Shown one piece after another: positions 1 through 64,000 of a stretch of 64,000 nucleotides of DNA. The DNA is from Janthinobacterium sp. 61 (GTDB taxonomy: Bacteria; Pseudomonadota; Gammaproteobacteria; Burkholderiales; Burkholderiaceae_D). The translations under genes and the position numbers were made by a program. Location: assembly GCF_002846335.1 (NCBI RefSeq), contig NZ_PJMQ01000001.1, forward strand, positions 5,332,001 to 5,396,000, given 5' to 3'. The number at the start of each line of letters is the position of its first letter. Position 1 is the first letter of the stretch. Under the pieces are notes generated by a model. The model was given only the letters and a program-made list of their open reading frames with translations, searched no databases and was not told the origin of the DNA.

Positions 1-270
1 CACGTGATGACGGTGCGTATCCAGTCGCGCGAAGAAGTCGATGCGGCCGAACAGGCGCTGCAGCAGTCGCATGTGGAAAACGTGCACTACCAGCACGCCG
101 AATTCGACCCGAACGCGGCGCCGGAAGAACTGCTGGCGCCTACGGCTGGCGGCAACACGGACAACGTTGACGACATGAGCGTGAGCATGGGCGTCAAAGT
201 GGGCCGCAACGACCCATGTCCTTGCGGCAGCGGCAAGAAGTACAAAGCCTGTCATGGAAAATTGGCGTAA
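1..270 (+). CDS. secA: Preprotein translocase subunit SecA, C-terminal end (partial)
   Basis: The reading frame is open from the first base, so the gene begins upstream of the window; only the last 89 residues are visible. SecA is the ATPase motor that drives unfolded preproteins through SecYEG. The end carries the SEC-C zinc-binding module: [20 protein letters not shown] with CxCx8CH spacing, which in SecA binds zinc and SecB/phospholipid. The preceding 50 residues are an acidic, low-complexity linker, as expected in this family. A strong terminator follows 25 bp after the stop. A stand-alone SEC-C protein is possible, but the linker and the downstream argJ (a common betaproteobacterial neighbour of secA) favour SecA. 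Confidence 0.93.
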
Positions 271-295
271 AGCCGGTTTGGCAGCTTGAACAAGA

Positions 296-321
296 ACGGA
301 GACCGCGGTCTCCGTTTTTTT
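296..321 (+). terminator. Rho-independent terminator of secA
   Basis: A perfect 20-base self-complementary stretch (296-315, arms ACGGAGACCG / CGGTCTCCGT) runs straight into seven T (315-321). It lies 25 bp after the secA stop and separates secA from argJ. Confidence 0.9.
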
Positions 322-349
322 ATGCCGTTTCAATTTACGGGCGTGCATG

Positions 350-377
350 TTCAACGGCGCCGCGAAGGCGCTACAAT
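350..377 (+). promoter_or_regulatory. Probable sigma-70 promoter of argJ
   Basis: TTCAAC (350-355) and TACAAT (372-377) are separated by 16 bp, about 33 bp before the argJ start and just after the secA terminator. The -10 is good and the -35 is weak. Predicted by eye only. Confidence 0.45.
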
Positions 378-410
378 AGCGCTTCCATTTTCCCTCGCAG
401 AAGAACTCCT

Positions 411-1649
411 ATGGCCGTCAATTCTCCCAAGCCCGTCGCCGCCGACTTGAAAGCCGTCGCAGGCATTGAAATCGGTGTTGCCGAAGCCGGCATCAAAAAA
501 CCCAACCGCAAGGATTTGCTGGTATTGAAACTGGCACCGACGGCCACCGTGGCTGGCGTGTTCACCCTGAACCGCTTCTGCGCTGCGCCCGTGCAAATCT
601 CGAAAGCCAACCTGGCCGCCGTGACGGCTGGCGCCGCGCCGATCCGCGCGCTGCTGGTCAACACGGGCAACGCGAATGCGGGCACGGGCGAATCGGGCCT
701 GGCCGATGCGCAGGCCAGCTGCGCGGCGCTGGCCGAGCTGCTGGGCTGCGCGCCGCAGCAAATTCTGCCGTTTTCCACCGGCGTGATCCTCGAACCCCTG
801 CCCGTGCAGCGCCTGGTCGCCGGCTTGCCGCAAGCCGTGGCCGCGCTGACGTCGGACAACTGGTTCTCGGCCGCCGAAGCCATCATGACCACTGACACGC
901 AGCCAAAAGCGGGTTCGCGCACGGTCACCATCGGTGGCCACACGGTCACCTTGACGGGCATCAGCAAGGGCGCCGGCATGATCAAGCCGAACATGGCCAC
1001 CATGCTGGGCTTTTTGGCGTTTGACGCCACCGTGGCCCAGCCCGTGCTCGACCAGCTGGTGAAGCAGGCGGCCGACAAATCGTTCAACTGCATCACCATC
1101 GACGGCGACACGTCCACCAATGACTCGTTCATGCTGGTCGCCACGGGCGCCGGCAGCCTGGTCATCGATTCGATCGATTCGCCACACTATGCGGAACTGG
1201 CCGCTGCCGTCACCGAACTGTCGACCTTCCTGGCGCAAGCCATCGTGCGCGATGGCGAAGGCGCCACCAAGTTCATGACCGTGACCGTGGAAGACGGCCG
1301 CAACGTGGAAGAATGCCGCAAGATCGCCTATTCCATCGCCCATTCGCCATTGGTGAAAACGGCCTTCTTCGCCTCCGACCCGAACCTGGGCCGCATCCTG
1401 GCCGCCATCGGCTACGCGGGCGTGGACGACCTGGACGTGGGCCAGTTGAACCTGTACCTGGACGACGTGTGGGTGGCCAAGAATGGCGGCCGCAACCCGG
1501 ACTACCAGGAACAGGATGGCCAGCGCGTGATGCAGCAAAGCGAAATTACCATTCGCGTGAAGCTGGCTCGCGGCGAAGCCAAGGCGACCCTGTGGACATG
1601 CGACCTGTCGCATGACTACGTGTCGATCAACGCCGACTATCGCTCATGA
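411..1649 (+). CDS. argJ: Bifunctional glutamate N-acetyltransferase / amino-acid acetyltransferase ArgJ
   Basis: ArgJ transfers the acetyl group from N-acetylornithine to glutamate (and in bifunctional forms from acetyl-CoA), recycling acetyl in arginine synthesis in the cytoplasm. The protein is 412 residues, the usual ArgJ length. The self-cleavage site is visible at KPNMATML, where Thr197 becomes the N-terminal nucleophile of the beta chain; [11 protein letters not shown] and [11 protein letters not shown] are family signatures. The frame is open further upstream, but the ATG at 411 follows the promoter and gives the normal N-terminus MAVNSPKP. Its TGA overlaps the ATG of the next gene (ATGA), so the two are probably translationally coupled. 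Confidence 0.96.
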
Positions 1650-2512
1650 CCAGTCTCGATCTATTCCTGATCCGTGCCGAGGCCTTGCTGGCCAGGGTGG
1701 AAGCGATCTTGCCGCAGCCGATGCCCGCGCCGGACTGGAGCAGCTTTGCCTTCCGCTGGCGCCGGCGGCAGGGCGCAGCAGCGTATTTGCAGGCCGTGGC
1801 CCACGTGTCGTCCATCGCTTTGGACGACTTGCACAATATCGGCCCGCAAAAAGCGCAAATTGAACAGAACACGCGCCAGTTCGTTGCCAGCCGCCCGGCA
1901 AACAACGTGCTGCTGACGGGTGCGCGGGGTACGGGCAAGTCTTCCTTGATCAAGGCGTGCCTGAACCAGTTCGCTGGCCAGGGCCTGCGCCTGATCGAGG
2001 TGGACAAGGCCGACCTGGCCGACTTGCCCGACATCGTCGACCTGGTGGCGGCGCGTCCTGAGCGCTTCATCATCTTTTGCGACGACCTGTCGTTCGAAGA
2101 GGGCGAAAGCGGCTACAAGGCGCTGAAAGTGGCGCTCGACGGCAGCATCGCCGCACAATCGGACAATGTGCTGATCTACGCCACGTCGAATCGCCGTCAC
2201 CTGATGCCGGAACGCATGTCGGACAACACCAGCTACAAGACGGACGACGATGGCGATTTGCATCCAGGCGAGACGGTGGAAGAGAAAATCTCGCTGTCCG
2301 AGCGCTTCGGTCTGTGGCTGTCGTTCTACCCGTTCAAGCAGGACGACTATCTCGATATCGCCGCGCACTGGCTGGCCTCGTTTGGCTGCACGCCGGAACA
2401 GATCGCGCAAGCGCGCGGCGACGCCCTGCGCTGGGCCTTGCAGCGCGGTTCGCGCTCGGGGCGAGTGGCCTGGCAATTCGCGCGCGATTACGCGGGAAAG
2501 CTGCCGCAATGA
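1646..2512 (+). CDS. DUF815-family AAA ATP-binding protein
   Basis: 288-residue predicted cytoplasmic ATPase of the DUF815 family. Walker A is GARGTGKSS at residues 92-100 and Walker B is [10 protein letters not shown] near 141-150; further on, [11 protein letters not shown] resembles AAA sensor-1 and the C-terminal [13 protein letters not shown] ends the domain. The molecular role of DUF815 proteins is unknown; homologues often sit beside argJ and mutT in betaproteobacteria, as here. The start overlaps the argJ stop by four bases and the end overlaps the mutT start (ATGA), so argJ, this gene and mutT look like one operon. Confidence 0.88.
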
Positions 2513-2943
2513 GCGAAGTGAGTTTGAAGGATAAAGTCCAGCCTGTTGATGTGGCCGTTGGCATCCTGATGAAGCCGAATGGCGATGTGCTGCTGGGCCA
2601 GCGCCCGGCAGGCAAACCGTATGACGGCTATTGGGAATTTCCTGGCGGCAAAGTCGAGCCGGGCGAGGCCATCCTCGATGCCTTGAAACGCGAGTTTGTC
2701 GAAGAGTTGGGGCTGTATATCGACAGTGCAGAGGCCTGGTGCGGCATAGAATATGTGTATCCTCACGCCCATGTGCGCCTGCATTTTTATATCAGCCGCG
2801 ATTGGCGGGGCGAGCCGCAAAGCCTGGAAGGGCAGGCGTTCGCCTGGCAGGGCACAGTCGGTGTGGAGCCCTTGCTGCCGGCCACCATTCCCCTGCTGGA
2901 ATGGCTCGATGAGGTGCGCCGGGAATCCCTGGCGCCTGCTTAG
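2509..2943 (+). CDS. mutT: MutT-type Nudix hydrolase (8-oxo-dGTP diphosphatase)
   Basis: 144-residue Nudix protein. The catalytic box GGKVEPGEAILDALKREF continuing to VEELG occupies about residues 46-68 and keeps all the metal-binding Glu residues of GX5EX7REUXEEXGU. The N-terminal strand PVDVAVGILMKPNGDVLLGQRP and WEFPGGK are typical of MutT, which removes 8-oxo-dGTP from the nucleotide pool. It is shorter than MutT-ThiE fusions and has no second domain. The ATG at 2509 overlaps the upstream stop; a longer frame beginning further upstream is a shadow of the DUF815 gene. Confidence 0.92.
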   Translation: MSEVSLKDKVQPVDVAVGILMKPNGDVLLGQRPAGKPYDGYWEFPGGKVEPGEAILDALKREFVEELGLYIDSAEAWCGIEYVYPHAHVRLHFYISRDWRGEPQSLEGQAFAWQGTVGVEPLLPATIPLLEWLDEVRRESLAPA

Positions 2944-3146
2944 TACACCTATCAAAACCTGCTGCGCGTCGGTATAGGCGGCCTGCGATGCTCACCGGCT
3001 CGGCGCCCCCGTACCTTCATACGGTTGCGCTTCTTGGCCACTTCTCACTTCCGCTAGCTACGGTTTTGTTAGGGGTTGTCAATGTCTACTTGTGCCAGCG
3101 GGCAGCGCCATGCTGCGCGCTGGCGCAAACTTTCCGCTTGCTTTCC

Positions 3147-3174
3147 TTGTATCGTGCGCGCTTTGCGCTACAGT
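3147..3174 (+). promoter_or_regulatory. Possible promoter of the toxin-antitoxin pair
   Basis: TTGTAT (3147-3152) and TACAGT (3169-3174) with a 16-bp spacer lie 28 bp before the antitoxin ATG. The rest of the 259-bp gap after mutT shows no convincing gene. Weak prediction. Confidence 0.3.
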
Positions 3175-3202
3175 ACTTGCATCAAGCACCGGGGAGTTTC
3201 GC

Positions 3203-3412
3203 ATGCCGCTGACACTGACCTTTACCGATACCGATGAATTGCTGATCGCCGCGTTGCACAAGCGTGCCCGTGCGCATGGGCGCAGCATCGAAGATGAGCA
3301 CCGCGACATCTTGCGCAGCGCCTTGCGGCCCCTGCCGAAGCGCCCGCTCGACGATATTTTGCGCAGCATGCCCGACGTGGGACCCGACACGGATTTCGAA
3401 CGCCGCTCCTGA
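3203..3412 (+). CDS. FitA/VapB-like ribbon-helix-helix antitoxin
   Basis: 69-residue protein, MPLTLTFTDTDELLIAALHK followed by RARAHGRSIEDEHRDILRSA. The pattern of a beta strand, a helix, then HGRS-E-E-R-IL is that of FitA-like (plasmid stability StbC-like) antitoxins, whose RHH domain dimerises and binds the operon promoter; the basic tail DDILRSMPDVGPDTDFERR would be the toxin-binding segment. GGGGAG lies 7 bp before the ATG. The toxin gene starts 6 bp after the stop, the standard arrangement. Confidence 0.82.
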   Translation: MPLTLTFTDTDELLIAALHKRARAHGRSIEDEHRDILRSALRPLPKRPLDDILRSMPDVGPDTDFERRS

Positions 3413-3418
3413 GCCGCC

Positions 3419-3835
3419 ATGCCCGCCTACCTGATCGATACGGATGTGATCATCGCGGCGCGCAAGGGCGGCGCTGCGCCGGCAGGCGTGGTCACTTTTT
3501 TCGAAAGGGTGCCGCCTGAGGCGCGCTATGTGCCGGTGCAGGTGATTGCGCAATTGCGCGCAGGCATACAGCGCAGCTGGCGGCGCGAAGCGGCGCTGGA
3601 GGCACTGGCACTGGAAGGCTGGCTGCAAGCCGTGCTGGCAGAGTACGCGCCGCGGCTGCTGGAATTCGACCTCGATTGCGCGCTTGTGTGCTCGCGCGTG
3701 CATGGTCGCGGCCACGCGCACGGCGTGGATGGACAGATCGCTGCGATGGGTATCGCCTATGGCTTGACGGTGCTTAGTGGCAGGCTCGACAGTTTCAGGG
3801 CAAAGGGGTTGCGCCTGGAAAATCCGTTCCGCTGA
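3419..3835 (+). CDS. FitB/VapC-like PIN-domain toxin
   Basis: 138 residues, the normal length for a PIN-domain ribonuclease toxin. The N-terminal MPAYLIDTDVIIAARKG carries the first metal-binding Asp (D7), and VDGQIAAMGIAYGLTVL with the following LDSF give the third and fourth acidic positions. Two features depart from the family: the usual Glu of the ELRxG motif is Gln45 (IAQLRAGI), and the usual T-R-N-x-x-D-F is SGRLDSF. The protein may therefore have weak or no nuclease activity. It converges on yacG with a 3-bp gap. Confidence 0.8.
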   Translation: MPAYLIDTDVIIAARKGGAAPAGVVTFFERVPPEARYVPVQVIAQLRAGIQRSWRREAALEALALEGWLQAVLAEYAPRLLEFDLDCALVCSRVHGRGHAHGVDGQIAAMGIAYGLTVLSGRLDSFRAKGLRLENPFR

Positions 3836-3838
3836 GAA

Positions 3839-4027
3839 TTACTGCGGTTTGTTGTCTTCGTCAGCCAGCGGATCTTCGAATGGATCGGCGGCGGGGATCG
3901 TGTATTTTTCTTCGGCCCAGGCGCCCAGGTCGATCTGCTTGCAGCGCTCCGAGCAGAAGGGGCGGAATTTGTTGGCCTCAGTCCATTCGACTTTGGCGGC
4001 ACAGGTAGGGCAGTTTACGACGGTCAT
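3839..4027 (-). CDS. yacG: DNA gyrase inhibitor YacG
   Basis: 62-residue zinc-ribbon protein. [10 protein letters not shown] and [20 protein letters not shown] form the CxxC...CxxxC zinc site and the family signature SERCKxIDLGxWxxExY. YacG binds GyrB and inhibits gyrase in E. coli. It is the last gene of the minus-strand pilC-pilD-coaE-zapD-yacG cluster and starts 11 bp after zapD. The acidic tail [15 protein letters not shown] is typical. Confidence 0.95.
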
Positions 4028-4038
4028 GGTAATAACAG

Positions 4039-4794
4039 TTAAAAATTACAGAGCGTGAGCTCGAACGGGACATCTTCTTCCAGCGGCTTGGGCTTCAGGT
4101 CGCCGCCCTGGGTGGTGAAGCGTACCCACAGCATATATTTGTTGGCGGAAATTTCCGGGATGGCGCCGCTGTTTTCATCCAGGCTCAAGCGCAGCATCTG
4201 GTACACCTTGCCTTGCAGCATTTGTTGGTAGCTGCCGCCATTGGCGATCAGTTTAACGGGTCCGCCGGAATCGCGCAGCAGGCGCAATACCAGGGCCAGT
4301 GCATCGAACAGCGGTGCCAGCGGGGCAAACCAGGCGTGGATGTCGGTCAGGCGTTGCTCGGAACTGCGTTTTTGCCAGGCAAAGTAGGACGGCAAGTCAA
4401 ATTCGCAGGCGCCGCCCGGGATGATGGTACGGCCGCGGATGCTCATCAGCCATTCATTGTCGCGGATATTCTGGCCCGTCTTGCCTTGCGCCGCCACCAG
4501 GGCGCCGCTGACACTGTCGAGTTCACCAAGGATGGCGTCCAGGGTTTCCGGCTCCACATTCGGATTGCTGCGGTAGCCCAGCAGGCTCTGGCGCTGGCGC
4601 TCGAGTTCCTGCAACAGGTCGGACTTCAGGTCGGCGCGGCCGGCCACTTCGAGCATGTCGAAAATAGTTGCCAAGGCAACATGATGCTGCATTGCGTGCT
4701 CTTGCTGGATGAAGAACTTGAATTTGTCGTACAGGTCTTCCAGCCGCAACAAGGTACGTATGCGTTCGTTGAAAGGGTATTCGTAGACAATCAA
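4039..4794 (-). CDS. zapD: Cell division protein ZapD
   Basis: ZapD (DUF1342) cross-links FtsZ filaments at the division ring. The protein begins [20 protein letters not shown], the family N-terminus, and continues with the alpha-helical and C-terminal beta domains expected ([17 protein letters not shown]). The frame stays open upstream to an ATG at 4845, adding MVQNHGIVCRSLLKGII, which does not look like ZapD; I chose the TTG at 4794, preceded by AAGGGA six bases upstream, giving 251 residues. coaE lies 62 bp upstream. Confidence 0.9.
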
Positions 4795-4856
4795 AATAAT
4801 TCCCTTAAGTAAGGACCTGCAAACAATCCCGTGATTTTGAACCAAGCGTCGACAAA

Positions 4857-5504
4857 TTACAAACGTTGCGGCCCGATTCCGGCCATTCTTTTTGAAAATG
4901 CCAGATATAAATCGTGCAACTGGGCAATCTGCGGCTCCAGGGCGGCCAAATCGCCGTTATTGTCGATCACATCGTCCGCCGCCGCCAGGCGCATGGCGCG
5001 CGTGGCTTGCGTCGCCATGATGGCGTTGACTTGTTCTTCCGATAAACCATTGCGCGCCATCACGCGCGACACTTGCAGGCTTTCCAGGCAATCGATGACC
5101 AGCACGCGGTTGACACGCTCCACCCATCCGCCGGACTCGACGAGCAAGGGCACGGCAAAGATCACATAGCTGCCCGTCGCTGCGGCGGCGGCCGCCAGGG
5201 TGGCCTGGCGGATGCGCGGATGCAGGATGGCTTCCAGTCTTGCCTTGGCGGCGGCGTCGGAAAACACGAGCTTGCGCATCCTGGTACGGTCGAGGGCCCC
5301 GCGCGCATCGGCGTAGTCGGGACCAAATTCCGCCACCAGGGCTGGCATGGCCGCGCCATTGGGCGCCGTCAGGCTGTGCGCGATCAGGTCGGTGTCAACA
5401 ATGGTGGCGCCGCGCGCGGCGAACAGGTCGGCCACCGTGCTCTTGCCGCAACCGATGCCGCCGGTGAGTCCCACGCTGAAATAAGGGGCGTCTTGTCGTT
5501 GCAT
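4857..5504 (-). CDS. coaE: Dephospho-CoA kinase CoaE
   Basis: CoaE phosphorylates dephospho-CoA at the 3'-hydroxyl, the last step of coenzyme A synthesis. 215 residues; the P-loop GGIGCGKST is at 15-23, followed by the CoaE signature [26 protein letters not shown] and the late [14 protein letters not shown] motif (here VIDNNGDL). The ATG at 5504 is preceded by AAGGAT. It lies between pilD and zapD, a conserved gene order in gammaproteobacteria and betaproteobacteria. Confidence 0.96.
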
Positions 5505-5538
5505 GTGTTTATCCTTAGGGTGTGCAGCGCCGTGCGGG

Positions 5539-6408
5539 TCAGCTGGTCAGCCCGAGCGTGAGGCGCGATAGGGGCGTGCCGTACAGCAGCGCAATCAGGC
5601 CTGCCGCCGCCAGGTAGGGGCCGAATGGAATCGGTTTGTCGCGTCCCCGCTTGGCAAACACGATCAGGCCGATGCCAACCACGGCACCGACCAGCGACGA
5701 CAATAATATGATCGTCGGCAGCATGGTCCAGCCGAGCCACGCACCGAGCGCCGCCAGCAATTTGAAGTCACCATAGCCCATTCCCTCCTTGCCTGTCGCC
5801 AGCTTGAAGGCCCAATAGACGGCCCACAGGGTCAGATAGCCGGCGGCGGCGCCGATGACGGCATCCTGCAGGGGCACGAAGGTGCCATTGATATTGACCA
5901 GCAGACCCGCCCACAGCAAGGGAAAGGTCAGGTCGTCCGGCAGCATTTGCGTGTCGGCATCGATGAAGGTCATGGCGATCAGCAGCCAGGCAAACACGAG
6001 GGTGGCCAGGCCCGTCCAGCCGCTGCCGAAGTGCCAGATCAAGATGGCCGACAGTGCAGCCGTCAGCAGTTCCACCAGCGGATAGCGCACGGAGATGGGC
6101 GCCTGGCAGGCGCTGCACTTGCCGCGCAGCAGCAGGTAGCTGATGACGGGGATATTTTCCATGGCGGTGATGCTGTGGCCGCAAGCGGTGCAGTTCGAAT
6201 GCGGTAGCATCAGGTTGTAGCGGTCCGTGTGCGGCAAGGGCAAGCCGCTTTCTTCCGCCACGTAATTATCGGATTCACGCTGCATCATTTTTGGCACGCG
6301 GTGGATCACCACATTCAGGAAGCTGCCGACGATCAGGCCGAACAGGGCGGCGACAAGGGCGACGGGCAGGGTGCCGGGCGCAGCGAACAGCAGGGTATCT
6401 TGCAGCAT
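5539..6408 (-). CDS. pilD: Prepilin leader peptidase / N-methyltransferase PilD
   Basis: PilD cleaves and N-methylates type IV prepilins and type II pseudopilins in the inner membrane. 289 residues with about eight hydrophobic segments. The N-terminal methylase-associated domain has [12 protein letters not shown] and the cytoplasmic zinc site C73-x2-C76 ... C98-x2-C101. The aspartyl protease residues are in [14 protein letters not shown] and GYGDFKLL (GxGD). The open frame extends upstream to 6519, overlapping pilC, but the ATG at 6408 ([10 protein letters not shown]) gives the normal N-terminus. Downstream of pilC by 107 bp. Confidence 0.94.
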
Positions 6409-6515
6409 GGTGGATTTGTCTGAGGTGAAGATCGTTGCCGCGCAAACATTGCCTGGCATTGCCGTAGTGTAAAACATCTGCCAGCACGTGGGGACGTTTT
6501 GCGCGGGGCGCGAAG

Positions 6516-7712
6516 TCAAATCACGGCGCCCAGCTTGAAAATCGGCAAATACAGGGCAATCACGAGTGAACCGACCAGCACGCCCAGCACCACTATCAGC
6601 GCCGGTTCCAGCAGCGCGGAAAGGGTGGCCACCGTGGCGTCGATGTCCGCCTCGATGATCTCGGCAGCGCGCGACAGCATGGCGTCGAGGGCACCCGATT
6701 GCTCGCCGATCAGGGCAAGTTGCGTCAGCAGCGGGGGAAACACGGCGCTGTGCTCCATGGCCAAGGCCAGGCTGCCGCCGGCGCGGATTTCACGCTCGAT
6801 GCGCATCGTCGCCTCCTGGTACAGCGCGTGGCCGGAGGCGGCACCCACCAGGCCGAGCGAGTCGAGCAGTGGCACGCCGGCGGCAAACATGGCGGCCAGG
6901 GTGCGCGTCCAGCGGGCAATCGCCGCCTTGCGCAACAGTGGGCCGAACACGGGCAGGCGCAATGCCCGCAGTTGCACGTTGCGCCGCAAGGCGGGCCAGC
7001 GGCGCCAGGCCAGGTGCGATAACAGGCAGGCCAGCAGCAGCGTCGCGAGCAAGGCCAGCCAGTAGCGCACGAGAAAGGCCGACAAGCCCATGACGACCAG
7101 GGTGGGCAGGGGCAATGGTGCACCGAAGCTGTCGAATACCTGCCGGAAGGCGGGTACGACCACACTCATGATGATGGCCGTGACGACGATGGCGACGAGT
7201 ACGATGGCGAGCGGATACATCAGTGCGCCGCGTACTTGCCGCCGCAGCACGATGGATTTTTCCTGGTGCGTGGCCAGGCGCGCCAGCAAGTTCTGCACGA
7301 TGCCCGCCTGTTCGCCGGCCGCCAGCAGGTTGCAATACAGCTCGTCAAACAGTAACGGAAACTGGCGGAAGGCCTGCTGCAGGCTGCTGCCCGCTTCGAT
7401 GTCGTGGCGCAAGTCTCGCATCAGCTCGGTGACGGCGGGTTTGGCATGGCCCTTGCCGGCGATGTCGAAGGCGTGCAGCAGTGGCACGCCGGCCGCCATC
7501 ATGGTCGACAGCTGGCGCGTGAACAGTGCAATATCCTTATGCGTGATGGCCTTGCCTGGCGCGGCGCGAGCAGCCTGTACCCTGGTGGCGAGGATGCCCT
7601 GGCGCCGCAAGGCCATGCCGGCTGCGGTGGCATCGGCGGCGCGCAAGATGCCATCGACCGCCTTGCCATGGCGGTCGGTGCCCTTCCATGCAAACCGCCG
7701 CTCGACCACCAT
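6516..7712 (-). CDS. pilC: Type II secretion F family protein / type IV pilus platform protein PilC
   Basis: 398-residue inner-membrane platform protein for pilus assembly. It has two GspF domains: the first around IALFTRQLSTMMAAGVPLLH and LLAAGEQAGIVQNLL, the second around RWTRTLAAMFAAGVPLLDSL and LALIGEQSGALDAML, with membrane segments after each. The start at 7712 is preceded by AGGAGG five bases upstream; a GTG at 7718 is in frame but overlaps that ribosome site. In most relatives the pilB ATPase gene stands directly upstream; here an unrelated transporter ends 74 bp away, so pilB must be elsewhere. Confidence 0.92.
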   Translation of the reverse strand: MVVERRFAWKGTDRHGKAVDGILRAADATAAGMALRRQGILATRVQAARAAPGKAITHKDIALFTRQLSTMMAAGVPLLHAFDIAGKGHAKPAVTELMRDLRHDIEAGSSLQQAFRQFPLLFDELYCNLLAAGEQAGIVQNLLARLATHQEKSIVLRRQVRGALMYPLAIVLVAIVVTAIIMSVVVPAFRQVFDSFGAPLPLPTLVVMGLSAFLVRYWLALLATLLLACLLSHLAWRRWPALRRNVQLRALRLPVFGPLLRKAAIARWTRTLAAMFAAGVPLLDSLGLVGAASGHALYQEATMRIEREIRAGGSLALAMEHSAVFPPLLTQLALIGEQSGALDAMLSRAAEIIEADIDATVATLSALLEPALIVVLGVLVGSLVIALYLPIFKLGAVI

Positions 7713-7785
7713 GCGCACCTCCTGCCATCACGGTAGCAGCGTCAGGCAAAAGCACCAGCCGCGCTGGCGGCAAGCTTGATCTGGC

Positions 7786-9258
7786 TCAGCTTTTTGTGGT
7801 TTGTACTTCCGTTTGCACAAGGGCCTGGGCTTTCACGTCGGCCGCTTCTTCCTCGTCGCTGTCCGTGCCCTTGCTGATGCTTTCGCCATCGTCGCGGCGC
7901 AAGGTCCAGAACGTCAGCGAGGACAGCACCGTCAGGGCAGCGAGGGTGAGGAAGGCGTGGTGCAGGGCCGTGCTGAGCATGGCGCGGTCCGACTGCGGCA
8001 TGTCGCCAAGGTACCAGCCCGTGATCAGCGAACCGAAGGCCAGGCCAAAGCTCATCGACAGTTGCTGCATCGAGCTGGCGATGGTGCTGGCCATGCTGGA
8101 GTCGGCCTTGTCGACGTCGGCATACGCGATGGTGTTCATGCTGGAAAATTGCAGCGAATTGAAAAAGCCCATGCACAGGCTGATAGCGACGATCACGTAC
8201 AGCGGTGTACCCGCGCCTACTTGCGAAAACATGGCGATGGTGATGCCGATCAGCACAGTATTGACGATCAGTACCTGGCGGTAGCCGAAGCGGGCCAGCA
8301 CGCGCGCGGAAATGAATTTCATGCCCATGGCGGCAGCGGCCGACGGCATCATCAGCAAGCCCGACTGCCAGGCGGGCAGGCCCAGACCCAGCTGGTACAG
8401 CAGCGGCAAGAGAAAGGGCAGGCCGCCCACGCCCAGGCGGGTGACGAAGCCGCCTACCACGGAGACGCGGAAGGTGCGGATCTTGAACAGGGTCAGGCGC
8501 AGCAGCGGGTGCAGCACTTCGCTCGAATGCCAGGCGTACGCGGCGAGCAGGCTGATGGAAATGAACAGCAGTACGGCCGCCGAGGTAGGGTCGATCTTGT
8601 GCTCGCCAAAGATTTCCAGCAGCCAGGACAGCAGCGCGATGCCCGTGCCGAACAGCACCAGGCCGATCAGGTCCAGCGGACGCGGTTTGTCGCCGTAGTA
8701 ATCGGGCATGTAGCGGTGCGCCAGGTACAGCGCCGCCAGGCCCACGGGGACGTTGACGAAGAAAATCTCGCGCCACGACAGCCAGTGCACGATCAAACCA
8801 CCCACCGTGGGGCCCAGCAGGGGCCCGATCAAGGCGGGGATGATGACGAAATTCATGGCCGCCAGTAATTGCGACTTGGGAAACGTGCGGATGATGGTGA
8901 GCCTGCCCACCGGCATCATCATGGCCGCGCCCACCCCTTGCAGCAGGCGCGCGGCCACCAGCATGGGCGCATTCACGGACAGACCGCACAGGATGGAGGC
9001 GATGGTGAAGATGGCAACGGCGGCGGAAAACACGCGCCGCGTACCGAAGCGGTCGGCCATCCAGCCGCTGATGGGAATGCACACGGCCAGGCTCAGGATG
9101 TAGCTGGTGACGACAGCCTTGAGACTGAGCGGCGTCACATGCAGGCTGGCGGCCATGGCGGGGATGGCGGTGTTGACGATGGTGGAGTCGAGTTGCTCCA
9201 TGAATAGGGCGGTGGCAACCACCCAGGGAAGGTAGCTTTTAACGGGGGAACTGGTCAT
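7786..9258 (-). CDS. DHA2-family MFS multidrug efflux transporter
   Basis: 490-residue inner-membrane drug:proton antiporter of the EmrB/QacA (14-helix, DHA2) type. LDSTIVNTAIPAMA in helix 1 is the DHA2 signature, GWMADRFGTRRVF is MFS motif A between helices 2 and 3, and LLQGVGAAMMMPVGRL matches motif B/C. No partner membrane-fusion protein gene is adjacent, and no regulator gene lies beside it. A palindrome about 110 bp upstream could be an operator. The substrate cannot be read from sequence. Confidence 0.88.
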   Translation of the reverse strand: MTSSPVKSYLPWVVATALFMEQLDSTIVNTAIPAMAASLHVTPLSLKAVVTSYILSLAVCIPISGWMADRFGTRRVFSAAVAIFTIASILCGLSVNAPMLVAARLLQGVGAAMMMPVGRLTIIRTFPKSQLLAAMNFVIIPALIGPLLGPTVGGLIVHWLSWREIFFVNVPVGLAALYLAHRYMPDYYGDKPRPLDLIGLVLFGTGIALLSWLLEIFGEHKIDPTSAAVLLFISISLLAAYAWHSSEVLHPLLRLTLFKIRTFRVSVVGGFVTRLGVGGLPFLLPLLYQLGLGLPAWQSGLLMMPSAAAAMGMKFISARVLARFGYRQVLIVNTVLIGITIAMFSQVGAGTPLYVIVAISLCMGFFNSLQFSSMNTIAYADVDKADSSMASTIASSMQQLSMSFGLAFGSLITGWYLGDMPQSDRAMLSTALHHAFLTLAALTVLSSLTFWTLRRDDGESISKGTDSDEEEAADVKAQALVQTEVQTTKS

Positions 9259-9370
9259 GGATGCGAGCCTGAGGAGGAGAAACGGAGCCGACAGTACGAT
9301 GAATTGTCACATAAATGGCGCAGGCGTGCCGCCCGCGCCATCCATTTTGACAGCGTGCCGGTGGCAGAGT

Positions 9371-9392
9371 CCATGGAACATTTGTTCCATGG
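9371..9392. promoter_or_regulatory. Perfect palindrome between the efflux gene and the lipoprotein gene
   Basis: Arms CCATGGAACA and TGTTCCATGG around a TT centre make a 22-bp perfect inverted repeat. It lies between two divergent genes, the usual place for a dimeric repressor site; there is no T-run, so a terminator is unlikely. Confidence 0.5.
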
Positions 9393-9465
9393 CAATAGAT
9401 TGCGGGCAAGGCTAGCATGTGTTTTCTGGCAGCTCCGGCCTCCTCCTTTCCCGAAAGTCACATAC

Positions 9466-10620
9466 ATGAAAAATGCACTCACCTTCCTTGTCCTGGGCGC
9501 GGCCCTGTCCGCATGCGGTGGCGGCAGCGATGGCGGCACGCCGGAAGCACCCGCCAAGCCACCCGTCGTGGTGACGCCTCCCGTCATCCCTGCCGACAGC
9601 GTGACGGTGGCATCGGCAGCCGTGGCGAAAGAGGCTGGCCTGAATGTCATTGCCGGTGCCAGCGCTGACGAAAGCGTCTATGACGTGGCCGCCGATATCG
9701 GCGACACCTGGCGCATCACGTTTGACAGCGTCAAGAAAACCTATGCCATCCGCGTGTTGTCGACGCAGTTCGGCTTGAGCGACCGCAGCGGCACGTTCAG
9801 CGCTACTACCACCGGCAATTTGACCACCTACACGGCGACAGATTTCAGCGTTACTGTCGATGCACGCACGCGTCTACTGTCGGGCAATATCAAATTGGGT
9901 AGCATGGTCTCAACCGTCAGCGGCAGCGGCTATGCGGTCGGTGATGTGGCCAAGCTGGCCGGCAGCTATATTTTCCTCGGTGCCATGCGCAATGCATCGA
10001 ACGGCGCTGACCGTTTCAATCCGAAAGGCAGTCTCAAGATTGCAGCCGACGGAGCGGCCCAATTGTGCAATGGCGGCGTGTTTAATGCGCAAGGCGTGTG
10101 CTCTGCAGTATCGCCGCAACTGGAAGCGGAAAACGCCAGCCTGACTCTGGTCAAGGATGCAAACAATGGCTTGCTCGTCGCCCGCCAGGGTGGCCAGGAC
10201 TTCGGCATCGTGCATGTGCATGCGGGGGACCGGGGGCTGGCGCTGTTCATCGACCGCTATAGCCGGAACCAGGAAAACGTCATGCGCGTGGGCACCATCG
10301 TGGCTGCGAAACAACAGAAGATCGGCACGGAAATCAATGGCAACTACGCTTGTGCGGCGCAGGGCATCAGCGCGAACATCGTCGTTGCCGGCAGCACAGC
10401 CACCCTGACGAACAACACCACCGGCAAGGCGCATGCGGAAACCATCACCGTCAACAAGCTGGGCCTGGGCGCGCAAGCCGTCGATTTCGATGGCATCGCC
10501 GTGTTCAAGGACCCTGCCGATGTGCCAGCCGACTATTCGATGTTCATGCCCGTGTCGTCGAGCTTGGCAATCGAGTTTTCGACCGACCGTTCGTACATGG
10601 GCATGTGCCTGAAAAAATAG
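9466..10620 (+). CDS. Predicted outer-membrane lipoprotein of unknown function
   Basis: 384 residues. A lipoprotein signal peptide is clear: MKNALTFLVLGAALSAC with lipobox LSAC and lipidated Cys17, followed by a GGGSDGG spacer and a Pro-rich linker (to about residue 45). The rest is beta-rich with no motif I recognise, and contains paired Cys (AQLCNGGVFNAQGVCSA, NYACAAQG, GMCLKK). Residue 2 after Cys is Gly, not Asp, which suits export to the outer membrane. The stop is 3 bp from the convergent cobQ stop. It has no clear functional link to the cobalamin genes. Confidence 0.72.
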   Translation: MKNALTFLVLGAALSACGGGSDGGTPEAPAKPPVVVTPPVIPADSVTVASAAVAKEAGLNVIAGASADESVYDVAADIGDTWRITFDSVKKTYAIRVLSTQFGLSDRSGTFSATTTGNLTTYTATDFSVTVDARTRLLSGNIKLGSMVSTVSGSGYAVGDVAKLAGSYIFLGAMRNASNGADRFNPKGSLKIAADGAAQLCNGGVFNAQGVCSAVSPQLEAENASLTLVKDANNGLLVARQGGQDFGIVHVHAGDRGLALFIDRYSRNQENVMRVGTIVAAKQQKIGTEINGNYACAAQGISANIVVAGSTATLTNNTTGKAHAETITVNKLGLGAQAVDFDGIAVFKDPADVPADYSMFMPVSSSLAIEFSTDRSYMGMCLKK

Positions 10621-10623
10621 TCA

Positions 10624-12078
10624 CTAGCGTCTGATTTGCTCCAGGGCGGCCAGCAGCGGCAGCGCCGCGTCGGCGATGCGCTCCAGGCTGGCTTCGCGCA
10701 GGGCGGCGGTGTCTACCGTGTGGCCGGAGTCCAGCCCCGCCCAGCGCAGTAGCGCCGAACATGCGGCGGGCGTATCGAACATGCCGTGCAAATAGCTGCC
10801 CAGGATTTGCCCGTCGCCCGATACGGCCCCTTCCGGTCGTCCATCGATCATGAACGCCGGCTGCCGCAGGGCGGCGCCCTGCGAGACGCCCATGTGGATT
10901 TCGTAGCCGGCTACGGGTGCGCCGGCCGCGCCGGCAAAGACGCAGTGCCCGGCCACCTGTTGCAGGCGTTTTTCCGCCGTCAGTTCAGTCATCATGTCGA
11001 GCAATCCCAGCGCCGTTGACTCTCCCGCTGCGCCTTCCACTCCCAGCGGGTCGTGTACGGACTGCCCCAGCATCTGGAAGCCGCCGCAGATACCCAGCAC
11101 CTTGCCGCCGTAGCGCAGGTGCTTCGCCAGATAGGCGGGCCAGCCCTGCTGCTGCAGCCAGGCCAGGTCACCGCGCGTGTTCTTGCTGCCGGGCAGAATC
11201 ACCAGGTCGGCAGGCGGAATCGGCTGTCCTTGCTGGATGAATTGCAGGTCGATGCCGGGGTGGGCGCGCAGCGCATCGACATCCGTGTGGTTGCTGATGC
11301 GCGGCAGTTGCGGCACCACCACCTTGAAGGCGCCGCGTTCTGCCTGCATCGCTTCCACGGCATCTTCCGCGTCTAGGAACAGGCCTTGCAGATAGGGCAG
11401 CACGGCCAGCACGGGCTTGCCCGTCTGCTGCTCCAGCCAGTCGATGCCGGGTTGCAGCAGCGAGACGTCGCCGCGGAAGCGGTTGATGACAAAGCCGAGG
11501 ATGCGCGCGCGCTCGCTGTCGGACAGACAGGCCAGGGTGCCGATGATGTGGGCGAAGACGCCGCCCCGGTCAATGTCGGCCACCAGGATCACGGGGCAGT
11601 CGACGGCTTCGGCAAAGCCCATGTTGGCAATGTCGCGCGCGCGCAGGTTGACTTCGGCGGGGCTGCCCGCGCCTTCGACGACGACAGCGTCGTACTGCTG
11701 GCGCAGTCGCGCGTACGACTCCAGCACGGCACCCATGGCGATGGTCTTGTATTGCTGGTAGTCGCGCGCATCCATTTCGGCGCGCACCCTGCCATGGATG
11801 ATCACTTGCGCGCCCGTGTTCGACGACGGCTTCAGCAGCACCGGATTCATGTCCGTGTGCGGCGCAATGCCGCAGGCCAGTGCCTGCAAAGCCTGGGCGC
11901 GGCCGATTTCTCCGCCGTCCGCCGTCACGGCGCTATTCAATGCCATGTTTTGCGGCTTGAACGGCGCGACAGTCACGCCACGGCGCTTCAATAGTCGGCA
12001 CAGGGCCGCGACGACGGTGCTCTTGCCCGCGTCGGACGTCGTGCCTTGCACCATCAGGGCGGGGAAGGGGCTTTTCAT
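10624..12078 (-). CDS. cobQ: Cobyric acid synthase CobQ
   Basis: CobQ (CbiP) amidates the b, d, e and g carboxylates of adenosylcobyrinic acid a,c-diamide, using glutamine and ATP. 484 residues. The N-terminal dethiobiotin-synthetase-like domain has [13 protein letters not shown] (P-loop, about 9-21); the C-terminal class I glutamine amidotransferase domain has the nucleophile Cys331 in [10 protein letters not shown] and LPGSKNT. The ATG at 12078 overlaps the upstream gene by four bases (ATGA); the frame further upstream is shadow. It is last in the riboswitch-led cobalamin cluster. Its presence with no ring-building genes nearby suggests either a remote set or use of scavenged incomplete corrinoids. 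Confidence 0.95.
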
Positions 12079-12872
12079 GGTTGTCGCTCCTGCCACTGCG
12101 CGACGATATCGCTGATCTGGCGTAAGCCCTCTGTGATGGCGGCCGGACCGGGAGAAAGAATGTCGGGCGACTTGATTTCGAACAGCATCTGGTTCTGTAC
12201 GGCGGGAATCGCGTTCCAGCCCGGGCGTGCCGCCAGTTGGGCGGCTTGGAATTTCTTGCCGCACCAGCTGGCGATGACGATGTCGGGCGCGCGCCGCACC
12301 ACGGCCAAAGGATCGGCGATGATGCGCTCCCTGGCGCCAGCATGGGCGGACAATTCCGGGAAGGCGTCAGTGCCGCCAGCGATGCCGATCAATTCCGCTG
12401 CCCAGCCGATGCCGCTCATCAGGGGATCGTTCCACTCTTCAAAGTAAATCACCGGCTTGCGCGCCCAGGAGGCGGCGCGGGCTTGGACGGCGGCGATGTC
12501 GGCGCGCAGGCTGGCGATCAGTACACGGCCCGCTTCCTCGCGCTGCACCAGCGCGGCCAGCACGCCGATCATGCGCAGGATGCCGTCCACCGTGCGCTGG
12601 TTGAACTGATGGACTTCGATGCCGGCCTTGACGAGGTCACGGCAGATATCAGCCTGCATGTCGCTAAAGCCGATCACCAGGTCGGGCCGGATGGCCAGGA
12701 TGCGCTCCAGGTTCGCGGACGAAAAGCCGCTGATCTTGGTTTTTTCCTCGCGCGCCCGTGGCGGACGCACGGTGAAGCCGGAAATGCCAGCGATAACGTC
12801 TTCCGCACCCAGCGCATACAGTGTCTCCACGGCTTCCGTCGACAGACAGGCGATGCGTTGGTAGTGACTCAT
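12075..12872 (-). CDS. Cobalamin-binding protein, BtuF-like without signal peptide
   Basis: 265-residue periplasmic-binding-protein fold (PBP family III): [40 protein letters not shown] and [20 protein letters not shown] are BtuF-like. Unlike the next gene it starts [11 protein letters not shown] with no signal peptide, so it should stay in the cytoplasm unless the start is misjudged; the upstream extension to 12920 (MRAAGSGPQAPYQSCS) is not a signal peptide either. It overlaps cobQ by 4 bp and btuF by 4 bp. Its role is unknown; a soluble corrinoid chaperone is one possibility. Confidence 0.78.
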
Positions 12873-13768
12873 TGAGCAGCTTTGGTACGGCGCTTGCGGG
12901 CCACTTCCAGCTGCTCGCACATGGCGACCGTACCTTCGATCATGCGCGGGCCGGCGCGGTTCAGCAGGTCGCCATTCAGGCGGAACAGGTTATTCTTGCG
13001 CACGGCAGTCATGGAGGGGAAGGCACGCCACATGCTCAGGCCGCCTTCGCTGCGCGGATCGCTTTTTTCGCTGGTGCCGAAAATGACCTCCGGGTCTTCC
13101 TGCAGTACGCCTTCCGGCGTGACGACGGGTGCCACCACCTTCATCCCGGCAAACACATTCTGGCCGCCGCACACGCGCATGGAGTCGCTGATGATGCTCG
13201 CGCCGCTCAAGGTGTACAAGGGTTTATCCCACACCTGGTAAAACACGCGCACGGGCGGACGCTGCGCGTATTGCGCCGTCAGGCTGGCCAGCTTGGCGCG
13301 CAGCAGGGCGGCGGCCGGTTTGGCGGTTTTTTCCGTGCCCATCAGCTGGCCCAGGCGCTCCATGCTGTCGGGGATATCGGCCAGTTTGCGCGGCTCGCTG
13401 TGATAGATGGGCACCTTCAGCTGGCGCAGCATGGCGATCTGGCGCTCGGCGCTGCCATGCATCCAGACGACGATCAGGTCCGGTTTCATGGCGATGATGC
13501 GCTCCATGTCGTACTGGCGGTTGTCGCCCACTTGCGTGATCTTCTTTGCCGCTTCCGGGTAGTCGCTATAGCTGACGACACCGGTGATCTTGTCGCCGCC
13601 ACCGGCCGCGAACAGCAGTTCCGTCACATGCGGCGCCAGCGCCAGGATGCGCTGCGCCGGTTTTTCCACGGTGACGGTATTGCCGTCGTCGTCGCGCACG
13701 GTGATGGCGGCATGCGCCTGCAGCGAGATCAGTCCGGCCAGCAGCAATGTGGTTTTCAAGTGGTTCAT
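12869..13768 (-). CDS. btuF: Cobalamin ABC transporter substrate-binding protein BtuF
   Basis: 299 residues with a signal peptide (MNHLKTTLLLAGLISLQAHA). The mature protein has the BtuF/FecB fold: QRILALAPHVTELLFAAGGG, MKPDLIVVWMHGS and AGPRMIEGTVAMCEQL. It would carry cobalamin from BtuB across the periplasm to BtuCD. The ATG at 13768 overlaps the cobD stop (ATGA); an in-frame ATG at 13780 would add only MESH. It is in one operon with btuC and btuD, separated by cobO, cobU, cbiB and cobD. Confidence 0.9.
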   Translation of the reverse strand: MNHLKTTLLLAGLISLQAHAAITVRDDDGNTVTVEKPAQRILALAPHVTELLFAAGGGDKITGVVSYSDYPEAAKKITQVGDNRQYDMERIIAMKPDLIVVWMHGSAERQIAMLRQLKVPIYHSEPRKLADIPDSMERLGQLMGTEKTAKPAAALLRAKLASLTAQYAQRPPVRVFYQVWDKPLYTLSGASIISDSMRVCGGQNVFAGMKVVAPVVTPEGVLQEDPEVIFGTSEKSDPRSEGGLSMWRAFPSMTAVRKNNLFRLNGDLLNRAGPRMIEGTVAMCEQLEVARKRRTKAAQ

Positions 13769-14751
13769 GTGTGATTCCATGTGGTGAGGGTCTGCTGCAG
13801 GCGCAGCCAGGCGTGTTCGTCGGGGGGCAGGCCCAGGCGGATGCCATGAGCGGCGTGGCGGAACAGGCGCACCCAGATGCCTGATTCTGCCATGTGGCGC
13901 CAGAATGTCTCGGCGCGTTCTTCTGGCCACCACTGAAAAAGCGCCGTGCCGCTGCTGGGGATACTGTGCGCGACCAATAGCTGGTGCAGGCGGGCGCCTT
14001 CGCCGCGCAGGCGTTCTCGCATTTCCGCCTGCCAGTGCGTATCGCTCAAGGCTGCCAGCGCCACGTGTTGTGCCGGGCCGCTGACACTCCACGGTCCCAG
14101 CATGTCGGCCAGCTGGGCCAGCAGCGCAGCATGGGCGGCGACAAAGCCCAGGCGCAGTCCCGCCAGGCCAAAGAATTTGCCGATGGAGCGCAGCACGATC
14201 AGACCTGGTCGATGCGTGTGCGGACCCAGGCTGGCTTGCATTTCCGTGTCGCCAAACGCTTCATCGACAACCAGCCAGCCGCCGCGCGCAGCCAGCTTGC
14301 CGGCCCAGTCCAGCAATATCTCGGGCGCGATGCGCTCGCCCGTGGGGTTGTTCGGGTTACAGATGACCAGCACGTCGCAGTGGTCGACGGCATCGGCCAG
14401 CTGCGCATACGGCACTTGGCATAATGCGTGGCCGTGCTGGCCCCAGTGGTGCGCATGTTCCGCATACGATGGTGCGGCCACCACCACGCGTGACGGTGGT
14501 CGCAGCCGGGGCAGGGCCTGGATGGCGGCCTGCGTGCCAGCAACCGGCAGCATGGCTGGCGCGTCGTAATACGCGCAGGCGGCGGCCGCCAGCGCGGGAT
14601 CGGCTTCCGGCAGCCGATGCCAGGCATTGGCATCAGGCGCTGGCGCTACATACCAGTGCGGGTTGATACCGGTTGACAGGTCGATCCAGTCGGCGATTGG
14701 TCGTCCATACTCGCGCGCGGCGTCGCGCAGATTGCCGCCATGTTCAAGCAA
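13765..14751 (-). CDS. cobD: L-threonine-O-3-phosphate decarboxylase (cobalamin aminopropanol arm)
   Basis: PLP enzyme of the class I/II aminotransferase fold that makes (R)-1-amino-2-propanol phosphate for the nucleotide loop (CobD in Salmonella naming, CobC in Pseudomonas naming). 328 residues: LSTGINPHWY near 25-34, CNPNNPTGE near 131-139, and the PLP Lys192 in RSIGKFFGLAGLRLGF. The start is a TTG at 14751 (MLEHGGNLRD, the usual N-terminus) with GGGGGA seven bases upstream, overlapping cbiB by 8 bp. Confidence 0.9.
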   Translation of the reverse strand: MLEHGGNLRDAAREYGRPIADWIDLSTGINPHWYVAPAPDANAWHRLPEADPALAAAACAYYDAPAMLPVAGTQAAIQALPRLRPPSRVVVAAPSYAEHAHHWGQHGHALCQVPYAQLADAVDHCDVLVICNPNNPTGERIAPEILLDWAGKLAARGGWLVVDEAFGDTEMQASLGPHTHRPGLIVLRSIGKFFGLAGLRLGFVAAHAALLAQLADMLGPWSVSGPAQHVALAALSDTHWQAEMRERLRGEGARLHQLLVAHSIPSSGTALFQWWPEERAETFWRHMAESGIWVRLFRHAAHGIRLGLPPDEHAWLRLQQTLTTWNHT

Positions 14752-15697
14752 GGTATTTCCCCCGCAGGTAGTACAGACCGGCCAGCAGCGCCACCCAGAT
14801 TAGCCACAGCACGGCCGTTTCGGCCACCAGGCGCCAGGCGCGGTCGATATCGCGCGCTTCGGCGGGACGGCCGGCACCCAGCGGCGGGCGGCGTTCCAGC
14901 TTGCCGTCGTAGATGGCGTCGCCACCCAAGGCCAGGCCGAGGGCGCCGGCGCCGCTGGCCATCACGGGCCCCGCGTTTGGGCTGCCCCAGTCGGGGGCCT
15001 GGCTGCGCCAGCAGTGCCAGGCGCGCTGCTTGTCCGCCATGGTCTTGCCCAGCAAGACATAGGACAGGGCCGTCAGGCGCGCCGGCAGGTAATTGAGGAT
15101 ATCGTCGATGCGCGCAGCGCAGCAGCCGAACCAGTCATAGCGCGCAGTGCGGTAGCCCCACATGGCGTCGAGCGTATTCGCCAGGCGGAACAGCACGGCG
15201 CCGGGGCCGCCCGCCACGGCAAACCAGAACAGGGTGCCGAAGACGGCGTCGTTGCCGTTTTCCAGCAAGGATTCCGTGCTGGCCTTGGCCAGGCTGGCCG
15301 CGTCGGCGTTGGCCGTGTCGCGGCTGACGATGCGCGCCGTCAGCAGGCGCGCGTTGTCCAGGTCATCGATGGCCAGGGCATCGGCGATCGGTTGATTGTG
15401 GTCGCGCAGGCTGCGCAAGCCCAGGCACAGATATAGCAGGAAGACATGCAGGGCCGCACCGGCCAGGCCGCACAGCCAGTAGGCGGCATAGCTGATCGGC
15501 AGCACGGCCAGCAGCCACGCCAGCGCGCCGCGCAGGAAACGCCCATGGCCCTGGTTCAGCAGGCGTTCGAGCGCGCTGGCGAGGCGGCCAAAGCCCACCA
15601 GCGGATGCCAGCGGCGCGTCTCGCCCAGGATCAGATCGAGCAGTACGCCGGCCGTCATCAGGCCTGCCAGCATAGACAGCGACAAGCCACTCAGCAT
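14744..15697 (-). CDS. cbiB: Adenosylcobinamide-phosphate synthase CbiB
   Basis: CbiB joins adenosylcobyric acid to aminopropanol phosphate (or aminopropanol) in the inner membrane. 317 residues with several hydrophobic helices; signatures are LLDLILGETRRWHPLVGFGR, SRDTANADAASLAKASTESL, ENGNDAVFGTLFWF and RLANTLDAMWGYRTARYDWFG. It overlaps cobU by 7 bp upstream and cobD by 8 bp downstream, consistent with tight translational coupling of this arm of the pathway. Confidence 0.94.
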   Translation of the reverse strand: MLSGLSLSMLAGLMTAGVLLDLILGETRRWHPLVGFGRLASALERLLNQGHGRFLRGALAWLLAVLPISYAAYWLCGLAGAALHVFLLYLCLGLRSLRDHNQPIADALAIDDLDNARLLTARIVSRDTANADAASLAKASTESLLENGNDAVFGTLFWFAVAGGPGAVLFRLANTLDAMWGYRTARYDWFGCCAARIDDILNYLPARLTALSYVLLGKTMADKQRAWHCWRSQAPDWGSPNAGPVMASGAGALGLALGGDAIYDGKLERRPPLGAGRPAEARDIDRAWRLVAETAVLWLIWVALLAGLYYLRGKYLA

Positions 15698-16257
15698 GGG
15701 GCGCCTTTCAGGTACAGCGGCAGGCCGGCGGCGACAAACGCGGCCCTGTCGCAGATGGCCGCTACGGCCTGGTTCAGACGGCCCGCTTCATCCGTGAAGC
15801 AGCGCGAGATGGCGCCGTAGGGCACAATGCCCATGCCCACTTCGTTCGATACCAGCACGATGTCGCAGCCGGTATCGCCGATTTCGGCCAGCGCGTACAG
15901 CAGGTGCGCGCGCTCGCTGTGGAACAGTTCGGGCAGGGCGATGTCGCCCACGTCCGGATACGTCTCGCCGGTGGAAAACATCAGATTCGTCAGCCACAGG
16001 GTCAGGCAGTCAACCAGCAGCAGGCGGCCGGGCCGTGCTTCCCGCAGGATGGCGTCGCCCAGGCGCAGCGGTTCTTCCAGGGTGGCCCACTCGGCCGGAC
16101 GCTGTACCCGGTGATGCGCGATGCGCGTGGCCATTTCGCCGTCGCCCGCCTGCGCGGTGGCGATATAGACGACTTCCTTGCCCGACTCGCGGGCCAGCTT
16201 TTCCGCATAGGCGCTCTTGCCGGAACGGGCGCCGCCGAAGACCAGGATGCGCGTCAT
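15691..16257 (-). CDS. cobU: Adenosylcobinamide kinase / adenosylcobinamide-phosphate guanylyltransferase CobU
   Basis: 188 residues. CobU phosphorylates adenosylcobinamide and then transfers GMP, giving adenosylcobinamide-GDP. The P-loop GGARSGKS is at residues 8-15; MATRIAHHRVQRP includes the His that carries the guanylyl group, and LLVDCLTLWLTNLM and SNEVGMGIVP are family motifs. The ATG at 16257 gives the standard N-terminus; the upstream extension is not conserved-looking. cobO ends 7 bp upstream. Confidence 0.94.
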   Translation of the reverse strand: MTRILVFGGARSGKSAYAEKLARESGKEVVYIATAQAGDGEMATRIAHHRVQRPAEWATLEEPLRLGDAILREARPGRLLLVDCLTLWLTNLMFSTGETYPDVGDIALPELFHSERAHLLYALAEIGDTGCDIVLVSNEVGMGIVPYGAISRCFTDEAGRLNQAVAAICDRAAFVAAGLPLYLKGAPC

Positions 16258-16264
16258 GGCACTG

Positions 16265-16897
16265 TTACCACTCGGTGCCGATTTGTGCGCCGATGCCGGC
16301 CGCGTACGCATGTTTGACGACGGCCATCTCGGTGACGGTGTCGGCGATTGCGATCAGTTCGTCCGGTGCGCCGCGGCCCGTGATGACCACGTGCTGCATG
16401 GCCGGGCGTTCCAGCAGGTCGGCGATGACCTTGTGCACGTCGAGGTAGTTGTATTTGAGGGCGATATTGAGTTCGTCGAACAGCACCAGGCCGTAGCTGG
16501 GGTCGGCCAGGAAGGTCTTCGCCTGCTCCCATGCCAGTTCGGCCTTTTCGATGTCACGTTCGCGGTTCTGCGTTTCCCAGGTATAGCCTTCGCCCATCGC
16601 ATGAAAACTGATTTCGTCGGGGAAGCGGCGCAGGAATTTTTCCTCGCCCGTCGACATGGCACCCTTGATGAACTGCACCACGCCCACTTTCATCCCGTGG
16701 CCCATGGCACGGATGGCCATGCCGAAGCCGCTCGAACTCTTGCCCTTGCCATTGCCCGTGTTGACGATGATGATGCCGATTTCCTTGTCGGCCTTGGCAA
16801 TGGCTGCGTCGATGATGGCCTTTTTTCTCTCCATGCGCACGCGGTGGCGTTCGTTTATGGCTGCGGCTTGCGCATCGACGGGTTTGTTGTCGCTCAT
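16265..16897 (-). CDS. cobO: Cob(I)yrinic acid a,c-diamide adenosyltransferase CobO (BtuR/CobA type)
   Basis: Transfers the 5'-deoxyadenosyl group from ATP to Co(I) corrinoids. 210 residues; the P-loop is VNTGNGKGKSSSGFG (about 46-58), then the family motifs VGVVQFIKGAMSTGEE, FHAMGEGYTWETQN and LVLFDELNIALKYNYL. The N-terminal charged helix (ERHRVRMERKKAII) is typical. It begins right after btuD, with 2 bp between the genes. Confidence 0.95.
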   Translation of the reverse strand: MSDNKPVDAQAAAINERHRVRMERKKAIIDAAIAKADKEIGIIIVNTGNGKGKSSSGFGMAIRAMGHGMKVGVVQFIKGAMSTGEEKFLRRFPDEISFHAMGEGYTWETQNRERDIEKAELAWEQAKTFLADPSYGLVLFDELNIALKYNYLDVHKVIADLLERPAMQHVVITGRGAPDELIAIADTVTEMAVVKHAYAAGIGAQIGTEW

Positions 16898-16899
16898 GT

Positions 16900-17663
<764 letters not shown>

Positions 17664-17667
<4 letters not shown>

Positions 17668-18689
17668 GTGCGGCGCAATCGGTGCAGTTGGTACAGGAAG
17701 ACGGGCGCGCCGATCATGGCTGTCACCACGCCGACGGGCAACTGCAAGGGCGCAAGCACGGTGCGCGCCAAGGTATCGGCCAGTACCAGGAAGGTACCGC
17801 CGGCCAGTGCGGCCGCCGGTATCAGCAGGCGATGATCGGGGCCGCAGGCGAAGCGCAGCGCATGCGGCACGATCAGGCCGACAAAACCCACGCTGCCGGC
17901 GCTGGTGACGGCGCTGGCCGTGAGCAGGCCGGAACAGAAGAACAGGCCCTTGCGCAGCGCGCCCACGCGCACGCCCAGTGTGCTGGCTGCTTCCGCGTGC
18001 AGGGCCATGACGTTCAGCGAACGCGCGCAGCGCAGTGCAAAGACCATGGCGCCGGCCAGGACCAGCCAGGGCATCAGCCGCGCGGGCGCACCGGACAGGT
18101 CGCCGATCATCCAGAACACCATGCTGCGCAAGCGGCTTTCCGGGGCGATGGAAAGCATCAGGGTGACGATGGCCATGCAGGCCGAAGCCAGGATCACGCC
18201 CGTCAGCAGCAAGAGCGAGGCGCCGCCTTCGGCAGCCGTGCCGCCGCGCAGGTCGCGGCGGGCAAACAGATACAGCAGCATGGACACGCCGACGGCGCCT
18301 GCAAAGGCGGCCGCGTCGACCACCCACAGCGCGCACATGAACAGCAGCGCGGCCAGCGCGCCCACGGAGGCGCCAGCGGAAATGCCCAGCACATACGGGT
18401 CGGCCAGGGGATTGCGCAGCAGGGCCTGCATCATCAGGCCCGCCAGCGACAGTGCCGCGCCCGTGACAAAGGCGGTCAGCGCGCGGCCCAGGCGCAGGTC
18501 GAGCAGGGTGGCGGCGAGGGTATCGGTCTTGCCCTGTATTACATGGAACAGGGCGGAAGGCAGGTCGGCGAGCGGAATCGCGATCGAACCGATCATGCCG
18601 GAGAAAATCAGGCTGGCAACGGCGCACACGACCAGCACCGTGAGGATCACGGTGGCGCGGTGGCGCATGTTGCGGAAAAATGGGTGCAT
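17664..18689 (-). CDS. btuC: Cobalamin ABC transporter permease BtuC (FecCD family)
   Basis: 341 residues with about ten membrane helices. FecCD signatures include LRLGRALTAFVTGAALSLAG, MQALLRNPLADPYVLGISAG (the EAA-like coupling region), GSVGFVGLIVPHALR and LPVGVVTAMIGAPVFLYQL. It forms the inner-membrane channel for B12 with BtuD and BtuF. An in-frame ATG at 18668 (MRHRATVIL) is an alternative start. It lies 97 bp downstream of btuB. Confidence 0.92.
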
Positions 18690-18730
18690 GTACTGCCTTA
18701 AAATCGGGAACTGCAGAACTGCAGAACTGC

Positions 18731-18768
18731 AACTGCGGGCGGTGACAACGATGCCATCGCCCGCAGTT
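18731..18768 (-). terminator. Hairpin between btuB and btuC
   Basis: Perfect 11-bp arms AACTGCGGGCG (18731-18741) and CGCCCGCAGTT (18758-18768) flank a 16-base loop, 20 bp after the btuB stop. There is no strong T-run, so it may reduce rather than stop transcription into btuC. Next to it, AACTGCAG is repeated in tandem (about 18715-18736). Confidence 0.55.
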
Positions 18769-18786
18769 TACATCATAGCCATGTGC

Positions 18787-20658
18787 TTATTTCATGCCGT
18801 AGCGTATGCCGACGAAGACTTTCGAACCTGGTGTCGCGTAGAAGCGGGCCAGTTCATAGTCTTTATTGGCGATGTTGTTCCAGCGTGCCAGCATCGACCA
18901 GTCGCGGGCGAACTGGTAGGTGGCGTACAGATTGACCAGGCCATAGCCGCCCAGGACATTCTTGTTGGCGGCATCGTCGTAGCGTTTGCCAGACAGCTGC
19001 CATTCGGCGCCCGAGGTCAGCGCGCCCAGCGTGTAGTCAACAGCGAAGTTGGCGTGCTGCTTGGCACGGCGCTGCAGCTGCTTGTCCTTGGTTTCGTCGC
19101 GTGGGTCTTGCAGGTCTATGTTGCCGCTGACATTGAAGGCGCCGAACTTGCGGCTGGCTGCCAGGGTCACTCCTTCGAGCAGGGCTTTGTTGACGTTGTA
19201 GGCGCAACCATAGCTGCCGTTGAACAGCGGGTCCGGGCATGGCGTGGTGTTGACCAGCAGGTCTGTGACCTTGTTATGGTAGTAGGTCGCGCTGGCTTGC
19301 GATACGCCGTCGTTGTAGTGCAGGCCAAATTCCGCATTGCGGCCAGTTTCCGGCTTGTTCGATGCCAGGCCGTAGCCGGGGTAGTACAGCTCATTGAAGG
19401 TCGGTGCGCGGAAGCTGGTGCCATAGCTGGCGTTTGCGCGCAGCGCATTGCTGATGCGGTAGCCGTAGGCGATGCTGCCCGTGTTGTGCGAGCCGAATGC
19501 CGAGTTGTCGTCGCGGCGGCCGCTGATATTAAACAGGTGCGCGCCGCGCACCATGTTGTATGCCGCTGCGTAGGACTTGGTATTGCGTGCGCCCGTCACT
19601 TCCGGCGTGCTGCTCGACATGACGTCTTCATCGCGGTAGCTGGCCAGCAGTTGCAGATTGTCGCGGCCGATACGGATGTCGTTCTGCCAGGTGATGTCGG
19701 TCTGCTTGGTGTCGATCTGGCTTTTGCCATACGATGCCGCGCTGCTGTCATCGCCCGACTTGTCGCGTGCTTCCGCGTAGCGCAATTCGCTGGTCCAGTT
19801 GGGCAGGAATTCGTTCTTCGTGAAGACGGAGACGTTTTGCAGTTTCTGGTTGCTGCGCGCATCGTAACCTGGGCCGGCGTCGTACTGGGCTTTCAGTTCG
19901 CTATTCAGGAATACCAGGCCGACTTCATGGCCTTTGGCCATCTGATAGCCGAATTGGCCGCTGACGCTTTCCTTTTCGTAGCCGTCCTTGTCCGGGTTGT
20001 AGGTGAACGAAGAGGCGCCCAGCTTGGAAGCGGAGTAGCCATCCGATTTTTCCTTGCCTGCTGCCAGTGCGTAGCTGAAGCTGTTCACTCCACCCGTCGA
20101 GCCGGCAACGCTGGCTTCAGCCTGGCGCGTGTTGTTGCTGCCGTAACCAGCGAAAGCGGAAAAGCGCGTGGCGCCGTCGCCTTTCTTGGTGAAGATCTGT
20201 ATGACGCCCCCGATGGCATCGGCGCCATACATGGTGCTTAATGGACCATAGACGATTTCAACACGGTCGATGCTCGACAGGGGCAGAGCGCTCCAGTTGG
20301 CCGTGCCCAGGGTGGACGAACCGATGCGCACGCCGTCGACCAGGACGATATTCTGATTGCTGTTCGCGCCGCGGATGAACACGCTGGCCGAGGTGCCTGC
20401 GCCGCCGTTGCGGCTCACTTCAATACCGCGCTGCTTTTGCAGCAGGTCGACCAGCGAGCCAGCACCAGAACGCGCGATGTCTTCCGCGCTGATGGTCTGC
20501 GTATCGCTCAACACTTCGCTCAGGTGCTGTGGATAGCGGTTGGCGGTGACGACGATGGGGTCGAAGGTGTCCGGCGTGGATTGAGCGAAAGCGGCTGGTG
20601 CGGCAATAGCTAGCGCGAGCGACGTGAGCGCCGCGTGGCGGGAAACAGCATGGGTCAT
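18787..20658 (-). CDS. btuB: TonB-dependent vitamin B12 receptor BtuB
   Basis: 623-residue outer-membrane receptor. Signal peptide about 1-25 (ending AAPAAFA). A TonB-box-like segment TFDPIVVTANR follows, then the plug domain (TISAEDIARSGAGSLVDLLQ, ASVFIRGANSNQNIVLVDGV, VEIVYGPLSTMYGADAIGGV) and a 22-strand barrel ending in VFVGIRYGMK. Length fits BtuB. It is the first gene after the B12 riboswitch, which both supports the substrate and predicts repression when adenosylcobalamin is plentiful. Confidence 0.93.
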   Translation of the reverse strand: MTHAVSRHAALTSLALAIAAPAAFAQSTPDTFDPIVVTANRYPQHLSEVLSDTQTISAEDIARSGAGSLVDLLQKQRGIEVSRNGGAGTSASVFIRGANSNQNIVLVDGVRIGSSTLGTANWSALPLSSIDRVEIVYGPLSTMYGADAIGGVIQIFTKKGDGATRFSAFAGYGSNNTRQAEASVAGSTGGVNSFSYALAAGKEKSDGYSASKLGASSFTYNPDKDGYEKESVSGQFGYQMAKGHEVGLVFLNSELKAQYDAGPGYDARSNQKLQNVSVFTKNEFLPNWTSELRYAEARDKSGDDSSAASYGKSQIDTKQTDITWQNDIRIGRDNLQLLASYRDEDVMSSSTPEVTGARNTKSYAAAYNMVRGAHLFNISGRRDDNSAFGSHNTGSIAYGYRISNALRANASYGTSFRAPTFNELYYPGYGLASNKPETGRNAEFGLHYNDGVSQASATYYHNKVTDLLVNTTPCPDPLFNGSYGCAYNVNKALLEGVTLAASRKFGAFNVSGNIDLQDPRDETKDKQLQRRAKQHANFAVDYTLGALTSGAEWQLSGKRYDDAANKNVLGGYGLVNLYATYQFARDWSMLARWNNIANKDYELARFYATPGSKVFVGIRYGMK

Positions 20659-20799
20659 GATAATTTTCAGTTAGTAATATGCAACCAGCCGACGTCCCCG
20701 TAGGCCAGATTGAACAGAAGTGGGAACTGACGATGACGATCGAAGATGGCTAGCAGCCATTCGGATCGCGAACATCCCCGTTCGCACACTTCCACCTGT

Positions 20800-21016
20800 C
20801 CTGGCCGGTATCCGGGCTGGCAAGTACGGCTATCCCACCTTCCCATGCTTGATAATTGCGGCACAGTGGTTGTCAGAGATAGCTAGTCGACCGCTTCCTG
20901 TCGGGAGTGGCGACACTTGCTTACCGTTGCGGGGGCAGCACACGTTCGCCGCGGTTGCGGCATCGTGTTTCCCGTTTAACTGCGCTCATGGACATGAGCG
21001 CGAGCACCAAAACCCG
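20800..21016 (-). ncRNA. Cobalamin (AdoCbl) riboswitch upstream of btuB
   Basis: Read on the minus strand, the region shows the class signature elements in order: GGTGC near the 5' end, TTAAACGGGAA, then GTGCTGCCCCCGCAACGGTA, AGCAAGTGTCGCCACT, CCACTGTGCCGCAATTATCA (B12 box region), and near the 3' end GCCAGCCCGGATACCGGCC. About 140 bases separate it from the btuB start, room for the expression platform. The cobT-cobS-cobC genes upstream are not preceded by a second copy. Boundaries are approximate. Confidence 0.92.
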
Positions 21017-21070
21017 GTCATTATACGTGCAGTGGGCGTAGACTGAAATGTCTGGCTGGACGATTCGATA

Positions 21071-21625
21071 TCAGAAATCGACGACGACCGTCGCACCATA
21101 GGCGATTTTGTGGGCCGAATGAGCGGCCAGAAGGGCAGTTTCTTCCAATGGCAGCCGGGCTTGCAATGCTGACAGCAGGCGGATGGTGCCCGCATGGCAG
21201 ATGATGACGGCTGTTTCGTGTTTTTCGCGCAACAGATCGCCTAAAAACGCATTGACGCGGGTGGCCATCGCCAGCACATTCTCGCCGCCGCCGGGACGGT
21301 AGTGGGCCAGGTCGGCAGCCCAGGCATCGATGTCCGCGCGCGCAATCGCGTGCCAGGGCTGCATTTCCCAGGCACCGAAATCCATCTCCGCCAGCCGCGC
21401 GTCGAAGTGCAGGGCGCTGGCAGGCAAGTCTTGCGCCAAGGCTGCCGCCAGGTCGGCGCAGCGGCGCAGCGGACTGGCGTAGAGCGGGACGCCGGTCGGC
21501 AAAGTGGCTTGCAGGCTGGCGCGCACCGTGGTTATTTCTTGCGGTGCCACCGCCACATCGCTGCAGCCATAGCAGGTGCTGCTGGTCACTTGCGGCGTGG
21601 GGTGGCGGACGAGGATCAGGCGCAT
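21071..21625 (-). CDS. cobC: Alpha-ribazole-5'-phosphate phosphatase CobC (histidine phosphatase family)
   Basis: 184-residue histidine phosphatase. MRLILVRHPTPQ holds the phospho-accepting His in RHP, YASPLRRCADLAA the second Arg, and IICHAGTIRLL the C-terminal catalytic His. In this position, 4 bp after cobS, the role is removal of phosphate from alpha-ribazole phosphate or adenosylcobalamin phosphate. The frame extends upstream into cobS, but ATG 21625 gives the exact family N-terminus. Confidence 0.88.
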   Translation of the reverse strand: MRLILVRHPTPQVTSSTCYGCSDVAVAPQEITTVRASLQATLPTGVPLYASPLRRCADLAAALAQDLPASALHFDARLAEMDFGAWEMQPWHAIARADIDAWAADLAHYRPGGGENVLAMATRVNAFLGDLLREKHETAVIICHAGTIRLLSALQARLPLEETALLAAHSAHKIAYGATVVVDF

Positions 21626-21629
21626 GCTG

Positions 21630-22436
21630 TTAATAGAAGCGTGTGGGTGGTTGGAAGCTGGACAGGATGGCCAGATAGACCGCCACTTCCGCCAATTGCT
21701 GCACGGCGCCGAGGCAGTCGCCCGTATAGCCTTGCAGGCGGTGCTGGCACTTTCGGCCCAGCCAGAAAGCGGCAGCTGCCGCCGCCACGACGGCAAAGGC
21801 CAGCGCGGCCCAGTAAAATATCCCCAAGGCGCCGCAGACGATGGCGGGCAGCAGGCCGCAGGTAGCGGCAATGACGAATTCACTGGTGCTCATCTCTTGC
21901 GCCATTGGCTTGGACTTGCCTTCGTCGCGCGCATAGTCCATGAGCCAGATCAGGGAAACGGCGGCCAGTCGTGAAAGTGGATGGGCGATGAATAAGGTCG
22001 CCACCACCGTGGCAGGTGGCAGCGATGCGAGGGCCGCACACTTGATGGCCAGCAGGCTGAGAATGCCGATGGCGCCATACGCGCCGATGCGCGAATCCTT
22101 CATGATTTCCAGCACCCGTTCGCGCGTCATGCCGCCGCCAAAGCCATCGCACATGTCAGCGAAGCCGTCTTCATGGAAGGCGCCCGTCAGATAAATGCCT
22201 GCGGCGACGGCCAGCAGCACGGCCACTGGTGCTGGCAGGAGCGAGCTGGCTACCAGATACACGGCGCCACTGATAGCTGCCACCACCACGCCCACCAGGG
22301 GGAAGTAGCGCGAGGCGTGCTGCAGCCAGTCCGGCTCGAAACCCACCCAGCGCGGGATGGGCAGACGCGTGAAGAACTGCAGCGCAATGAAGAACAGGCG
22401 GCACTGGTGGACTGCGGCGGAAACGGGATTGGTCAT
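21630..22436 (-). CDS. cobS: Adenosylcobinamide-GDP ribazoletransferase CobS
   Basis: 268-residue inner-membrane protein that joins adenosylcobinamide-GDP to alpha-ribazole (phosphate), completing the nucleotide loop. Family motifs: ALQFFTRLPIP near the N-terminus, TGAFHEDGFADMCDGFGGG (acidic metal-binding motif), MKDSRIGAYGAIG, and HPLSRLAAVSL, followed by hydrophobic helices and LQGYTGDCLGAVQQLAE. Five bases separate its start from the cobT stop; a longer upstream frame is shadow of cobT. Confidence 0.94.
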   Translation of the reverse strand: MTNPVSAAVHQCRLFFIALQFFTRLPIPRWVGFEPDWLQHASRYFPLVGVVVAAISGAVYLVASSLLPAPVAVLLAVAAGIYLTGAFHEDGFADMCDGFGGGMTRERVLEIMKDSRIGAYGAIGILSLLAIKCAALASLPPATVVATLFIAHPLSRLAAVSLIWLMDYARDEGKSKPMAQEMSTSEFVIAATCGLLPAIVCGALGIFYWAALAFAVVAAAAAAFWLGRKCQHRLQGYTGDCLGAVQQLAEVAVYLAILSSFQPPTRFY

Positions 22437-22440
22437 GATC

Positions 22441-23481
22441 TTAGTCTGGCGTGGACTTTTCGCTGACCTGGGCCGAGGCGAAGGTCGCCATCTCGCGCAT
22501 GAAGTTGACGGCTGCGTGCAGCAGCGGCAAGGCCAGAGCCGAACCCGTGCCTTCACCGAGGCGCAAATCGAGGTGCAGCAGCGGACGCGCGCCCAGGCTG
22601 GCCAGCAGCTGGCGGTGGCCGTTTTCATCGGAGCAGTGCGAAAACACGCAGTAATCGAGGATGGCAGGCTGCAGCCGCGCCGCCACCAGCAGGGCGCTGC
22701 TGACGATGAATCCATCTATCAGCAAAATCATGCGCCGCTCGGCTGCTTTGAGCATGGCGCCGGCCATCATGGCGATTTCGAAACCACCGAAGGTGGCCAG
22801 TATGTCGAGTGGCTCATTGACTGCCGCGTGATGCGCGATGGCAGCTTCGATCACATGCTGTTTGTGTAGTATGCCTTCCTTTGACAGGCCGGTACCGGCG
22901 CCCACGCACTCGGCGACAGGCGTTTGCGTAAGCTTGTGCATCAGGGCGGCAGCAGCGGTGGTGTTGCCGATGCCCATCTCGCCAAAGCCCAGCACATTGC
23001 CGTCGAGCGTGGCGACCAGGTCCATCCCGGCCTGCATGGCGGCCATGCATTGTTCCTGGCTCATGGCGGGTTCGTTGGCAAAGTTGCGGGTGCCGGGACC
23101 CTGCTTGCGATCAAGCAAGCCGTCGCGCGGGCCGAAATCATGGTTCACGCCAGCATCAACTATATAGAGGGCGCAATCGGACTGGCGGGCAAAGACGTTA
23201 ATGGCTGCGCCATTGCCGAGGAAGTTTTCCACCATTTGCCAGGTCACGCTTTGTGGATAGGCGGAAATGCCTTCGGCGACCACGCCATGGTCGGCCGCGA
23301 AAACGATGATGGCAGGCTGGCGCAATGCTAGTTGCGCGCTTTGCTGGATCAGGCCGATCTGGCGGGCCAGGGTTTCTAATAGGCCCAGACTGCCCAGCGG
23401 CTTGGTCTTGCTATTGATGGCGTGTTCGAGTGCGCTGGCCAGTACGGGATTGGCGGTGGGGGTGATGTGTGGGATAGGCAT
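22441..23481 (-). CDS. cobT: Nicotinate-nucleotide--dimethylbenzimidazole phosphoribosyltransferase CobT
   Basis: Makes alpha-ribazole phosphate from dimethylbenzimidazole and nicotinate mononucleotide. 346 residues from the ATG at 23481; a TTG three codons upstream (23490) is the alternative, and neither has a clear ribosome site. Motifs: KTKPLGSLGLLE, FAADHGVVAEGISAYPQ, GFGEMGIGNTTAAAAL, LATFGGFEIAMMAGAM, and LRLGEGTGSALALPLLHAA with the catalytic Glu. It is first of the cobT-cobS-cobC operon. Confidence 0.94.
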   Translation of the reverse strand: MPIPHITPTANPVLASALEHAINSKTKPLGSLGLLETLARQIGLIQQSAQLALRQPAIIVFAADHGVVAEGISAYPQSVTWQMVENFLGNGAAINVFARQSDCALYIVDAGVNHDFGPRDGLLDRKQGPGTRNFANEPAMSQEQCMAAMQAGMDLVATLDGNVLGFGEMGIGNTTAAAALMHKLTQTPVAECVGAGTGLSKEGILHKQHVIEAAIAHHAAVNEPLDILATFGGFEIAMMAGAMLKAAERRMILLIDGFIVSSALLVAARLQPAILDYCVFSHCSDENGHRQLLASLGARPLLHLDLRLGEGTGSALALPLLHAAVNFMREMATFASAQVSEKSTPD

Positions 23482-23561
23482 GGCAGTCAAGGTGGATGTG
23501 GCAGGGTATTTCCGGCGCTACGATATCACACAGCAATATTTGCTCAGCTGCAAAATAGCCC

Positions 23562-23590
23562 TTGCGGGGCGTGCGGGGCAGGGCTATAAT
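23562..23590 (+). promoter_or_regulatory. rRNA operon 1 promoter P1
   Basis: TTGCGG (23562-23567), 17-bp spacer, TATAAT (23585-23590), followed by a GC-rich discriminator (TCGCCCCC), typical of stringently controlled rRNA promoters. Confidence 0.7.
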
Positions 23591-23670
23591 TCGCCCCCTC
23601 GCTGAACGACGCATGCAAATGCCGAGTAAAGTGAGAAAAGTTTTTAAGTGCAATGCGCTGAAAAACGGGG

Positions 23671-23699
23671 TTGACGAAATGGCCGAAACGCTTCATACT
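23671..23699 (+). promoter_or_regulatory. rRNA operon 1 promoter P2
   Basis: TTGACG (23671-23676), exactly 17 bp, CATACT (23694-23699). The same element is conserved in operon 2, whose sequence further upstream differs, which supports function. The region 23482-23965 otherwise holds only leader RNA: P1, P2, a boxA and short hairpins. Confidence 0.6.
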
Positions 23700-23763
23700 C
23701 TTCCTTCTTCGCAGCTGACAAACACAACGCTTTGTCGATAGCGCGAAAGCAGTACCGAATACC

Positions 23764-23775
23764 GTTCTTTAACAA
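23764..23775 (+). promoter_or_regulatory. boxA antitermination site, rRNA leader 1
   Basis: GTTCTTTAACAA matches the boxA element that recruits NusB-NusE for rRNA antitermination. It lies about 190 bp before 16S and recurs before 23S and in operon 2. Confidence 0.7.
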
Positions 23776-23965
23776 TTAACAGTCGATAAGTGTGGGCATT
23801 TGATGTAAGTGCAGCAGTGATCTTCGGATCGCTGTAAAACTTAAAATATCAAATGTTCACAAGAAATAATGAAATAGGATACTTCTTCGGAAGTAGCCTG
23901 TCAGTTTTTTGAGTGAGCGACCCGTCGCAAGACGGTGCCAATAAAATGGCAAAGTAACAGAGATT

Positions 23966-25499
<1,534 letters not shown>

Positions 25500-25594
25500 G
25501 AGTTTGCACGAATCAGTAATGATTCACGCATCAAATGTTCACACTTATCGGCTGTTTAATTAAGAAGAAACAGTAGTCGTAGTAGTTCCGCGTT

Positions 25595-25671
25595 GGGGCT
25601 GTAGCTCAGCTGGTTAGAGCACCGTGTTGATAACGCGGGGGTCGTTGGTTCGAGTCCAACCAGCCCTACCA
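25595..25671 (+). tRNA. ileT: tRNA-Ile (GAT), operon 1
   Basis: 77 bases including encoded CCA. The acceptor arms GGGGCTG / CAGCCCT pair, with D-loop AGCTGGTTA, anticodon loop TTGATAA (GAT at 25629-25631) and T-arm GTTGG TTCGAGT CCAAC. It lies in the 16S-23S spacer, the standard place. Confidence 0.98.
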
Positions 25672-25738
25672 GTAAAAACAGACCCGGGGGTAAGGTGGAC
25701 ACTAGTCCAGCCAGACCTGCCAGTATGTAATACCCACA

Positions 25739-25814
25739 GGGGGATTAGCTCAGCTGGGAGAGCACCTGCTTTGCAAGCAGGGGGTCGTCGGTTCGATCCC
25801 GTCATCCTCCACCA
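25739..25814 (+). tRNA. alaT: tRNA-Ala (TGC), operon 1
   Basis: 76 bases including CCA. The acceptor arms GGGGGAT / ATCCTCC pair (one G-U), and the anticodon loop is TTTGCAA with TGC at 25772-25774. It is 67 bp after tRNA-Ile; the intervening spacer differs between the two operons by several substitutions and small indels. Confidence 0.98.
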
Positions 25815-25895
25815 AGTTTTACTCGAAAGTGCAAACGTAAGCCAGTCAACAAGACTTGGGTTTAGGTTTGATCTTTTAGCGATCAAAGCTGTTTC

Positions 25896-25907
25896 GTTCT
25901 TTAACAA
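25896..25907 (+). promoter_or_regulatory. boxA before 23S, operon 1
   Basis: GTTCTTTAACAA again, 157 bp before the 23S start, as found in many proteobacterial 16S-23S spacers. Confidence 0.65.
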
Positions 25908-26063
25908 TCTGGAAGAAGTAAAGATTATTTATTGATTGGTTTGCCGTAAAAAGCAAATCGATGGGTAATGATTGTATGTATCAACAAACAAGCAACAACG
26001 TTGTACTTTCTTATCCCTGTAGCGCTCTTTCATTATGCAAATGATGAGAGGCTAACGTTATAG

Positions 26064-28939
<2,876 letters not shown>

Positions 28940-29075
28940 ATAACCTTAGCAGGTACAGAGGATAAGACGGTACAACGTTGTGAGTTTGTTGATACTACTA
29001 TTCATTACCCCAATCTTTGCTTCTTCCAGATTCAGGCTTTGTCGCTCAATTGAGGACAAATGCCAGTACAAGTTA

Positions 29076-29190
29076 TGCCTGATGACCATAGCAAGTTGGT
29101 CCCACCCCTTCCCATCCCGAACAGGACCGTGAAACAACTTTGCGCCGATGATAGTGCTGCAACCAGTGTGAAAGTAGGTTATCGTCAGGC
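29076..29190 (+). rRNA. rrf: 5S ribosomal RNA, operon 1
   Basis: 115 bp. Ends pair (TGCCTGA / TCAGGC), and CCCATCCCGAACAG is the conserved loop. It begins 136 bp after 23S. Confidence 0.95.
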
Positions 29191-29210
29191 TTGTTATTCG
29201 CAGTAGAAGA

Positions 29211-29242
29211 AAACCCCACCGGACTCCGGTGGGGTTTTTTTT
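29211..29242 (+). terminator. rRNA operon 1 terminator
   Basis: CCCCACCGG / CCGGTGGGG arms (29214-29222, 29226-29234) with a 3-base loop, then eight T. Confidence 0.93.
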
Positions 29243-29309
29243 CGTCTGCTGCTTTTGTTTTGCATTCTTCAATTCTTCCAACAATGTGCCTATCTGGAGC
29301 CGAAGGGGC

Positions 29310-29563
29310 CTGCGCTCGATTCGGCCGTGAATGGCTATGCCGATTATCTGCTCAAGCCATTTTCGCTGCTGGAATTGGAAATCCGCCTGAAAGCCTTGCT
29401 GCGCCGCGCGCGGGTAAATGACGGCCGCCGCCGTGCTAGCCGTGGATGAGCTGCATTTCGAAGGATCGGCTACATCATCCTGAAGTGCCTGATGAGCGAA
29501 GCACCCAAGTTGGCGCCGCGCGAGATGCTCGGATCGAGGCCAGAAAGCCAGACGCCAGAATAA
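29310..29563 (+). pseudogene. Response regulator remnant
   Basis: A degraded OmpR-family response regulator. One frame gives NGYADYLLKPFSLLELEIRL, the end of a receiver domain (the K of YLLKPF is the conserved Lys) and then KALLRRAR, the linker helix. Two other frames then give VLAVDELHFEG and YIILKCLMSEAPKLAPREML, pieces of the winged-helix output domain. The phosphorylated Asp and the N-terminal half are missing. It starts about 70 bp after the rRNA terminator. A kinase remnant in the same orientation lies 2.1 kb downstream, so this was probably one two-component operon. Confidence 0.72.
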
Positions 29564-29595
29564 GAGCATTTTTACGAGTCACGGATTAGTCCCGA

Positions 29596-30844
29596 TTAAT
29601 AGTAGAGTGGGTCGAAGCCTTGGCCAATCAGGATCGGCTCTACATCGCCCTGCAGCTTATTGATAACATCAACAGTCACGTTCAAAAGCTTGCCGTTCCT
29701 AAAATCGTTTTCGCTGAAGAGGGACAGCCACTTGCGGGCGTTCAGCGCAGACTGGTTATTGCTGTACAGGTCCACCTCTCGCTGGGTATCCAGATTTCCG
29801 GTGAAGACGCGGGATGCCGCGACTTTTTCCACAATGGTTTTCGAATCGCTACCCTGTGCCGCGTTGACGACCGAGAAAGCGAGATCCGCAAGGGTCAAGG
29901 CCCCGGTTTCCAGGTGATGTGACCAGAATTCCACCCCCCCCCTTTTCCGCGTCACGGTTGAACAGATGCTGGTACAGCGAATTGACGACTTCCATCGAGG
30001 TAGAGTTGCCGTACATACTACGGTATTCGGCACTGTTGCCAAAGTTGTTAATCATCGCAGTAGCATCGCCACCAGTGCGGTTGGTGGCGTCCACCCAATA
30101 TTGCAGACCAGCAGTATCAGCTGGACGGCCAAAATACGCGAGATAGCCCTTAATGATTGCGTCGGAGGCAGGATCATTAAGCTGTGAGTAAAGCGGCAAT
30201 TTCGCTTCCTGCTGGATCGCAGCATCAACGACACCATCGGCGTATGCCCAGGAACCGAAAGCCGACTTCATGTGTTCGGGTGTATCAATTCCGTACTGCA
30301 GGACCAGTTCCAGCATGTTCTGCAGTATTTCCTTCGAGGTCACGACCTTGTTCGTGGCAAAAAGGTCCGAGCCGAGCGCGACCGAACTAAGGGCGCCGTT
30401 GTAACACACTTTGAGTGCGTCAAAGTTGGTGCTTATCGCGACATCTTTGACCACCACGCCGGTATTGCTGATGGTGTCGGTATGTTGCGTGAACGGATTG
30501 TCCTTCTCGCCCCGCACGTAAGTGATCGAACCATGTTTTTTTAAATTCGTGTCCATGTGCGCTCGATATGGAACCATGTTGCCGTCGAATTTGTACGGTT
30601 CAATATTGCTATAGTTAATGGTCAGCGAGATAAACGGCAGGCTACCAGACGACAAAGTGTGCCCATCTTCGGGATTGTTTTTTAATACTTTAACAGCGAT
30701 TTCCAGACTCGACCTATCGAGAGAAGCCAGCGAGGTCGAGCCAGGATTAGCGATTTCATCACGCAACATCATGACGATTGGATGTTGGGCGAGAGGACCA
30801 GATTTCCAACCGTCAAAACCGTATTGTTCAATGTAGTCAGCCAA
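29596..30844 (-). pseudogene. DUF4214-domain protein, frameshifted in a run of nine G
   Basis: Two overlapping minus-strand frames make one gene. The first (30844 to about 29935) ends its good sequence at SLYQHLFNRDAEKGG; the second continues GVEFWSHHLETGALTLADLA to IGQGFDPLYY. The switch falls in nine consecutive C on the plus strand (29934-29942); eight would restore a single frame of about 415 codons. The part GYLAYFGRPADTAGLQYWVD onward, then LYQHLFNRDAEKGGVEFW, are two copies of the DUF4214 motif found in secreted and surface proteins. The N-terminal 200 residues are unrecognised, and the start (TTG 30844) is uncertain. No signal peptide is visible. It is either phase-variable, a pseudogene or a base-call error. 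Confidence 0.68.
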
Positions 30845-31055
30845 AGTTTTTATTACATCTCCTATTGTGTTGTTTACTTTGTTATTACTGCTACCGCAGC
30901 ATAATTAAGATTGCCGAGTTAACTAGATTACTCATTTAATAAGTGCCATACGGAATTAGAACACATTTATTGGCAAGTGACAGCAGTTTGAATGAAGCAG
31001 CCTGGATTGCCGTATGCGACGGTCTTGCGGCTGGCAGCGCCTGGTGTTGCAGGGT

Positions 31056-31601
31056 TCATACAACGCGAGAGCTATCGGCTGAGTCGCAGTGAGGAATATC
31101 GTTGCCCCCGAAGTCCGATTGCTGCCCGTTCCCGACGACATTCATGCCCTGTGCTTGGCAGGAGCTGGCACGATTCCCTGGATTCGCGGCTAACGCCTGA
31201 CCAGATTTGTCCGTACGGTTGTAGAACGTGCGCGAAGACGAAGTACAGCTTCCGCTGCTTGTATTGATGCTGCCATTTTTGCAGCTGGCGTACACGCTCC
31301 CGTTATTGTCGTTGGACGCGTTAACCCATCGACCCGCGCCGTGCGATATCGCTGTATTGTAGCTATTGCAGGATGCGGAGCTAGATCAATAGACCGTAGT
31401 TGCCGAGCAACCTGCAGGCGGTGACATACAGTTTTCCGACTGGAAGGCCCAGCTCCCTTTATTGCAAGAATAGACGGCATTTCCGGAGCCAGGGCTAATG
31501 CTGATATTTGCGGTTTGAGCATGCTGTGTGTATGGCACGCTGGCCCTCGCTTTTATCGTTTTATGGGTTTGCGCTTCGCTGCCTGGGGCCTTCATCGCCA
31601 A
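31056..31601 (-). pseudogene. Cys/Ser/Asn-rich protein fragment with in-frame TGA
   Basis: A single frame is interrupted once by TGA at 31388-31386 (codons TAT-TGA-TCT). Before it: SISPGSGNAVYSCNKGSWAF and CMSPPAGCSATTVY; after it: RWVNASNDNNGSVYASCKNG, SINTSSGSCTSSSRTFYN and a tail to HCDSADSSRVV. The repeating pattern of Cys and aromatic residues with Gly/Ser/Asn resembles C-terminal modules of secreted or pilin-tip proteins, but I cannot name a family. No credible signal peptide precedes it, so it is probably also truncated at the N-terminus. Between it and the DUF4214 gene (30845-31055) I see only AT-rich sequence. Confidence 0.5.
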
Positions 31602-31651
31602 TCGCCAATTGCTTGATCACGCCGATCATGTCGCTTACATAAGGCGGCCAG

Positions 31652-31951
31652 GTGGCCTTGCCACAGCAGGACAGCGCCGATGAATTGGGAATGCTGGTAC
31701 GCACTTTTGCTGTACGTAAGGCGGAGTTGAGCGAAGTTGGTGATCGCGAATGCTTTTTTAGGGGCGATGTCAGTCATGAACTGCGCACGCCGCTGAGCGT
31801 GATCAAGGGCGCGGCGGAAATCCTGATGACGCAAGGCGCGTAAGCACCGCTGGTACGCTCCGCTTCCGGGCGCATCTACTTGGCTGCGCGCGGAACCGGG
31901 ATTCATTGCCCGCCGCCTGGCGGCAGCGTGCTGCGGATTGATTTCATCTAA
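31652..31951 (+). pseudogene. Sensor histidine kinase remnant
   Basis: Residual frame DELGMLVRTFAVRKAELSEV then FRGDVSHELRTPLSVIKGAA is the end of a HAMP region followed by the H-box with its phospho-accepting His. After a stop (31843) the same frame gives ARGTGIHCPPPGGSVLRIDF, the tail of the ATP-binding domain (GTGI...GGSV). Most of the catalytic domain and the whole sensor are gone. It has the same orientation as the response regulator remnant. From 31952 to 32170 no gene is visible. Confidence 0.72.
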
Positions 31952-32170
31952 GCCTGCTTTTTGCATTTACTTAACGAAAAATGAATGCCCTGTCGACGCG
32001 TAATTCATGCGGGCACTTGTAAGGTGAGGCCGGAAGCTCGTCTTGCTCCGTCCGCGTGGTTAATGGTGGGGAACATCATGTTCTCTTCATATTGACACTG
32101 TACGATGACTTCCATGGCTACAGTCCTGTGTGGTCAGTACCTTTCATCTCACCAAATAATATGTGCACCC

Positions 32171-32860
32171 ATGCTGGCCAAGCTTAAACTCGTCAAAACT
32201 CCCAAAGGCATCGATAGCGTCCTGATGCTGTCGGCCATGCTGATCCTCTGGATCGGCAATTACAGCAACCTCGACCTCATGATCGCCGACAGTATGTTCG
32301 ACGGGAAGCGTGGGCACTTTGTCGGCGGTGACAGTGCGCTGGCCGGCAGTTTCCAGTGTGGCATGATCTTGCTTGGCGCCGCCGTGATAGGCCTGGCCAT
32401 CTGGGACACCTTGCGTCCGCTGGCATGGCTTGCATCACGCCGCAGCGTCTTGCGCTCCGTGGCCCTGTCGGTCGTCTTGGTGCCGCCAAGCATCTATTTG
32501 CTCTCCTCCTTCAGCGATATGCCCTGTCCTACGGATTTGCTGCGCTATGGTGGACTGGAGCCGTACGCGCGCATGCTGGAAACGTTGCCAGCCAGCGCAT
32601 CTGGCAGTGTTTGCCTGCCCGCGATCCAGGCAAACACTGCCTGGTGGCTGCTGGCTTTGCCATTGTTCTGGCTGCCCGGACGGCCCCGCACTGCGCTTCT
32701 GCTCACCGGTGTCATGCTGCTGTGCGGTTTGGCGTCCGGCTGGCAGCAACAGTTGCAAGGTACACAATTTTTCACGCACACCTTGTGGTCTGCCTGGATC
32801 GCTGCTTTCCTGATACATCTGCTACATAACTTGTTCCGGACCGAGGACGCGTTGGCCTGA
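32171..32860 (+). CDS. PAP2-like inner-membrane protein, catalytic residues apparently lost
   Basis: 229 residues with about six hydrophobic segments. The order of segments and local patterns, CPTDLLRYGG, then CLPAIQANTAWWLLALPLFW, then GWQQQLQGTQFFTHTLWSAW, follow the PAP2 phosphatases of the lipid A / undecaprenyl type. In active members these read roughly K...CPWDLxRFGG, CFPxGHAS and RGAHFxSHxxW; here the Lys, the PSGH-type His, the Arg and the first His of the last motif are replaced, leaving only the final HTLW. It may be a pseudoenzyme. The start is uncertain: ATG 32105 and 32114 are in frame, and none has a good ribosome site. TTGACA at 32092 may belong to its promoter. Confidence 0.6.
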   Translation: MLAKLKLVKTPKGIDSVLMLSAMLILWIGNYSNLDLMIADSMFDGKRGHFVGGDSALAGSFQCGMILLGAAVIGLAIWDTLRPLAWLASRRSVLRSVALSVVLVPPSIYLLSSFSDMPCPTDLLRYGGLEPYARMLETLPASASGSVCLPAIQANTAWWLLALPLFWLPGRPRTALLLTGVMLLCGLASGWQQQLQGTQFFTHTLWSAWIAAFLIHLLHNLFRTEDALA

Positions 32861-32922
32861 AATACAAAAGTACGTCACAATCTGCCTGTCGAGTTGTCGT
32901 TTCATACAAAAACAGGAGCACC

Positions 32923-34401
32923 ATGAACGAGCAGATTGCGAGAGAAGTGGTATTGGTACGGGCCATTGAAACGGCCGACCAGAAAAAAGAAGTCCTCAGC
33001 GAGGACGACCGCATGTATGCCAGCCGCAGCGCGCGTGAGCTTGCGCAATGGCAAGCTTCGGGCAAGCAGGCCGAAGTGACGGGTGACGACTTCCTGCAGC
33101 AGCGGTCCGAGCTGATCATCAAGCGCATCACCGAGCGCACCCCCGCCTTCTCTGCCTTCGTGAAACGCCGCAACGGCATGAAGACCCTGGCACTGACCCT
33201 GCCATTGCTGGCCCTGCTGCTGGGGGCCGGGCTCGACCGCATCACCGATCCGCACCGCGTCGACTTGCTGTCGGCGCCCTTGCTGCTGATAATCGCCTGG
33301 AATGTGCTGGTCTACCTGGGCTTGCTGATCTGGCTATGCATCCCCTCGCACTCCCTGGGCTGGCCGAAAGCTGGACTGGTGCGCCACCTGAGCGTGGGCC
33401 GCCTGGCCCTGCCGCGCAAACTCCCGCACGCCTTGTCCTCGGGCTTGCTCAGCTTCATGGGGGAATGGGCGCACCTGAGCGCCAAGCTGACGGCCGCGCG
33501 CCTGGGCCGTACCATCCATTTGAGCGCCGCCATGTTTGCCATCGGCGCCGTGGCTTCGCTGTATGCACGCGGTTTCCTGTCGCAATACGCGGCCGGCTGG
33601 GAAAGCACCTTTTTGAGTGCCAGCCAGGTGCACAGCCTGCTTTCGACGCTGTTTGCACCAGCCATTGCCCTATTTCATTTGCAAGGTTTCTCGCTGGCGG
33701 AAATTGAAGCGTTGCGCTTCCCGCAAACGACGACCGTGGAAGGGGGCGCGCGCTGGGTGCATTTGTATGCGGCAATGATTTTCTTGCTGGTCGTGGTTCC
33801 CCGCCTGATCCTGGCTTTGGCCAACAACTGGCGCGCCGCACGGCTGGCGAAACATTTCCCGTTAGACCTGGATCAACCGTATTTCCGCAAGCTCAATGAA
33901 AGTATAGGCGTGGCCACGGGTGGCATGTTGCGCGTTTTGCCGTACAGCTTTACTGTCGATGAGGCGCGTCACAAGGGCTTGGGCCAGCTGTCCATCATGC
34001 TGTTTGGCGAGCAGGGGCGCATGATGCTGCGTCCATCGACGTCGTATGGCGAAGAGCCGCAGGACGTCTTGCGCGGCGCCGACCTGAATGATCCGCAAGT
34101 CAACATCACGGCCGTGCTGTTCAATCTGACGGCGACGCCGGAAAAAGAAAATCACGGCGCCTTCCTCGATTACCTGGTGCGATCATCGACACGGGGCATC
34201 GCCGTCCTGATCGACGAGTCCAGCTACCTGGAGCGCGCTGGCGAGCAGGTGGATAATGCCGCCCGCTTGGCGGAAAGAGTCGCCTTGTGGCAACAGTTCT
34301 GCCTCTTCCATCAAACCCCGGCCACCCTGGTCAATTTGCTCAATCCTGCCTTGCACCCGCTCGATGCCGGTGTTGGCTTGAAAGTATCGGCAGCAGCATG
34401 A
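32923..34401 (+). CDS. DUF2868 membrane protein
   Basis: 492 residues; ribosome site AGGAG five bases before the ATG. N-terminal 80 residues are soluble and charged (LSEDDRMYASRSARELAQWQ), then membrane helices at about 88-108, 118-140, 200-220 and 280-305, then a soluble C-terminal domain. This is the DUF2868 family, always predicted membrane-bound and of unknown function. Its TGA overlaps the ATG of the DUF3482 GTPase gene, so the two proteins are very likely partners at the membrane. Confidence 0.85.
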   Translation: MNEQIAREVVLVRAIETADQKKEVLSEDDRMYASRSARELAQWQASGKQAEVTGDDFLQQRSELIIKRITERTPAFSAFVKRRNGMKTLALTLPLLALLLGAGLDRITDPHRVDLLSAPLLLIIAWNVLVYLGLLIWLCIPSHSLGWPKAGLVRHLSVGRLALPRKLPHALSSGLLSFMGEWAHLSAKLTAARLGRTIHLSAAMFAIGAVASLYARGFLSQYAAGWESTFLSASQVHSLLSTLFAPAIALFHLQGFSLAEIEALRFPQTTTVEGGARWVHLYAAMIFLLVVVPRLILALANNWRAARLAKHFPLDLDQPYFRKLNESIGVATGGMLRVLPYSFTVDEARHKGLGQLSIMLFGEQGRMMLRPSTSYGEEPQDVLRGADLNDPQVNITAVLFNLTATPEKENHGAFLDYLVRSSTRGIAVLIDESSYLERAGEQVDNAARLAERVALWQQFCLFHQTPATLVNLLNPALHPLDAGVGLKVSAAA

Positions 34402-35882
34402 ATGTGAATAAAGATGTCCAGGATGATGCGGTGCAAATTCAGTTTGCACTGATTTCGCATACGAATAATGGCAAGACCACCCTGGCGCGTACCTTGGTGG
34501 GCGTAGATATCGGCGAAGTGCGCGACGCTGCCCACGTGACCGTTTTTGCGGAATCGCATACCTTGCTGGCGACGCCGCAAGGCGATGCCCTGCAATTGTG
34601 GGACACGCCCGGCTTTGGCGACTCGGTGCGCCTGCTCAAGCGTCTGGGGCAGTCGGGCAATCCCATCGGCTGGTTCCTGCGTGAAGTGCTGGATCGTTAT
34701 CGCGACCGTCCTTTCTGGCTCAGTCAGCAAGCGCTGCGCACGGCCAAGGACGCGGCCGACGTGGTGCTGTATCTGGTCAACTCGTCGGAGCATCCCAGTG
34801 ATGCGGGTTACTTGCCGGCGGAAATGAAAATCCTCGAATGGCTGGGCAAACCCGTGGTGGTCTTGCTCAATCAGATGGGGCCACCACGTCCAGGCAACGA
34901 GGAACACAGCGAGCAGGCGCGCTGGCGTGAGCATTTACAGCAATATCCGATTGTGCGCGACGTCCTGGCGCTCGATGCCTTTGCTCGCTGCTGGGTACAT
35001 GAACGCGTGTTTTACGAAGCCGTTGGCAAGTTGTTACCTCAGTCGCAGCAAGCCGGCTATGCGCGTTTGTTTGGTACCTGGCAAGCGCAGAATACGGCAC
35101 GTTTCCGGGAGGCCATGCATTTGCTGGCCACGCAGCTGGCTGCGGCAGCCCAGGATCGCGAAGCCATCGAGCCCGTCTCCAAGGGCTTGCTGAAATCGGC
35201 CTTGCAAGTAGTCGGCATAGGCAAGAATGCCGAGCAGCAACGCCAGGAGAAGGCGATGGCCAGCCTGGTGGCGCGGCTCAATACGCACAGCGGTGAAACG
35301 ACGCGTGAACTGTTGATCTTGCACAAACTTGACCCCACAGATGCGCATAAGATCAATACACGGGTGCGCGATAATTTTGCCGTGCGCGCGCCGATTGACA
35401 AGGCGCAAGCGGGGCTATTGGGCGCCATGATTTCCGGTGCGGCGACTGGCTTGTCGGCCGACCTGATTTCCGGTGGCCTGACCCTGGGCACGGGCGCCTT
35501 GCTTGGTGGCGTGGTCGGTGCCCTGACGTTTGCGGGTGCAGCCTGGGGATTTAATTCCGGCACGGACCGCAATGAACCTACCATGCAATTTACGGATGCC
35601 TTCCTGCGTACCTTGGTGGTGGCGGGCGTGCTGCGTTATCTGGCGGTGGCGCACTTTGGCCGTGGCCGCGGCAACTTCGTGGAAGGCGAGGCGCCAGCAT
35701 TTTGGCAAGATGAGGTCGAGCAAGCGGTCGCGCGCCATGACGCTGCTTTGCTTGAGTTGTGGAAAGATGTGCGCCGAGAAAAAGCACCTGAGCAAGCCTC
35801 AGAGCGTGTCGAACCCGTGATTGCCGCCATCGCCTCCGATACCCTGGCGCGTCTGTATCCGGATGTGGCGCGCCTGGTGTAG
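34398..35882 (+). CDS. DUF3482 GTPase-like protein, partner of DUF2868
   Basis: 494 residues. The G domain shows a P-loop SHTNNGKTTLA (20-30, first Gly replaced by Ser), G3 as LWDTPGFGD (68-75) and a degenerate G4 LLNQMGPP. A Gly/Ala-rich hydrophobic stretch (LLGAMISGAATGLSADLISG onward, about 335-380) could enter a membrane, and the C-terminal DUF3482 region follows. Resemblance is to dynamin- and Era-like GTPases; the role is unknown. ATG 34398 overlaps the DUF2868 stop by four bases; the open frame from 34287 is shadow. Confidence 0.85.
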   Translation: MNVNKDVQDDAVQIQFALISHTNNGKTTLARTLVGVDIGEVRDAAHVTVFAESHTLLATPQGDALQLWDTPGFGDSVRLLKRLGQSGNPIGWFLREVLDRYRDRPFWLSQQALRTAKDAADVVLYLVNSSEHPSDAGYLPAEMKILEWLGKPVVVLLNQMGPPRPGNEEHSEQARWREHLQQYPIVRDVLALDAFARCWVHERVFYEAVGKLLPQSQQAGYARLFGTWQAQNTARFREAMHLLATQLAAAAQDREAIEPVSKGLLKSALQVVGIGKNAEQQRQEKAMASLVARLNTHSGETTRELLILHKLDPTDAHKINTRVRDNFAVRAPIDKAQAGLLGAMISGAATGLSADLISGGLTLGTGALLGGVVGALTFAGAAWGFNSGTDRNEPTMQFTDAFLRTLVVAGVLRYLAVAHFGRGRGNFVEGEAPAFWQDEVEQAVARHDAALLELWKDVRREKAPEQASERVEPVIAAIASDTLARLYPDVARLV

Positions 35883-35886
35883 TTCA

Positions 35887-36786
35887 TCACGCGGGGGCCT
35901 GCAGCCACTGCTGCAGGAATTGCACGCAGGCCCTGACCTTGGCTGAGCTCGACAGCCGCGAGGTGGTCACCGCCCACACATCGGCAGCCTGTTGATACGC
36001 GGGCAAAATCCGCACCAGCTTGCCTTGCGCCAGGCTGCTTTCCACATCCCATGCCGAGCGCAAAATGATGCCGTGGCCGTCCAGCGCCCATTGATGGACG
36101 ATCTCGCCATTGTTGGCCGACAGCGCCCCGTCGACCTTCACCGTTTCCAGTCCGTGCGGCCCTTGCAGTTTCCAGCGTCGCCCATCCTGGTCGCGCTCAC
36201 GGATGACGATGCAGTCATGCGCGCGCAATTGCTCCAGGGTGTCCGGCGTGCCGCGTTGCTCCAGGTAAGCGGGCGCGGCACACAGCACGCGCTGGTTGCG
36301 GGCAATATGGTGGGCGATCAAGTCTGGTTCGTGCACCACGCCAACGCGAATGTCGAGGTCGAAACCTTCTCCCAGCAGGTCTACGGGGCGGTCGAGTAAT
36401 TCCAGCTGTACTTTCAGGTCTGGATACTGCCGTGCCAGCTGGGAGAGGGCTGGACCGAGGCGGTTGCGCCCGAAACCGGAACTGCAGCAAATGCGCAGCA
36501 TGCCCTGCGGCTGCAATGTCGACTGCGCCACCGCTTCAGCCATCTGTTCGATATCTTCCAGGATGCGCTGTGCCCATTGCCGCACGATCTCGCCGTGATC
36601 GGTGACGCTGACCCGGCGCGTGGTCCGGTGCAGCAAACGGACTTGCAGCGCCGCTTCCAGCATGCCGATGCGCTTGCTGACGACCGCTTTCGAAATGCCC
36701 AGTTCCAGCGCCGTGGCGGCGAAGCTGGTTTTATGGGCGACCTGGCAAAACAGGCGCAAATCTTCAAGCAGCGGCGTATTTTTCAT
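35887..36786 (-). CDS. LysR-family transcriptional regulator of the adjacent dehydrogenase
   Basis: 299 residues. The winged HTH occupies about 5-64 (LRLFCQVAHKTSFAATALEL, then SKAVVSKRIGMLEAALQVRL and LHRTTRRVSVTDHG); the rest is the type 2 periplasmic-binding effector domain. It diverges from the tartrate dehydrogenase gene 103 bp away, so it likely controls that gene, with tartrate, malate or a related diacid as effector. The stop is 4 bp from the convergent DUF3482 gene. The start at 36786 gives MKNTPLLEDLRLF; upstream codons to 36870 run into the promoter. Confidence 0.9.
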   Translation of the reverse strand: MKNTPLLEDLRLFCQVAHKTSFAATALELGISKAVVSKRIGMLEAALQVRLLHRTTRRVSVTDHGEIVRQWAQRILEDIEQMAEAVAQSTLQPQGMLRICCSSGFGRNRLGPALSQLARQYPDLKVQLELLDRPVDLLGEGFDLDIRVGVVHEPDLIAHHIARNQRVLCAAPAYLEQRGTPDTLEQLRAHDCIVIRERDQDGRRWKLQGPHGLETVKVDGALSANNGEIVHQWALDGHGIILRSAWDVESSLAQGKLVRILPAYQQAADVWAVTTSRLSSSAKVRACVQFLQQWLQAPA

Positions 36787-36819
36787 TGATTGAGCACGAA
36801 ATGTGGATACTGGGGTTAT

Positions 36820-36838
36820 GAATCCACCGATTGTATTC
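36820..36838. promoter_or_regulatory. LysR-type operator
   Basis: GAAT-N11-ATTC (36820-36823 and 36835-36838) contains the T-N11-A core of LysR recognition sites and is centred in the divergent gap between regulator and dehydrogenase. Confidence 0.5.
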
Positions 36839-36889
36839 TGATGCGGCGCCAGTATCATTAACGCTTCCATCTATCAACAGGAGAAGCGC

Positions 36890-37969
36890 ATGCCCGCACA
36901 CAGAATCGCAGTCATCGCCGGCGACGGCATAGGCAATGAAGTCATGCCGGAAGGACTGCGTGTTGTCGAGGCCGCCGCGCGCCGCTTCAATATCGACTTG
37001 CAGTTTACGACGATGGCATGGGCGAATTGCGATTATTACCTTGAGCATGGCCAGATGATGCCCTCGGACTGGTTTGCCCAACTCAAGGATTTCGACGCCA
37101 TCTATTTTGGCGCGGTGGGCTGGCCGGACAAAGTACCCGACCATATTTCCTTATGGGGTTCCTTGTTGAAATTCCGGCGCGAATTCGATGAATACGTCAA
37201 TTTGCGCCCCGTGCGGCTGATGCCGGGCGTGCCGTGCCCGCTGGCAAATAAAAAGCCGGGCGATATCGATTTCTATGTCGTGCGTGAAAATACAGAGGGA
37301 GAATATTCGTCCGTGGGTGGGCGCATGTTCGAGGGGACGGAGCGCGAAACAGTGCTGCAGGAATCCGTGTTTACGCGCAAGGGCGTCGACCGCATCCTGA
37401 AATATGCGTTTGAGCTGGCGCAAAGCCGGCCAAAAAAACACCTGACATCGGCGACCAAGTCGAATGGCATCGCAATCAGCATGCCATTTTGGGATGAGCG
37501 GGTGGAAGCGATGGCGCCGGAGTTTCCCGATGTGCGCTGGGATAAATACCACATCGACATCCTGGCGGCCCGTTTCGTGCTCAGCCCCGAGCGCTTCGAC
37601 GTGGTGGTCGCGTCGAATCTGTTTGGCGACATCTTGTCCGACCTGGGCCCCGCCTGCACGGGGACGATTGCCATCGCGCCATCGGCCAATATCAATCCGG
37701 AGCGCACTTTCCCCTCCGTGTTTGAGCCGGTGCACGGTTCCGCACCCGATATCTATGGCCAGAATATCGCCAACCCGATCGGCATGATCTGGTCGGGCGC
37801 CATGATGCTCGATTTCCTCGGCAATGGCGACGCCCAATACACGGCAGCGCATGACGCGATTGTGCGCGCTATCGAGCAGGTGCTCGAGCATGGTCCACGT
37901 ACGCCGGACATGGGTGGCAGTGCCAGTACGACCGAGGTGGGGATGGCGGTGGCAGCATTGTTGAAATAA
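36890..37969 (+). CDS. ttuC: Tartrate dehydrogenase / D-malate decarboxylating dehydrogenase
   Basis: 359-residue NAD-dependent beta-decarboxylating dehydrogenase of the isopropylmalate dehydrogenase family. AVIAGDGIGNEVMPEGLRVV is the N-terminal signature, LRPVRLMPG and YVVRENTEGEYSSVGGRMFE are substrate-site motifs of the tartrate/D-malate subgroup, and ASNLFGDILSDLGPACTGTI binds metal and cofactor. LeuB is less likely because of the subgroup motifs and the absence of leuC, leuD and leuA. AGGAG precedes the ATG. The rRNA operon 2 promoter starts 4 bp after the stop. Confidence 0.9.
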   Translation: MPAHRIAVIAGDGIGNEVMPEGLRVVEAAARRFNIDLQFTTMAWANCDYYLEHGQMMPSDWFAQLKDFDAIYFGAVGWPDKVPDHISLWGSLLKFRREFDEYVNLRPVRLMPGVPCPLANKKPGDIDFYVVRENTEGEYSSVGGRMFEGTERETVLQESVFTRKGVDRILKYAFELAQSRPKKHLTSATKSNGIAISMPFWDERVEAMAPEFPDVRWDKYHIDILAARFVLSPERFDVVVASNLFGDILSDLGPACTGTIAIAPSANINPERTFPSVFEPVHGSAPDIYGQNIANPIGMIWSGAMMLDFLGNGDAQYTAAHDAIVRAIEQVLEHGPRTPDMGGSASTTEVGMAVAALLK

Positions 37970-37972
37970 TGC

Positions 37973-38001
37973 TTGCCGCCCGTGGGCGGCTTTGCTATAG
38001 T
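37973..38001 (+). promoter_or_regulatory. rRNA operon 2 promoter P1
   Basis: TTGCCG (37973-37978), 17 bp, TATAGT (37996-38001), followed by TCGCCTCCCC. It begins 4 bp after the ttuC stop. From 37970 to 38373 there is only rRNA leader. Confidence 0.65.
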
Positions 38002-38077
38002 TCGCCTCCCCGATGAGACGCACTAGTTTGCGGCACAAAAGGGACAGCCTTCCGGGGCTGGGTAGTAAAAAAGAAGG

Positions 38078-38106
38078 TTGACGAAATGGCCGAAACGCTT
38101 CATACT
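38078..38106 (+). promoter_or_regulatory. rRNA operon 2 promoter P2
   Basis: TTGACG (38078-38083), 17 bp, CATACT (38101-38106); identical to operon 1 P2. Sequence identity between the two operons begins about here. Confidence 0.6.
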
Positions 38107-38171
38107 CTTCCTTCTTCGCAGCTGACAAACACAACGCTTTGTCGATAGCGCGAAAGCAGTAACCGAATACA

Positions 38172-38183
38172 GTTCTTTAACAA
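38172..38183 (+). promoter_or_regulatory. boxA antitermination site, rRNA leader 2
   Basis: GTTCTTTAACAA, as in operon 1. The following leader hairpin has different but paired stems in the two operons around a shared TTCG loop. Confidence 0.7.
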
Positions 38184-38373
38184 TTAACAGTCGATAAGTG
38201 TGGGCATTTGATGTAAGTGCAGCGTCAATCTTCGGATTGGCGTCTAACTTAAAATATCAAATGTTCACAAGAAATAATGAAATAGGATACTTCTTCGGAA
38301 GTAGCCTGTCAGTTTTTTGAGTGAGCGACCCGTCGCAAGACGGTGCCAATAAAATGGCAAAGTAACAGAGATT

Positions 38374-39907
<1,534 letters not shown>

Positions 39908-40002
39908 GAGTTTGCACGAATCAGTAATGATTCACGCATCAAATGTTCACACTTATCGGCTGTTTAATTAAGAAGAAACAGTAGTCGTAGTAGTTCCGCG
40001 TT

Positions 40003-40079
40003 GGGGCTGTAGCTCAGCTGGTTAGAGCACCGTGTTGATAACGCGGGGGTCGTTGGTTCGAGTCCAACCAGCCCTACCA
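40003..40079 (+). tRNA. ileT: tRNA-Ile (GAT), operon 2
   Basis: Identical to the operon 1 copy over 77 bases; anticodon GAT at 40037-40039. Confidence 0.98.
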
Positions 40080-40141
40080 GTAAAACAAACCCGGGGGTAA
40101 GGTGGACACTAGTCCAGCCAGACCTTCCAGTAACACACCCA

Positions 40142-40217
40142 GGGGGATTAGCTCAGCTGGGAGAGCACCTGCTTTGCAAGCAGGGGGTCGTCGGTTCGAT
40201 CCCGTCATCCTCCACCA
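40142..40217 (+). tRNA. alaT: tRNA-Ala (TGC), operon 2
   Basis: Identical to the operon 1 copy; anticodon TGC at 40175-40177. The spacer before it is 5 bp shorter than in operon 1. Confidence 0.98.
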
Positions 40218-40298
40218 AGTTTTACTCGAAAGTGCAAACGTAAGCCAGTCAACAAGACTTGGGTTTAGGTTTGATCTTTTAGCGATCAAAGCTGTTTC

Positions 40299-40310
40299 GT
40301 TCTTTAACAA
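40299..40310 (+). promoter_or_regulatory. boxA before 23S, operon 2
   Basis: GTTCTTTAACAA in the tRNA-Ala to 23S spacer, as in operon 1. Confidence 0.65.
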
Positions 40311-40466
40311 TCTGGAAGAAGTAAAGATTATTTATTGATTGGTTTGCCGTAAAAAGCAAATCGATGGGTAATGATTGTATGTATCAACAAACAAGCAACA
40401 ACGTTGTACTTTCTTATCCCTGTAGCGCTCTTTCATTATGCAAATAATGAGAGGCTAACGTTATAG

Positions 40467-43356
<2,890 letters not shown>

Positions 43357-43492
43357 ATAACCTTAGCAGGTACAGAGGATAAGACGGTACAACGTTGTGA
43401 GTTTGTTGATACTACTATTCATTACCCCAATCTTTGCTTCTTCCAGATTCAGGCTTTGTCGCTCAATTGAGGACAAATGCCAGTACAAGTTA

Positions 43493-43607
43493 TGCCTGAT
43501 GACCATAGCAAGTTGGTCCCACCCCTTCCCATCCCGAACAGGACCGTGAAACAACTTTGCGCCGATGATAGTGCTGCAACCAGTGTGAAAGTAGGTTATC
43601 GTCAGGC
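43493..43607 (+). rRNA. rrf: 5S ribosomal RNA, operon 2
   Basis: 115 bp, identical to the operon 1 5S as far as I can read, with the same 136-bp gap after 23S. Confidence 0.95.
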
Positions 43608-43630
43608 TTGTTATTCGCAGTAGAAGAAAA

Positions 43631-43659
43631 CCCCACCGGAATCCGGTGGGGTTTTTTTT
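43631..43659 (+). terminator. rRNA operon 2 terminator
   Basis: CCCCACCGG / CCGGTGGGG arms with loop AAT, followed by eight T; one loop base differs from operon 1. Confidence 0.93.
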
Positions 43660-43694
43660 CGTCTGCTGCTTTGTCTTGCAAAGCAAACAGGCGT

Positions 43695-43718
43695 AAAAAA
43701 AGCAGCGCTGCGCGCTGC
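43695..43718 (-). terminator. Terminator of hiuH
   Basis: On the minus strand GCAGCGC / GCGCTGC arms with a 3-base loop (43702-43718) run into seven T (43701-43695), 20 bp after the hiuH stop. Confidence 0.85.
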
Positions 43719-43737
43719 CTTTGTCGCTTAACGTCGC

Positions 43738-44091
43738 TTAACTCCCCCGGTAAGTCGAATACGACCAAGGAGATACCACCAGCGGTACGTGGTAGTTTTC
43801 ATCGGTATGCGCAATGCCGAAGGCCAGGGTAACCAGGTCGATGAAGCGCGGTGTAGGCAAGTCGAGGCCTTGGGCGGCGAAGTAGTCGCCTGCGTTGAAC
43901 ACCAGCTCATACTGGCCCGCTTTCATGCTGTCGCCTTCCAGCAAAGGCGTGCTGCAACGGCCGTCGCTATTGGTCATATCCATCTTTAACAGCACTTTTC
44001 CTGCCGGCGCGACTGAAAACAAGGCCACCTTGACGCCGGCTCCCGGTCTGCCGTGGGCGATATCGAGTACATGCGTGCTGAGTTTTCCCAT
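43738..44091 (-). CDS. hiuH: 5-hydroxyisourate hydrolase (transthyretin-like)
   Basis: 117 residues, the usual length. HIUase opens 5-hydroxyisourate made by urate oxidation, giving OHCU on the way to allantoin. Motifs: LSTHVLDIAHGRPG at the N-terminus (His active site), GRCSTPLLEGD, and the C-terminal YHVPLVVSPWSYSTYRGS with the diagnostic YRGS. No signal peptide, so cytoplasmic. It diverges from puuE over a 121-bp gap containing inverted repeats. Urate oxidase and OHCU decarboxylase genes are not seen in this window. Confidence 0.95.
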   Translation of the reverse strand: MGKLSTHVLDIAHGRPGAGVKVALFSVAPAGKVLLKMDMTNSDGRCSTPLLEGDSMKAGQYELVFNAGDYFAAQGLDLPTPRFIDLVTLAFGIAHTDENYHVPLVVSPWSYSTYRGS

Positions 44092-44134
44092 TTGCTATCC
44101 TGTATATAGGGTGAGTGAATGTGCTTATCGTGCA

Positions 44135-44181
44135 AATCATATACCGGTGACTGCGCCCCGCTATATGATTGGGCATATAGC
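44135..44181. promoter_or_regulatory. Overlapping inverted repeats in the hiuH-puuE gap
   Basis: AATCATATA (44135-44143) is complementary to TATATGATT (44162-44170), and GCTATATG (44160-44167) to CATATAGC (44174-44181). The word GCATATAG (44173-44180) recurs before xdhA at 45205-45212. This looks like a regulator-binding region for purine genes. Confidence 0.5.
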
Positions 44182-44212
44182 CAACATTGTCCTCCTATAG
44201 GCGCGCCTCCGC

Positions 44213-45166
44213 ATGAACAATTACGAACATTATCCACGCGACTTGATTGGCTACGGCCGCACGCCACCCCATCCGCAATGGCCAGGCAAGGCCCGCATCG
44301 CGCTGCAATTCGTCCTCAATTACGAGGAGGGGGCGGAAAATAGCGTGCTGCATGGCGACCCCGCGTCGGAAACGTTTTTATCGGAAATGATCGGCGCGGC
44401 CGCTTTTCCTGCGCGCCACCTCAGCATGGAGTCGATTTATGAATATGGCTCGCGCGCCGGGTTGTGGCGCCTGCTGCGCATGTTTGAGGAGCGGCGCTTG
44501 CCGTTGACGGTGTTTGGCGTCTCGATGGCCTTGAAGCGCAATCCGGATGCGGTGGCCGCGTTCCAGGAACTGGGACATGAAATCGCCTGTCACGGCTTGC
44601 GCTGGATTTCTTATCAAAATATGGATGAAGCGACGGAACGCGAACACATGCGTGTCGCCGTGCAGATCATCCGTGAATTGACGGGAGCCGCCCCGCAAGG
44701 CTGGTACACGGGGCGTGATTCGCCCAATACACGTAAACTGGTGGTCGAGCACGGCGGTTTCCGCTACGACGCCGATTATTACGGCGATGACTTGCCATTC
44801 TGGGAGAAAGTGGCGTATACGGATGCAGCCGGCATGCCGGCCGTGCAGCCGCAGTTGATCGTGCCCTACACCCTGGATACGAACGACATGCGCTTTGCCG
44901 CCATGCAAGGCTTTAATTCGGGTACGCAGTTTTTCGATTATCTGAAGGATGCCTTCGATGTGCTGTATGCGGAAGGCGATCCGAACGGCTTGAATCAGCC
45001 GAAGATGCTGTCGGTGGGCTTGCATTGCCGTCTGGTGGGGCGTCCTGGACGGGCCGCGGCACTGGCGCGCTTTCTCGACTATGTACAGCGACACGAGCAG
45101 GTGTGGATCACGCGTCGCATCGATATTGCCGAACACTGGCATGCGACACATCCCTATGCCGCTTGA
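44213..45166 (+). CDS. puuE: Allantoinase PuuE (polysaccharide-deacetylase fold)
   Basis: 317 residues of the carbohydrate esterase 4 fold, in the PuuE subgroup that hydrolyses allantoin to allantoate without the usual dinuclear metal enzyme. MNNYEHYPRDLIGYGRTPPH, LQFVLNYEEGAENSVLHGD, HLSMESIYEYGSRAGLWRLL and GWYTGRDSPNTRKLVVEHGG are the PuuE pattern. It lies between hiuH and the xanthine dehydrogenase genes, which fits allantoin as substrate. PuuE is often fused or adjacent to OHCU decarboxylase; here it is not. Confidence 0.91.
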   Translation: MNNYEHYPRDLIGYGRTPPHPQWPGKARIALQFVLNYEEGAENSVLHGDPASETFLSEMIGAAAFPARHLSMESIYEYGSRAGLWRLLRMFEERRLPLTVFGVSMALKRNPDAVAAFQELGHEIACHGLRWISYQNMDEATEREHMRVAVQIIRELTGAAPQGWYTGRDSPNTRKLVVEHGGFRYDADYYGDDLPFWEKVAYTDAAGMPAVQPQLIVPYTLDTNDMRFAAMQGFNSGTQFFDYLKDAFDVLYAEGDPNGLNQPKMLSVGLHCRLVGRPGRAAALARFLDYVQRHEQVWITRRIDIAEHWHATHPYAA

Positions 45167-45204
45167 TAGGTATTGATATTGGATGATAAGTAAAATCAGT
45201 CTTT

Positions 45205-45225
45205 GCATATAGTTGTCCCATATGC
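45205..45225. promoter_or_regulatory. Inverted repeat upstream of xdhA
   Basis: GCATAT-N9-ATATGC (45205-45210, 45220-45225), sharing GCATATAG with the hiuH-puuE gap. It is followed by two direct copies of CTATAC (45239 and 45250). Confidence 0.4.
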
Positions 45226-45265
45226 CGGTGTTAATCTCCTATACTGGGACTATACCGAGGCCAGC

Positions 45266-46732
45266 ATGTCAGAACCGATCCGCTTTTACTACCGTGGTGC
45301 CGTACAGGAAGTACGTAACGCCGCCCCTACGCAGACTGTGTTGCAGCACCTGCGGGAGGATTTGCATTGCACGGGCACCAAGGAGGGCTGCGCGGAAGGC
45401 GATTGTGGCGCCTGCACCGTCGTCATCGGCAGCCTGGTCGATGGCCAGGTCGAGATGAAGGCCGTCAACGCCTGCATCCAGCTCACCCCTACCCTCGACG
45501 GCAAGGCCCTGTTTTCCGTGGAAGACTTGCAACAGCCCGATGGCGCCTTGCACCCGGTGCAGCAGGCGATGGTCGAGTGCCACGGTTCCCAGTGCGGTTT
45601 TTGTACGCCAGGTTTCGTGATGTCGTTGTGGGGCATGTATCTGCAGAAAAACGGCGAAACCCCCACGCGCTGCGAAATCGACGATACGCTGTCCGGCAAT
45701 TTGTGTCGCTGCACGGGCTACCGGCCGATCATCGATGCGGCCAGGCGCATGGGCGAGTTGCCGCATGTCGCGTTTGACCGCGATGCTCTGGCGCAACAAT
45801 TGCAGGCGCTGCAGCGCGGCAGCCTGAGCACCTATGAACATGGCGGCCAGCACTTCCACGCACCGCGCAGCATCGACGAACTGGTGGCGCTGCGCGCGGA
45901 AAAGCCGCAAGCGTGCCTGCTGGCCGGCTCTACTGACGTGGGCTTGTGGGTCACCAAGCAACTGCGTGACCTCGGTGACATCATTTATCTGGGCAACGTG
46001 GCCGCGTTGAAAACCATCAGCATCGTTGACGGCAAGCTGCACATCGGCGCTGGCGCCAGCCTCAACGATGCCTATGCGGCGCTGTGCCAGCACTATCCAG
46101 ACGAGTTGTCGGAACTGTGGCAGCGCTTTGCCTCTTTGCCGATCCGCAACGCGGGTACTTTGGGCGGCAATGTGGCCAATGGTTCGCCCATCGGTGACTC
46201 GATGCCGTGGCTGATTGCGCTGGGTAGCGATATCGTGCTGCGCGGCCCCGGAGGCCAGCGCGTGATGCCGCTGGAAAACTTCTATCTGGCTTACCAAAAG
46301 AAAGATCTGCAACCTGGCGAATTCGTCGAAGCCGTGCGCGTACCCTTGCCGCGTGCCGATGTGCATTTCCGCACGTATAAACTGGCGAAGCGTTTTGACC
46401 AGGATATTTCGGCCGTGTGCGCCGCGTTTGCCTTCCGTCTGGATGGCGACGTGATCGTCGATGCGCGCATCGCCTTTGGCGGCATGGCGGCCACGCCGCA
46501 ACGGGCAGCGCAAACGGAAGCATTTTTGCTTGGGCAGGCGTGGACGGAGGACAACCTCGTCATCGCCATGCGCTTGCTGGCCGACGATTACGCGCCGCTG
46601 TCGGACATGCGCGCCTCGAATACCTACCGCATGACGACGGCGCAAAACCTGTTGCGCCGCTTCTGGCTGGAAACACGCCCTGGTGCGCCGCTGCTGCGCA
46701 CTGCCGTCAACGCCTACGCTTGCCGCGCCTGA
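45266..46732 (+). CDS. xdhA: Xanthine dehydrogenase small subunit XdhA (2Fe-2S and FAD)
   Basis: 488 residues. XDH oxidises hypoxanthine to xanthine and urate in the cytoplasm. The plant-type 2Fe-2S cluster uses Cys42, 47, 50 and 70 (GCAEGDCGACTV, NAC); the second cluster Cys110, 113, 147 and 149 (CHGSQCGFCTPG, LCRCTGYRP). The FAD domain follows from about 195 (LLAGSTDVGLWVTKQL, NAGTLGGNVANGSPIGDSMP). The frame opens upstream at 45203 but ATG 45266, with GAGG seven bases before, gives the normal start. xdhB follows after 10 bp. Confidence 0.95.
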   Translation: MSEPIRFYYRGAVQEVRNAAPTQTVLQHLREDLHCTGTKEGCAEGDCGACTVVIGSLVDGQVEMKAVNACIQLTPTLDGKALFSVEDLQQPDGALHPVQQAMVECHGSQCGFCTPGFVMSLWGMYLQKNGETPTRCEIDDTLSGNLCRCTGYRPIIDAARRMGELPHVAFDRDALAQQLQALQRGSLSTYEHGGQHFHAPRSIDELVALRAEKPQACLLAGSTDVGLWVTKQLRDLGDIIYLGNVAALKTISIVDGKLHIGAGASLNDAYAALCQHYPDELSELWQRFASLPIRNAGTLGGNVANGSPIGDSMPWLIALGSDIVLRGPGGQRVMPLENFYLAYQKKDLQPGEFVEAVRVPLPRADVHFRTYKLAKRFDQDISAVCAAFAFRLDGDVIVDARIAFGGMAATPQRAAQTEAFLLGQAWTEDNLVIAMRLLADDYAPLSDMRASNTYRMTTAQNLLRRFWLETRPGAPLLRTAVNAYACRA

Positions 46733-46742
46733 AAGGACCAGC

Positions 46743-49088
46743 ATGAACCATCCTGTCACGCCCGAATTGCAAGCGGCCGCCTGGGCCGCCGTGGGCAAGC
46801 CCAGCCCCCATGAATCGGCGCAATTGCATGTGCTGGGGCAAGCCACGTACACGGACGATATCGCCGAATTGCAGGGTACTTTGCACGCGGCGCTGGGCCT
46901 GTCGCAAAAGCCTCATGCGCGCATCACGGCCATGGACTTGTCGGCCGTGCGCAATGCGCAGGGTGTCGTCGCCGTCTACACGGCGCAGGATATTCCCGGC
47001 ACCAATGATTGCGGCCCCATCATCCATGACGACCCCATCCTGGCTTTTGATCTGGTGCAATACGTGGGCCAGCCCATCTTCATCGTCGTGGCCGATACGC
47101 ATGACCATGCGCGCCGCGCCGCCCGTCTGGCGCAAGTGTCGTATGCGGAATTGCCCGCGATCATGACGCCGCAGGCGGCCAAGGCGGCGCAATCGTACGT
47201 GCTGCCGCCGATGCAGCTGACGCGGGGCAACTACCAGGCCGCGTTCGAGAAGGCGCCGCACGTGGTCAAGGGCCAGCTGTATGTGGGCGGCCAGGAACAG
47301 TTTTACCTCGAAGGACAGATTTCCTACGCCATCCCCAAGGAAGCGCAAGGCATGTTGGTGTTGTGTTCGACCCAGCATCCGAGCGAGATGCAGCACGTGG
47401 TAGCGCATGCGCTGGGCGTGCATTCGCATAACATCACCGTCGAATGCCGCCGCATGGGCGGTGGTTTCGGAGGCAAGGAATCGCAATCGGCTCTGTGGGC
47501 GGCGGCGGCATCGATTGCGGCAGCCAAACTGAAGCGCCCCGTGAAGCTGCGTGCCGACCGCGACGACGATATGTTGGTGACGGGCAAGCGCCACTGTTTT
47601 TACTATGAATACGAAGTGGGCTATGACGATGACGGCAACATCCTTGCCGCCAAGGTCGACATGACCACGCGCGCCGGCTACTCGGCGGACTTGTCCGGTC
47701 CCGTCGCCACGCGCGCTGTCTGTCACTTTGATAACACCTATTATTTGTCCGACGTGGATATCCGCGCCGCCTGCGGCAAGACGAATACCCAGTCGAACAC
47801 GGCTTTCCGCGGATTCGGCGGGCCCCAAGGCGCCATCGCCATCGAGTACGTGATCGATGAAATTGCCCGCCATTTGCAACGCGATGCGCTCGATATCCGC
47901 CTGCTCAATTTCTATGGTCGCAATGATGCGGAAGGGCACAACGTCACGCCATACGGGCAGAAAATCGTCGATAACGTGATCCATGAACTCGTTGCCGAAC
48001 TGGAAGACAGCAGCGATTACCGGGCGCGTCGCCGCGCCATCGATGCCTTTAACGAGGCCAGCCCTGTCTTGAAGAAGGGCTTGGCATTCACGCCCCTGAA
48101 ATTCGGCATCGCCTTCAACGTCACGCATCTGAACCAGGCCGGTGCGCTCGTGCACGTGTACGTGGATGGCTCAGTGCTGGTCAACCATGGCGGCACGGAA
48201 ATGGGACAGGGCATCAATACCAAGGTGATGCAGGTGGTGGCGCACGAACTGGGACTGGACCTGGACAGAGTACGTGCCACGGCCACCGACACCAGCAAGG
48301 TGGCGAACACCTCGGCCACGGCAGCGTCCACCGGCGCAGACCTGAACGGCAAGGCGGCGCAGGATGCGGCGCGCCAAATCCGTGAACGCATGGCCGATTA
48401 TGCGGTCAAACTGTATGGCGGCGAGCCAGCTTGCGTGCGCTTCTTCGACAATCACATCCACGTCAACGGCCATGTCGTGCCGTTTGCCGAGCTGGTGCAG
48501 AAGGCTTACCTGGCCAGGGTACAACTGTGGTCGGATGGTTTTTATGCCACGCCCGGCCTGTCGTGGGATGCGAAGACGATGACGGGCCATCCGTTTTCCT
48601 ACTACGCGTATGGCGCGGCCGTGGCCGAAGTGGTGGTCGATACCTTGACGGGCGAATGGAAACTGCTGCGTGCCGACGCCTTGTATGACGCGGGCCAGTC
48701 GCTCAATCCCGCGATTGATCTGGGTCAGGTGGAAGGTGCATTTATCCAGGGCATGGGCTGGTTGACCACGGAGCAGCTGTGGTGGAATGCGGCGGGCAAG
48801 CTGATGACGCACGCGCCATCGACATACAAGATTCCCGGCATTTCGGATTGTCCGGAAGATTTCCGGGTGAAACTGTTCCAGAACCGCAACGTGGAAGACA
48901 GCATCCACCGTTCCAAAGCCGTGGGCGAGCCGCCGCTGCTGTTGCCGTTTTCCGTGTTCTTTGCCATCCGCGACGCCATTTCCAGCGTGGGAAATCACGC
49001 CGTGCAGCCGCCGCTGAATGCACCGGCCACCAGCGAGGAAATCCTCAAGGCAATCATGGCCGTACAAGCGGTTTGCGCCAAGGTATAG
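46743..49088 (+). CDS. xdhB: Xanthine dehydrogenase large subunit XdhB (molybdopterin)
   Basis: 781 residues, binding the molybdenum cofactor and purine. LHVLGQATYTDDI starts the a/b-hammerhead domain, ECRRMGGGFGGKESQ and NTAFRGFGGPQGAIAIEYVI are Moco-binding motifs, and RSKAVGEPPLLLPFSVFFAI near the C-terminus contains the catalytic Glu of GEPP. It lies between xdhA and xdhC with 10- and 6-bp gaps. ATG 46743 follows AAAGGA. Confidence 0.95.
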   Translation: MNHPVTPELQAAAWAAVGKPSPHESAQLHVLGQATYTDDIAELQGTLHAALGLSQKPHARITAMDLSAVRNAQGVVAVYTAQDIPGTNDCGPIIHDDPILAFDLVQYVGQPIFIVVADTHDHARRAARLAQVSYAELPAIMTPQAAKAAQSYVLPPMQLTRGNYQAAFEKAPHVVKGQLYVGGQEQFYLEGQISYAIPKEAQGMLVLCSTQHPSEMQHVVAHALGVHSHNITVECRRMGGGFGGKESQSALWAAAASIAAAKLKRPVKLRADRDDDMLVTGKRHCFYYEYEVGYDDDGNILAAKVDMTTRAGYSADLSGPVATRAVCHFDNTYYLSDVDIRAACGKTNTQSNTAFRGFGGPQGAIAIEYVIDEIARHLQRDALDIRLLNFYGRNDAEGHNVTPYGQKIVDNVIHELVAELEDSSDYRARRRAIDAFNEASPVLKKGLAFTPLKFGIAFNVTHLNQAGALVHVYVDGSVLVNHGGTEMGQGINTKVMQVVAHELGLDLDRVRATATDTSKVANTSATAASTGADLNGKAAQDAARQIRERMADYAVKLYGGEPACVRFFDNHIHVNGHVVPFAELVQKAYLARVQLWSDGFYATPGLSWDAKTMTGHPFSYYAYGAAVAEVVVDTLTGEWKLLRADALYDAGQSLNPAIDLGQVEGAFIQGMGWLTTEQLWWNAAGKLMTHAPSTYKIPGISDCPEDFRVKLFQNRNVEDSIHRSKAVGEPPLLLPFSVFFAIRDAISSVGNHAVQPPLNAPATSEEILKAIMAVQAVCAKV

Positions 49089-49094
49089 GAACAG

Positions 49095-50177
49095 ATGATG
49101 AACGACTGGTTGACGGCAATCGAGAACGACACGCAGGCATCTGTGCTGGTGACGGTGGCCCTGGTGGAAGGCTCGGGTCCGCGCGAAGCGGGGGCGAAGA
49201 TGCGCGTCACCCTCGATGGCCAGGTCGATACCATCGGTGGCGGCCACCTGGAATTGCGTGCAGTAGAAATCGCCAAGACCATGCTGACCACGGGAGACAC
49301 CCATGCGCGGCTCGAGCGTTTCGCGCTGGGCCCCAGCCTGGGCCAATGCTGCGGCGGCGTCGTGCACCTGGCATTTGAGCATGTCGACGCCAGCCTGACA
49401 GCGTTGCTGGCCGCCTTGCGCGAGCGCCGTCAGCAGGATAGTTGGCGCCTGACGGCGCTCGATGGCGACACCGCCGCCGCCCTGTTCGATGCGGCGGGCG
49501 CGCTGATCGCCGGTGTGCCGGCACAGGCGCCGGACACGTTTTCGCGCGAACGCAGTACCCATGTTGCGCAGGATGGCACGGGGCGGCGCTGGCTGGTCGA
49601 CCCTTGCCGGGCACCGCGCGCGCACCTGACCTTGTTCGGCGCCGGCCACGTGGGCACCGCCATCGTGCGCGCGCTGGCCCACTTGCCCTGCAATATCACC
49701 TGGGTTGACGAGCGCGAAGACATGTTTCCCGCGGCGTTGCCTGCGGGTTTGCCAGCGAATGTGCGCATCGCCGCCACCGATATGCCGGAGGAATTTGTTG
49801 CGATGGCGCCGCCGGGCGGCAGTTTTCTTGTCATGACACATAGTCATGCGCTCGATCAGCGCCTGACGCAAGCCATCATGGAGCGCGAGGATGCGGGCTG
49901 GTTCGGCTTGATCGGCTCGCAAACGAAACGCAAGCAGTTCGAGCACCGTCTGCAGGCGCGCGGCGTGCCGGATGAGCGCATTGCCGCCATGGTGTGCCCG
50001 ATCGGCATGCCAGGCATCCGCAACAAGGCCCCGGCCGTGATCGCCGCCTCCGTGGCCTGTCAATTATTGATGGTGTGGGAAGAGGCCGCCAGCGCGGCCC
50101 TGGCCGCACCGCTGCGGCTGGCTAATGCCAGCACGCCACTGCGCCGCCCAACCCGCGCCGCCATTCACCCCTTATAG
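49095..50177 (+). CDS. xdhC: Xanthine dehydrogenase accessory protein XdhC
   Basis: 360 residues. XdhC binds the molybdenum cofactor, protects it during sulfuration and inserts it into XdhB. N-terminal domain: VTVALVEGSGPREAGAKMRV, DTIGGGHLELRAVEIAK and SLGQCCGGVV with the paired Cys; C-terminal Rossmann domain: HLTLFGAGHVGTAIVRAL and GLIGSQTKRKQFEHRLQARG. It is 6 bp after xdhB and 9 bp before guaD, so xdhABC-guaD is one operon. Confidence 0.93.
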   Translation: MMNDWLTAIENDTQASVLVTVALVEGSGPREAGAKMRVTLDGQVDTIGGGHLELRAVEIAKTMLTTGDTHARLERFALGPSLGQCCGGVVHLAFEHVDASLTALLAALRERRQQDSWRLTALDGDTAAALFDAAGALIAGVPAQAPDTFSRERSTHVAQDGTGRRWLVDPCRAPRAHLTLFGAGHVGTAIVRALAHLPCNITWVDEREDMFPAALPAGLPANVRIAATDMPEEFVAMAPPGGSFLVMTHSHALDQRLTQAIMEREDAGWFGLIGSQTKRKQFEHRLQARGVPDERIAAMVCPIGMPGIRNKAPAVIAASVACQLLMVWEEAASAALAAPLRLANASTPLRRPTRAAIHPL

Positions 50178-50186
50178 AAAGAAGTC

Positions 50187-51503
50187 ATGCCGATTGTTCC
50201 TGCCACATTGCAAGCTTACCGTGCCAGCTTGCTGCACTTCCACGCCGATCCCGCTGTCAACGAGGAGGCGCACGCCTGGCATGCGGATGGCTTGCTGATC
50301 GTGGCTGATGGCAAGGTCGTGGCAGCGGGCGATTACGCGCAACTGCTGGCCACCTTGCCACCCGGCACGCCTGTCGTCGATTACCGGGGCAAGCTGATCG
50401 TGCCCGGCTTTATCGACACGCATTTGCATTTCCCGCAGACGGAAATGATCGCCTCGCCCGCGCCCGGTTTGCTGCCGTGGCTGGAAACGTACACCTTCCC
50501 CACCGAACGCGCATTTGAAGACCCTGTCCATGCGCGCGATGTGGCCGAGTTTTTCCTCGATGAACTGCTGCGCTGCGGCACCACGACGGCCATGGTGTAT
50601 GGCAGCGTGCATCCGCAATCGGTCGATGCCTTCTTTGGCGCCAGCGAGGCGCGCGGCTTGCGCATGGTGGCGGGCAAAGTCATGATGGACCGCAATTGTC
50701 CTGAATTCCTGCGCGACACGGCCGAGTCCGGCGCGCGTGAAAGCGAGGAACTGATCCGGCGCTGGCACAAGCATGGCCGCTCGCTATATGCGATCACACC
50801 CCGTTTCGTACCCACCTCGACGAACGAACAGATGCACCTGGCGGGCGAGCTGGCGCGCGCCTATCCGGATACGTATCTGCAAACCCACGTGTCGGAGAAC
50901 GAGGATGAGTGCCGCTGGGTGCGCGAACTGCATCCGCAGGCGCGCAGCTACCTCGATGTGTATGACCAGTACGGCATGCTACGCCCGCGCGCCATGTTCG
51001 GCCATTGCATCTGGCTCGATGAGCGCGACCGCGCGCGCATGGCGGAAACGTCCTCGGCGGCCGCCATTTGTCCCACATCCAACCTGTTCCTGGGCAGCGG
51101 CCTGTTCGATTTCGAGCGGGCCGATGCGGCGAGAGTGCTGCTGTCGCTGGCCACCGACGTGGGCGGCGGCACCTCGTTCTCGATGTTGCAAACCATGAAC
51201 GAAGCCTATAAAGTAGCACGCTTGAAAGGCAGCTATCTGCCCGCCTTGCGCATGTTTTACCTGGCAACCCTGGGCGCAGCACGGGCCATGCAACTGGAAG
51301 GCATCCTGGGCAATTTCGCGGCTGGCACGGAAGCGGATTTTATCGTGCTCGACAAGCAATCGACGCCGCTGCTGGCTCGCCGCACGGCCGGCTGTCAAAG
51401 CCTGGAGGAATTGCTGTTTGCCTTTGCGCTGCTGGGCGACGACCGGGCCGTGGCTGCCACCTATTCAGGCGGGCAATGCGTGCATGTGCGGGGGCAGGGC
51501 TGA
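50187..51503 (+). CDS. guaD: Guanine deaminase
   Basis: 438-residue amidohydrolase converting guanine to xanthine, the substrate of the adjacent XDH. Zinc ligands are visible as FIDTHLHFPQTEM (His79, His81), HVSENEDEC, MFGHCIWLDE and the late Asp in LATDVGGGTSFSML; TYTFPTERAFED and CPTSNLFLGSGLFD are guanine deaminase signatures. Cytoplasmic. AGAAAGAAG lies just before the ATG. Confidence 0.94.
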   Translation: MPIVPATLQAYRASLLHFHADPAVNEEAHAWHADGLLIVADGKVVAAGDYAQLLATLPPGTPVVDYRGKLIVPGFIDTHLHFPQTEMIASPAPGLLPWLETYTFPTERAFEDPVHARDVAEFFLDELLRCGTTTAMVYGSVHPQSVDAFFGASEARGLRMVAGKVMMDRNCPEFLRDTAESGARESEELIRRWHKHGRSLYAITPRFVPTSTNEQMHLAGELARAYPDTYLQTHVSENEDECRWVRELHPQARSYLDVYDQYGMLRPRAMFGHCIWLDERDRARMAETSSAAAICPTSNLFLGSGLFDFERADAARVLLSLATDVGGGTSFSMLQTMNEAYKVARLKGSYLPALRMFYLATLGAARAMQLEGILGNFAAGTEADFIVLDKQSTPLLARRTAGCQSLEELLFAFALLGDDRAVAATYSGGQCVHVRGQG

Positions 51504-51546
51504 CCTACCCGTTGTTCCATACGAATTATCCTGAGCGAGAACGCGA

Positions 51547-53049
51547 ATGCACAAGAAACTCACTGGCCTGGCGCTTGGCGCCGCGCTGGCATTGACCGGA
51601 CCGGCGCAAGCAGCCAAAGCAGTGGCCGCCCCAACTTCCAACGAAGCTGCCACCGCGCGCCATTTTGCCGCCTTGGTTGCGGGTACGCAGCCTAAGACGG
51701 CCGAGTTGAGCCTGTTCTTTTCCATGATGCCCAAGGGCGGGGACTTGCATCACCATTACTCAGGCGCCATTTACGCCGAGCAATTCCTCGACTGGGTCGA
51801 CAAGGAGAATTACTGCGTCAACAAGACGACCTACCGCATCGAAAGCAACAGGGACGTCGTGGCGGCCGAGCGCGCCAAGCCGGCCGCGCAGCGTGGCTGC
51901 CTGTCGTCCACGGAAGTGTTTGCCGATGCGGGCCTGTATGCGGAATTGCTGCAGCGCTGGTCAACCAAGGATTTCTACAACCACGGCGCCATCCAGACGC
52001 CGCCGGACCGCACTTTTTTTGATACCTTTGGCTATTTCGGCCCCGTGGCGTCGAGCAACACGGCGGATGGCCTGAAAACCCTGAAGCAGCGCGCCATCGC
52101 GGAAAACCTCAGCTACATCGAGACGATTTTCGAGCTGTCGCCCTTCGTGCAGAACGCGCAGTTCGACCAGCAAGTGCTGGCGCCGGGCTTGCAGCCGGCA
52201 GCGTTGCAAGCCGTGCTGGCCAACTGGACGCAGAGCCTGGAGCAGGACGCCAGCTTCCAGAAAAGTATCACCGCCTACAACGATAACGTCAACGCCAGCA
52301 GCGCCGGCATCGACGATGCGAATTTCACCATGCGTTACCAGGCGTATGTGCTGCGTTTCCTGTCGCCATCGCAAGTTTTTTCCTCGATGGTGGCTGCGTT
52401 CAAGGCAGCGAGCCTGAATCCGCTGCTGGTGGGCGTGAACATCGTGGGCCAGGAAAGCGTGAACGTGTCCATGCGCGATTACAGCCTGCACATGGAAATG
52501 TTCAAGTTCCTCAAGGCAAAGTATCCGAACGTCAAGATCGCCCTGCATGCCGGCGAGCTGGCGCTGGGCATGGTGCCGCCGGAAGGCATGGCCTTCCATA
52601 TCGCCGAAGCCGTCGATGTGGCGGGCGCCGACCGTATCGGCCACGGCATGGATATCGCCTACGAGCACAATGCGCTGGCCACCATGCAGAAGATGCGCGA
52701 GCGGGGCATTCCCGTGGAAGTGAATCTGACCAGCAACGATTACATTCTCGGTATCAAGGGCCAGGCCCATCCGATCACCCTGTACCGCAAGTATGGCGTG
52801 CCATTCGTCATCTCCACTGATGATGCGGGCGTTTCGCGCAATACCCTGTCGAATGAATATGTGCTGTTTGCCAGCCAGTACAAGACCGATTATGCGGAAA
52901 TCAAAAAGCTATCCTATAACAGCCTGCGGTATTCCTTCCTGGCGGAAGCGGACAAACAACGTTTGCTGAAAGCACTCGATGCCCGTTTCACCCGTTTTGA
53001 AGCGGACATTGCCGCAGCCGACAAGGCAGGCAAGAGCAACAAACCGTAA
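51547..53049 (+). CDS. Exported adenosine deaminase-like protein
   Basis: 500 residues with a signal peptide (MHKKLTGLALGAALALTGPA, cleavage near AQA, residue 22), so periplasmic or secreted, unlike the cytosolic Add. The amidohydrolase zinc site is GGDLHHHYSGAIYAEQ (His68-70), IALHAGELALGM, DRIGHGMDIAYE and VISTDDAGVSR. It should convert adenosine or deoxyadenosine to inosine outside the cytoplasm, upstream of the XDH route. It is 120 residues longer at the N-terminal half than Add and resembles the ADGF-like family. It starts 43 bp after guaD and ends in a terminator. Confidence 0.9.
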   Translation: MHKKLTGLALGAALALTGPAQAAKAVAAPTSNEAATARHFAALVAGTQPKTAELSLFFSMMPKGGDLHHHYSGAIYAEQFLDWVDKENYCVNKTTYRIESNRDVVAAERAKPAAQRGCLSSTEVFADAGLYAELLQRWSTKDFYNHGAIQTPPDRTFFDTFGYFGPVASSNTADGLKTLKQRAIAENLSYIETIFELSPFVQNAQFDQQVLAPGLQPAALQAVLANWTQSLEQDASFQKSITAYNDNVNASSAGIDDANFTMRYQAYVLRFLSPSQVFSSMVAAFKAASLNPLLVGVNIVGQESVNVSMRDYSLHMEMFKFLKAKYPNVKIALHAGELALGMVPPEGMAFHIAEAVDVAGADRIGHGMDIAYEHNALATMQKMRERGIPVEVNLTSNDYILGIKGQAHPITLYRKYGVPFVISTDDAGVSRNTLSNEYVLFASQYKTDYAEIKKLSYNSLRYSFLAEADKQRLLKALDARFTRFEADIAAADKAGKSNKP

Positions 53050-53082
53050 GTTGCGCGACGTTCACGACTGACACTATCAAGG

Positions 53083-53106
53083 CGGCCGGATCTTCCGGCC
53101 GTTTTT
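53083..53106 (+). terminator. Terminator after the adenosine deaminase gene
   Basis: CGGCCGGA / TCCGGCCG arms with loop TCT, followed by five T; 34 bp after the stop. It closes the xdhABC-guaD-ada block. Confidence 0.88.
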
Positions 53107-53841
53107 CATTTTCCCCCTCAAACCTTCGCGATGCTATTTTGCCAATTTTGTGGCAGCCATGCGACACAATTCGCACCAGATGCACGACTTTATACAATTT
53201 CCTGGATGAATCAATTTCAAGTACATATTGCTCATTTATAATCTCGCGCCATAAGCCCGGACGCTGCCAGCACGATATCAATCCAGCTAGTTACTCATGC
53301 TATTTATACTTTAAACATATAAATATGTAAAAAAAAACGTATTTGTCATCCATTTTTTGATGATGCATAGTGGGATGAGGGTGATATTAAAAAGTCACAA
53401 TTTACTTTGGCGATATCGTATGAAGATGGGTATTTGCAGTAAATAAAGGTGAGATGCAGAGTGAAACACACAGTCGCGCAGCTAGATGACGACATTCTTC
53501 TGTATTTTGCCACCGTGTCACAGTCTTGAAATATTTAACAATTACACTCGCGGCTTGCCATGTTAGCCGGGTAAGGCTGTCGGGTGAATGACACAGGTGC
53601 TAGCGCCCTGGGTCGTACGGATCGGTTGCAGTTTTTTCCGCCGTTTTTGTCTGGATAGGAATAGTTGTGATGTGTGGAGTGGCGTTTTGTGATGGTCTTA
53701 TCAGGACCGCAGCCAGTCCCGCCGGCGTAACAGTTGCAGCATCGTAAAGAGGAGATCTTGAGTTTGTGTTGCTGTGCGGCGCAGCCGGACGGTGGGGCAA
53801 TCCAGGATTTTCAAAAATAATAGTCTTTTCTGGGGTTAAAG
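53107..53841. other. Long AT-rich intergenic region before the TonB-dependent receptor
   Basis: 735 bp without a convincing gene, clearly richer in A/T than its surroundings. TTTCAA-16-TATAAT at 53215-53242 is a possible plus-strand promoter, and ACATAT-AA-ATATGT (about 53313-53326) is a small palindrome followed by an A-run. Short open frames here have no ribosome site or recognisable sequence. It may be a long regulated leader, or hold a small RNA. Confidence 0.4.
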
Positions 53842-56800
53842 ATGATCAATCACAAACGACTTCGGCTAACGCAAATCGCGTTCAGCCTGTCTATTGCACT
53901 GGCGGCGGTACCATCGTTCGCACAGAACACTACCTCGGCCATCAGCGGACGTATCTCGTCCAATGACGGCAAGCCTGCAGCTGGCGCCCAGGTCAATATC
54001 GTTCACGTTGAATCTGGCTCCGTCAGCAACGTGACCACCGATGCCGAAGGCCGCTATGTTGCACGTGGCTTGCGCGCAGGCGGTCCTTACACGATCACCA
54101 TTACCAAGAATGGCGAAGTGGAAAAACGCGAAGGCGTCTTCATCCAGCTGGCTGAAACGGCCAGCGTCGATGCGACCCTGGGCGCGCAGATGCAAGTGGT
54201 GAATGTCAGCACGAACGCCATCCGCAATCAGGTGTTTAACCGCAACAACATGGGCGCCGGCACCAATATCAGCCCGACCGAACTGGCTACCCAGGCATCG
54301 ATCTCGCGCAGCCTGCAAGACTATGCCCGCGCCGACCCACGCCTGTCGCAAACAGACAAGGAACGCGGTGAAATTTCCGTCGCTGGCCAGAACTCGCGCT
54401 ACAACTCAATGACGATTGACGGCGTGGCCGTGAACGACACCTTCGGCCTGGAAGCGTCCGGCACAGCAACGGGCAAGCAACCGATCTCGATCGAAGCGAT
54501 CCAGTCGGTGCAAGTGAACGTCGCCAACTATGACGTGACGCAAAAAGGCTACACGGGCGCCAACATCAATGCCGTGACCAAGTCCGGTACCAACAAGGTC
54601 AAGGGCAGCGTGTATTACGTCTTCCGTAATGACACCACGTCCGGCGACCGTTACAACAGCACCGACGACACCTACAGCGCGCCACCGAAATCGAAGGACA
54701 CCACCAAGGGCATCACCCTGGGCGGCCCGCTGATCGAAGACAAACTGTTCTTGTTTGCTAACTACGAAGAAACCAAGAGCTCGCGCGGCGCCCCTTCCTT
54801 CGGTCCGATCGGCAGCGCGCAGACTAACGTTGCTATTACGCAATCGGCTATCGATGGCGCCGTCACCATCGCCAAAGACAAGTACGGTCTCGATATCGGC
54901 ACCTCGGCTGTGCCTAGTGGTTCGGAATTCACGGCCAAGGAAAAGCTGCTGAAACTGGACTGGAACTTGACCGACACCCAGCGCATGATGGTGCGTTATG
55001 CCAAGACCGAACAATCCGAGCCAATCTACACGGGTTTCTCGGCGACTGGCCTGTCGCTGAGCTCGTACTGGTACGCGCAAGAGAAAAGCCTGGAGACTCT
55101 GGTTGGCCAGTGGACGGCCGAGTGGACGCCAACGTTCTCGACCGAAGTAAAGGTGTCGTCGCGCAAATATGACAGCGTGCCAAAAAACAATGCCTTCCTG
55201 CCGGCCATGGGCTTGCAGTTCACGGGCGCGCTGCCAGCCGGAGCGCCGGCTGGCCTGGCTACCGGTAGCCGCTTCCTGAACTTTGGTACGGAACAGAGCC
55301 GCCAGAAAAACGTATTGGGCACCAAGACCAAAGATTTCTACGCAGCCGGTACCTGGGCGCTGGGCGATCATGAAGTCAAGTTTGGTACCGATTACAGCAA
55401 GAATGACGTTTATAACGCGTTCCTGCAAAACGTCAACGGTAACTACACCTTCGGTTGTATCAACAGCAGCGCAACTGTGGCCTATTCGTTTGGCGCGATC
55501 AATTGCGGTACCGCCACTGCGGCGCAACTGCAAGCCGCCGTACTGGAAAACTTCAGCCGCGGCCGTCCAAGCTCGTACTCCTATCAGGTGGCGCAGCCTG
55601 GCCGCACGCTGAACGATGCCATTGCGACGTTCTCGCTGAAAAACATCGGCCTGTTCCTGCAAGATAGCTGGGATGTCAGCAAGCAACTGACGGTCATGGC
55701 CGGTTTGCGCATCGATGGCACACGCATCGGTGAAAAACCGCTCTACAATGCATTGGCTGCCCAGCCAACGGTGGCACGTACGACGCCAACCGGTCGTCAA
55801 ACGGGCGGTTTCGGCATCGACAATTCGCACACCATCGATGGCGAGAACCTGTACCAGCCACGCGTTGGCTTCAACTACAAGCTCGATTCGGCACGTCCGA
55901 CGCAGTTCCGCGGCGGCTTCGGCCTGTTCCAAGGTGCGGCAGCCAGCGTATGGCTGGGTAATCCTTACCAAAATACCGGTCTGGTCACCCAAAACATCAC
56001 TTGCACCTCCTCGGCTGGCACCTGCCCGACAACCGATGGGTTCTTCAACCCGGATCCAACCAAGCAGCCTAGCAACCTGAGCGCTGTTGTTCCAGCCATG
56101 AAGGTCGATGCCCTTAGCACGGACTTGGCGCAGCCATCCGTATGGAAGGCCAACCTGGCGTTCGAACATGAGTTGCCATGGATGGGTCTGATTTTTGGCG
56201 CTGAATACCTGCGCCTGCAAACCAAAAACTCGATTTACTATGAAGAGTTGAATCTGGGTGCGCCAACGGCTTTCGGTAGTGATGGCCGTCCAATGTACTA
56301 TGGCCCGAACGCCTACAAAACCTCGTGCTGGAATGCGACGGGCGGTCTGATCGGTGGTGCGAATTGCAGCGCGTTGACAAAAGCCGGCAGCAATGCCGCC
56401 TTCGGCCAGGTGCTGATCGCCAAGAACACCGATAAAGGTGAATCGAACGTGATGACCCTGTCCTTGCGCAGCCCGCTGCGTGAAGGCCTGTCGTGGGGTA
56501 CGTCGTACACGTACAGCGATGCCACAGAAGTGTCGCCGCTGACGTCGTCGACCTCGAGCTCGAACTGGGGCGGCCGTGCCGTCTTCAATCCGAACGAGAA
56601 TGTCGCGTCGAACTCGAACTACATGGTCAAGGACCGCTTCACGGCCAACGTCAACTGGCAAAAACGCTTCTTCGGCGAATACAAGACCACGTTTGGTCTG
56701 TTCTATGAAGGCCGTAGCGGCAAGCCATACAGCTGGACCATCAACAATGACTTGAACGGTGACGGTCTGGCCGGCAATGACTTGATGTACATTCCTAGCG

Positions 56801-57252
56801 CGCCAGGTTCGGGTGACGTCGTGTTTGCCGGCGCCACGCCAGCGGCACGTGCTGCCAACGAAGCGGCGTTCTGGAAAGTGGTCAACGCCAATGGCGACCT
56901 GCGTAAAGCCAAGGGCGGCGTGATTGGCCGTAACGAAAGCTTTGCACCATGGACCAACAGCTTCGACGTGCGTTTGAGCCAGGAAGTTCCCGGCTTCTTC
57001 AAGGGTAACAAGGGTATCTTCACCTTCGACATCCTGAACGTCGGTAACATGATCAACCGTAAATGGGGCCGTATCAATGAAGTGGCCTTTCAATCGGCTG
57101 GTGGTCAGGTACGCAGCTTCGTCGACTACGTCGGTATGGAAAACGGCAAGTATGTCTACAACACCCGTCCTGTCGTAGAGGGCCTGGAAACGCGTCAAGC
57201 CAAAGGCGAATCGCAATGGGCGCTGCAAGCAACGGTCAAGTACGAATTCTAA
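53842..57252 (+). CDS. Oar-type TonB-dependent receptor with carboxypeptidase-regulatory domain
   Basis: 1,136-residue outer-membrane receptor. Signal peptide about 1-27 (LSIALAAVPSFA). Residues about 32-110 form a carboxypeptidase-regulatory-like beta domain (SAISGRISSNDGKPAAGAQV), then the plug (SRSLQDYARADPRLSQTDKE, YNSMTIDGVAVNDTFGLEAS, NVANYDVTQKGYTGANINAV) and a very large barrel ending LQATVKYEF with a terminal Phe. Oar-like receptors take up large or oligomeric substrates. Neighbours suggest nucleosides, nucleotides or DNA fragments, but that is inference. It has its own terminator and a weak ribosome site. Confidence 0.9.
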   Translation: MINHKRLRLTQIAFSLSIALAAVPSFAQNTTSAISGRISSNDGKPAAGAQVNIVHVESGSVSNVTTDAEGRYVARGLRAGGPYTITITKNGEVEKREGVFIQLAETASVDATLGAQMQVVNVSTNAIRNQVFNRNNMGAGTNISPTELATQASISRSLQDYARADPRLSQTDKERGEISVAGQNSRYNSMTIDGVAVNDTFGLEASGTATGKQPISIEAIQSVQVNVANYDVTQKGYTGANINAVTKSGTNKVKGSVYYVFRNDTTSGDRYNSTDDTYSAPPKSKDTTKGITLGGPLIEDKLFLFANYEETKSSRGAPSFGPIGSAQTNVAITQSAIDGAVTIAKDKYGLDIGTSAVPSGSEFTAKEKLLKLDWNLTDTQRMMVRYAKTEQSEPIYTGFSATGLSLSSYWYAQEKSLETLVGQWTAEWTPTFSTEVKVSSRKYDSVPKNNAFLPAMGLQFTGALPAGAPAGLATGSRFLNFGTEQSRQKNVLGTKTKDFYAAGTWALGDHEVKFGTDYSKNDVYNAFLQNVNGNYTFGCINSSATVAYSFGAINCGTATAAQLQAAVLENFSRGRPSSYSYQVAQPGRTLNDAIATFSLKNIGLFLQDSWDVSKQLTVMAGLRIDGTRIGEKPLYNALAAQPTVARTTPTGRQTGGFGIDNSHTIDGENLYQPRVGFNYKLDSARPTQFRGGFGLFQGAAASVWLGNPYQNTGLVTQNITCTSSAGTCPTTDGFFNPDPTKQPSNLSAVVPAMKVDALSTDLAQPSVWKANLAFEHELPWMGLIFGAEYLRLQTKNSIYYEELNLGAPTAFGSDGRPMYYGPNAYKTSCWNATGGLIGGANCSALTKAGSNAAFGQVLIAKNTDKGESNVMTLSLRSPLREGLSWGTSYTYSDATEVSPLTSSTSSSNWGGRAVFNPNENVASNSNYMVKDRFTANVNWQKRFFGEYKTTFGLFYEGRSGKPYSWTINNDLNGDGLAGNDLMYIPSAPGSGDVVFAGATPAARAANEAAFWKVVNANGDLRKAKGGVIGRNESFAPWTNSFDVRLSQEVPGFFKGNKGIFTFDILNVGNMINRKWGRINEVAFQSAGGQVRSFVDYVGMENGKYVYNTRPVVEGLETRQAKGESQWALQATVKYEF

Positions 57253-57287
57253 TTTCGTCCTTGCCTCGTAGCTCGGCAAAGTAAAAA

Positions 57288-57317
57288 ACGGCTGGTGGCG
57301 ACACCAGCCGTTTTTTT
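57288..57317 (+). terminator. Terminator of the TonB-dependent receptor gene
   Basis: ACGGCTGGTG / CACCAGCCGT arms with loop GCGA and a T-run (57311-57317), 36 bp after the stop. Confidence 0.93.
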
Positions 57318-57363
57318 ATACACAAGATGGTTTACTCTTCCCCTTTTCAATAAATATCATTCC

Positions 57364-59061
57364 ATGGCTCACTTCCTACGCACTCCGGTCGCTGCCGCGG
57401 CCCTGATCCTGATCCTGTCCGCCTGCAGCAACCTGGCGCCTGCACCCAGCGGCCCGATTGAAGTGAATCTGGTTGCCCTGAACGATTTTCACGGCAACCT
57501 CGACCGCAGCAAATTCACCTACACGAGCGCTGCCGATGCGGAGCGCAAGACGGTGCAGGCCGGCGGCATCGATACCTTGTCCGGCGCCCTGACGGCGTGG
57601 CGCCGCGAAGACGCGCAGCTGATTTTTGTCGGCAATGGCGACCTGGTCGGCGCCAGCCCCGCCATGTCGGCGCTGTGGGCGGACGAACCGAGCATCGTGG
57701 CCATGAATATGCTGGGCATGAAGGCCAGCTCGGTCGGCAACCATGAATTTGACCAAGGCAAGGCGGAGCTGCTGCGCCAGCAGCGCGGCGGCTGCGAGTC
57801 GTCGCGCGCCGACAAGGCCTGCAAGTTCACGCCCGACTTCAAGGGCGCCAGCTATACCTATATGGCGGCCAATGTCATCGATACGCAAACGGGCAAGTCC
57901 CTGCTGCCAGCCTACCGCATCGAAGAGGCCCATGGCGTCAAGGTGGGCTTGATAGGCGCCGTGCTGAAAGATACGCCGTCCGTGGTGACGGCCGCCGGCA
58001 TTGCCGGTTTGCAGTTTGGCGATGAAGCGGACGCCATCAACGCCACCTTGCCGCAGTTGCGCGCGCAGGGCGTAGGCGTGTTCGTCGTGCTGCTGCATCA
58101 GGGCGGCGAGACGAAGGAAGCCGTCGATCAGCCCGATTGCAGCCACTTGAAGGGCGCAGTGGTCGACGTGGTGAAACGCCTCGACCCGGCGATCCAGCTG
58201 GTCGTCAGCGGCCATTCGCACCAGGGTTATCTGTGCCGTGTCGATGGCCGCCTAGTGACGCAGGCACAGATGGGCGGGCATATGTTGACGCGCATCAAAC
58301 TCAAGGTCGATCCCCTCAAGAACGCGCTGATCAATGCCAGCGCGCAAAACGTTGTCATGCTGCCGGGCATGTATGAGCCGGACCCGGCCGTGGCAGCTTA
58401 CCTGGAATCGGTGAAGCAGCGCAGCGCGGCCGAGTTGTCGCGCCCCGTCGCCGCCATCGCCGTGCCCACCGTGGGCCGCAGCACCAAGGGCAGCGGCGCT
58501 TCCGCGCTGGGCGACCTGGTGGCCGACAGCACCCTGTTCGGCGCGCGCGCTGCCGGCGCACAAATCGGTCTGATGAACAATGGCGGCATCCGCAAGGATC
58601 TGGAAGCGGGCGCCGATCTGATGACGAACGTGGGCCAGAACCAGGCGGTTGTCCCGTTCGGTAATACCCTGATCGTGGTCAGCCTGTCCGGCGCACAAAT
58701 CCGTACCTTGCTCGAGCAGCAATGGCCGGGTGCCGAAGCGGAAGACAACAACTTGCTGCAAGTGTCCGAAGGTTTCAGCTATCGCTGGGACAGTACACGT
58801 CCCCAGGGCCAGCGCGTGCTGCCGGGCAGCATCATGCTCAATGGCGTGGCTATTGATGACAATCAACAATACCGTGTCGCCGCCAATAGTTTCCTCGCTG
58901 GCGGCGGCGACCGTTTCACCGTGCTGGCGGCCGGCACCCGCCGCCTCGACACGGGCGTGCGCGATATCGACGCCTTCAGCGATTACCTGATTGCCCGCGC
59001 GCGCGCCGGCAAGCCCGCTGGCAGCGCCACGGCAGCCGGCCGCATCGTGCGCGTCAAATAA
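57364..59061 (+). CDS. 5'-nucleotidase / 2',3'-cyclic phosphodiesterase family lipoprotein
   Basis: 565 residues with a lipoprotein signal (lipobox LSAC, Cys21). The metallophosphoesterase domain has VALNDFHGN (Asp41, His43), VGNGDLVGAS, SVGNHEFDQG and VVSGHSHQGY; the C-terminal 5'-nucleotidase domain has LMNNGGIRKDLEAG and FGNTLIVVSLSGAQ. It removes phosphate from nucleotides at the cell envelope (UshA-like), supplying nucleosides to the exported adenosine deaminase. ATG 57364 was chosen over the open frame from 57295, which overlaps the terminator. Confidence 0.92.
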   Translation: MAHFLRTPVAAAALILILSACSNLAPAPSGPIEVNLVALNDFHGNLDRSKFTYTSAADAERKTVQAGGIDTLSGALTAWRREDAQLIFVGNGDLVGASPAMSALWADEPSIVAMNMLGMKASSVGNHEFDQGKAELLRQQRGGCESSRADKACKFTPDFKGASYTYMAANVIDTQTGKSLLPAYRIEEAHGVKVGLIGAVLKDTPSVVTAAGIAGLQFGDEADAINATLPQLRAQGVGVFVVLLHQGGETKEAVDQPDCSHLKGAVVDVVKRLDPAIQLVVSGHSHQGYLCRVDGRLVTQAQMGGHMLTRIKLKVDPLKNALINASAQNVVMLPGMYEPDPAVAAYLESVKQRSAAELSRPVAAIAVPTVGRSTKGSGASALGDLVADSTLFGARAAGAQIGLMNNGGIRKDLEAGADLMTNVGQNQAVVPFGNTLIVVSLSGAQIRTLLEQQWPGAEAEDNNLLQVSEGFSYRWDSTRPQGQRVLPGSIMLNGVAIDDNQQYRVAANSFLAGGGDRFTVLAAGTRRLDTGVRDIDAFSDYLIARARAGKPAGSATAAGRIVRVK

Positions 59062-59078
59062 CATTTCAAGGAATAACC

Positions 59079-60308
59079 ATGCGTCGCTTATTTGTTTCCG
59101 TACTTCTCTCCAGCCTGTTCGCAGGCACGGCCCACGCCGAATTCAGCATTCCCGGCTTTGAGCTGGTGCATACCTCGCCCGTGGAAACCACCTTGACGAA
59201 TCCCGACTTGCGCGAACCTGTCGCCGTGTGGACTGAGCTGTTCGATGCGGCAAAAAAAGAGATCGTTATCGCCCAGTTCTATGCCGTCAGCAAGCCGGGC
59301 ACGGCCTTTGAAAAGGTGCTGGCCAGTTTGACGGCCGCCGGCCAGCGCGGCGTGAAAATCCGCTTCCTGCTGGACCAGAAAGGCGTGGGCTTGTCGGACG
59401 CGGCGACCATCGCCCGTATCAAGGCGATGCCCAACCTGGACTTGCGCCTCATCGATTTCAATAAAATCACGGGCAATGGCATCGTGCACGCGAAATATCT
59501 GGCCGTCGATGGCCAGGTCGCCTATATCGGCAGCCAGAACTTCGACTGGCGCTCGTTCGAGCACATTCATGAAACGGGCTTGAAGATCACGGAGCCTGCC
59601 ATGGTCAGCCAGGTGCAAGCCATCTTCGAGCAAGATTGGCAAGCCCAGGCGTTGACGTCGCAGGGCGGCCGCGCCACGGTGCTCAACAGCAAGGTGGTAC
59701 CGGCCAATTACGCGCAGAACGCTTTCCTGCTGGCCAGTCCGAATGCGTACAACCCGGCTGGCGTGGGCGACTCGGAAACGGGCTTGCCTGCCTTGCTGGC
59801 CGAAGCGAAAAGCGAAGTGCGCATTCAGCTGCTCGACTATGCGCCCTTGTCGTATGGCCCGAACCGCACGCGTCCATACTACGCCGTGATTGACAACGCC
59901 GTGCGCGCAGCTGCCCAGCGTGGCGTGAAGATCAAGCTGATGGTGTCAAGCTGGAATACGGAAGCGCCGGCCATCGCCTACCTGAAAAGCCTGGCCCTGC
60001 TGCCGAACGTGGAAATCCGCATCGTGACGATTCCTACGGCTTCGACAGGGTTCATTCCGTTTGCGCGCGTGATCCACAGCAAGACCATGAGCATCGATGG
60101 CAAGCTGGCCTGGGTCGGCACGAGCAACTGGGCGGGAGGCTATTTCGACTTGTCGCGCAACCTGGAAGTGGTACTGCGCAATGATGCCATGGCGCAGCGG
60201 ATTGCCGCGCTGCATGAACAGACGTGGAGCTCGGCGTATGCGCAGCCCATCGACATCAACAAGCAGTACCCGAAACCGGCCAAGGCAGCGCCGCAAGGCA
60301 AGGAGTAA
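59079..60308 (+). CDS. Exported phospholipase D-fold protein (two HKD motifs)
   Basis: 409 residues; signal peptide 1-20 (VLLSSLFAGTAHA). Two complete HxKx4D motifs: His137, Lys139, Asp144 (HAKYLAVDGQVAYIGSQNFD) and His333, Lys335, Asp340 (HSKTMSIDGKLAWVGTSNW). This fold covers phospholipases, cardiolipin synthases and endonucleases such as Nuc. Export and position between a 5'-nucleotidase and an S1/P1 nuclease suggest a periplasmic nuclease or phosphodiesterase, not a cardiolipin synthase; the substrate is not proven. AAGGAA precedes the ATG. The next gene starts at its stop codon. Confidence 0.88.
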   Translation: MRRLFVSVLLSSLFAGTAHAEFSIPGFELVHTSPVETTLTNPDLREPVAVWTELFDAAKKEIVIAQFYAVSKPGTAFEKVLASLTAAGQRGVKIRFLLDQKGVGLSDAATIARIKAMPNLDLRLIDFNKITGNGIVHAKYLAVDGQVAYIGSQNFDWRSFEHIHETGLKITEPAMVSQVQAIFEQDWQAQALTSQGGRATVLNSKVVPANYAQNAFLLASPNAYNPAGVGDSETGLPALLAEAKSEVRIQLLDYAPLSYGPNRTRPYYAVIDNAVRAAAQRGVKIKLMVSSWNTEAPAIAYLKSLALLPNVEIRIVTIPTASTGFIPFARVIHSKTMSIDGKLAWVGTSNWAGGYFDLSRNLEVVLRNDAMAQRIAALHEQTWSSAYAQPIDINKQYPKPAKAAPQGKE

Positions 60309-61390
60309 TGGTGAGAAAATCGATGAAGAAGTTAGTTTGCTTGCTGGCGCTGGGCGCCGCTTTTGCTTCCGGCAACGCACTGGCCTGGGGCAACGACGGC
60401 CACCGCGCCGTGGGCGCCATCGCCGACCAATTGCTCAAGGGCAGCGCCGCCCAGGTTCAGATGGCCAAGTTGCTGCTGCCGGGTGAAAGTCTGGAAAAGA
60501 TCGCCAACTGGCCCGACTGCGTGAAGGGTACGTATTGCGGCCCGCAATCGCCCGAAATGCTGACCTATGTCGCGGCAAACCCCAAGCATGGCCAATACCA
60601 TTACACGAACGTGCCATTCCAGAACGAGCACTACCATGACCATGGCGTGGGCACGGCTGACGACGATATCGTGCAAACGCTCAAGCAGGCTATCCTGGTA
60701 TTGCAGGGCAAGGCTGATGCCGCCAGCAATCCGCATGGCTTCAGCCAGCGCGAGGCGCTGATCCTGATCACGCACCTGGTGGGCGATATCCACCAGCCAT
60801 TACATGTTGGCAATGCGTTTCTCGGCAAGGATGGCCAGTTTTTCGTGCCGGCCACGCAGGCACAGATCGACGACGTCGTCATTTTCAATGCGCGCGGCGG
60901 TAACGACTTGCTGCTCGACGATGCGAAGATGACGGCGCTGTCGGACGCCGTGATTCCCGCGCCGCCGCCGGTGGAAGAAGGCATGGCGAAAGCTCCCGCC
61001 TATCCGAAGTCGCCCACCAAGCCCCTGCATTCGTACTGGGATACGACCGTGGTCGATTACGCCATGCGCCGCCTGAGCACGCGCACGCCGCAGCAGTTTG
61101 CGCGTACGGTGATTGCCAGCCAGCCACAAGTGAGCGGCAATACTGGCGACCCTGCCACCTGGCCGTATCAGTGGGCTGATGCCTCGCTGGCGGCATCAAA
61201 AATTGCTTTCACGGACGTGGTAGCCGGTCCGGCCACGCAGCAGACCAGCCGCAAGGGCGAGGTGTATAAGGTGTGGGCCTTGACGGTGCCGGACAATTAC
61301 CCCGTGCCCAGCTCGGCGCTGGCGAAGCAGCAACTGATCGAGGCGGGCTATCATCTGGCTGCCCTGTTGCAGGTGATTTGGCCACAATAA
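60308..61390 (+). CDS. Exported S1/P1 nuclease
   Basis: 360 residues. After a signal peptide ending ASGNALA, mature protein starts WGNDGHRAVGAIA: the N-terminal Trp and nearby His are zinc ligands in this family. ITHLVGDIHQPLHVGNAFLG supplies the His and Asp of the trinuclear zinc centre, and LHSYWDTTVV a further ligand. It cleaves single-stranded DNA and RNA to 5'-mononucleotides, which the upstream 5'-nucleotidase can use. Start is uncertain among ATG 60308, GTG 60311 (best spaced from AAGGAG) and ATG 60323. Confidence 0.92.
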   Translation: MVRKSMKKLVCLLALGAAFASGNALAWGNDGHRAVGAIADQLLKGSAAQVQMAKLLLPGESLEKIANWPDCVKGTYCGPQSPEMLTYVAANPKHGQYHYTNVPFQNEHYHDHGVGTADDDIVQTLKQAILVLQGKADAASNPHGFSQREALILITHLVGDIHQPLHVGNAFLGKDGQFFVPATQAQIDDVVIFNARGGNDLLLDDAKMTALSDAVIPAPPPVEEGMAKAPAYPKSPTKPLHSYWDTTVVDYAMRRLSTRTPQQFARTVIASQPQVSGNTGDPATWPYQWADASLAASKIAFTDVVAGPATQQTSRKGEVYKVWALTVPDNYPVPSSALAKQQLIEAGYHLAALLQVIWPQ

Positions 61391-61420
61391 TTTGGCGACG
61401 ACAGGCTGTGGAATAGAAAG

Positions 61421-61446
61421 AAAGCGGCCTGCGGGCCGCTTTTTTT
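61421..61446. terminator. Terminator between the S1/P1 nuclease and DeoR genes
   Basis: AAAGCGGCC / GGCCGCTTT arms (61421-61429, 61434-61442) followed by T to 61446. It lies at the convergent ends and overlaps the last codon of the regulator gene. Confidence 0.85.
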
Positions 61447-62209
61447 ATGCCAGGGTGATGGCAATTCCCATGTCGCGGTAGGGCGCGACCAGGGCGTCGT
61501 CGATGTCGCGGTGCACGATGATATCGTTGACCTGGCTCAAGGGCGCGATCTGGAACGGCGAGGCCGTATTGAACTTTTCCGGCGAGGCCAGCACGACAGT
61601 GCGGTTTGACGCCTCGCTCAGCGCGCGTTTCACGCACGCTTCTTCATAGTCCCCGGTGGTGATGCCCGCTTGCGGATGCAGGCTGGCCACGCCCATGAAA
61701 TACAGGTCGGCGCGAATGCGGCCGATGGCTTCCACTGTCGCTGCGCCGACGCCCACGATGGAGTGCTTGTACAGGCGCCCGCCCAGCATCAGCACCTCGA
61801 TTGATGGGTGATTCACCAGTTCGACGGCAATCGAGGGACTGTGCGTGACGACGGTGGCGTGCAATTCGCGCGGCAGCTGGCGCGCCAGTTGCACGGCGGT
61901 CGTGCCGCCATCAATGAACACCACGTGTCCCGCTTGTATCATGGCCGCTGCCGCGCGGCCGATGGCGGGTTTTGCTTGCGGCGAAATCTGTTCACGCCCG
62001 GCAAACGGCGCCAGGGCGGGCGAGCGGGGCAGCAAGGGCAAGGCGCCGCCGTGCACACGTTCCAGCAAGCCCTCCTTGGCCAGTTCGCGCAGGTCGCGCC
62101 GTATCGTGTCTTCCGACAAGCCCAGGGCATCGCTGACGGCCCTGGCGACGATCTGTCCTTCGCGCTGGAGCAAGTCCAGCAGGTATTGTTTGCGCTGATG
62201 TGTGAGCAT
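61445..62209 (-). CDS. DeoR/GlpR-family transcriptional regulator
   Basis: 254 residues. HTH at about 3-57 (THQRKQYLLDLLQREGQIVA, LSEDTIRRDLRELAKEGLLE, RVHGGAL) and a DeoRC sugar-phosphate sensor domain with VVFIDGGTTAVQLARQL, LMLGGRLYKHSIVGVGAATV and DLYFMGVASLHPQAGITTGD. Effectors in the family are phosphorylated sugars; ribose or deoxyribose phosphate would fit the nucleoside context. The upstream ATG at 62323 is rejected because its codons cover the operator repeats and the divergent gene start. Confidence 0.9.
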   Translation of the reverse strand: MLTHQRKQYLLDLLQREGQIVARAVSDALGLSEDTIRRDLRELAKEGLLERVHGGALPLLPRSPALAPFAGREQISPQAKPAIGRAAAAMIQAGHVVFIDGGTTAVQLARQLPRELHATVVTHSPSIAVELVNHPSIEVLMLGGRLYKHSIVGVGAATVEAIGRIRADLYFMGVASLHPQAGITTGDYEEACVKRALSEASNRTVVLASPEKFNTASPFQIAPLSQVNDIIVHRDIDDALVAPYRDMGIAITLA

Positions 62210-62212
62210 AGA

Positions 62213-62240
62213 TTTTCTTGAGTTTTCTTGTATTTTCTTG
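62213..62240. promoter_or_regulatory. Three TTTTCTTG direct repeats, 10 bp apart
   Basis: TTTTCTTG at 62213-62220, 62223-62230 and 62233-62240 with an exact 10-bp period, directly upstream of the DeoR gene. Helically phased direct repeats are a plausible operator for a DeoR oligomer. CAAG words follow toward the Nudix gene (GCAAGTACACGCAAGCACAA, 62276-62295). Confidence 0.6.
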
Positions 62241-62304
62241 ATATTGCACGAGTCTGCATGATAAAGTCGACAAAAGCAAGTACACGCAAGCACAAGGAGA
62301 TGAC

Positions 62305-63261
62305 ATGCGCGAAGACAGTACAAAGCAGGAACGGGTTCGCATCCAGCAAGTGCAGACCCTGTCGCACGACTGGTATCTATTGCAAAAGACGACGTTCGAC
62401 TATCTGCGCCACGATGGCCAGTGGCAGACGCAGACGCGGGAAACCTATGACCGCGGCGATGGCGCCACCATCTTGCTCTACAACAAAGTCAAACGCACGG
62501 TGATCCTGATCCGCCAGTTCCGCTTTCCCACGTATCGCGAGGGGCACGATGGATTCCTGATCGAATCAGCGGCCGGCTTGCTGGAAGAAGCCAGCGCGGA
62601 GCAGCGCATCCGCGCCGAGGTGGAAGAGGAAACCGGTTACCGGGTGGGGCAGGTGCAAAAGATATTCCAGGCCTTCATGAGCCCCGGTTCCGTGACGGAG
62701 CGTTTGCATTTCTTCGTGGGCGAGTACGACCCCGCCAGCCGCATCGGCGACGGTGGCGGCCTGGCGCACGAGGGGGAAGATATCGAAGTGCTGGAATTGC
62801 CATTGGCGCAGGCACTGCAGATGGTGGCGGACGGCCGCATCTGCGACGGCAAGACCATCATGCTGCTGCAGCATGCGCAGTTGCACTTGATGCCGCGCAA
62901 ACGGGGACTGCAGATTCTGGTTGCCGGCCCTTACCGTTCGGGCACGGGCGACGATACGGTCTTGATTGCGCGCAATGTAGCGGCCATGGAAGCCGTCTGC
63001 CTGCCTTTGTACGCGAACGGTCACATGCCCGTGCTCGGTGAATGGCTGGCCTTGCCCATGCTGGCGCTGGCCGGCTCAACCCGGGTGGGCGACCTTGTGT
63101 ATGAAGAACTGTTCCATGCACACGCGACGCGCCTGCTCAGCCACTGCGATGCCGTGCTGCGCATCGGCGGCGCGTCCCAGGGCGCCGACCAGATGGTGGA
63201 TGTGGCGCATGGCCTGGGGCTGCCGGTCTATTTGTCGCTGGACGAGATTCCACCGGCGTAA
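62305..63261 (+). CDS. NudK-type Nudix hydrolase fused to a C-terminal nucleotide-binding-like domain
   Basis: 318 residues. Residues 1 to about 195 match GDP-mannose pyrophosphatase NudK: TYDRGDGATILLYNKVKRTV, LIRQFRFPTYREG, the Nudix helix RAEVEEETGYRVG with the catalytic Glu residues, FQAFMSPGSVTERLHFFVGE and EDIEVLELPLAQAL. A second domain from about 205 begins LQILVAGPYRSGTGDD and continues AAMEAVCLPLYANGHMPVLG, SHCDAVLRIGGASQGADQMV; this resembles DUF4406 / nucleoside 2-deoxyribosyltransferase-like folds. E. coli NudK ends before this domain. It diverges from the DeoR regulator; a ribosome site AAGGAG precedes the ATG. Confidence 0.82.
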   Translation: MREDSTKQERVRIQQVQTLSHDWYLLQKTTFDYLRHDGQWQTQTRETYDRGDGATILLYNKVKRTVILIRQFRFPTYREGHDGFLIESAAGLLEEASAEQRIRAEVEEETGYRVGQVQKIFQAFMSPGSVTERLHFFVGEYDPASRIGDGGGLAHEGEDIEVLELPLAQALQMVADGRICDGKTIMLLQHAQLHLMPRKRGLQILVAGPYRSGTGDDTVLIARNVAAMEAVCLPLYANGHMPVLGEWLALPMLALAGSTRVGDLVYEELFHAHATRLLSHCDAVLRIGGASQGADQMVDVAHGLGLPVYLSLDEIPPA

Positions 63262-63295
63262 AAAAAGCGAAGCCCGCGGGCTTCGCTTTTTTTTT
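63261..63295. terminator. Bidirectional terminator
   Basis: A perfect palindrome with 11-base arms AAGCGAAGCCC / GGGCTTCGCTT (63265-63288, GC centre) has an A-run on the left and a T-run on the right, so it can end both convergent genes. Confidence 0.9.
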
Positions 63296-63315
63296 GCATC
63301 AAGTTACAGTCAGAC

Positions 63316-64000
63316 TTAGCGAGATTTTACAAAGGGGATGCCAATAGCTTTTGGCGCGATGGATTTCGCCATCAAGCCCGCCAGCACGATCACCGTGACC
63401 ACGTAAGGCACCATCTGGATCAGCGAGCCGGGGATGCGGCCCACGACTGGTAAATCCACGCCTTCGATCTGGATCTGGATGGCCGCGAAGAAGCCGAACA
63501 TCAAACAGCCGAGGAAAGTGTAGACAGGGCGCCAGTTGCCGAACACCATGGCCGTCAGGGCCAGGTAGCCGGCGCCGGCCGACATGTCGCGCAGGAAGAA
63601 GCCGCTTTGCACGATGGCCAGATAGGCGCCCGAGAACGAGCACAGAACGCCTGCCACCAGCATCGCCATGTAGCGCGTTGCTTCGACGCTCACACCAGCG
63701 GAGTCGGCCGCATGCGGGTTTTCGCCGCAGGCACGCAGGCGCAGGCCGAAGCGCGTGTGGTACAGCAGCCAGTGCACGAGCGGTATCAGCAGGAACGCCA
63801 CGTAGACGAGGATGGAATGGCCGCCGATCAGGTGGGCATACACCCAGCCGATGAAGGGAATGTGTTCCACATACTGCGTGCCTGGCAAGACCACGTCGAA
63901 CAAGCGCGCCGAACCGAGGTCGGGCGTACGGCCGCCTTGCTGGAAGAAAAATTGCGCCAGCACAAACGTCAGGCCGCTCATGGCAATGTTAATCGCCATG
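63316..64000 (-). CDS. ABC transporter permease, nucleoside / simple-sugar type (partial)
   Basis: The frame is open to the end of the window, so the N-terminus is missing; 228 residues are seen. Hydrophobic helices with RFGLRLRACGENPHAADSAG (cytoplasmic coupling loop), LAIVQSGFFLRDMSAGAGYL and ALTAMVFGNWRPVYTFLGCL are those of the BPD_transp_2 permeases of the BmpA-linked YufQ/NupQ group, which import nucleosides. GENP-HAADSAG is the typical motif. The substrate is inferred from family and from the purine genes nearby. Confidence 0.86.
   Translation of the reverse strand, partial: MAINIAMSGLTFVLAQFFFQQGGRTPDLGSARLFDVVLPGTQYVEHIPFIGWVYAHLIGGHSILVYVAFLLIPLVHWLLYHTRFGLRLRACGENPHAADSAGVSVEATRYMAMLVAGVLCSFSGAYLAIVQSGFFLRDMSAGAGYLALTAMVFGNWRPVYTFLGCLMFGFFAAIQIQIEGVDLPVVGRIPGSLIQMVPYVVTVIVLAGLMAKSIAPKAIGIPFVKSR

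Follow-up and report, generated by a model that had tools for sequence, protein, structure and literature searches.

In Flavobacterium, phosphate-controlled loci termed phosphate utilisation systems (PUS) combine TonB receptors with phosphodiesterases and phosphatases; these loci are induced by phosphate depletion, and nucleic acids are a likely target, according to the accessible portion of PMC8115612. This reported pairing gives a described parallel to the combination of a TonB receptor with exported nucleases that the original prediction on the DNA considered here had regarded as an unfamiliar layout. Extracellular DNA is degraded in marine sediment by Candidatus Izemoplasma and Shewanella, as presented in the available text of PMC8289736. 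We analysed a 64,000 nt stretch of the genome of Janthinobacterium sp. 61 (the window), and propose as the reasonably probable reading that it carries an Oxalobacteraceae locus for scavenging nucleic acids and nucleotides, which would supply the cell with phosphate, nitrogen and carbon from extracellular nucleic acids. Janthinobacterium is a soil and water bacterium, and no paper describing this cluster was recognised in the open-access literature searched.

Family profiles scoring above their cut-offs placed the S1/P1 nuclease, the PLD protein, the 5'-nucleotidase, the deaminase, the receptor and guanine deaminase where they had originally been predicted (Table 1), and the proposed position of xanthine dehydrogenase beside guanine deaminase was borne out by reading the open reading frames (ORFs) of xdhA and xdhB and by TIGR02964 for xdhC. 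Export signals of the window proteins were read by eye. The start of the nucleotidase is probably the ATG at 57364 (lipobox LSAC, by eye) rather than the GTG at 57295 that opens its ORF. The polysaccharide-deacetylase-fold protein (44213..45166) is presumably PuuE (allantoinase).

Table 1. Features of the cluster and its surroundings, in window positions; named loci are the set of 80 described in the text
Feature	Position	Strand	Evidence or occurrence
Polysaccharide-deacetylase-fold protein	44213..45166	+	PF01522 above cut-off; upstream in 60/80 named loci
xdhA and xdhB, xanthine dehydrogenase	45266..49088	+	named by reading ORFs
xdhC, xanthine dehydrogenase accessory protein	49095..50177	+	TIGR02964 above cut-off; 68/80 named loci
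guaD, guanine deaminase	50187..51503	+	NF006679, TIGR02967 above cut-off; 72/80 named loci
Exported adenosine-deaminase-family protein	51547..53049	+	PF00962 above cut-off
Terminator-like hairpin 3' of deaminase gene	53079..53105	+	12 pairs
Receptor-gene promoter element, GTGTCAC-N5-TGAAATATT ... TACACT	53515..53548	+	counterpart of relatives' PhoB-like array
Oar-type TonB-dependent outer-membrane receptor	53842..57252	+	PF25183, PF13620, PF00593 above cut-off
Intrinsic terminator, receptor/nucleotidase gap	57286..57317	+	hairpin in 74/75 loci
Lipoprotein 5'-nucleotidase, UshA/CD73 superfamily	57364..59061	+	PF02872, PF00149 above cut-off
Exported two-HKD PLD protein	59079..60308	+	PF13091, PF00614, PF13918 above cut-off
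Exported S1/P1 nuclease	60311..61390	+	PF02265 above cut-off
Permease, Bmp-type ABC importer reaching past window	63316..64000	-	PF02653; 55/80 named loci

The order of the cluster is more than a chance arrangement: across 195 sampled genomes of the family and 80 named receptor loci it is common to several genera, which removes the possibility, entertained with the original prediction, that it is unique to this strain. All 45 of the sampled genomes with an Oar-type receptor also hold the deaminase, 5'-nucleotidase and S1/P1 genes, and in 44 of them the nucleotidase gene lies directly 3' of the receptor gene. Adjacency in the sampled genomes extends to nucleotidase and PLD (41/43), PLD and S1/P1 (32/34), and nucleotidase and S1/P1 (57/64). 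The named loci, 80 of the 234 that matched, have the nucleotidase gene downstream of the receptor in 76 instances and the S1/P1 gene in 73; the deaminase gene is present in 74 and the PLD gene in 50. PLD was not found in 30 with flanks to 10 kb, misses in this tally being upper bounds on account of contig ends and the 10 kb flanks. Upstream of the receptor, xdhA and xdhB are present in 65 and 67 of these loci, respectively. The counts come from translated searches, with longer antisense ORFs overlapping S1/P1 or PLD in places, and related strains contributing to the locus counts are not independent events. Two supposed members, the DeoR regulator and the NudK fusion, proved to be only loosely linked, occurring in 27 and 25 of the 80 named loci, and are ruled out as parts of the cluster by these counts. 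For the C-terminal 124 residues of NudK, Pfam gave no match and PDB none that was convincing.

Much of this conservation could reflect shared descent within one family, because a search of 369 genomes of the class found such an S1/P1 gene in just two, one of them the Janthinobacterium genome itself. A rival explanation is that the grouping is non-functional and the genes are neighbours through inherited synteny only, with xdh and guaD lying upstream in the same loci through the same inheritance; the near confinement of the loci to one bacterial family and the separate terminator of the receptor gene are in keeping with it. However, DeoR and NudK turn over whilst the set stays, the same genes are found in rearranged order in another genus, and a second, unrelated receptor occurs in the same slot; we regard synteny alone as a very unlikely explanation. 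The different arrangement, seen in two genomes (G132 and G165), consists of a TonB receptor followed by nucleotidase, S1/P1 and deaminase. In G132 (locus L068) an ABC importer, a nucleoside hydrolase and an oxygenase lie directly upstream of this receptor, one permease of the importer being 73% identical to that of the window, whilst a further genome (G117, genus g28) has an ExbB-type gene between receptor and nucleotidase. Within the class, S1/P1 was also observed in one further family (L203).

The receptor begins with a carboxypeptidase-regulatory-like domain (PF13620, 58.3 bits against a cut-off of 32.3) and has a beta-barrel recognised above cut-off by both PF25183 and PF00593; the plug model PF07715 scored 20.8 bits, just under its cut-off of 23.9, and the plug is badly predicted in the structural model. 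The 50 fold matches listed for this low-confidence model (mean pLDDT 66.4, pTM 0.58) are all TonB-dependent receptors. The fold was rejected as a clue to the ligand, the model being too weak and the listed matches saying only that the protein is a TonB receptor.

Comparison between relatives revealed that the position of the receptor gene is a swappable slot, used by two unrelated TonB families: the 68 occupants comprise 45 Oar-type receptors, 20 members of an unrelated TonB-receptor family and three that could not be assigned. Hence the Oar-type receptor originally predicted is present in the window, but across relatives it is one of two kinds. Receptors of the second family, for which PDB gave a single, partial-length match, to a TonB-dependent receptor, precede the nucleotidase in 29 of 46 genomes, the PLD gene in 11 and neither in the other six; neither the insert between receptor and nucleotidase at locus L067 nor the extra gene at L060 matched this family. 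No SusD-like lipoprotein was found among the 10 window proteins scanned, nor in the part of the relatives' neighbouring genes that was scanned.

A terminator-like hairpin is present between receptor and nucleotidase in almost all of the 75 loci that have this gap (Table 1); when the gaps were shuffled, in five rounds, only 0 to 4 of the 75 had one. Co-transcription of the receptor with the enzymes is doubtful because of this conserved terminator, which likewise weakens the idea of a single operon; the receptor probably forms a transcription unit of its own. Flanking of the receptor by terminators on both sides holds in part only: of the 74 named loci with a deaminase match, 34 have a terminator-like hairpin after it (1 to 3 in shuffles). 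Over the region as a whole, terminator-like sites are not in excess of shuffled sequence (14 against a mean of 15.6), and a consensus scan gave 11 promoter-like sites where shuffles averaged 5.0 (sd 2.6).

PhoB-like arrays, in the form of TGTCA direct repeats spaced by 11 bp, were found at 30 sites in 16 of the 81 receptor promoters and nowhere else in the loci, which total about 1.8 Mb (a length obtained from the rates); among other spacings there were none from 7 to 15 and one at 16. The full array is absent in 65 of the 81 receptor loci. The array score of the window's own promoter is not above chance in 64 kb, the best triple in the window (11/15) lying outside the promoter element, and a genome-wide pattern search did not list this promoter among its sites. 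The presence of a complete Pho box of 18 bases in the window was rejected, since the best score there, 12/18, is the commonest value in shuffled controls; over the 81 loci, 22 score at least 14, against one in shuffles. Three of the 12 upstream regions scored for second-family receptors reach at least 13/15. The array pattern also precedes genes best matching exopolyphosphatase, OlsB (in two genomes) and the alkaline phosphatase PafA: the genes downstream of nine sites, drawn from 30 loci inspected among those of the pattern search, comprise one exopolyphosphatase, two OlsB, one PafA, one NRAMP, two MFS and two with no match, all by NCBIfam matches below cut-off. Phosphate is probably a main prize of the locus, because part of the relatives have the PhoB-like promoter, and in those relatives phosphate starvation is a likely trigger.

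The arrays also favour a broader reading, in which the locus serves general organic phosphorus scavenging, with a true phospholipase D and a receptor whose cargo is another phosphate ester, nucleic acids being only one of several substrates. The PLD protein, in which two HKD motifs were read by eye, has as its nearest solved relative SpPLD (7e0m; E 5.4e-153, residues 19-401 of 409), published as a phospholipase D whose choice of substrate its authors leave open (PMC8004604), and Flavobacterium loci of similar style are predicted to act on several kinds of phosphodiester in the accessible portion of PMC8115612. Against this, the available sections of the SpPLD paper note nuclease-like features. 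The Janthinobacterium protein also matches human PLD3 (8v05; E 3.1e-34, residues 51-394), and a new observation, made at the level of sequence, is that it is related to the human exonucleases PLD3 and PLD4. Furthermore, S1/P1 and adenosine-deaminase-family genes accompany the receptor in most of the named loci, beside guanine deaminase, which points to nucleic acids. General organic phosphorus scavenging is judged unlikely.

Among the other exported enzymes, the S1/P1 nuclease is firmly within its family (PF02265, 98.8 bits against a cut-off of 29.5) and has solved S1/P1 nucleases among its PDB matches. Over 10 sequences, H31, D69, H97, H155, D159, H165, H240 and D244 are invariant and W26 nearly so, residues that we take to be the zinc ligands. 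The deaminase, whose signal peptide and metal-site motifs were read by eye, has human ADA2/CECR1 as its best solved match (3lgd, E 1.2e-12, mainly residues 292-490), and the nucleotidase matches 3ivd (E 8.7e-39) and 2z1a (E 3.2e-36). Both are named by superfamily only (PF00962 for the deaminase), because the deaminase misses the curated ADA equivalog (TIGR01430, 87.6 bits against a cut-off of 216.55) and the nucleotidase that of UshA (NF007109, 128.3 bits against 600).

With gene content, conservation, linkage, the two-family slot and the promoter array of relatives as observations, we infer substrates, direction of flow and regulation in Janthinobacterium sp. 61 along the following lines. The TonB-dependent receptor would carry nucleotides or pieces of nucleic acid through the outer membrane. 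Going by the known activities of their families, and acting either in the periplasm or on the cell surface, S1/P1 would cut single strands and could strip 3'-phosphates, the PLD3/PLD4-like enzyme would trim ends, and the lipoprotein 5'-nucleotidase would free phosphate from 5'-nucleotides; the exported ADA2-like enzyme may convert adenosine to inosine. The freed phosphate would pass to the cell's phosphate uptake, whilst nucleosides would enter through the Bmp-type ABC importer and proceed via nucleoside phosphorylases, guanine deaminase and xanthine dehydrogenase to urate oxidase and PuuE. The receptor gene appears to have undergone repeated replacement, in some cases with a diverged allele and in others with an unrelated TonB receptor gene, with the enzymes staying in place. 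Weighing against the scavenging reading are the chance-level array score in the window, the 65 receptor loci that lack a full array, the terminator in the receptor/nucleotidase gap, the missed equivalogs, the below-cut-off matches of the Pho-type neighbour genes, the published assignment of SpPLD, the loci in which PLD was not found and the shared descent that could explain much of the conservation.

The region past the window holds a Bmp-type ABC importer, a xanthosine/purine nucleoside phosphorylase, phosphopentomutase, a pyrimidine phosphorylase and cytidine deaminase. The nucleoside-type permease predicted at 63316 is present, and is more correctly one subunit of this longer importer, the remaining subunits being found in locus L083 with a PF02608 match. 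Scavenging had been expected to lead into purine catabolism with urate as its product; the cluster does lie within a longer region for nucleoside uptake and purine catabolism, but the pathway probably does not stop at urate, as urate oxidase is encoded 37 kb away.

Exported nucleases can have other roles, such as the turnover of biofilm extracellular DNA by a Shewanella enzyme reported in the accessible part of PMC3409153. If extracellular DNA from biofilms or lysed neighbours were the object here, nutrition would be a by-product; this would leave the linked nucleotidase, deaminase, importer, purine-catabolic genes and TonB receptor unexplained, and is highly improbable. A more specific form of nucleic acid scavenging is that both kinds of receptor use TonB to import oligonucleotides or DNA fragments as food, in concert with a periplasmic digestion line that includes the PLD3/PLD4 relative, and that strains exchange the receptor gene alone, perhaps because phages or toxins enter through it. 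We put this forward tentatively, as a rather doubtful possibility. If the scavenging reading is true, Gram-negative bacteria outside the Bacteroidetes would have a TonB route to nucleic acids as food, with candidate receptors named for such cargo; bacterial relatives of PLD3/PLD4 would be placed in a setting that allows a genetic test of their natural substrate, and the locus would clearly exemplify how a receptor can be exchanged while the rest of a nutrient locus stays stable.

The Janthinobacterium cluster resembles the Flavobacterium PUS in having a TonB transporter clustered with phosphodiesterases and phosphatases, and in that the transporters are phylogenetically distinct between strains, as described in the accessible portion of PMC8115612. 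It differs in lacking a SusD partner among the proteins scanned in the cluster and its relatives, in having dedicated S1/P1, PLD and adenosine-deaminase-family enzymes, in being embedded in purine catabolism, and in belonging to another phylum. The Candidatus Izemoplasma loci and Shewanella nucleotidases are alike in that exported nucleases or nucleotidases feed nucleoside uptake and catabolism; unlike the Janthinobacterium cluster, these degraders are described with no mention of a TonB receptor in the available text of PMC8289736. SpPLD of Serratia plymuthica, the nearest solved PLD relative, is comparable as a protein alone. Three of the exported enzymes have sequence relatives in human PLD3/PLD4, secreted ADA2 and the ecto-5'-nucleotidase CD73, which in animals are separate genes with immune and lysosomal roles; here the likeness is one of parts, not of a system.

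The gene list and coordinates of the original prediction, which proposed a nucleic-acid scavenging system feeding purine catabolism, were confirmed by open reading frame and profile searches of the window, itself placed in Janthinobacterium by named relatives. Ten genes, from the PuuE-read gene to that for the S1/P1 nuclease, follow one another on the + strand.

Features of the locus in table order of the + strand genes (window positions; signal peptides, the lipobox, xdhA/xdhB and the catalytic motifs of the deaminase and PLD protein were read by eye)
Feature	Position	Strand	Remark
Ribosomal RNA operon	38374-43607		immediately 5' of purine genes
Polysaccharide-deacetylase-fold gene	first of purine genes	+	which we take to be PuuE
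xdhA, xdhB	before xdhC	+	named by eye
xdhC	before guanine deaminase	+	
Guanine deaminase	before adenosine-deaminase-family gene	+	
Adenosine-deaminase-family gene	before receptor	+	exported; signal peptide, catalytic motifs by eye
Receptor promoter	53515-53548		one TGTCA, one TGAAA, -10-like TACACT retained
Oar-type TonB-dependent receptor	53842-57252	+	
Intrinsic terminator	57286-57317		3' of receptor gene
5'-nucleotidase	start taken as 57364	+	lipoprotein; lipobox by eye
PLD protein	between nucleotidase and S1/P1	+	exported; catalytic motifs by eye
S1/P1 nuclease	3' of PLD gene	+	exported
DeoR-type regulator	beyond S1/P1 gene	-	
Permease	after S1/P1 gene, with DeoR and NudK	-	
NudK fusion	after S1/P1 gene, with DeoR and permease		C-terminal part 62887-63261

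The NudK fusion ends in 124 residues that matched no Pfam family and had no convincing match among solved structures. In several relatives, the cassette lies around 8 kb from the contig start.

Across 195 Oxalobacteraceae genomes, sampled from a larger group, translated-search thresholds detected the nucleotidase in 100, the deaminase and S1/P1 nuclease in 64 each, the PLD protein in 55 and the Oar-type receptor in 45. All 45 genomes with the receptor have the deaminase, nucleotidase and S1/P1 nuclease, and 31 the PLD protein as well; the receptor adjoins the nucleotidase in 44, the exception being G155, where they are about 5.2 kb apart. Among the best 80 of 234 receptor loci, from Janthinobacterium, Duganella, Pseudoduganella, Rugamonas, Massilia, Telluria, Undibacterium and other genera, the genes downstream are the nucleotidase (76/80), S1/P1 nuclease (73/80), permease (55/80) and PLD protein (50/80), and those upstream the deaminase (74/80), guaD (72/80) and xdhB (67/80); DeoR (27/80) and NudK (25/80), also downstream, are linked only loosely. 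As only two of the 369 genomes sampled from the class, the window's own included, yielded such an S1/P1 gene, the locus is, as far as the sample shows, a speciality of the family.

The S1/P1 nuclease retains, in alignment, the positions that we take to be its metal ligands. The deaminase is closest to ADA2 and the nucleotidase to bacterial nucleotidases, with CD73 next, both scoring under curated equivalog cut-offs. The best solved match of the PLD protein is Serratia SpPLD (E 5.4e-153), and the human proteins PLD3 and PLD4 come next (best E 3.1e-34), both with 5'-3' exonuclease annotation; the SpPLD paper raises the question of whether that enzyme hydrolyses nucleic acids (PMC8004604).

The remaining subunits of a Bmp-type ABC importer (PF02608 binding protein, ATPase and second permease) are encoded past the window end, as are a LysR regulator and two enzymes scoring above cut-off, a xanthosine/purine nucleoside phosphorylase and a phosphopentomutase; further on are a pyrimidine nucleoside phosphorylase and then a cytidine deaminase. 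The chromosome also encodes urate oxidase (PF06181), at 5430324, which is 37 kb away from the S1/P1 gene. Hence catabolism need not end with urate, as had been proposed. Nucleic-acid fragments or nucleotides may pass in via the receptor, whose cargo we infer, or be cut at the surface; the S1/P1 nuclease and PLD protein would break fragments down, the nucleotidase release phosphate and the deaminase yield inosine. The importer would then carry nucleosides inward, where phosphorylases would act on them and guanine deaminase, xanthine dehydrogenase and urate oxidase would complete the breakdown. What is known of these protein families backs the enzyme steps of this scheme.

The same genes recur in other orders, which speaks for function rather than inertia. 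In genomes G132 and G165 the receptor gene comes first, followed by those for the nucleotidase, S1/P1 and the deaminase. Immediately ahead of this row in G132 (L068) are an ABC importer, one permease of which shares 73% identity with the window's, and genes for a nucleoside hydrolase and a 2OG-Fe(II) oxygenase. Undibacterium seohonense (L158) has a contiguous row that begins with the permease and runs through the Oar-type receptor, nucleotidase and S1/P1 to the deaminase. In G117 (genus g28) TonB receptor and nucleotidase are separated by an ExbB-type gene (L075 8986-9639), possibly a dedicated energiser. In genus g32 the 2OG-Fe(II) oxygenase gene lies beside those for the importer and deaminase (L068 4823-5698; L074 8664-9509), and its product might act on purines.

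Loci examined without the Oar-type receptor have a different TonB receptor of around 800 residues in its place. Eleven such proteins gave no blastp match to the Oar type at E 1e-3; those of genera g1, g4, g11, g18, g32 and g19 are 56-68% identical to each other, and those of g28, g14 and g26 about 40% identical to them. Among 68 nucleotidase hits with an S1/P1 or PLD gene after them, the Oar type stands ahead of 45 and the second family ahead of 20; three are unassigned, two of these being in genomes with a split nucleotidase hit; at these thresholds only G133 has both families. When Janthinobacterium strains were compared with the window in 400-base windows, UMAB-56, PAMC25724, GW458P, TND4EL3 and SUN073 were mostly 84-96% identical in flanking genes and, barring single windows near the ends, 64-85% in the receptor, which was unalignable in G109 and G123. 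For FT58W identity was 71-89% over flanking genes and 79-87% over the receptor; for BJB426 and GW456P it was 78-96% throughout. Within this one genus the receptor gene is mosaic, strains carrying divergent alleles or, in its place, a TonB receptor that is unrelated (L033, L034, L087-L101), and we infer from these alignments that it probably moves as one unit.

The terminator following the receptor gene is present in 74 of 75 loci from several genera (0-4 of 75 in shuffled gaps), with a common core in 60, and perhaps sets the receptor:enzyme ratio. In 34 of 74 loci, among them the window, there is also a terminator-like hairpin after the deaminase match.

Upstream of the receptor, PhoB-like TGTCA repeats at 11-base spacing make up 30 triple sites, which fall in 16 of the 81 loci (the 80 named loci and the window), with none in the remaining 1.8 Mb or so of these loci; other spacings from 7 to 16 gave a single match, at 16. 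Among 12 second-family promoters scored, two Janthinobacterium strains reached 13/15 and one g4 genome 14/15. Allowing up to two mismatches genome-wide, 42 matches, some overlapping, were found in five genomes, against one for the reversed pattern; the array precedes the receptor in four of the five, and was not found there in the window's own genome. Of nine genes scanned downstream of arrays, two best match OlsB, one exopolyphosphatase and one the alkaline phosphatase PafA, all under NCBIfam cut-offs; the others comprised one NRAMP and two MFS transporters and two without a match. Exopolyphosphatase, OlsB and PafA are known kinds of PhoB target. The arrays in relatives support putative PhoB control of the receptor in part of the family; as the window promoter scores no higher than chance, such control in this strain would follow only by descent.

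We recognised no account of the present locus in the open-access literature searched. In related work, TonB receptors linked to iron and sulfate go up in P. aeruginosa on DNA (PMC6555301), and DNA-degrading sediment bacteria have nucleases and nucleotidases in common with the present locus (PMC8289736). The phosphate-induced TonB/SusCD loci of Flavobacterium are the most similar in kind, and their authors count nucleic acids among the likely targets (PMC8115612).
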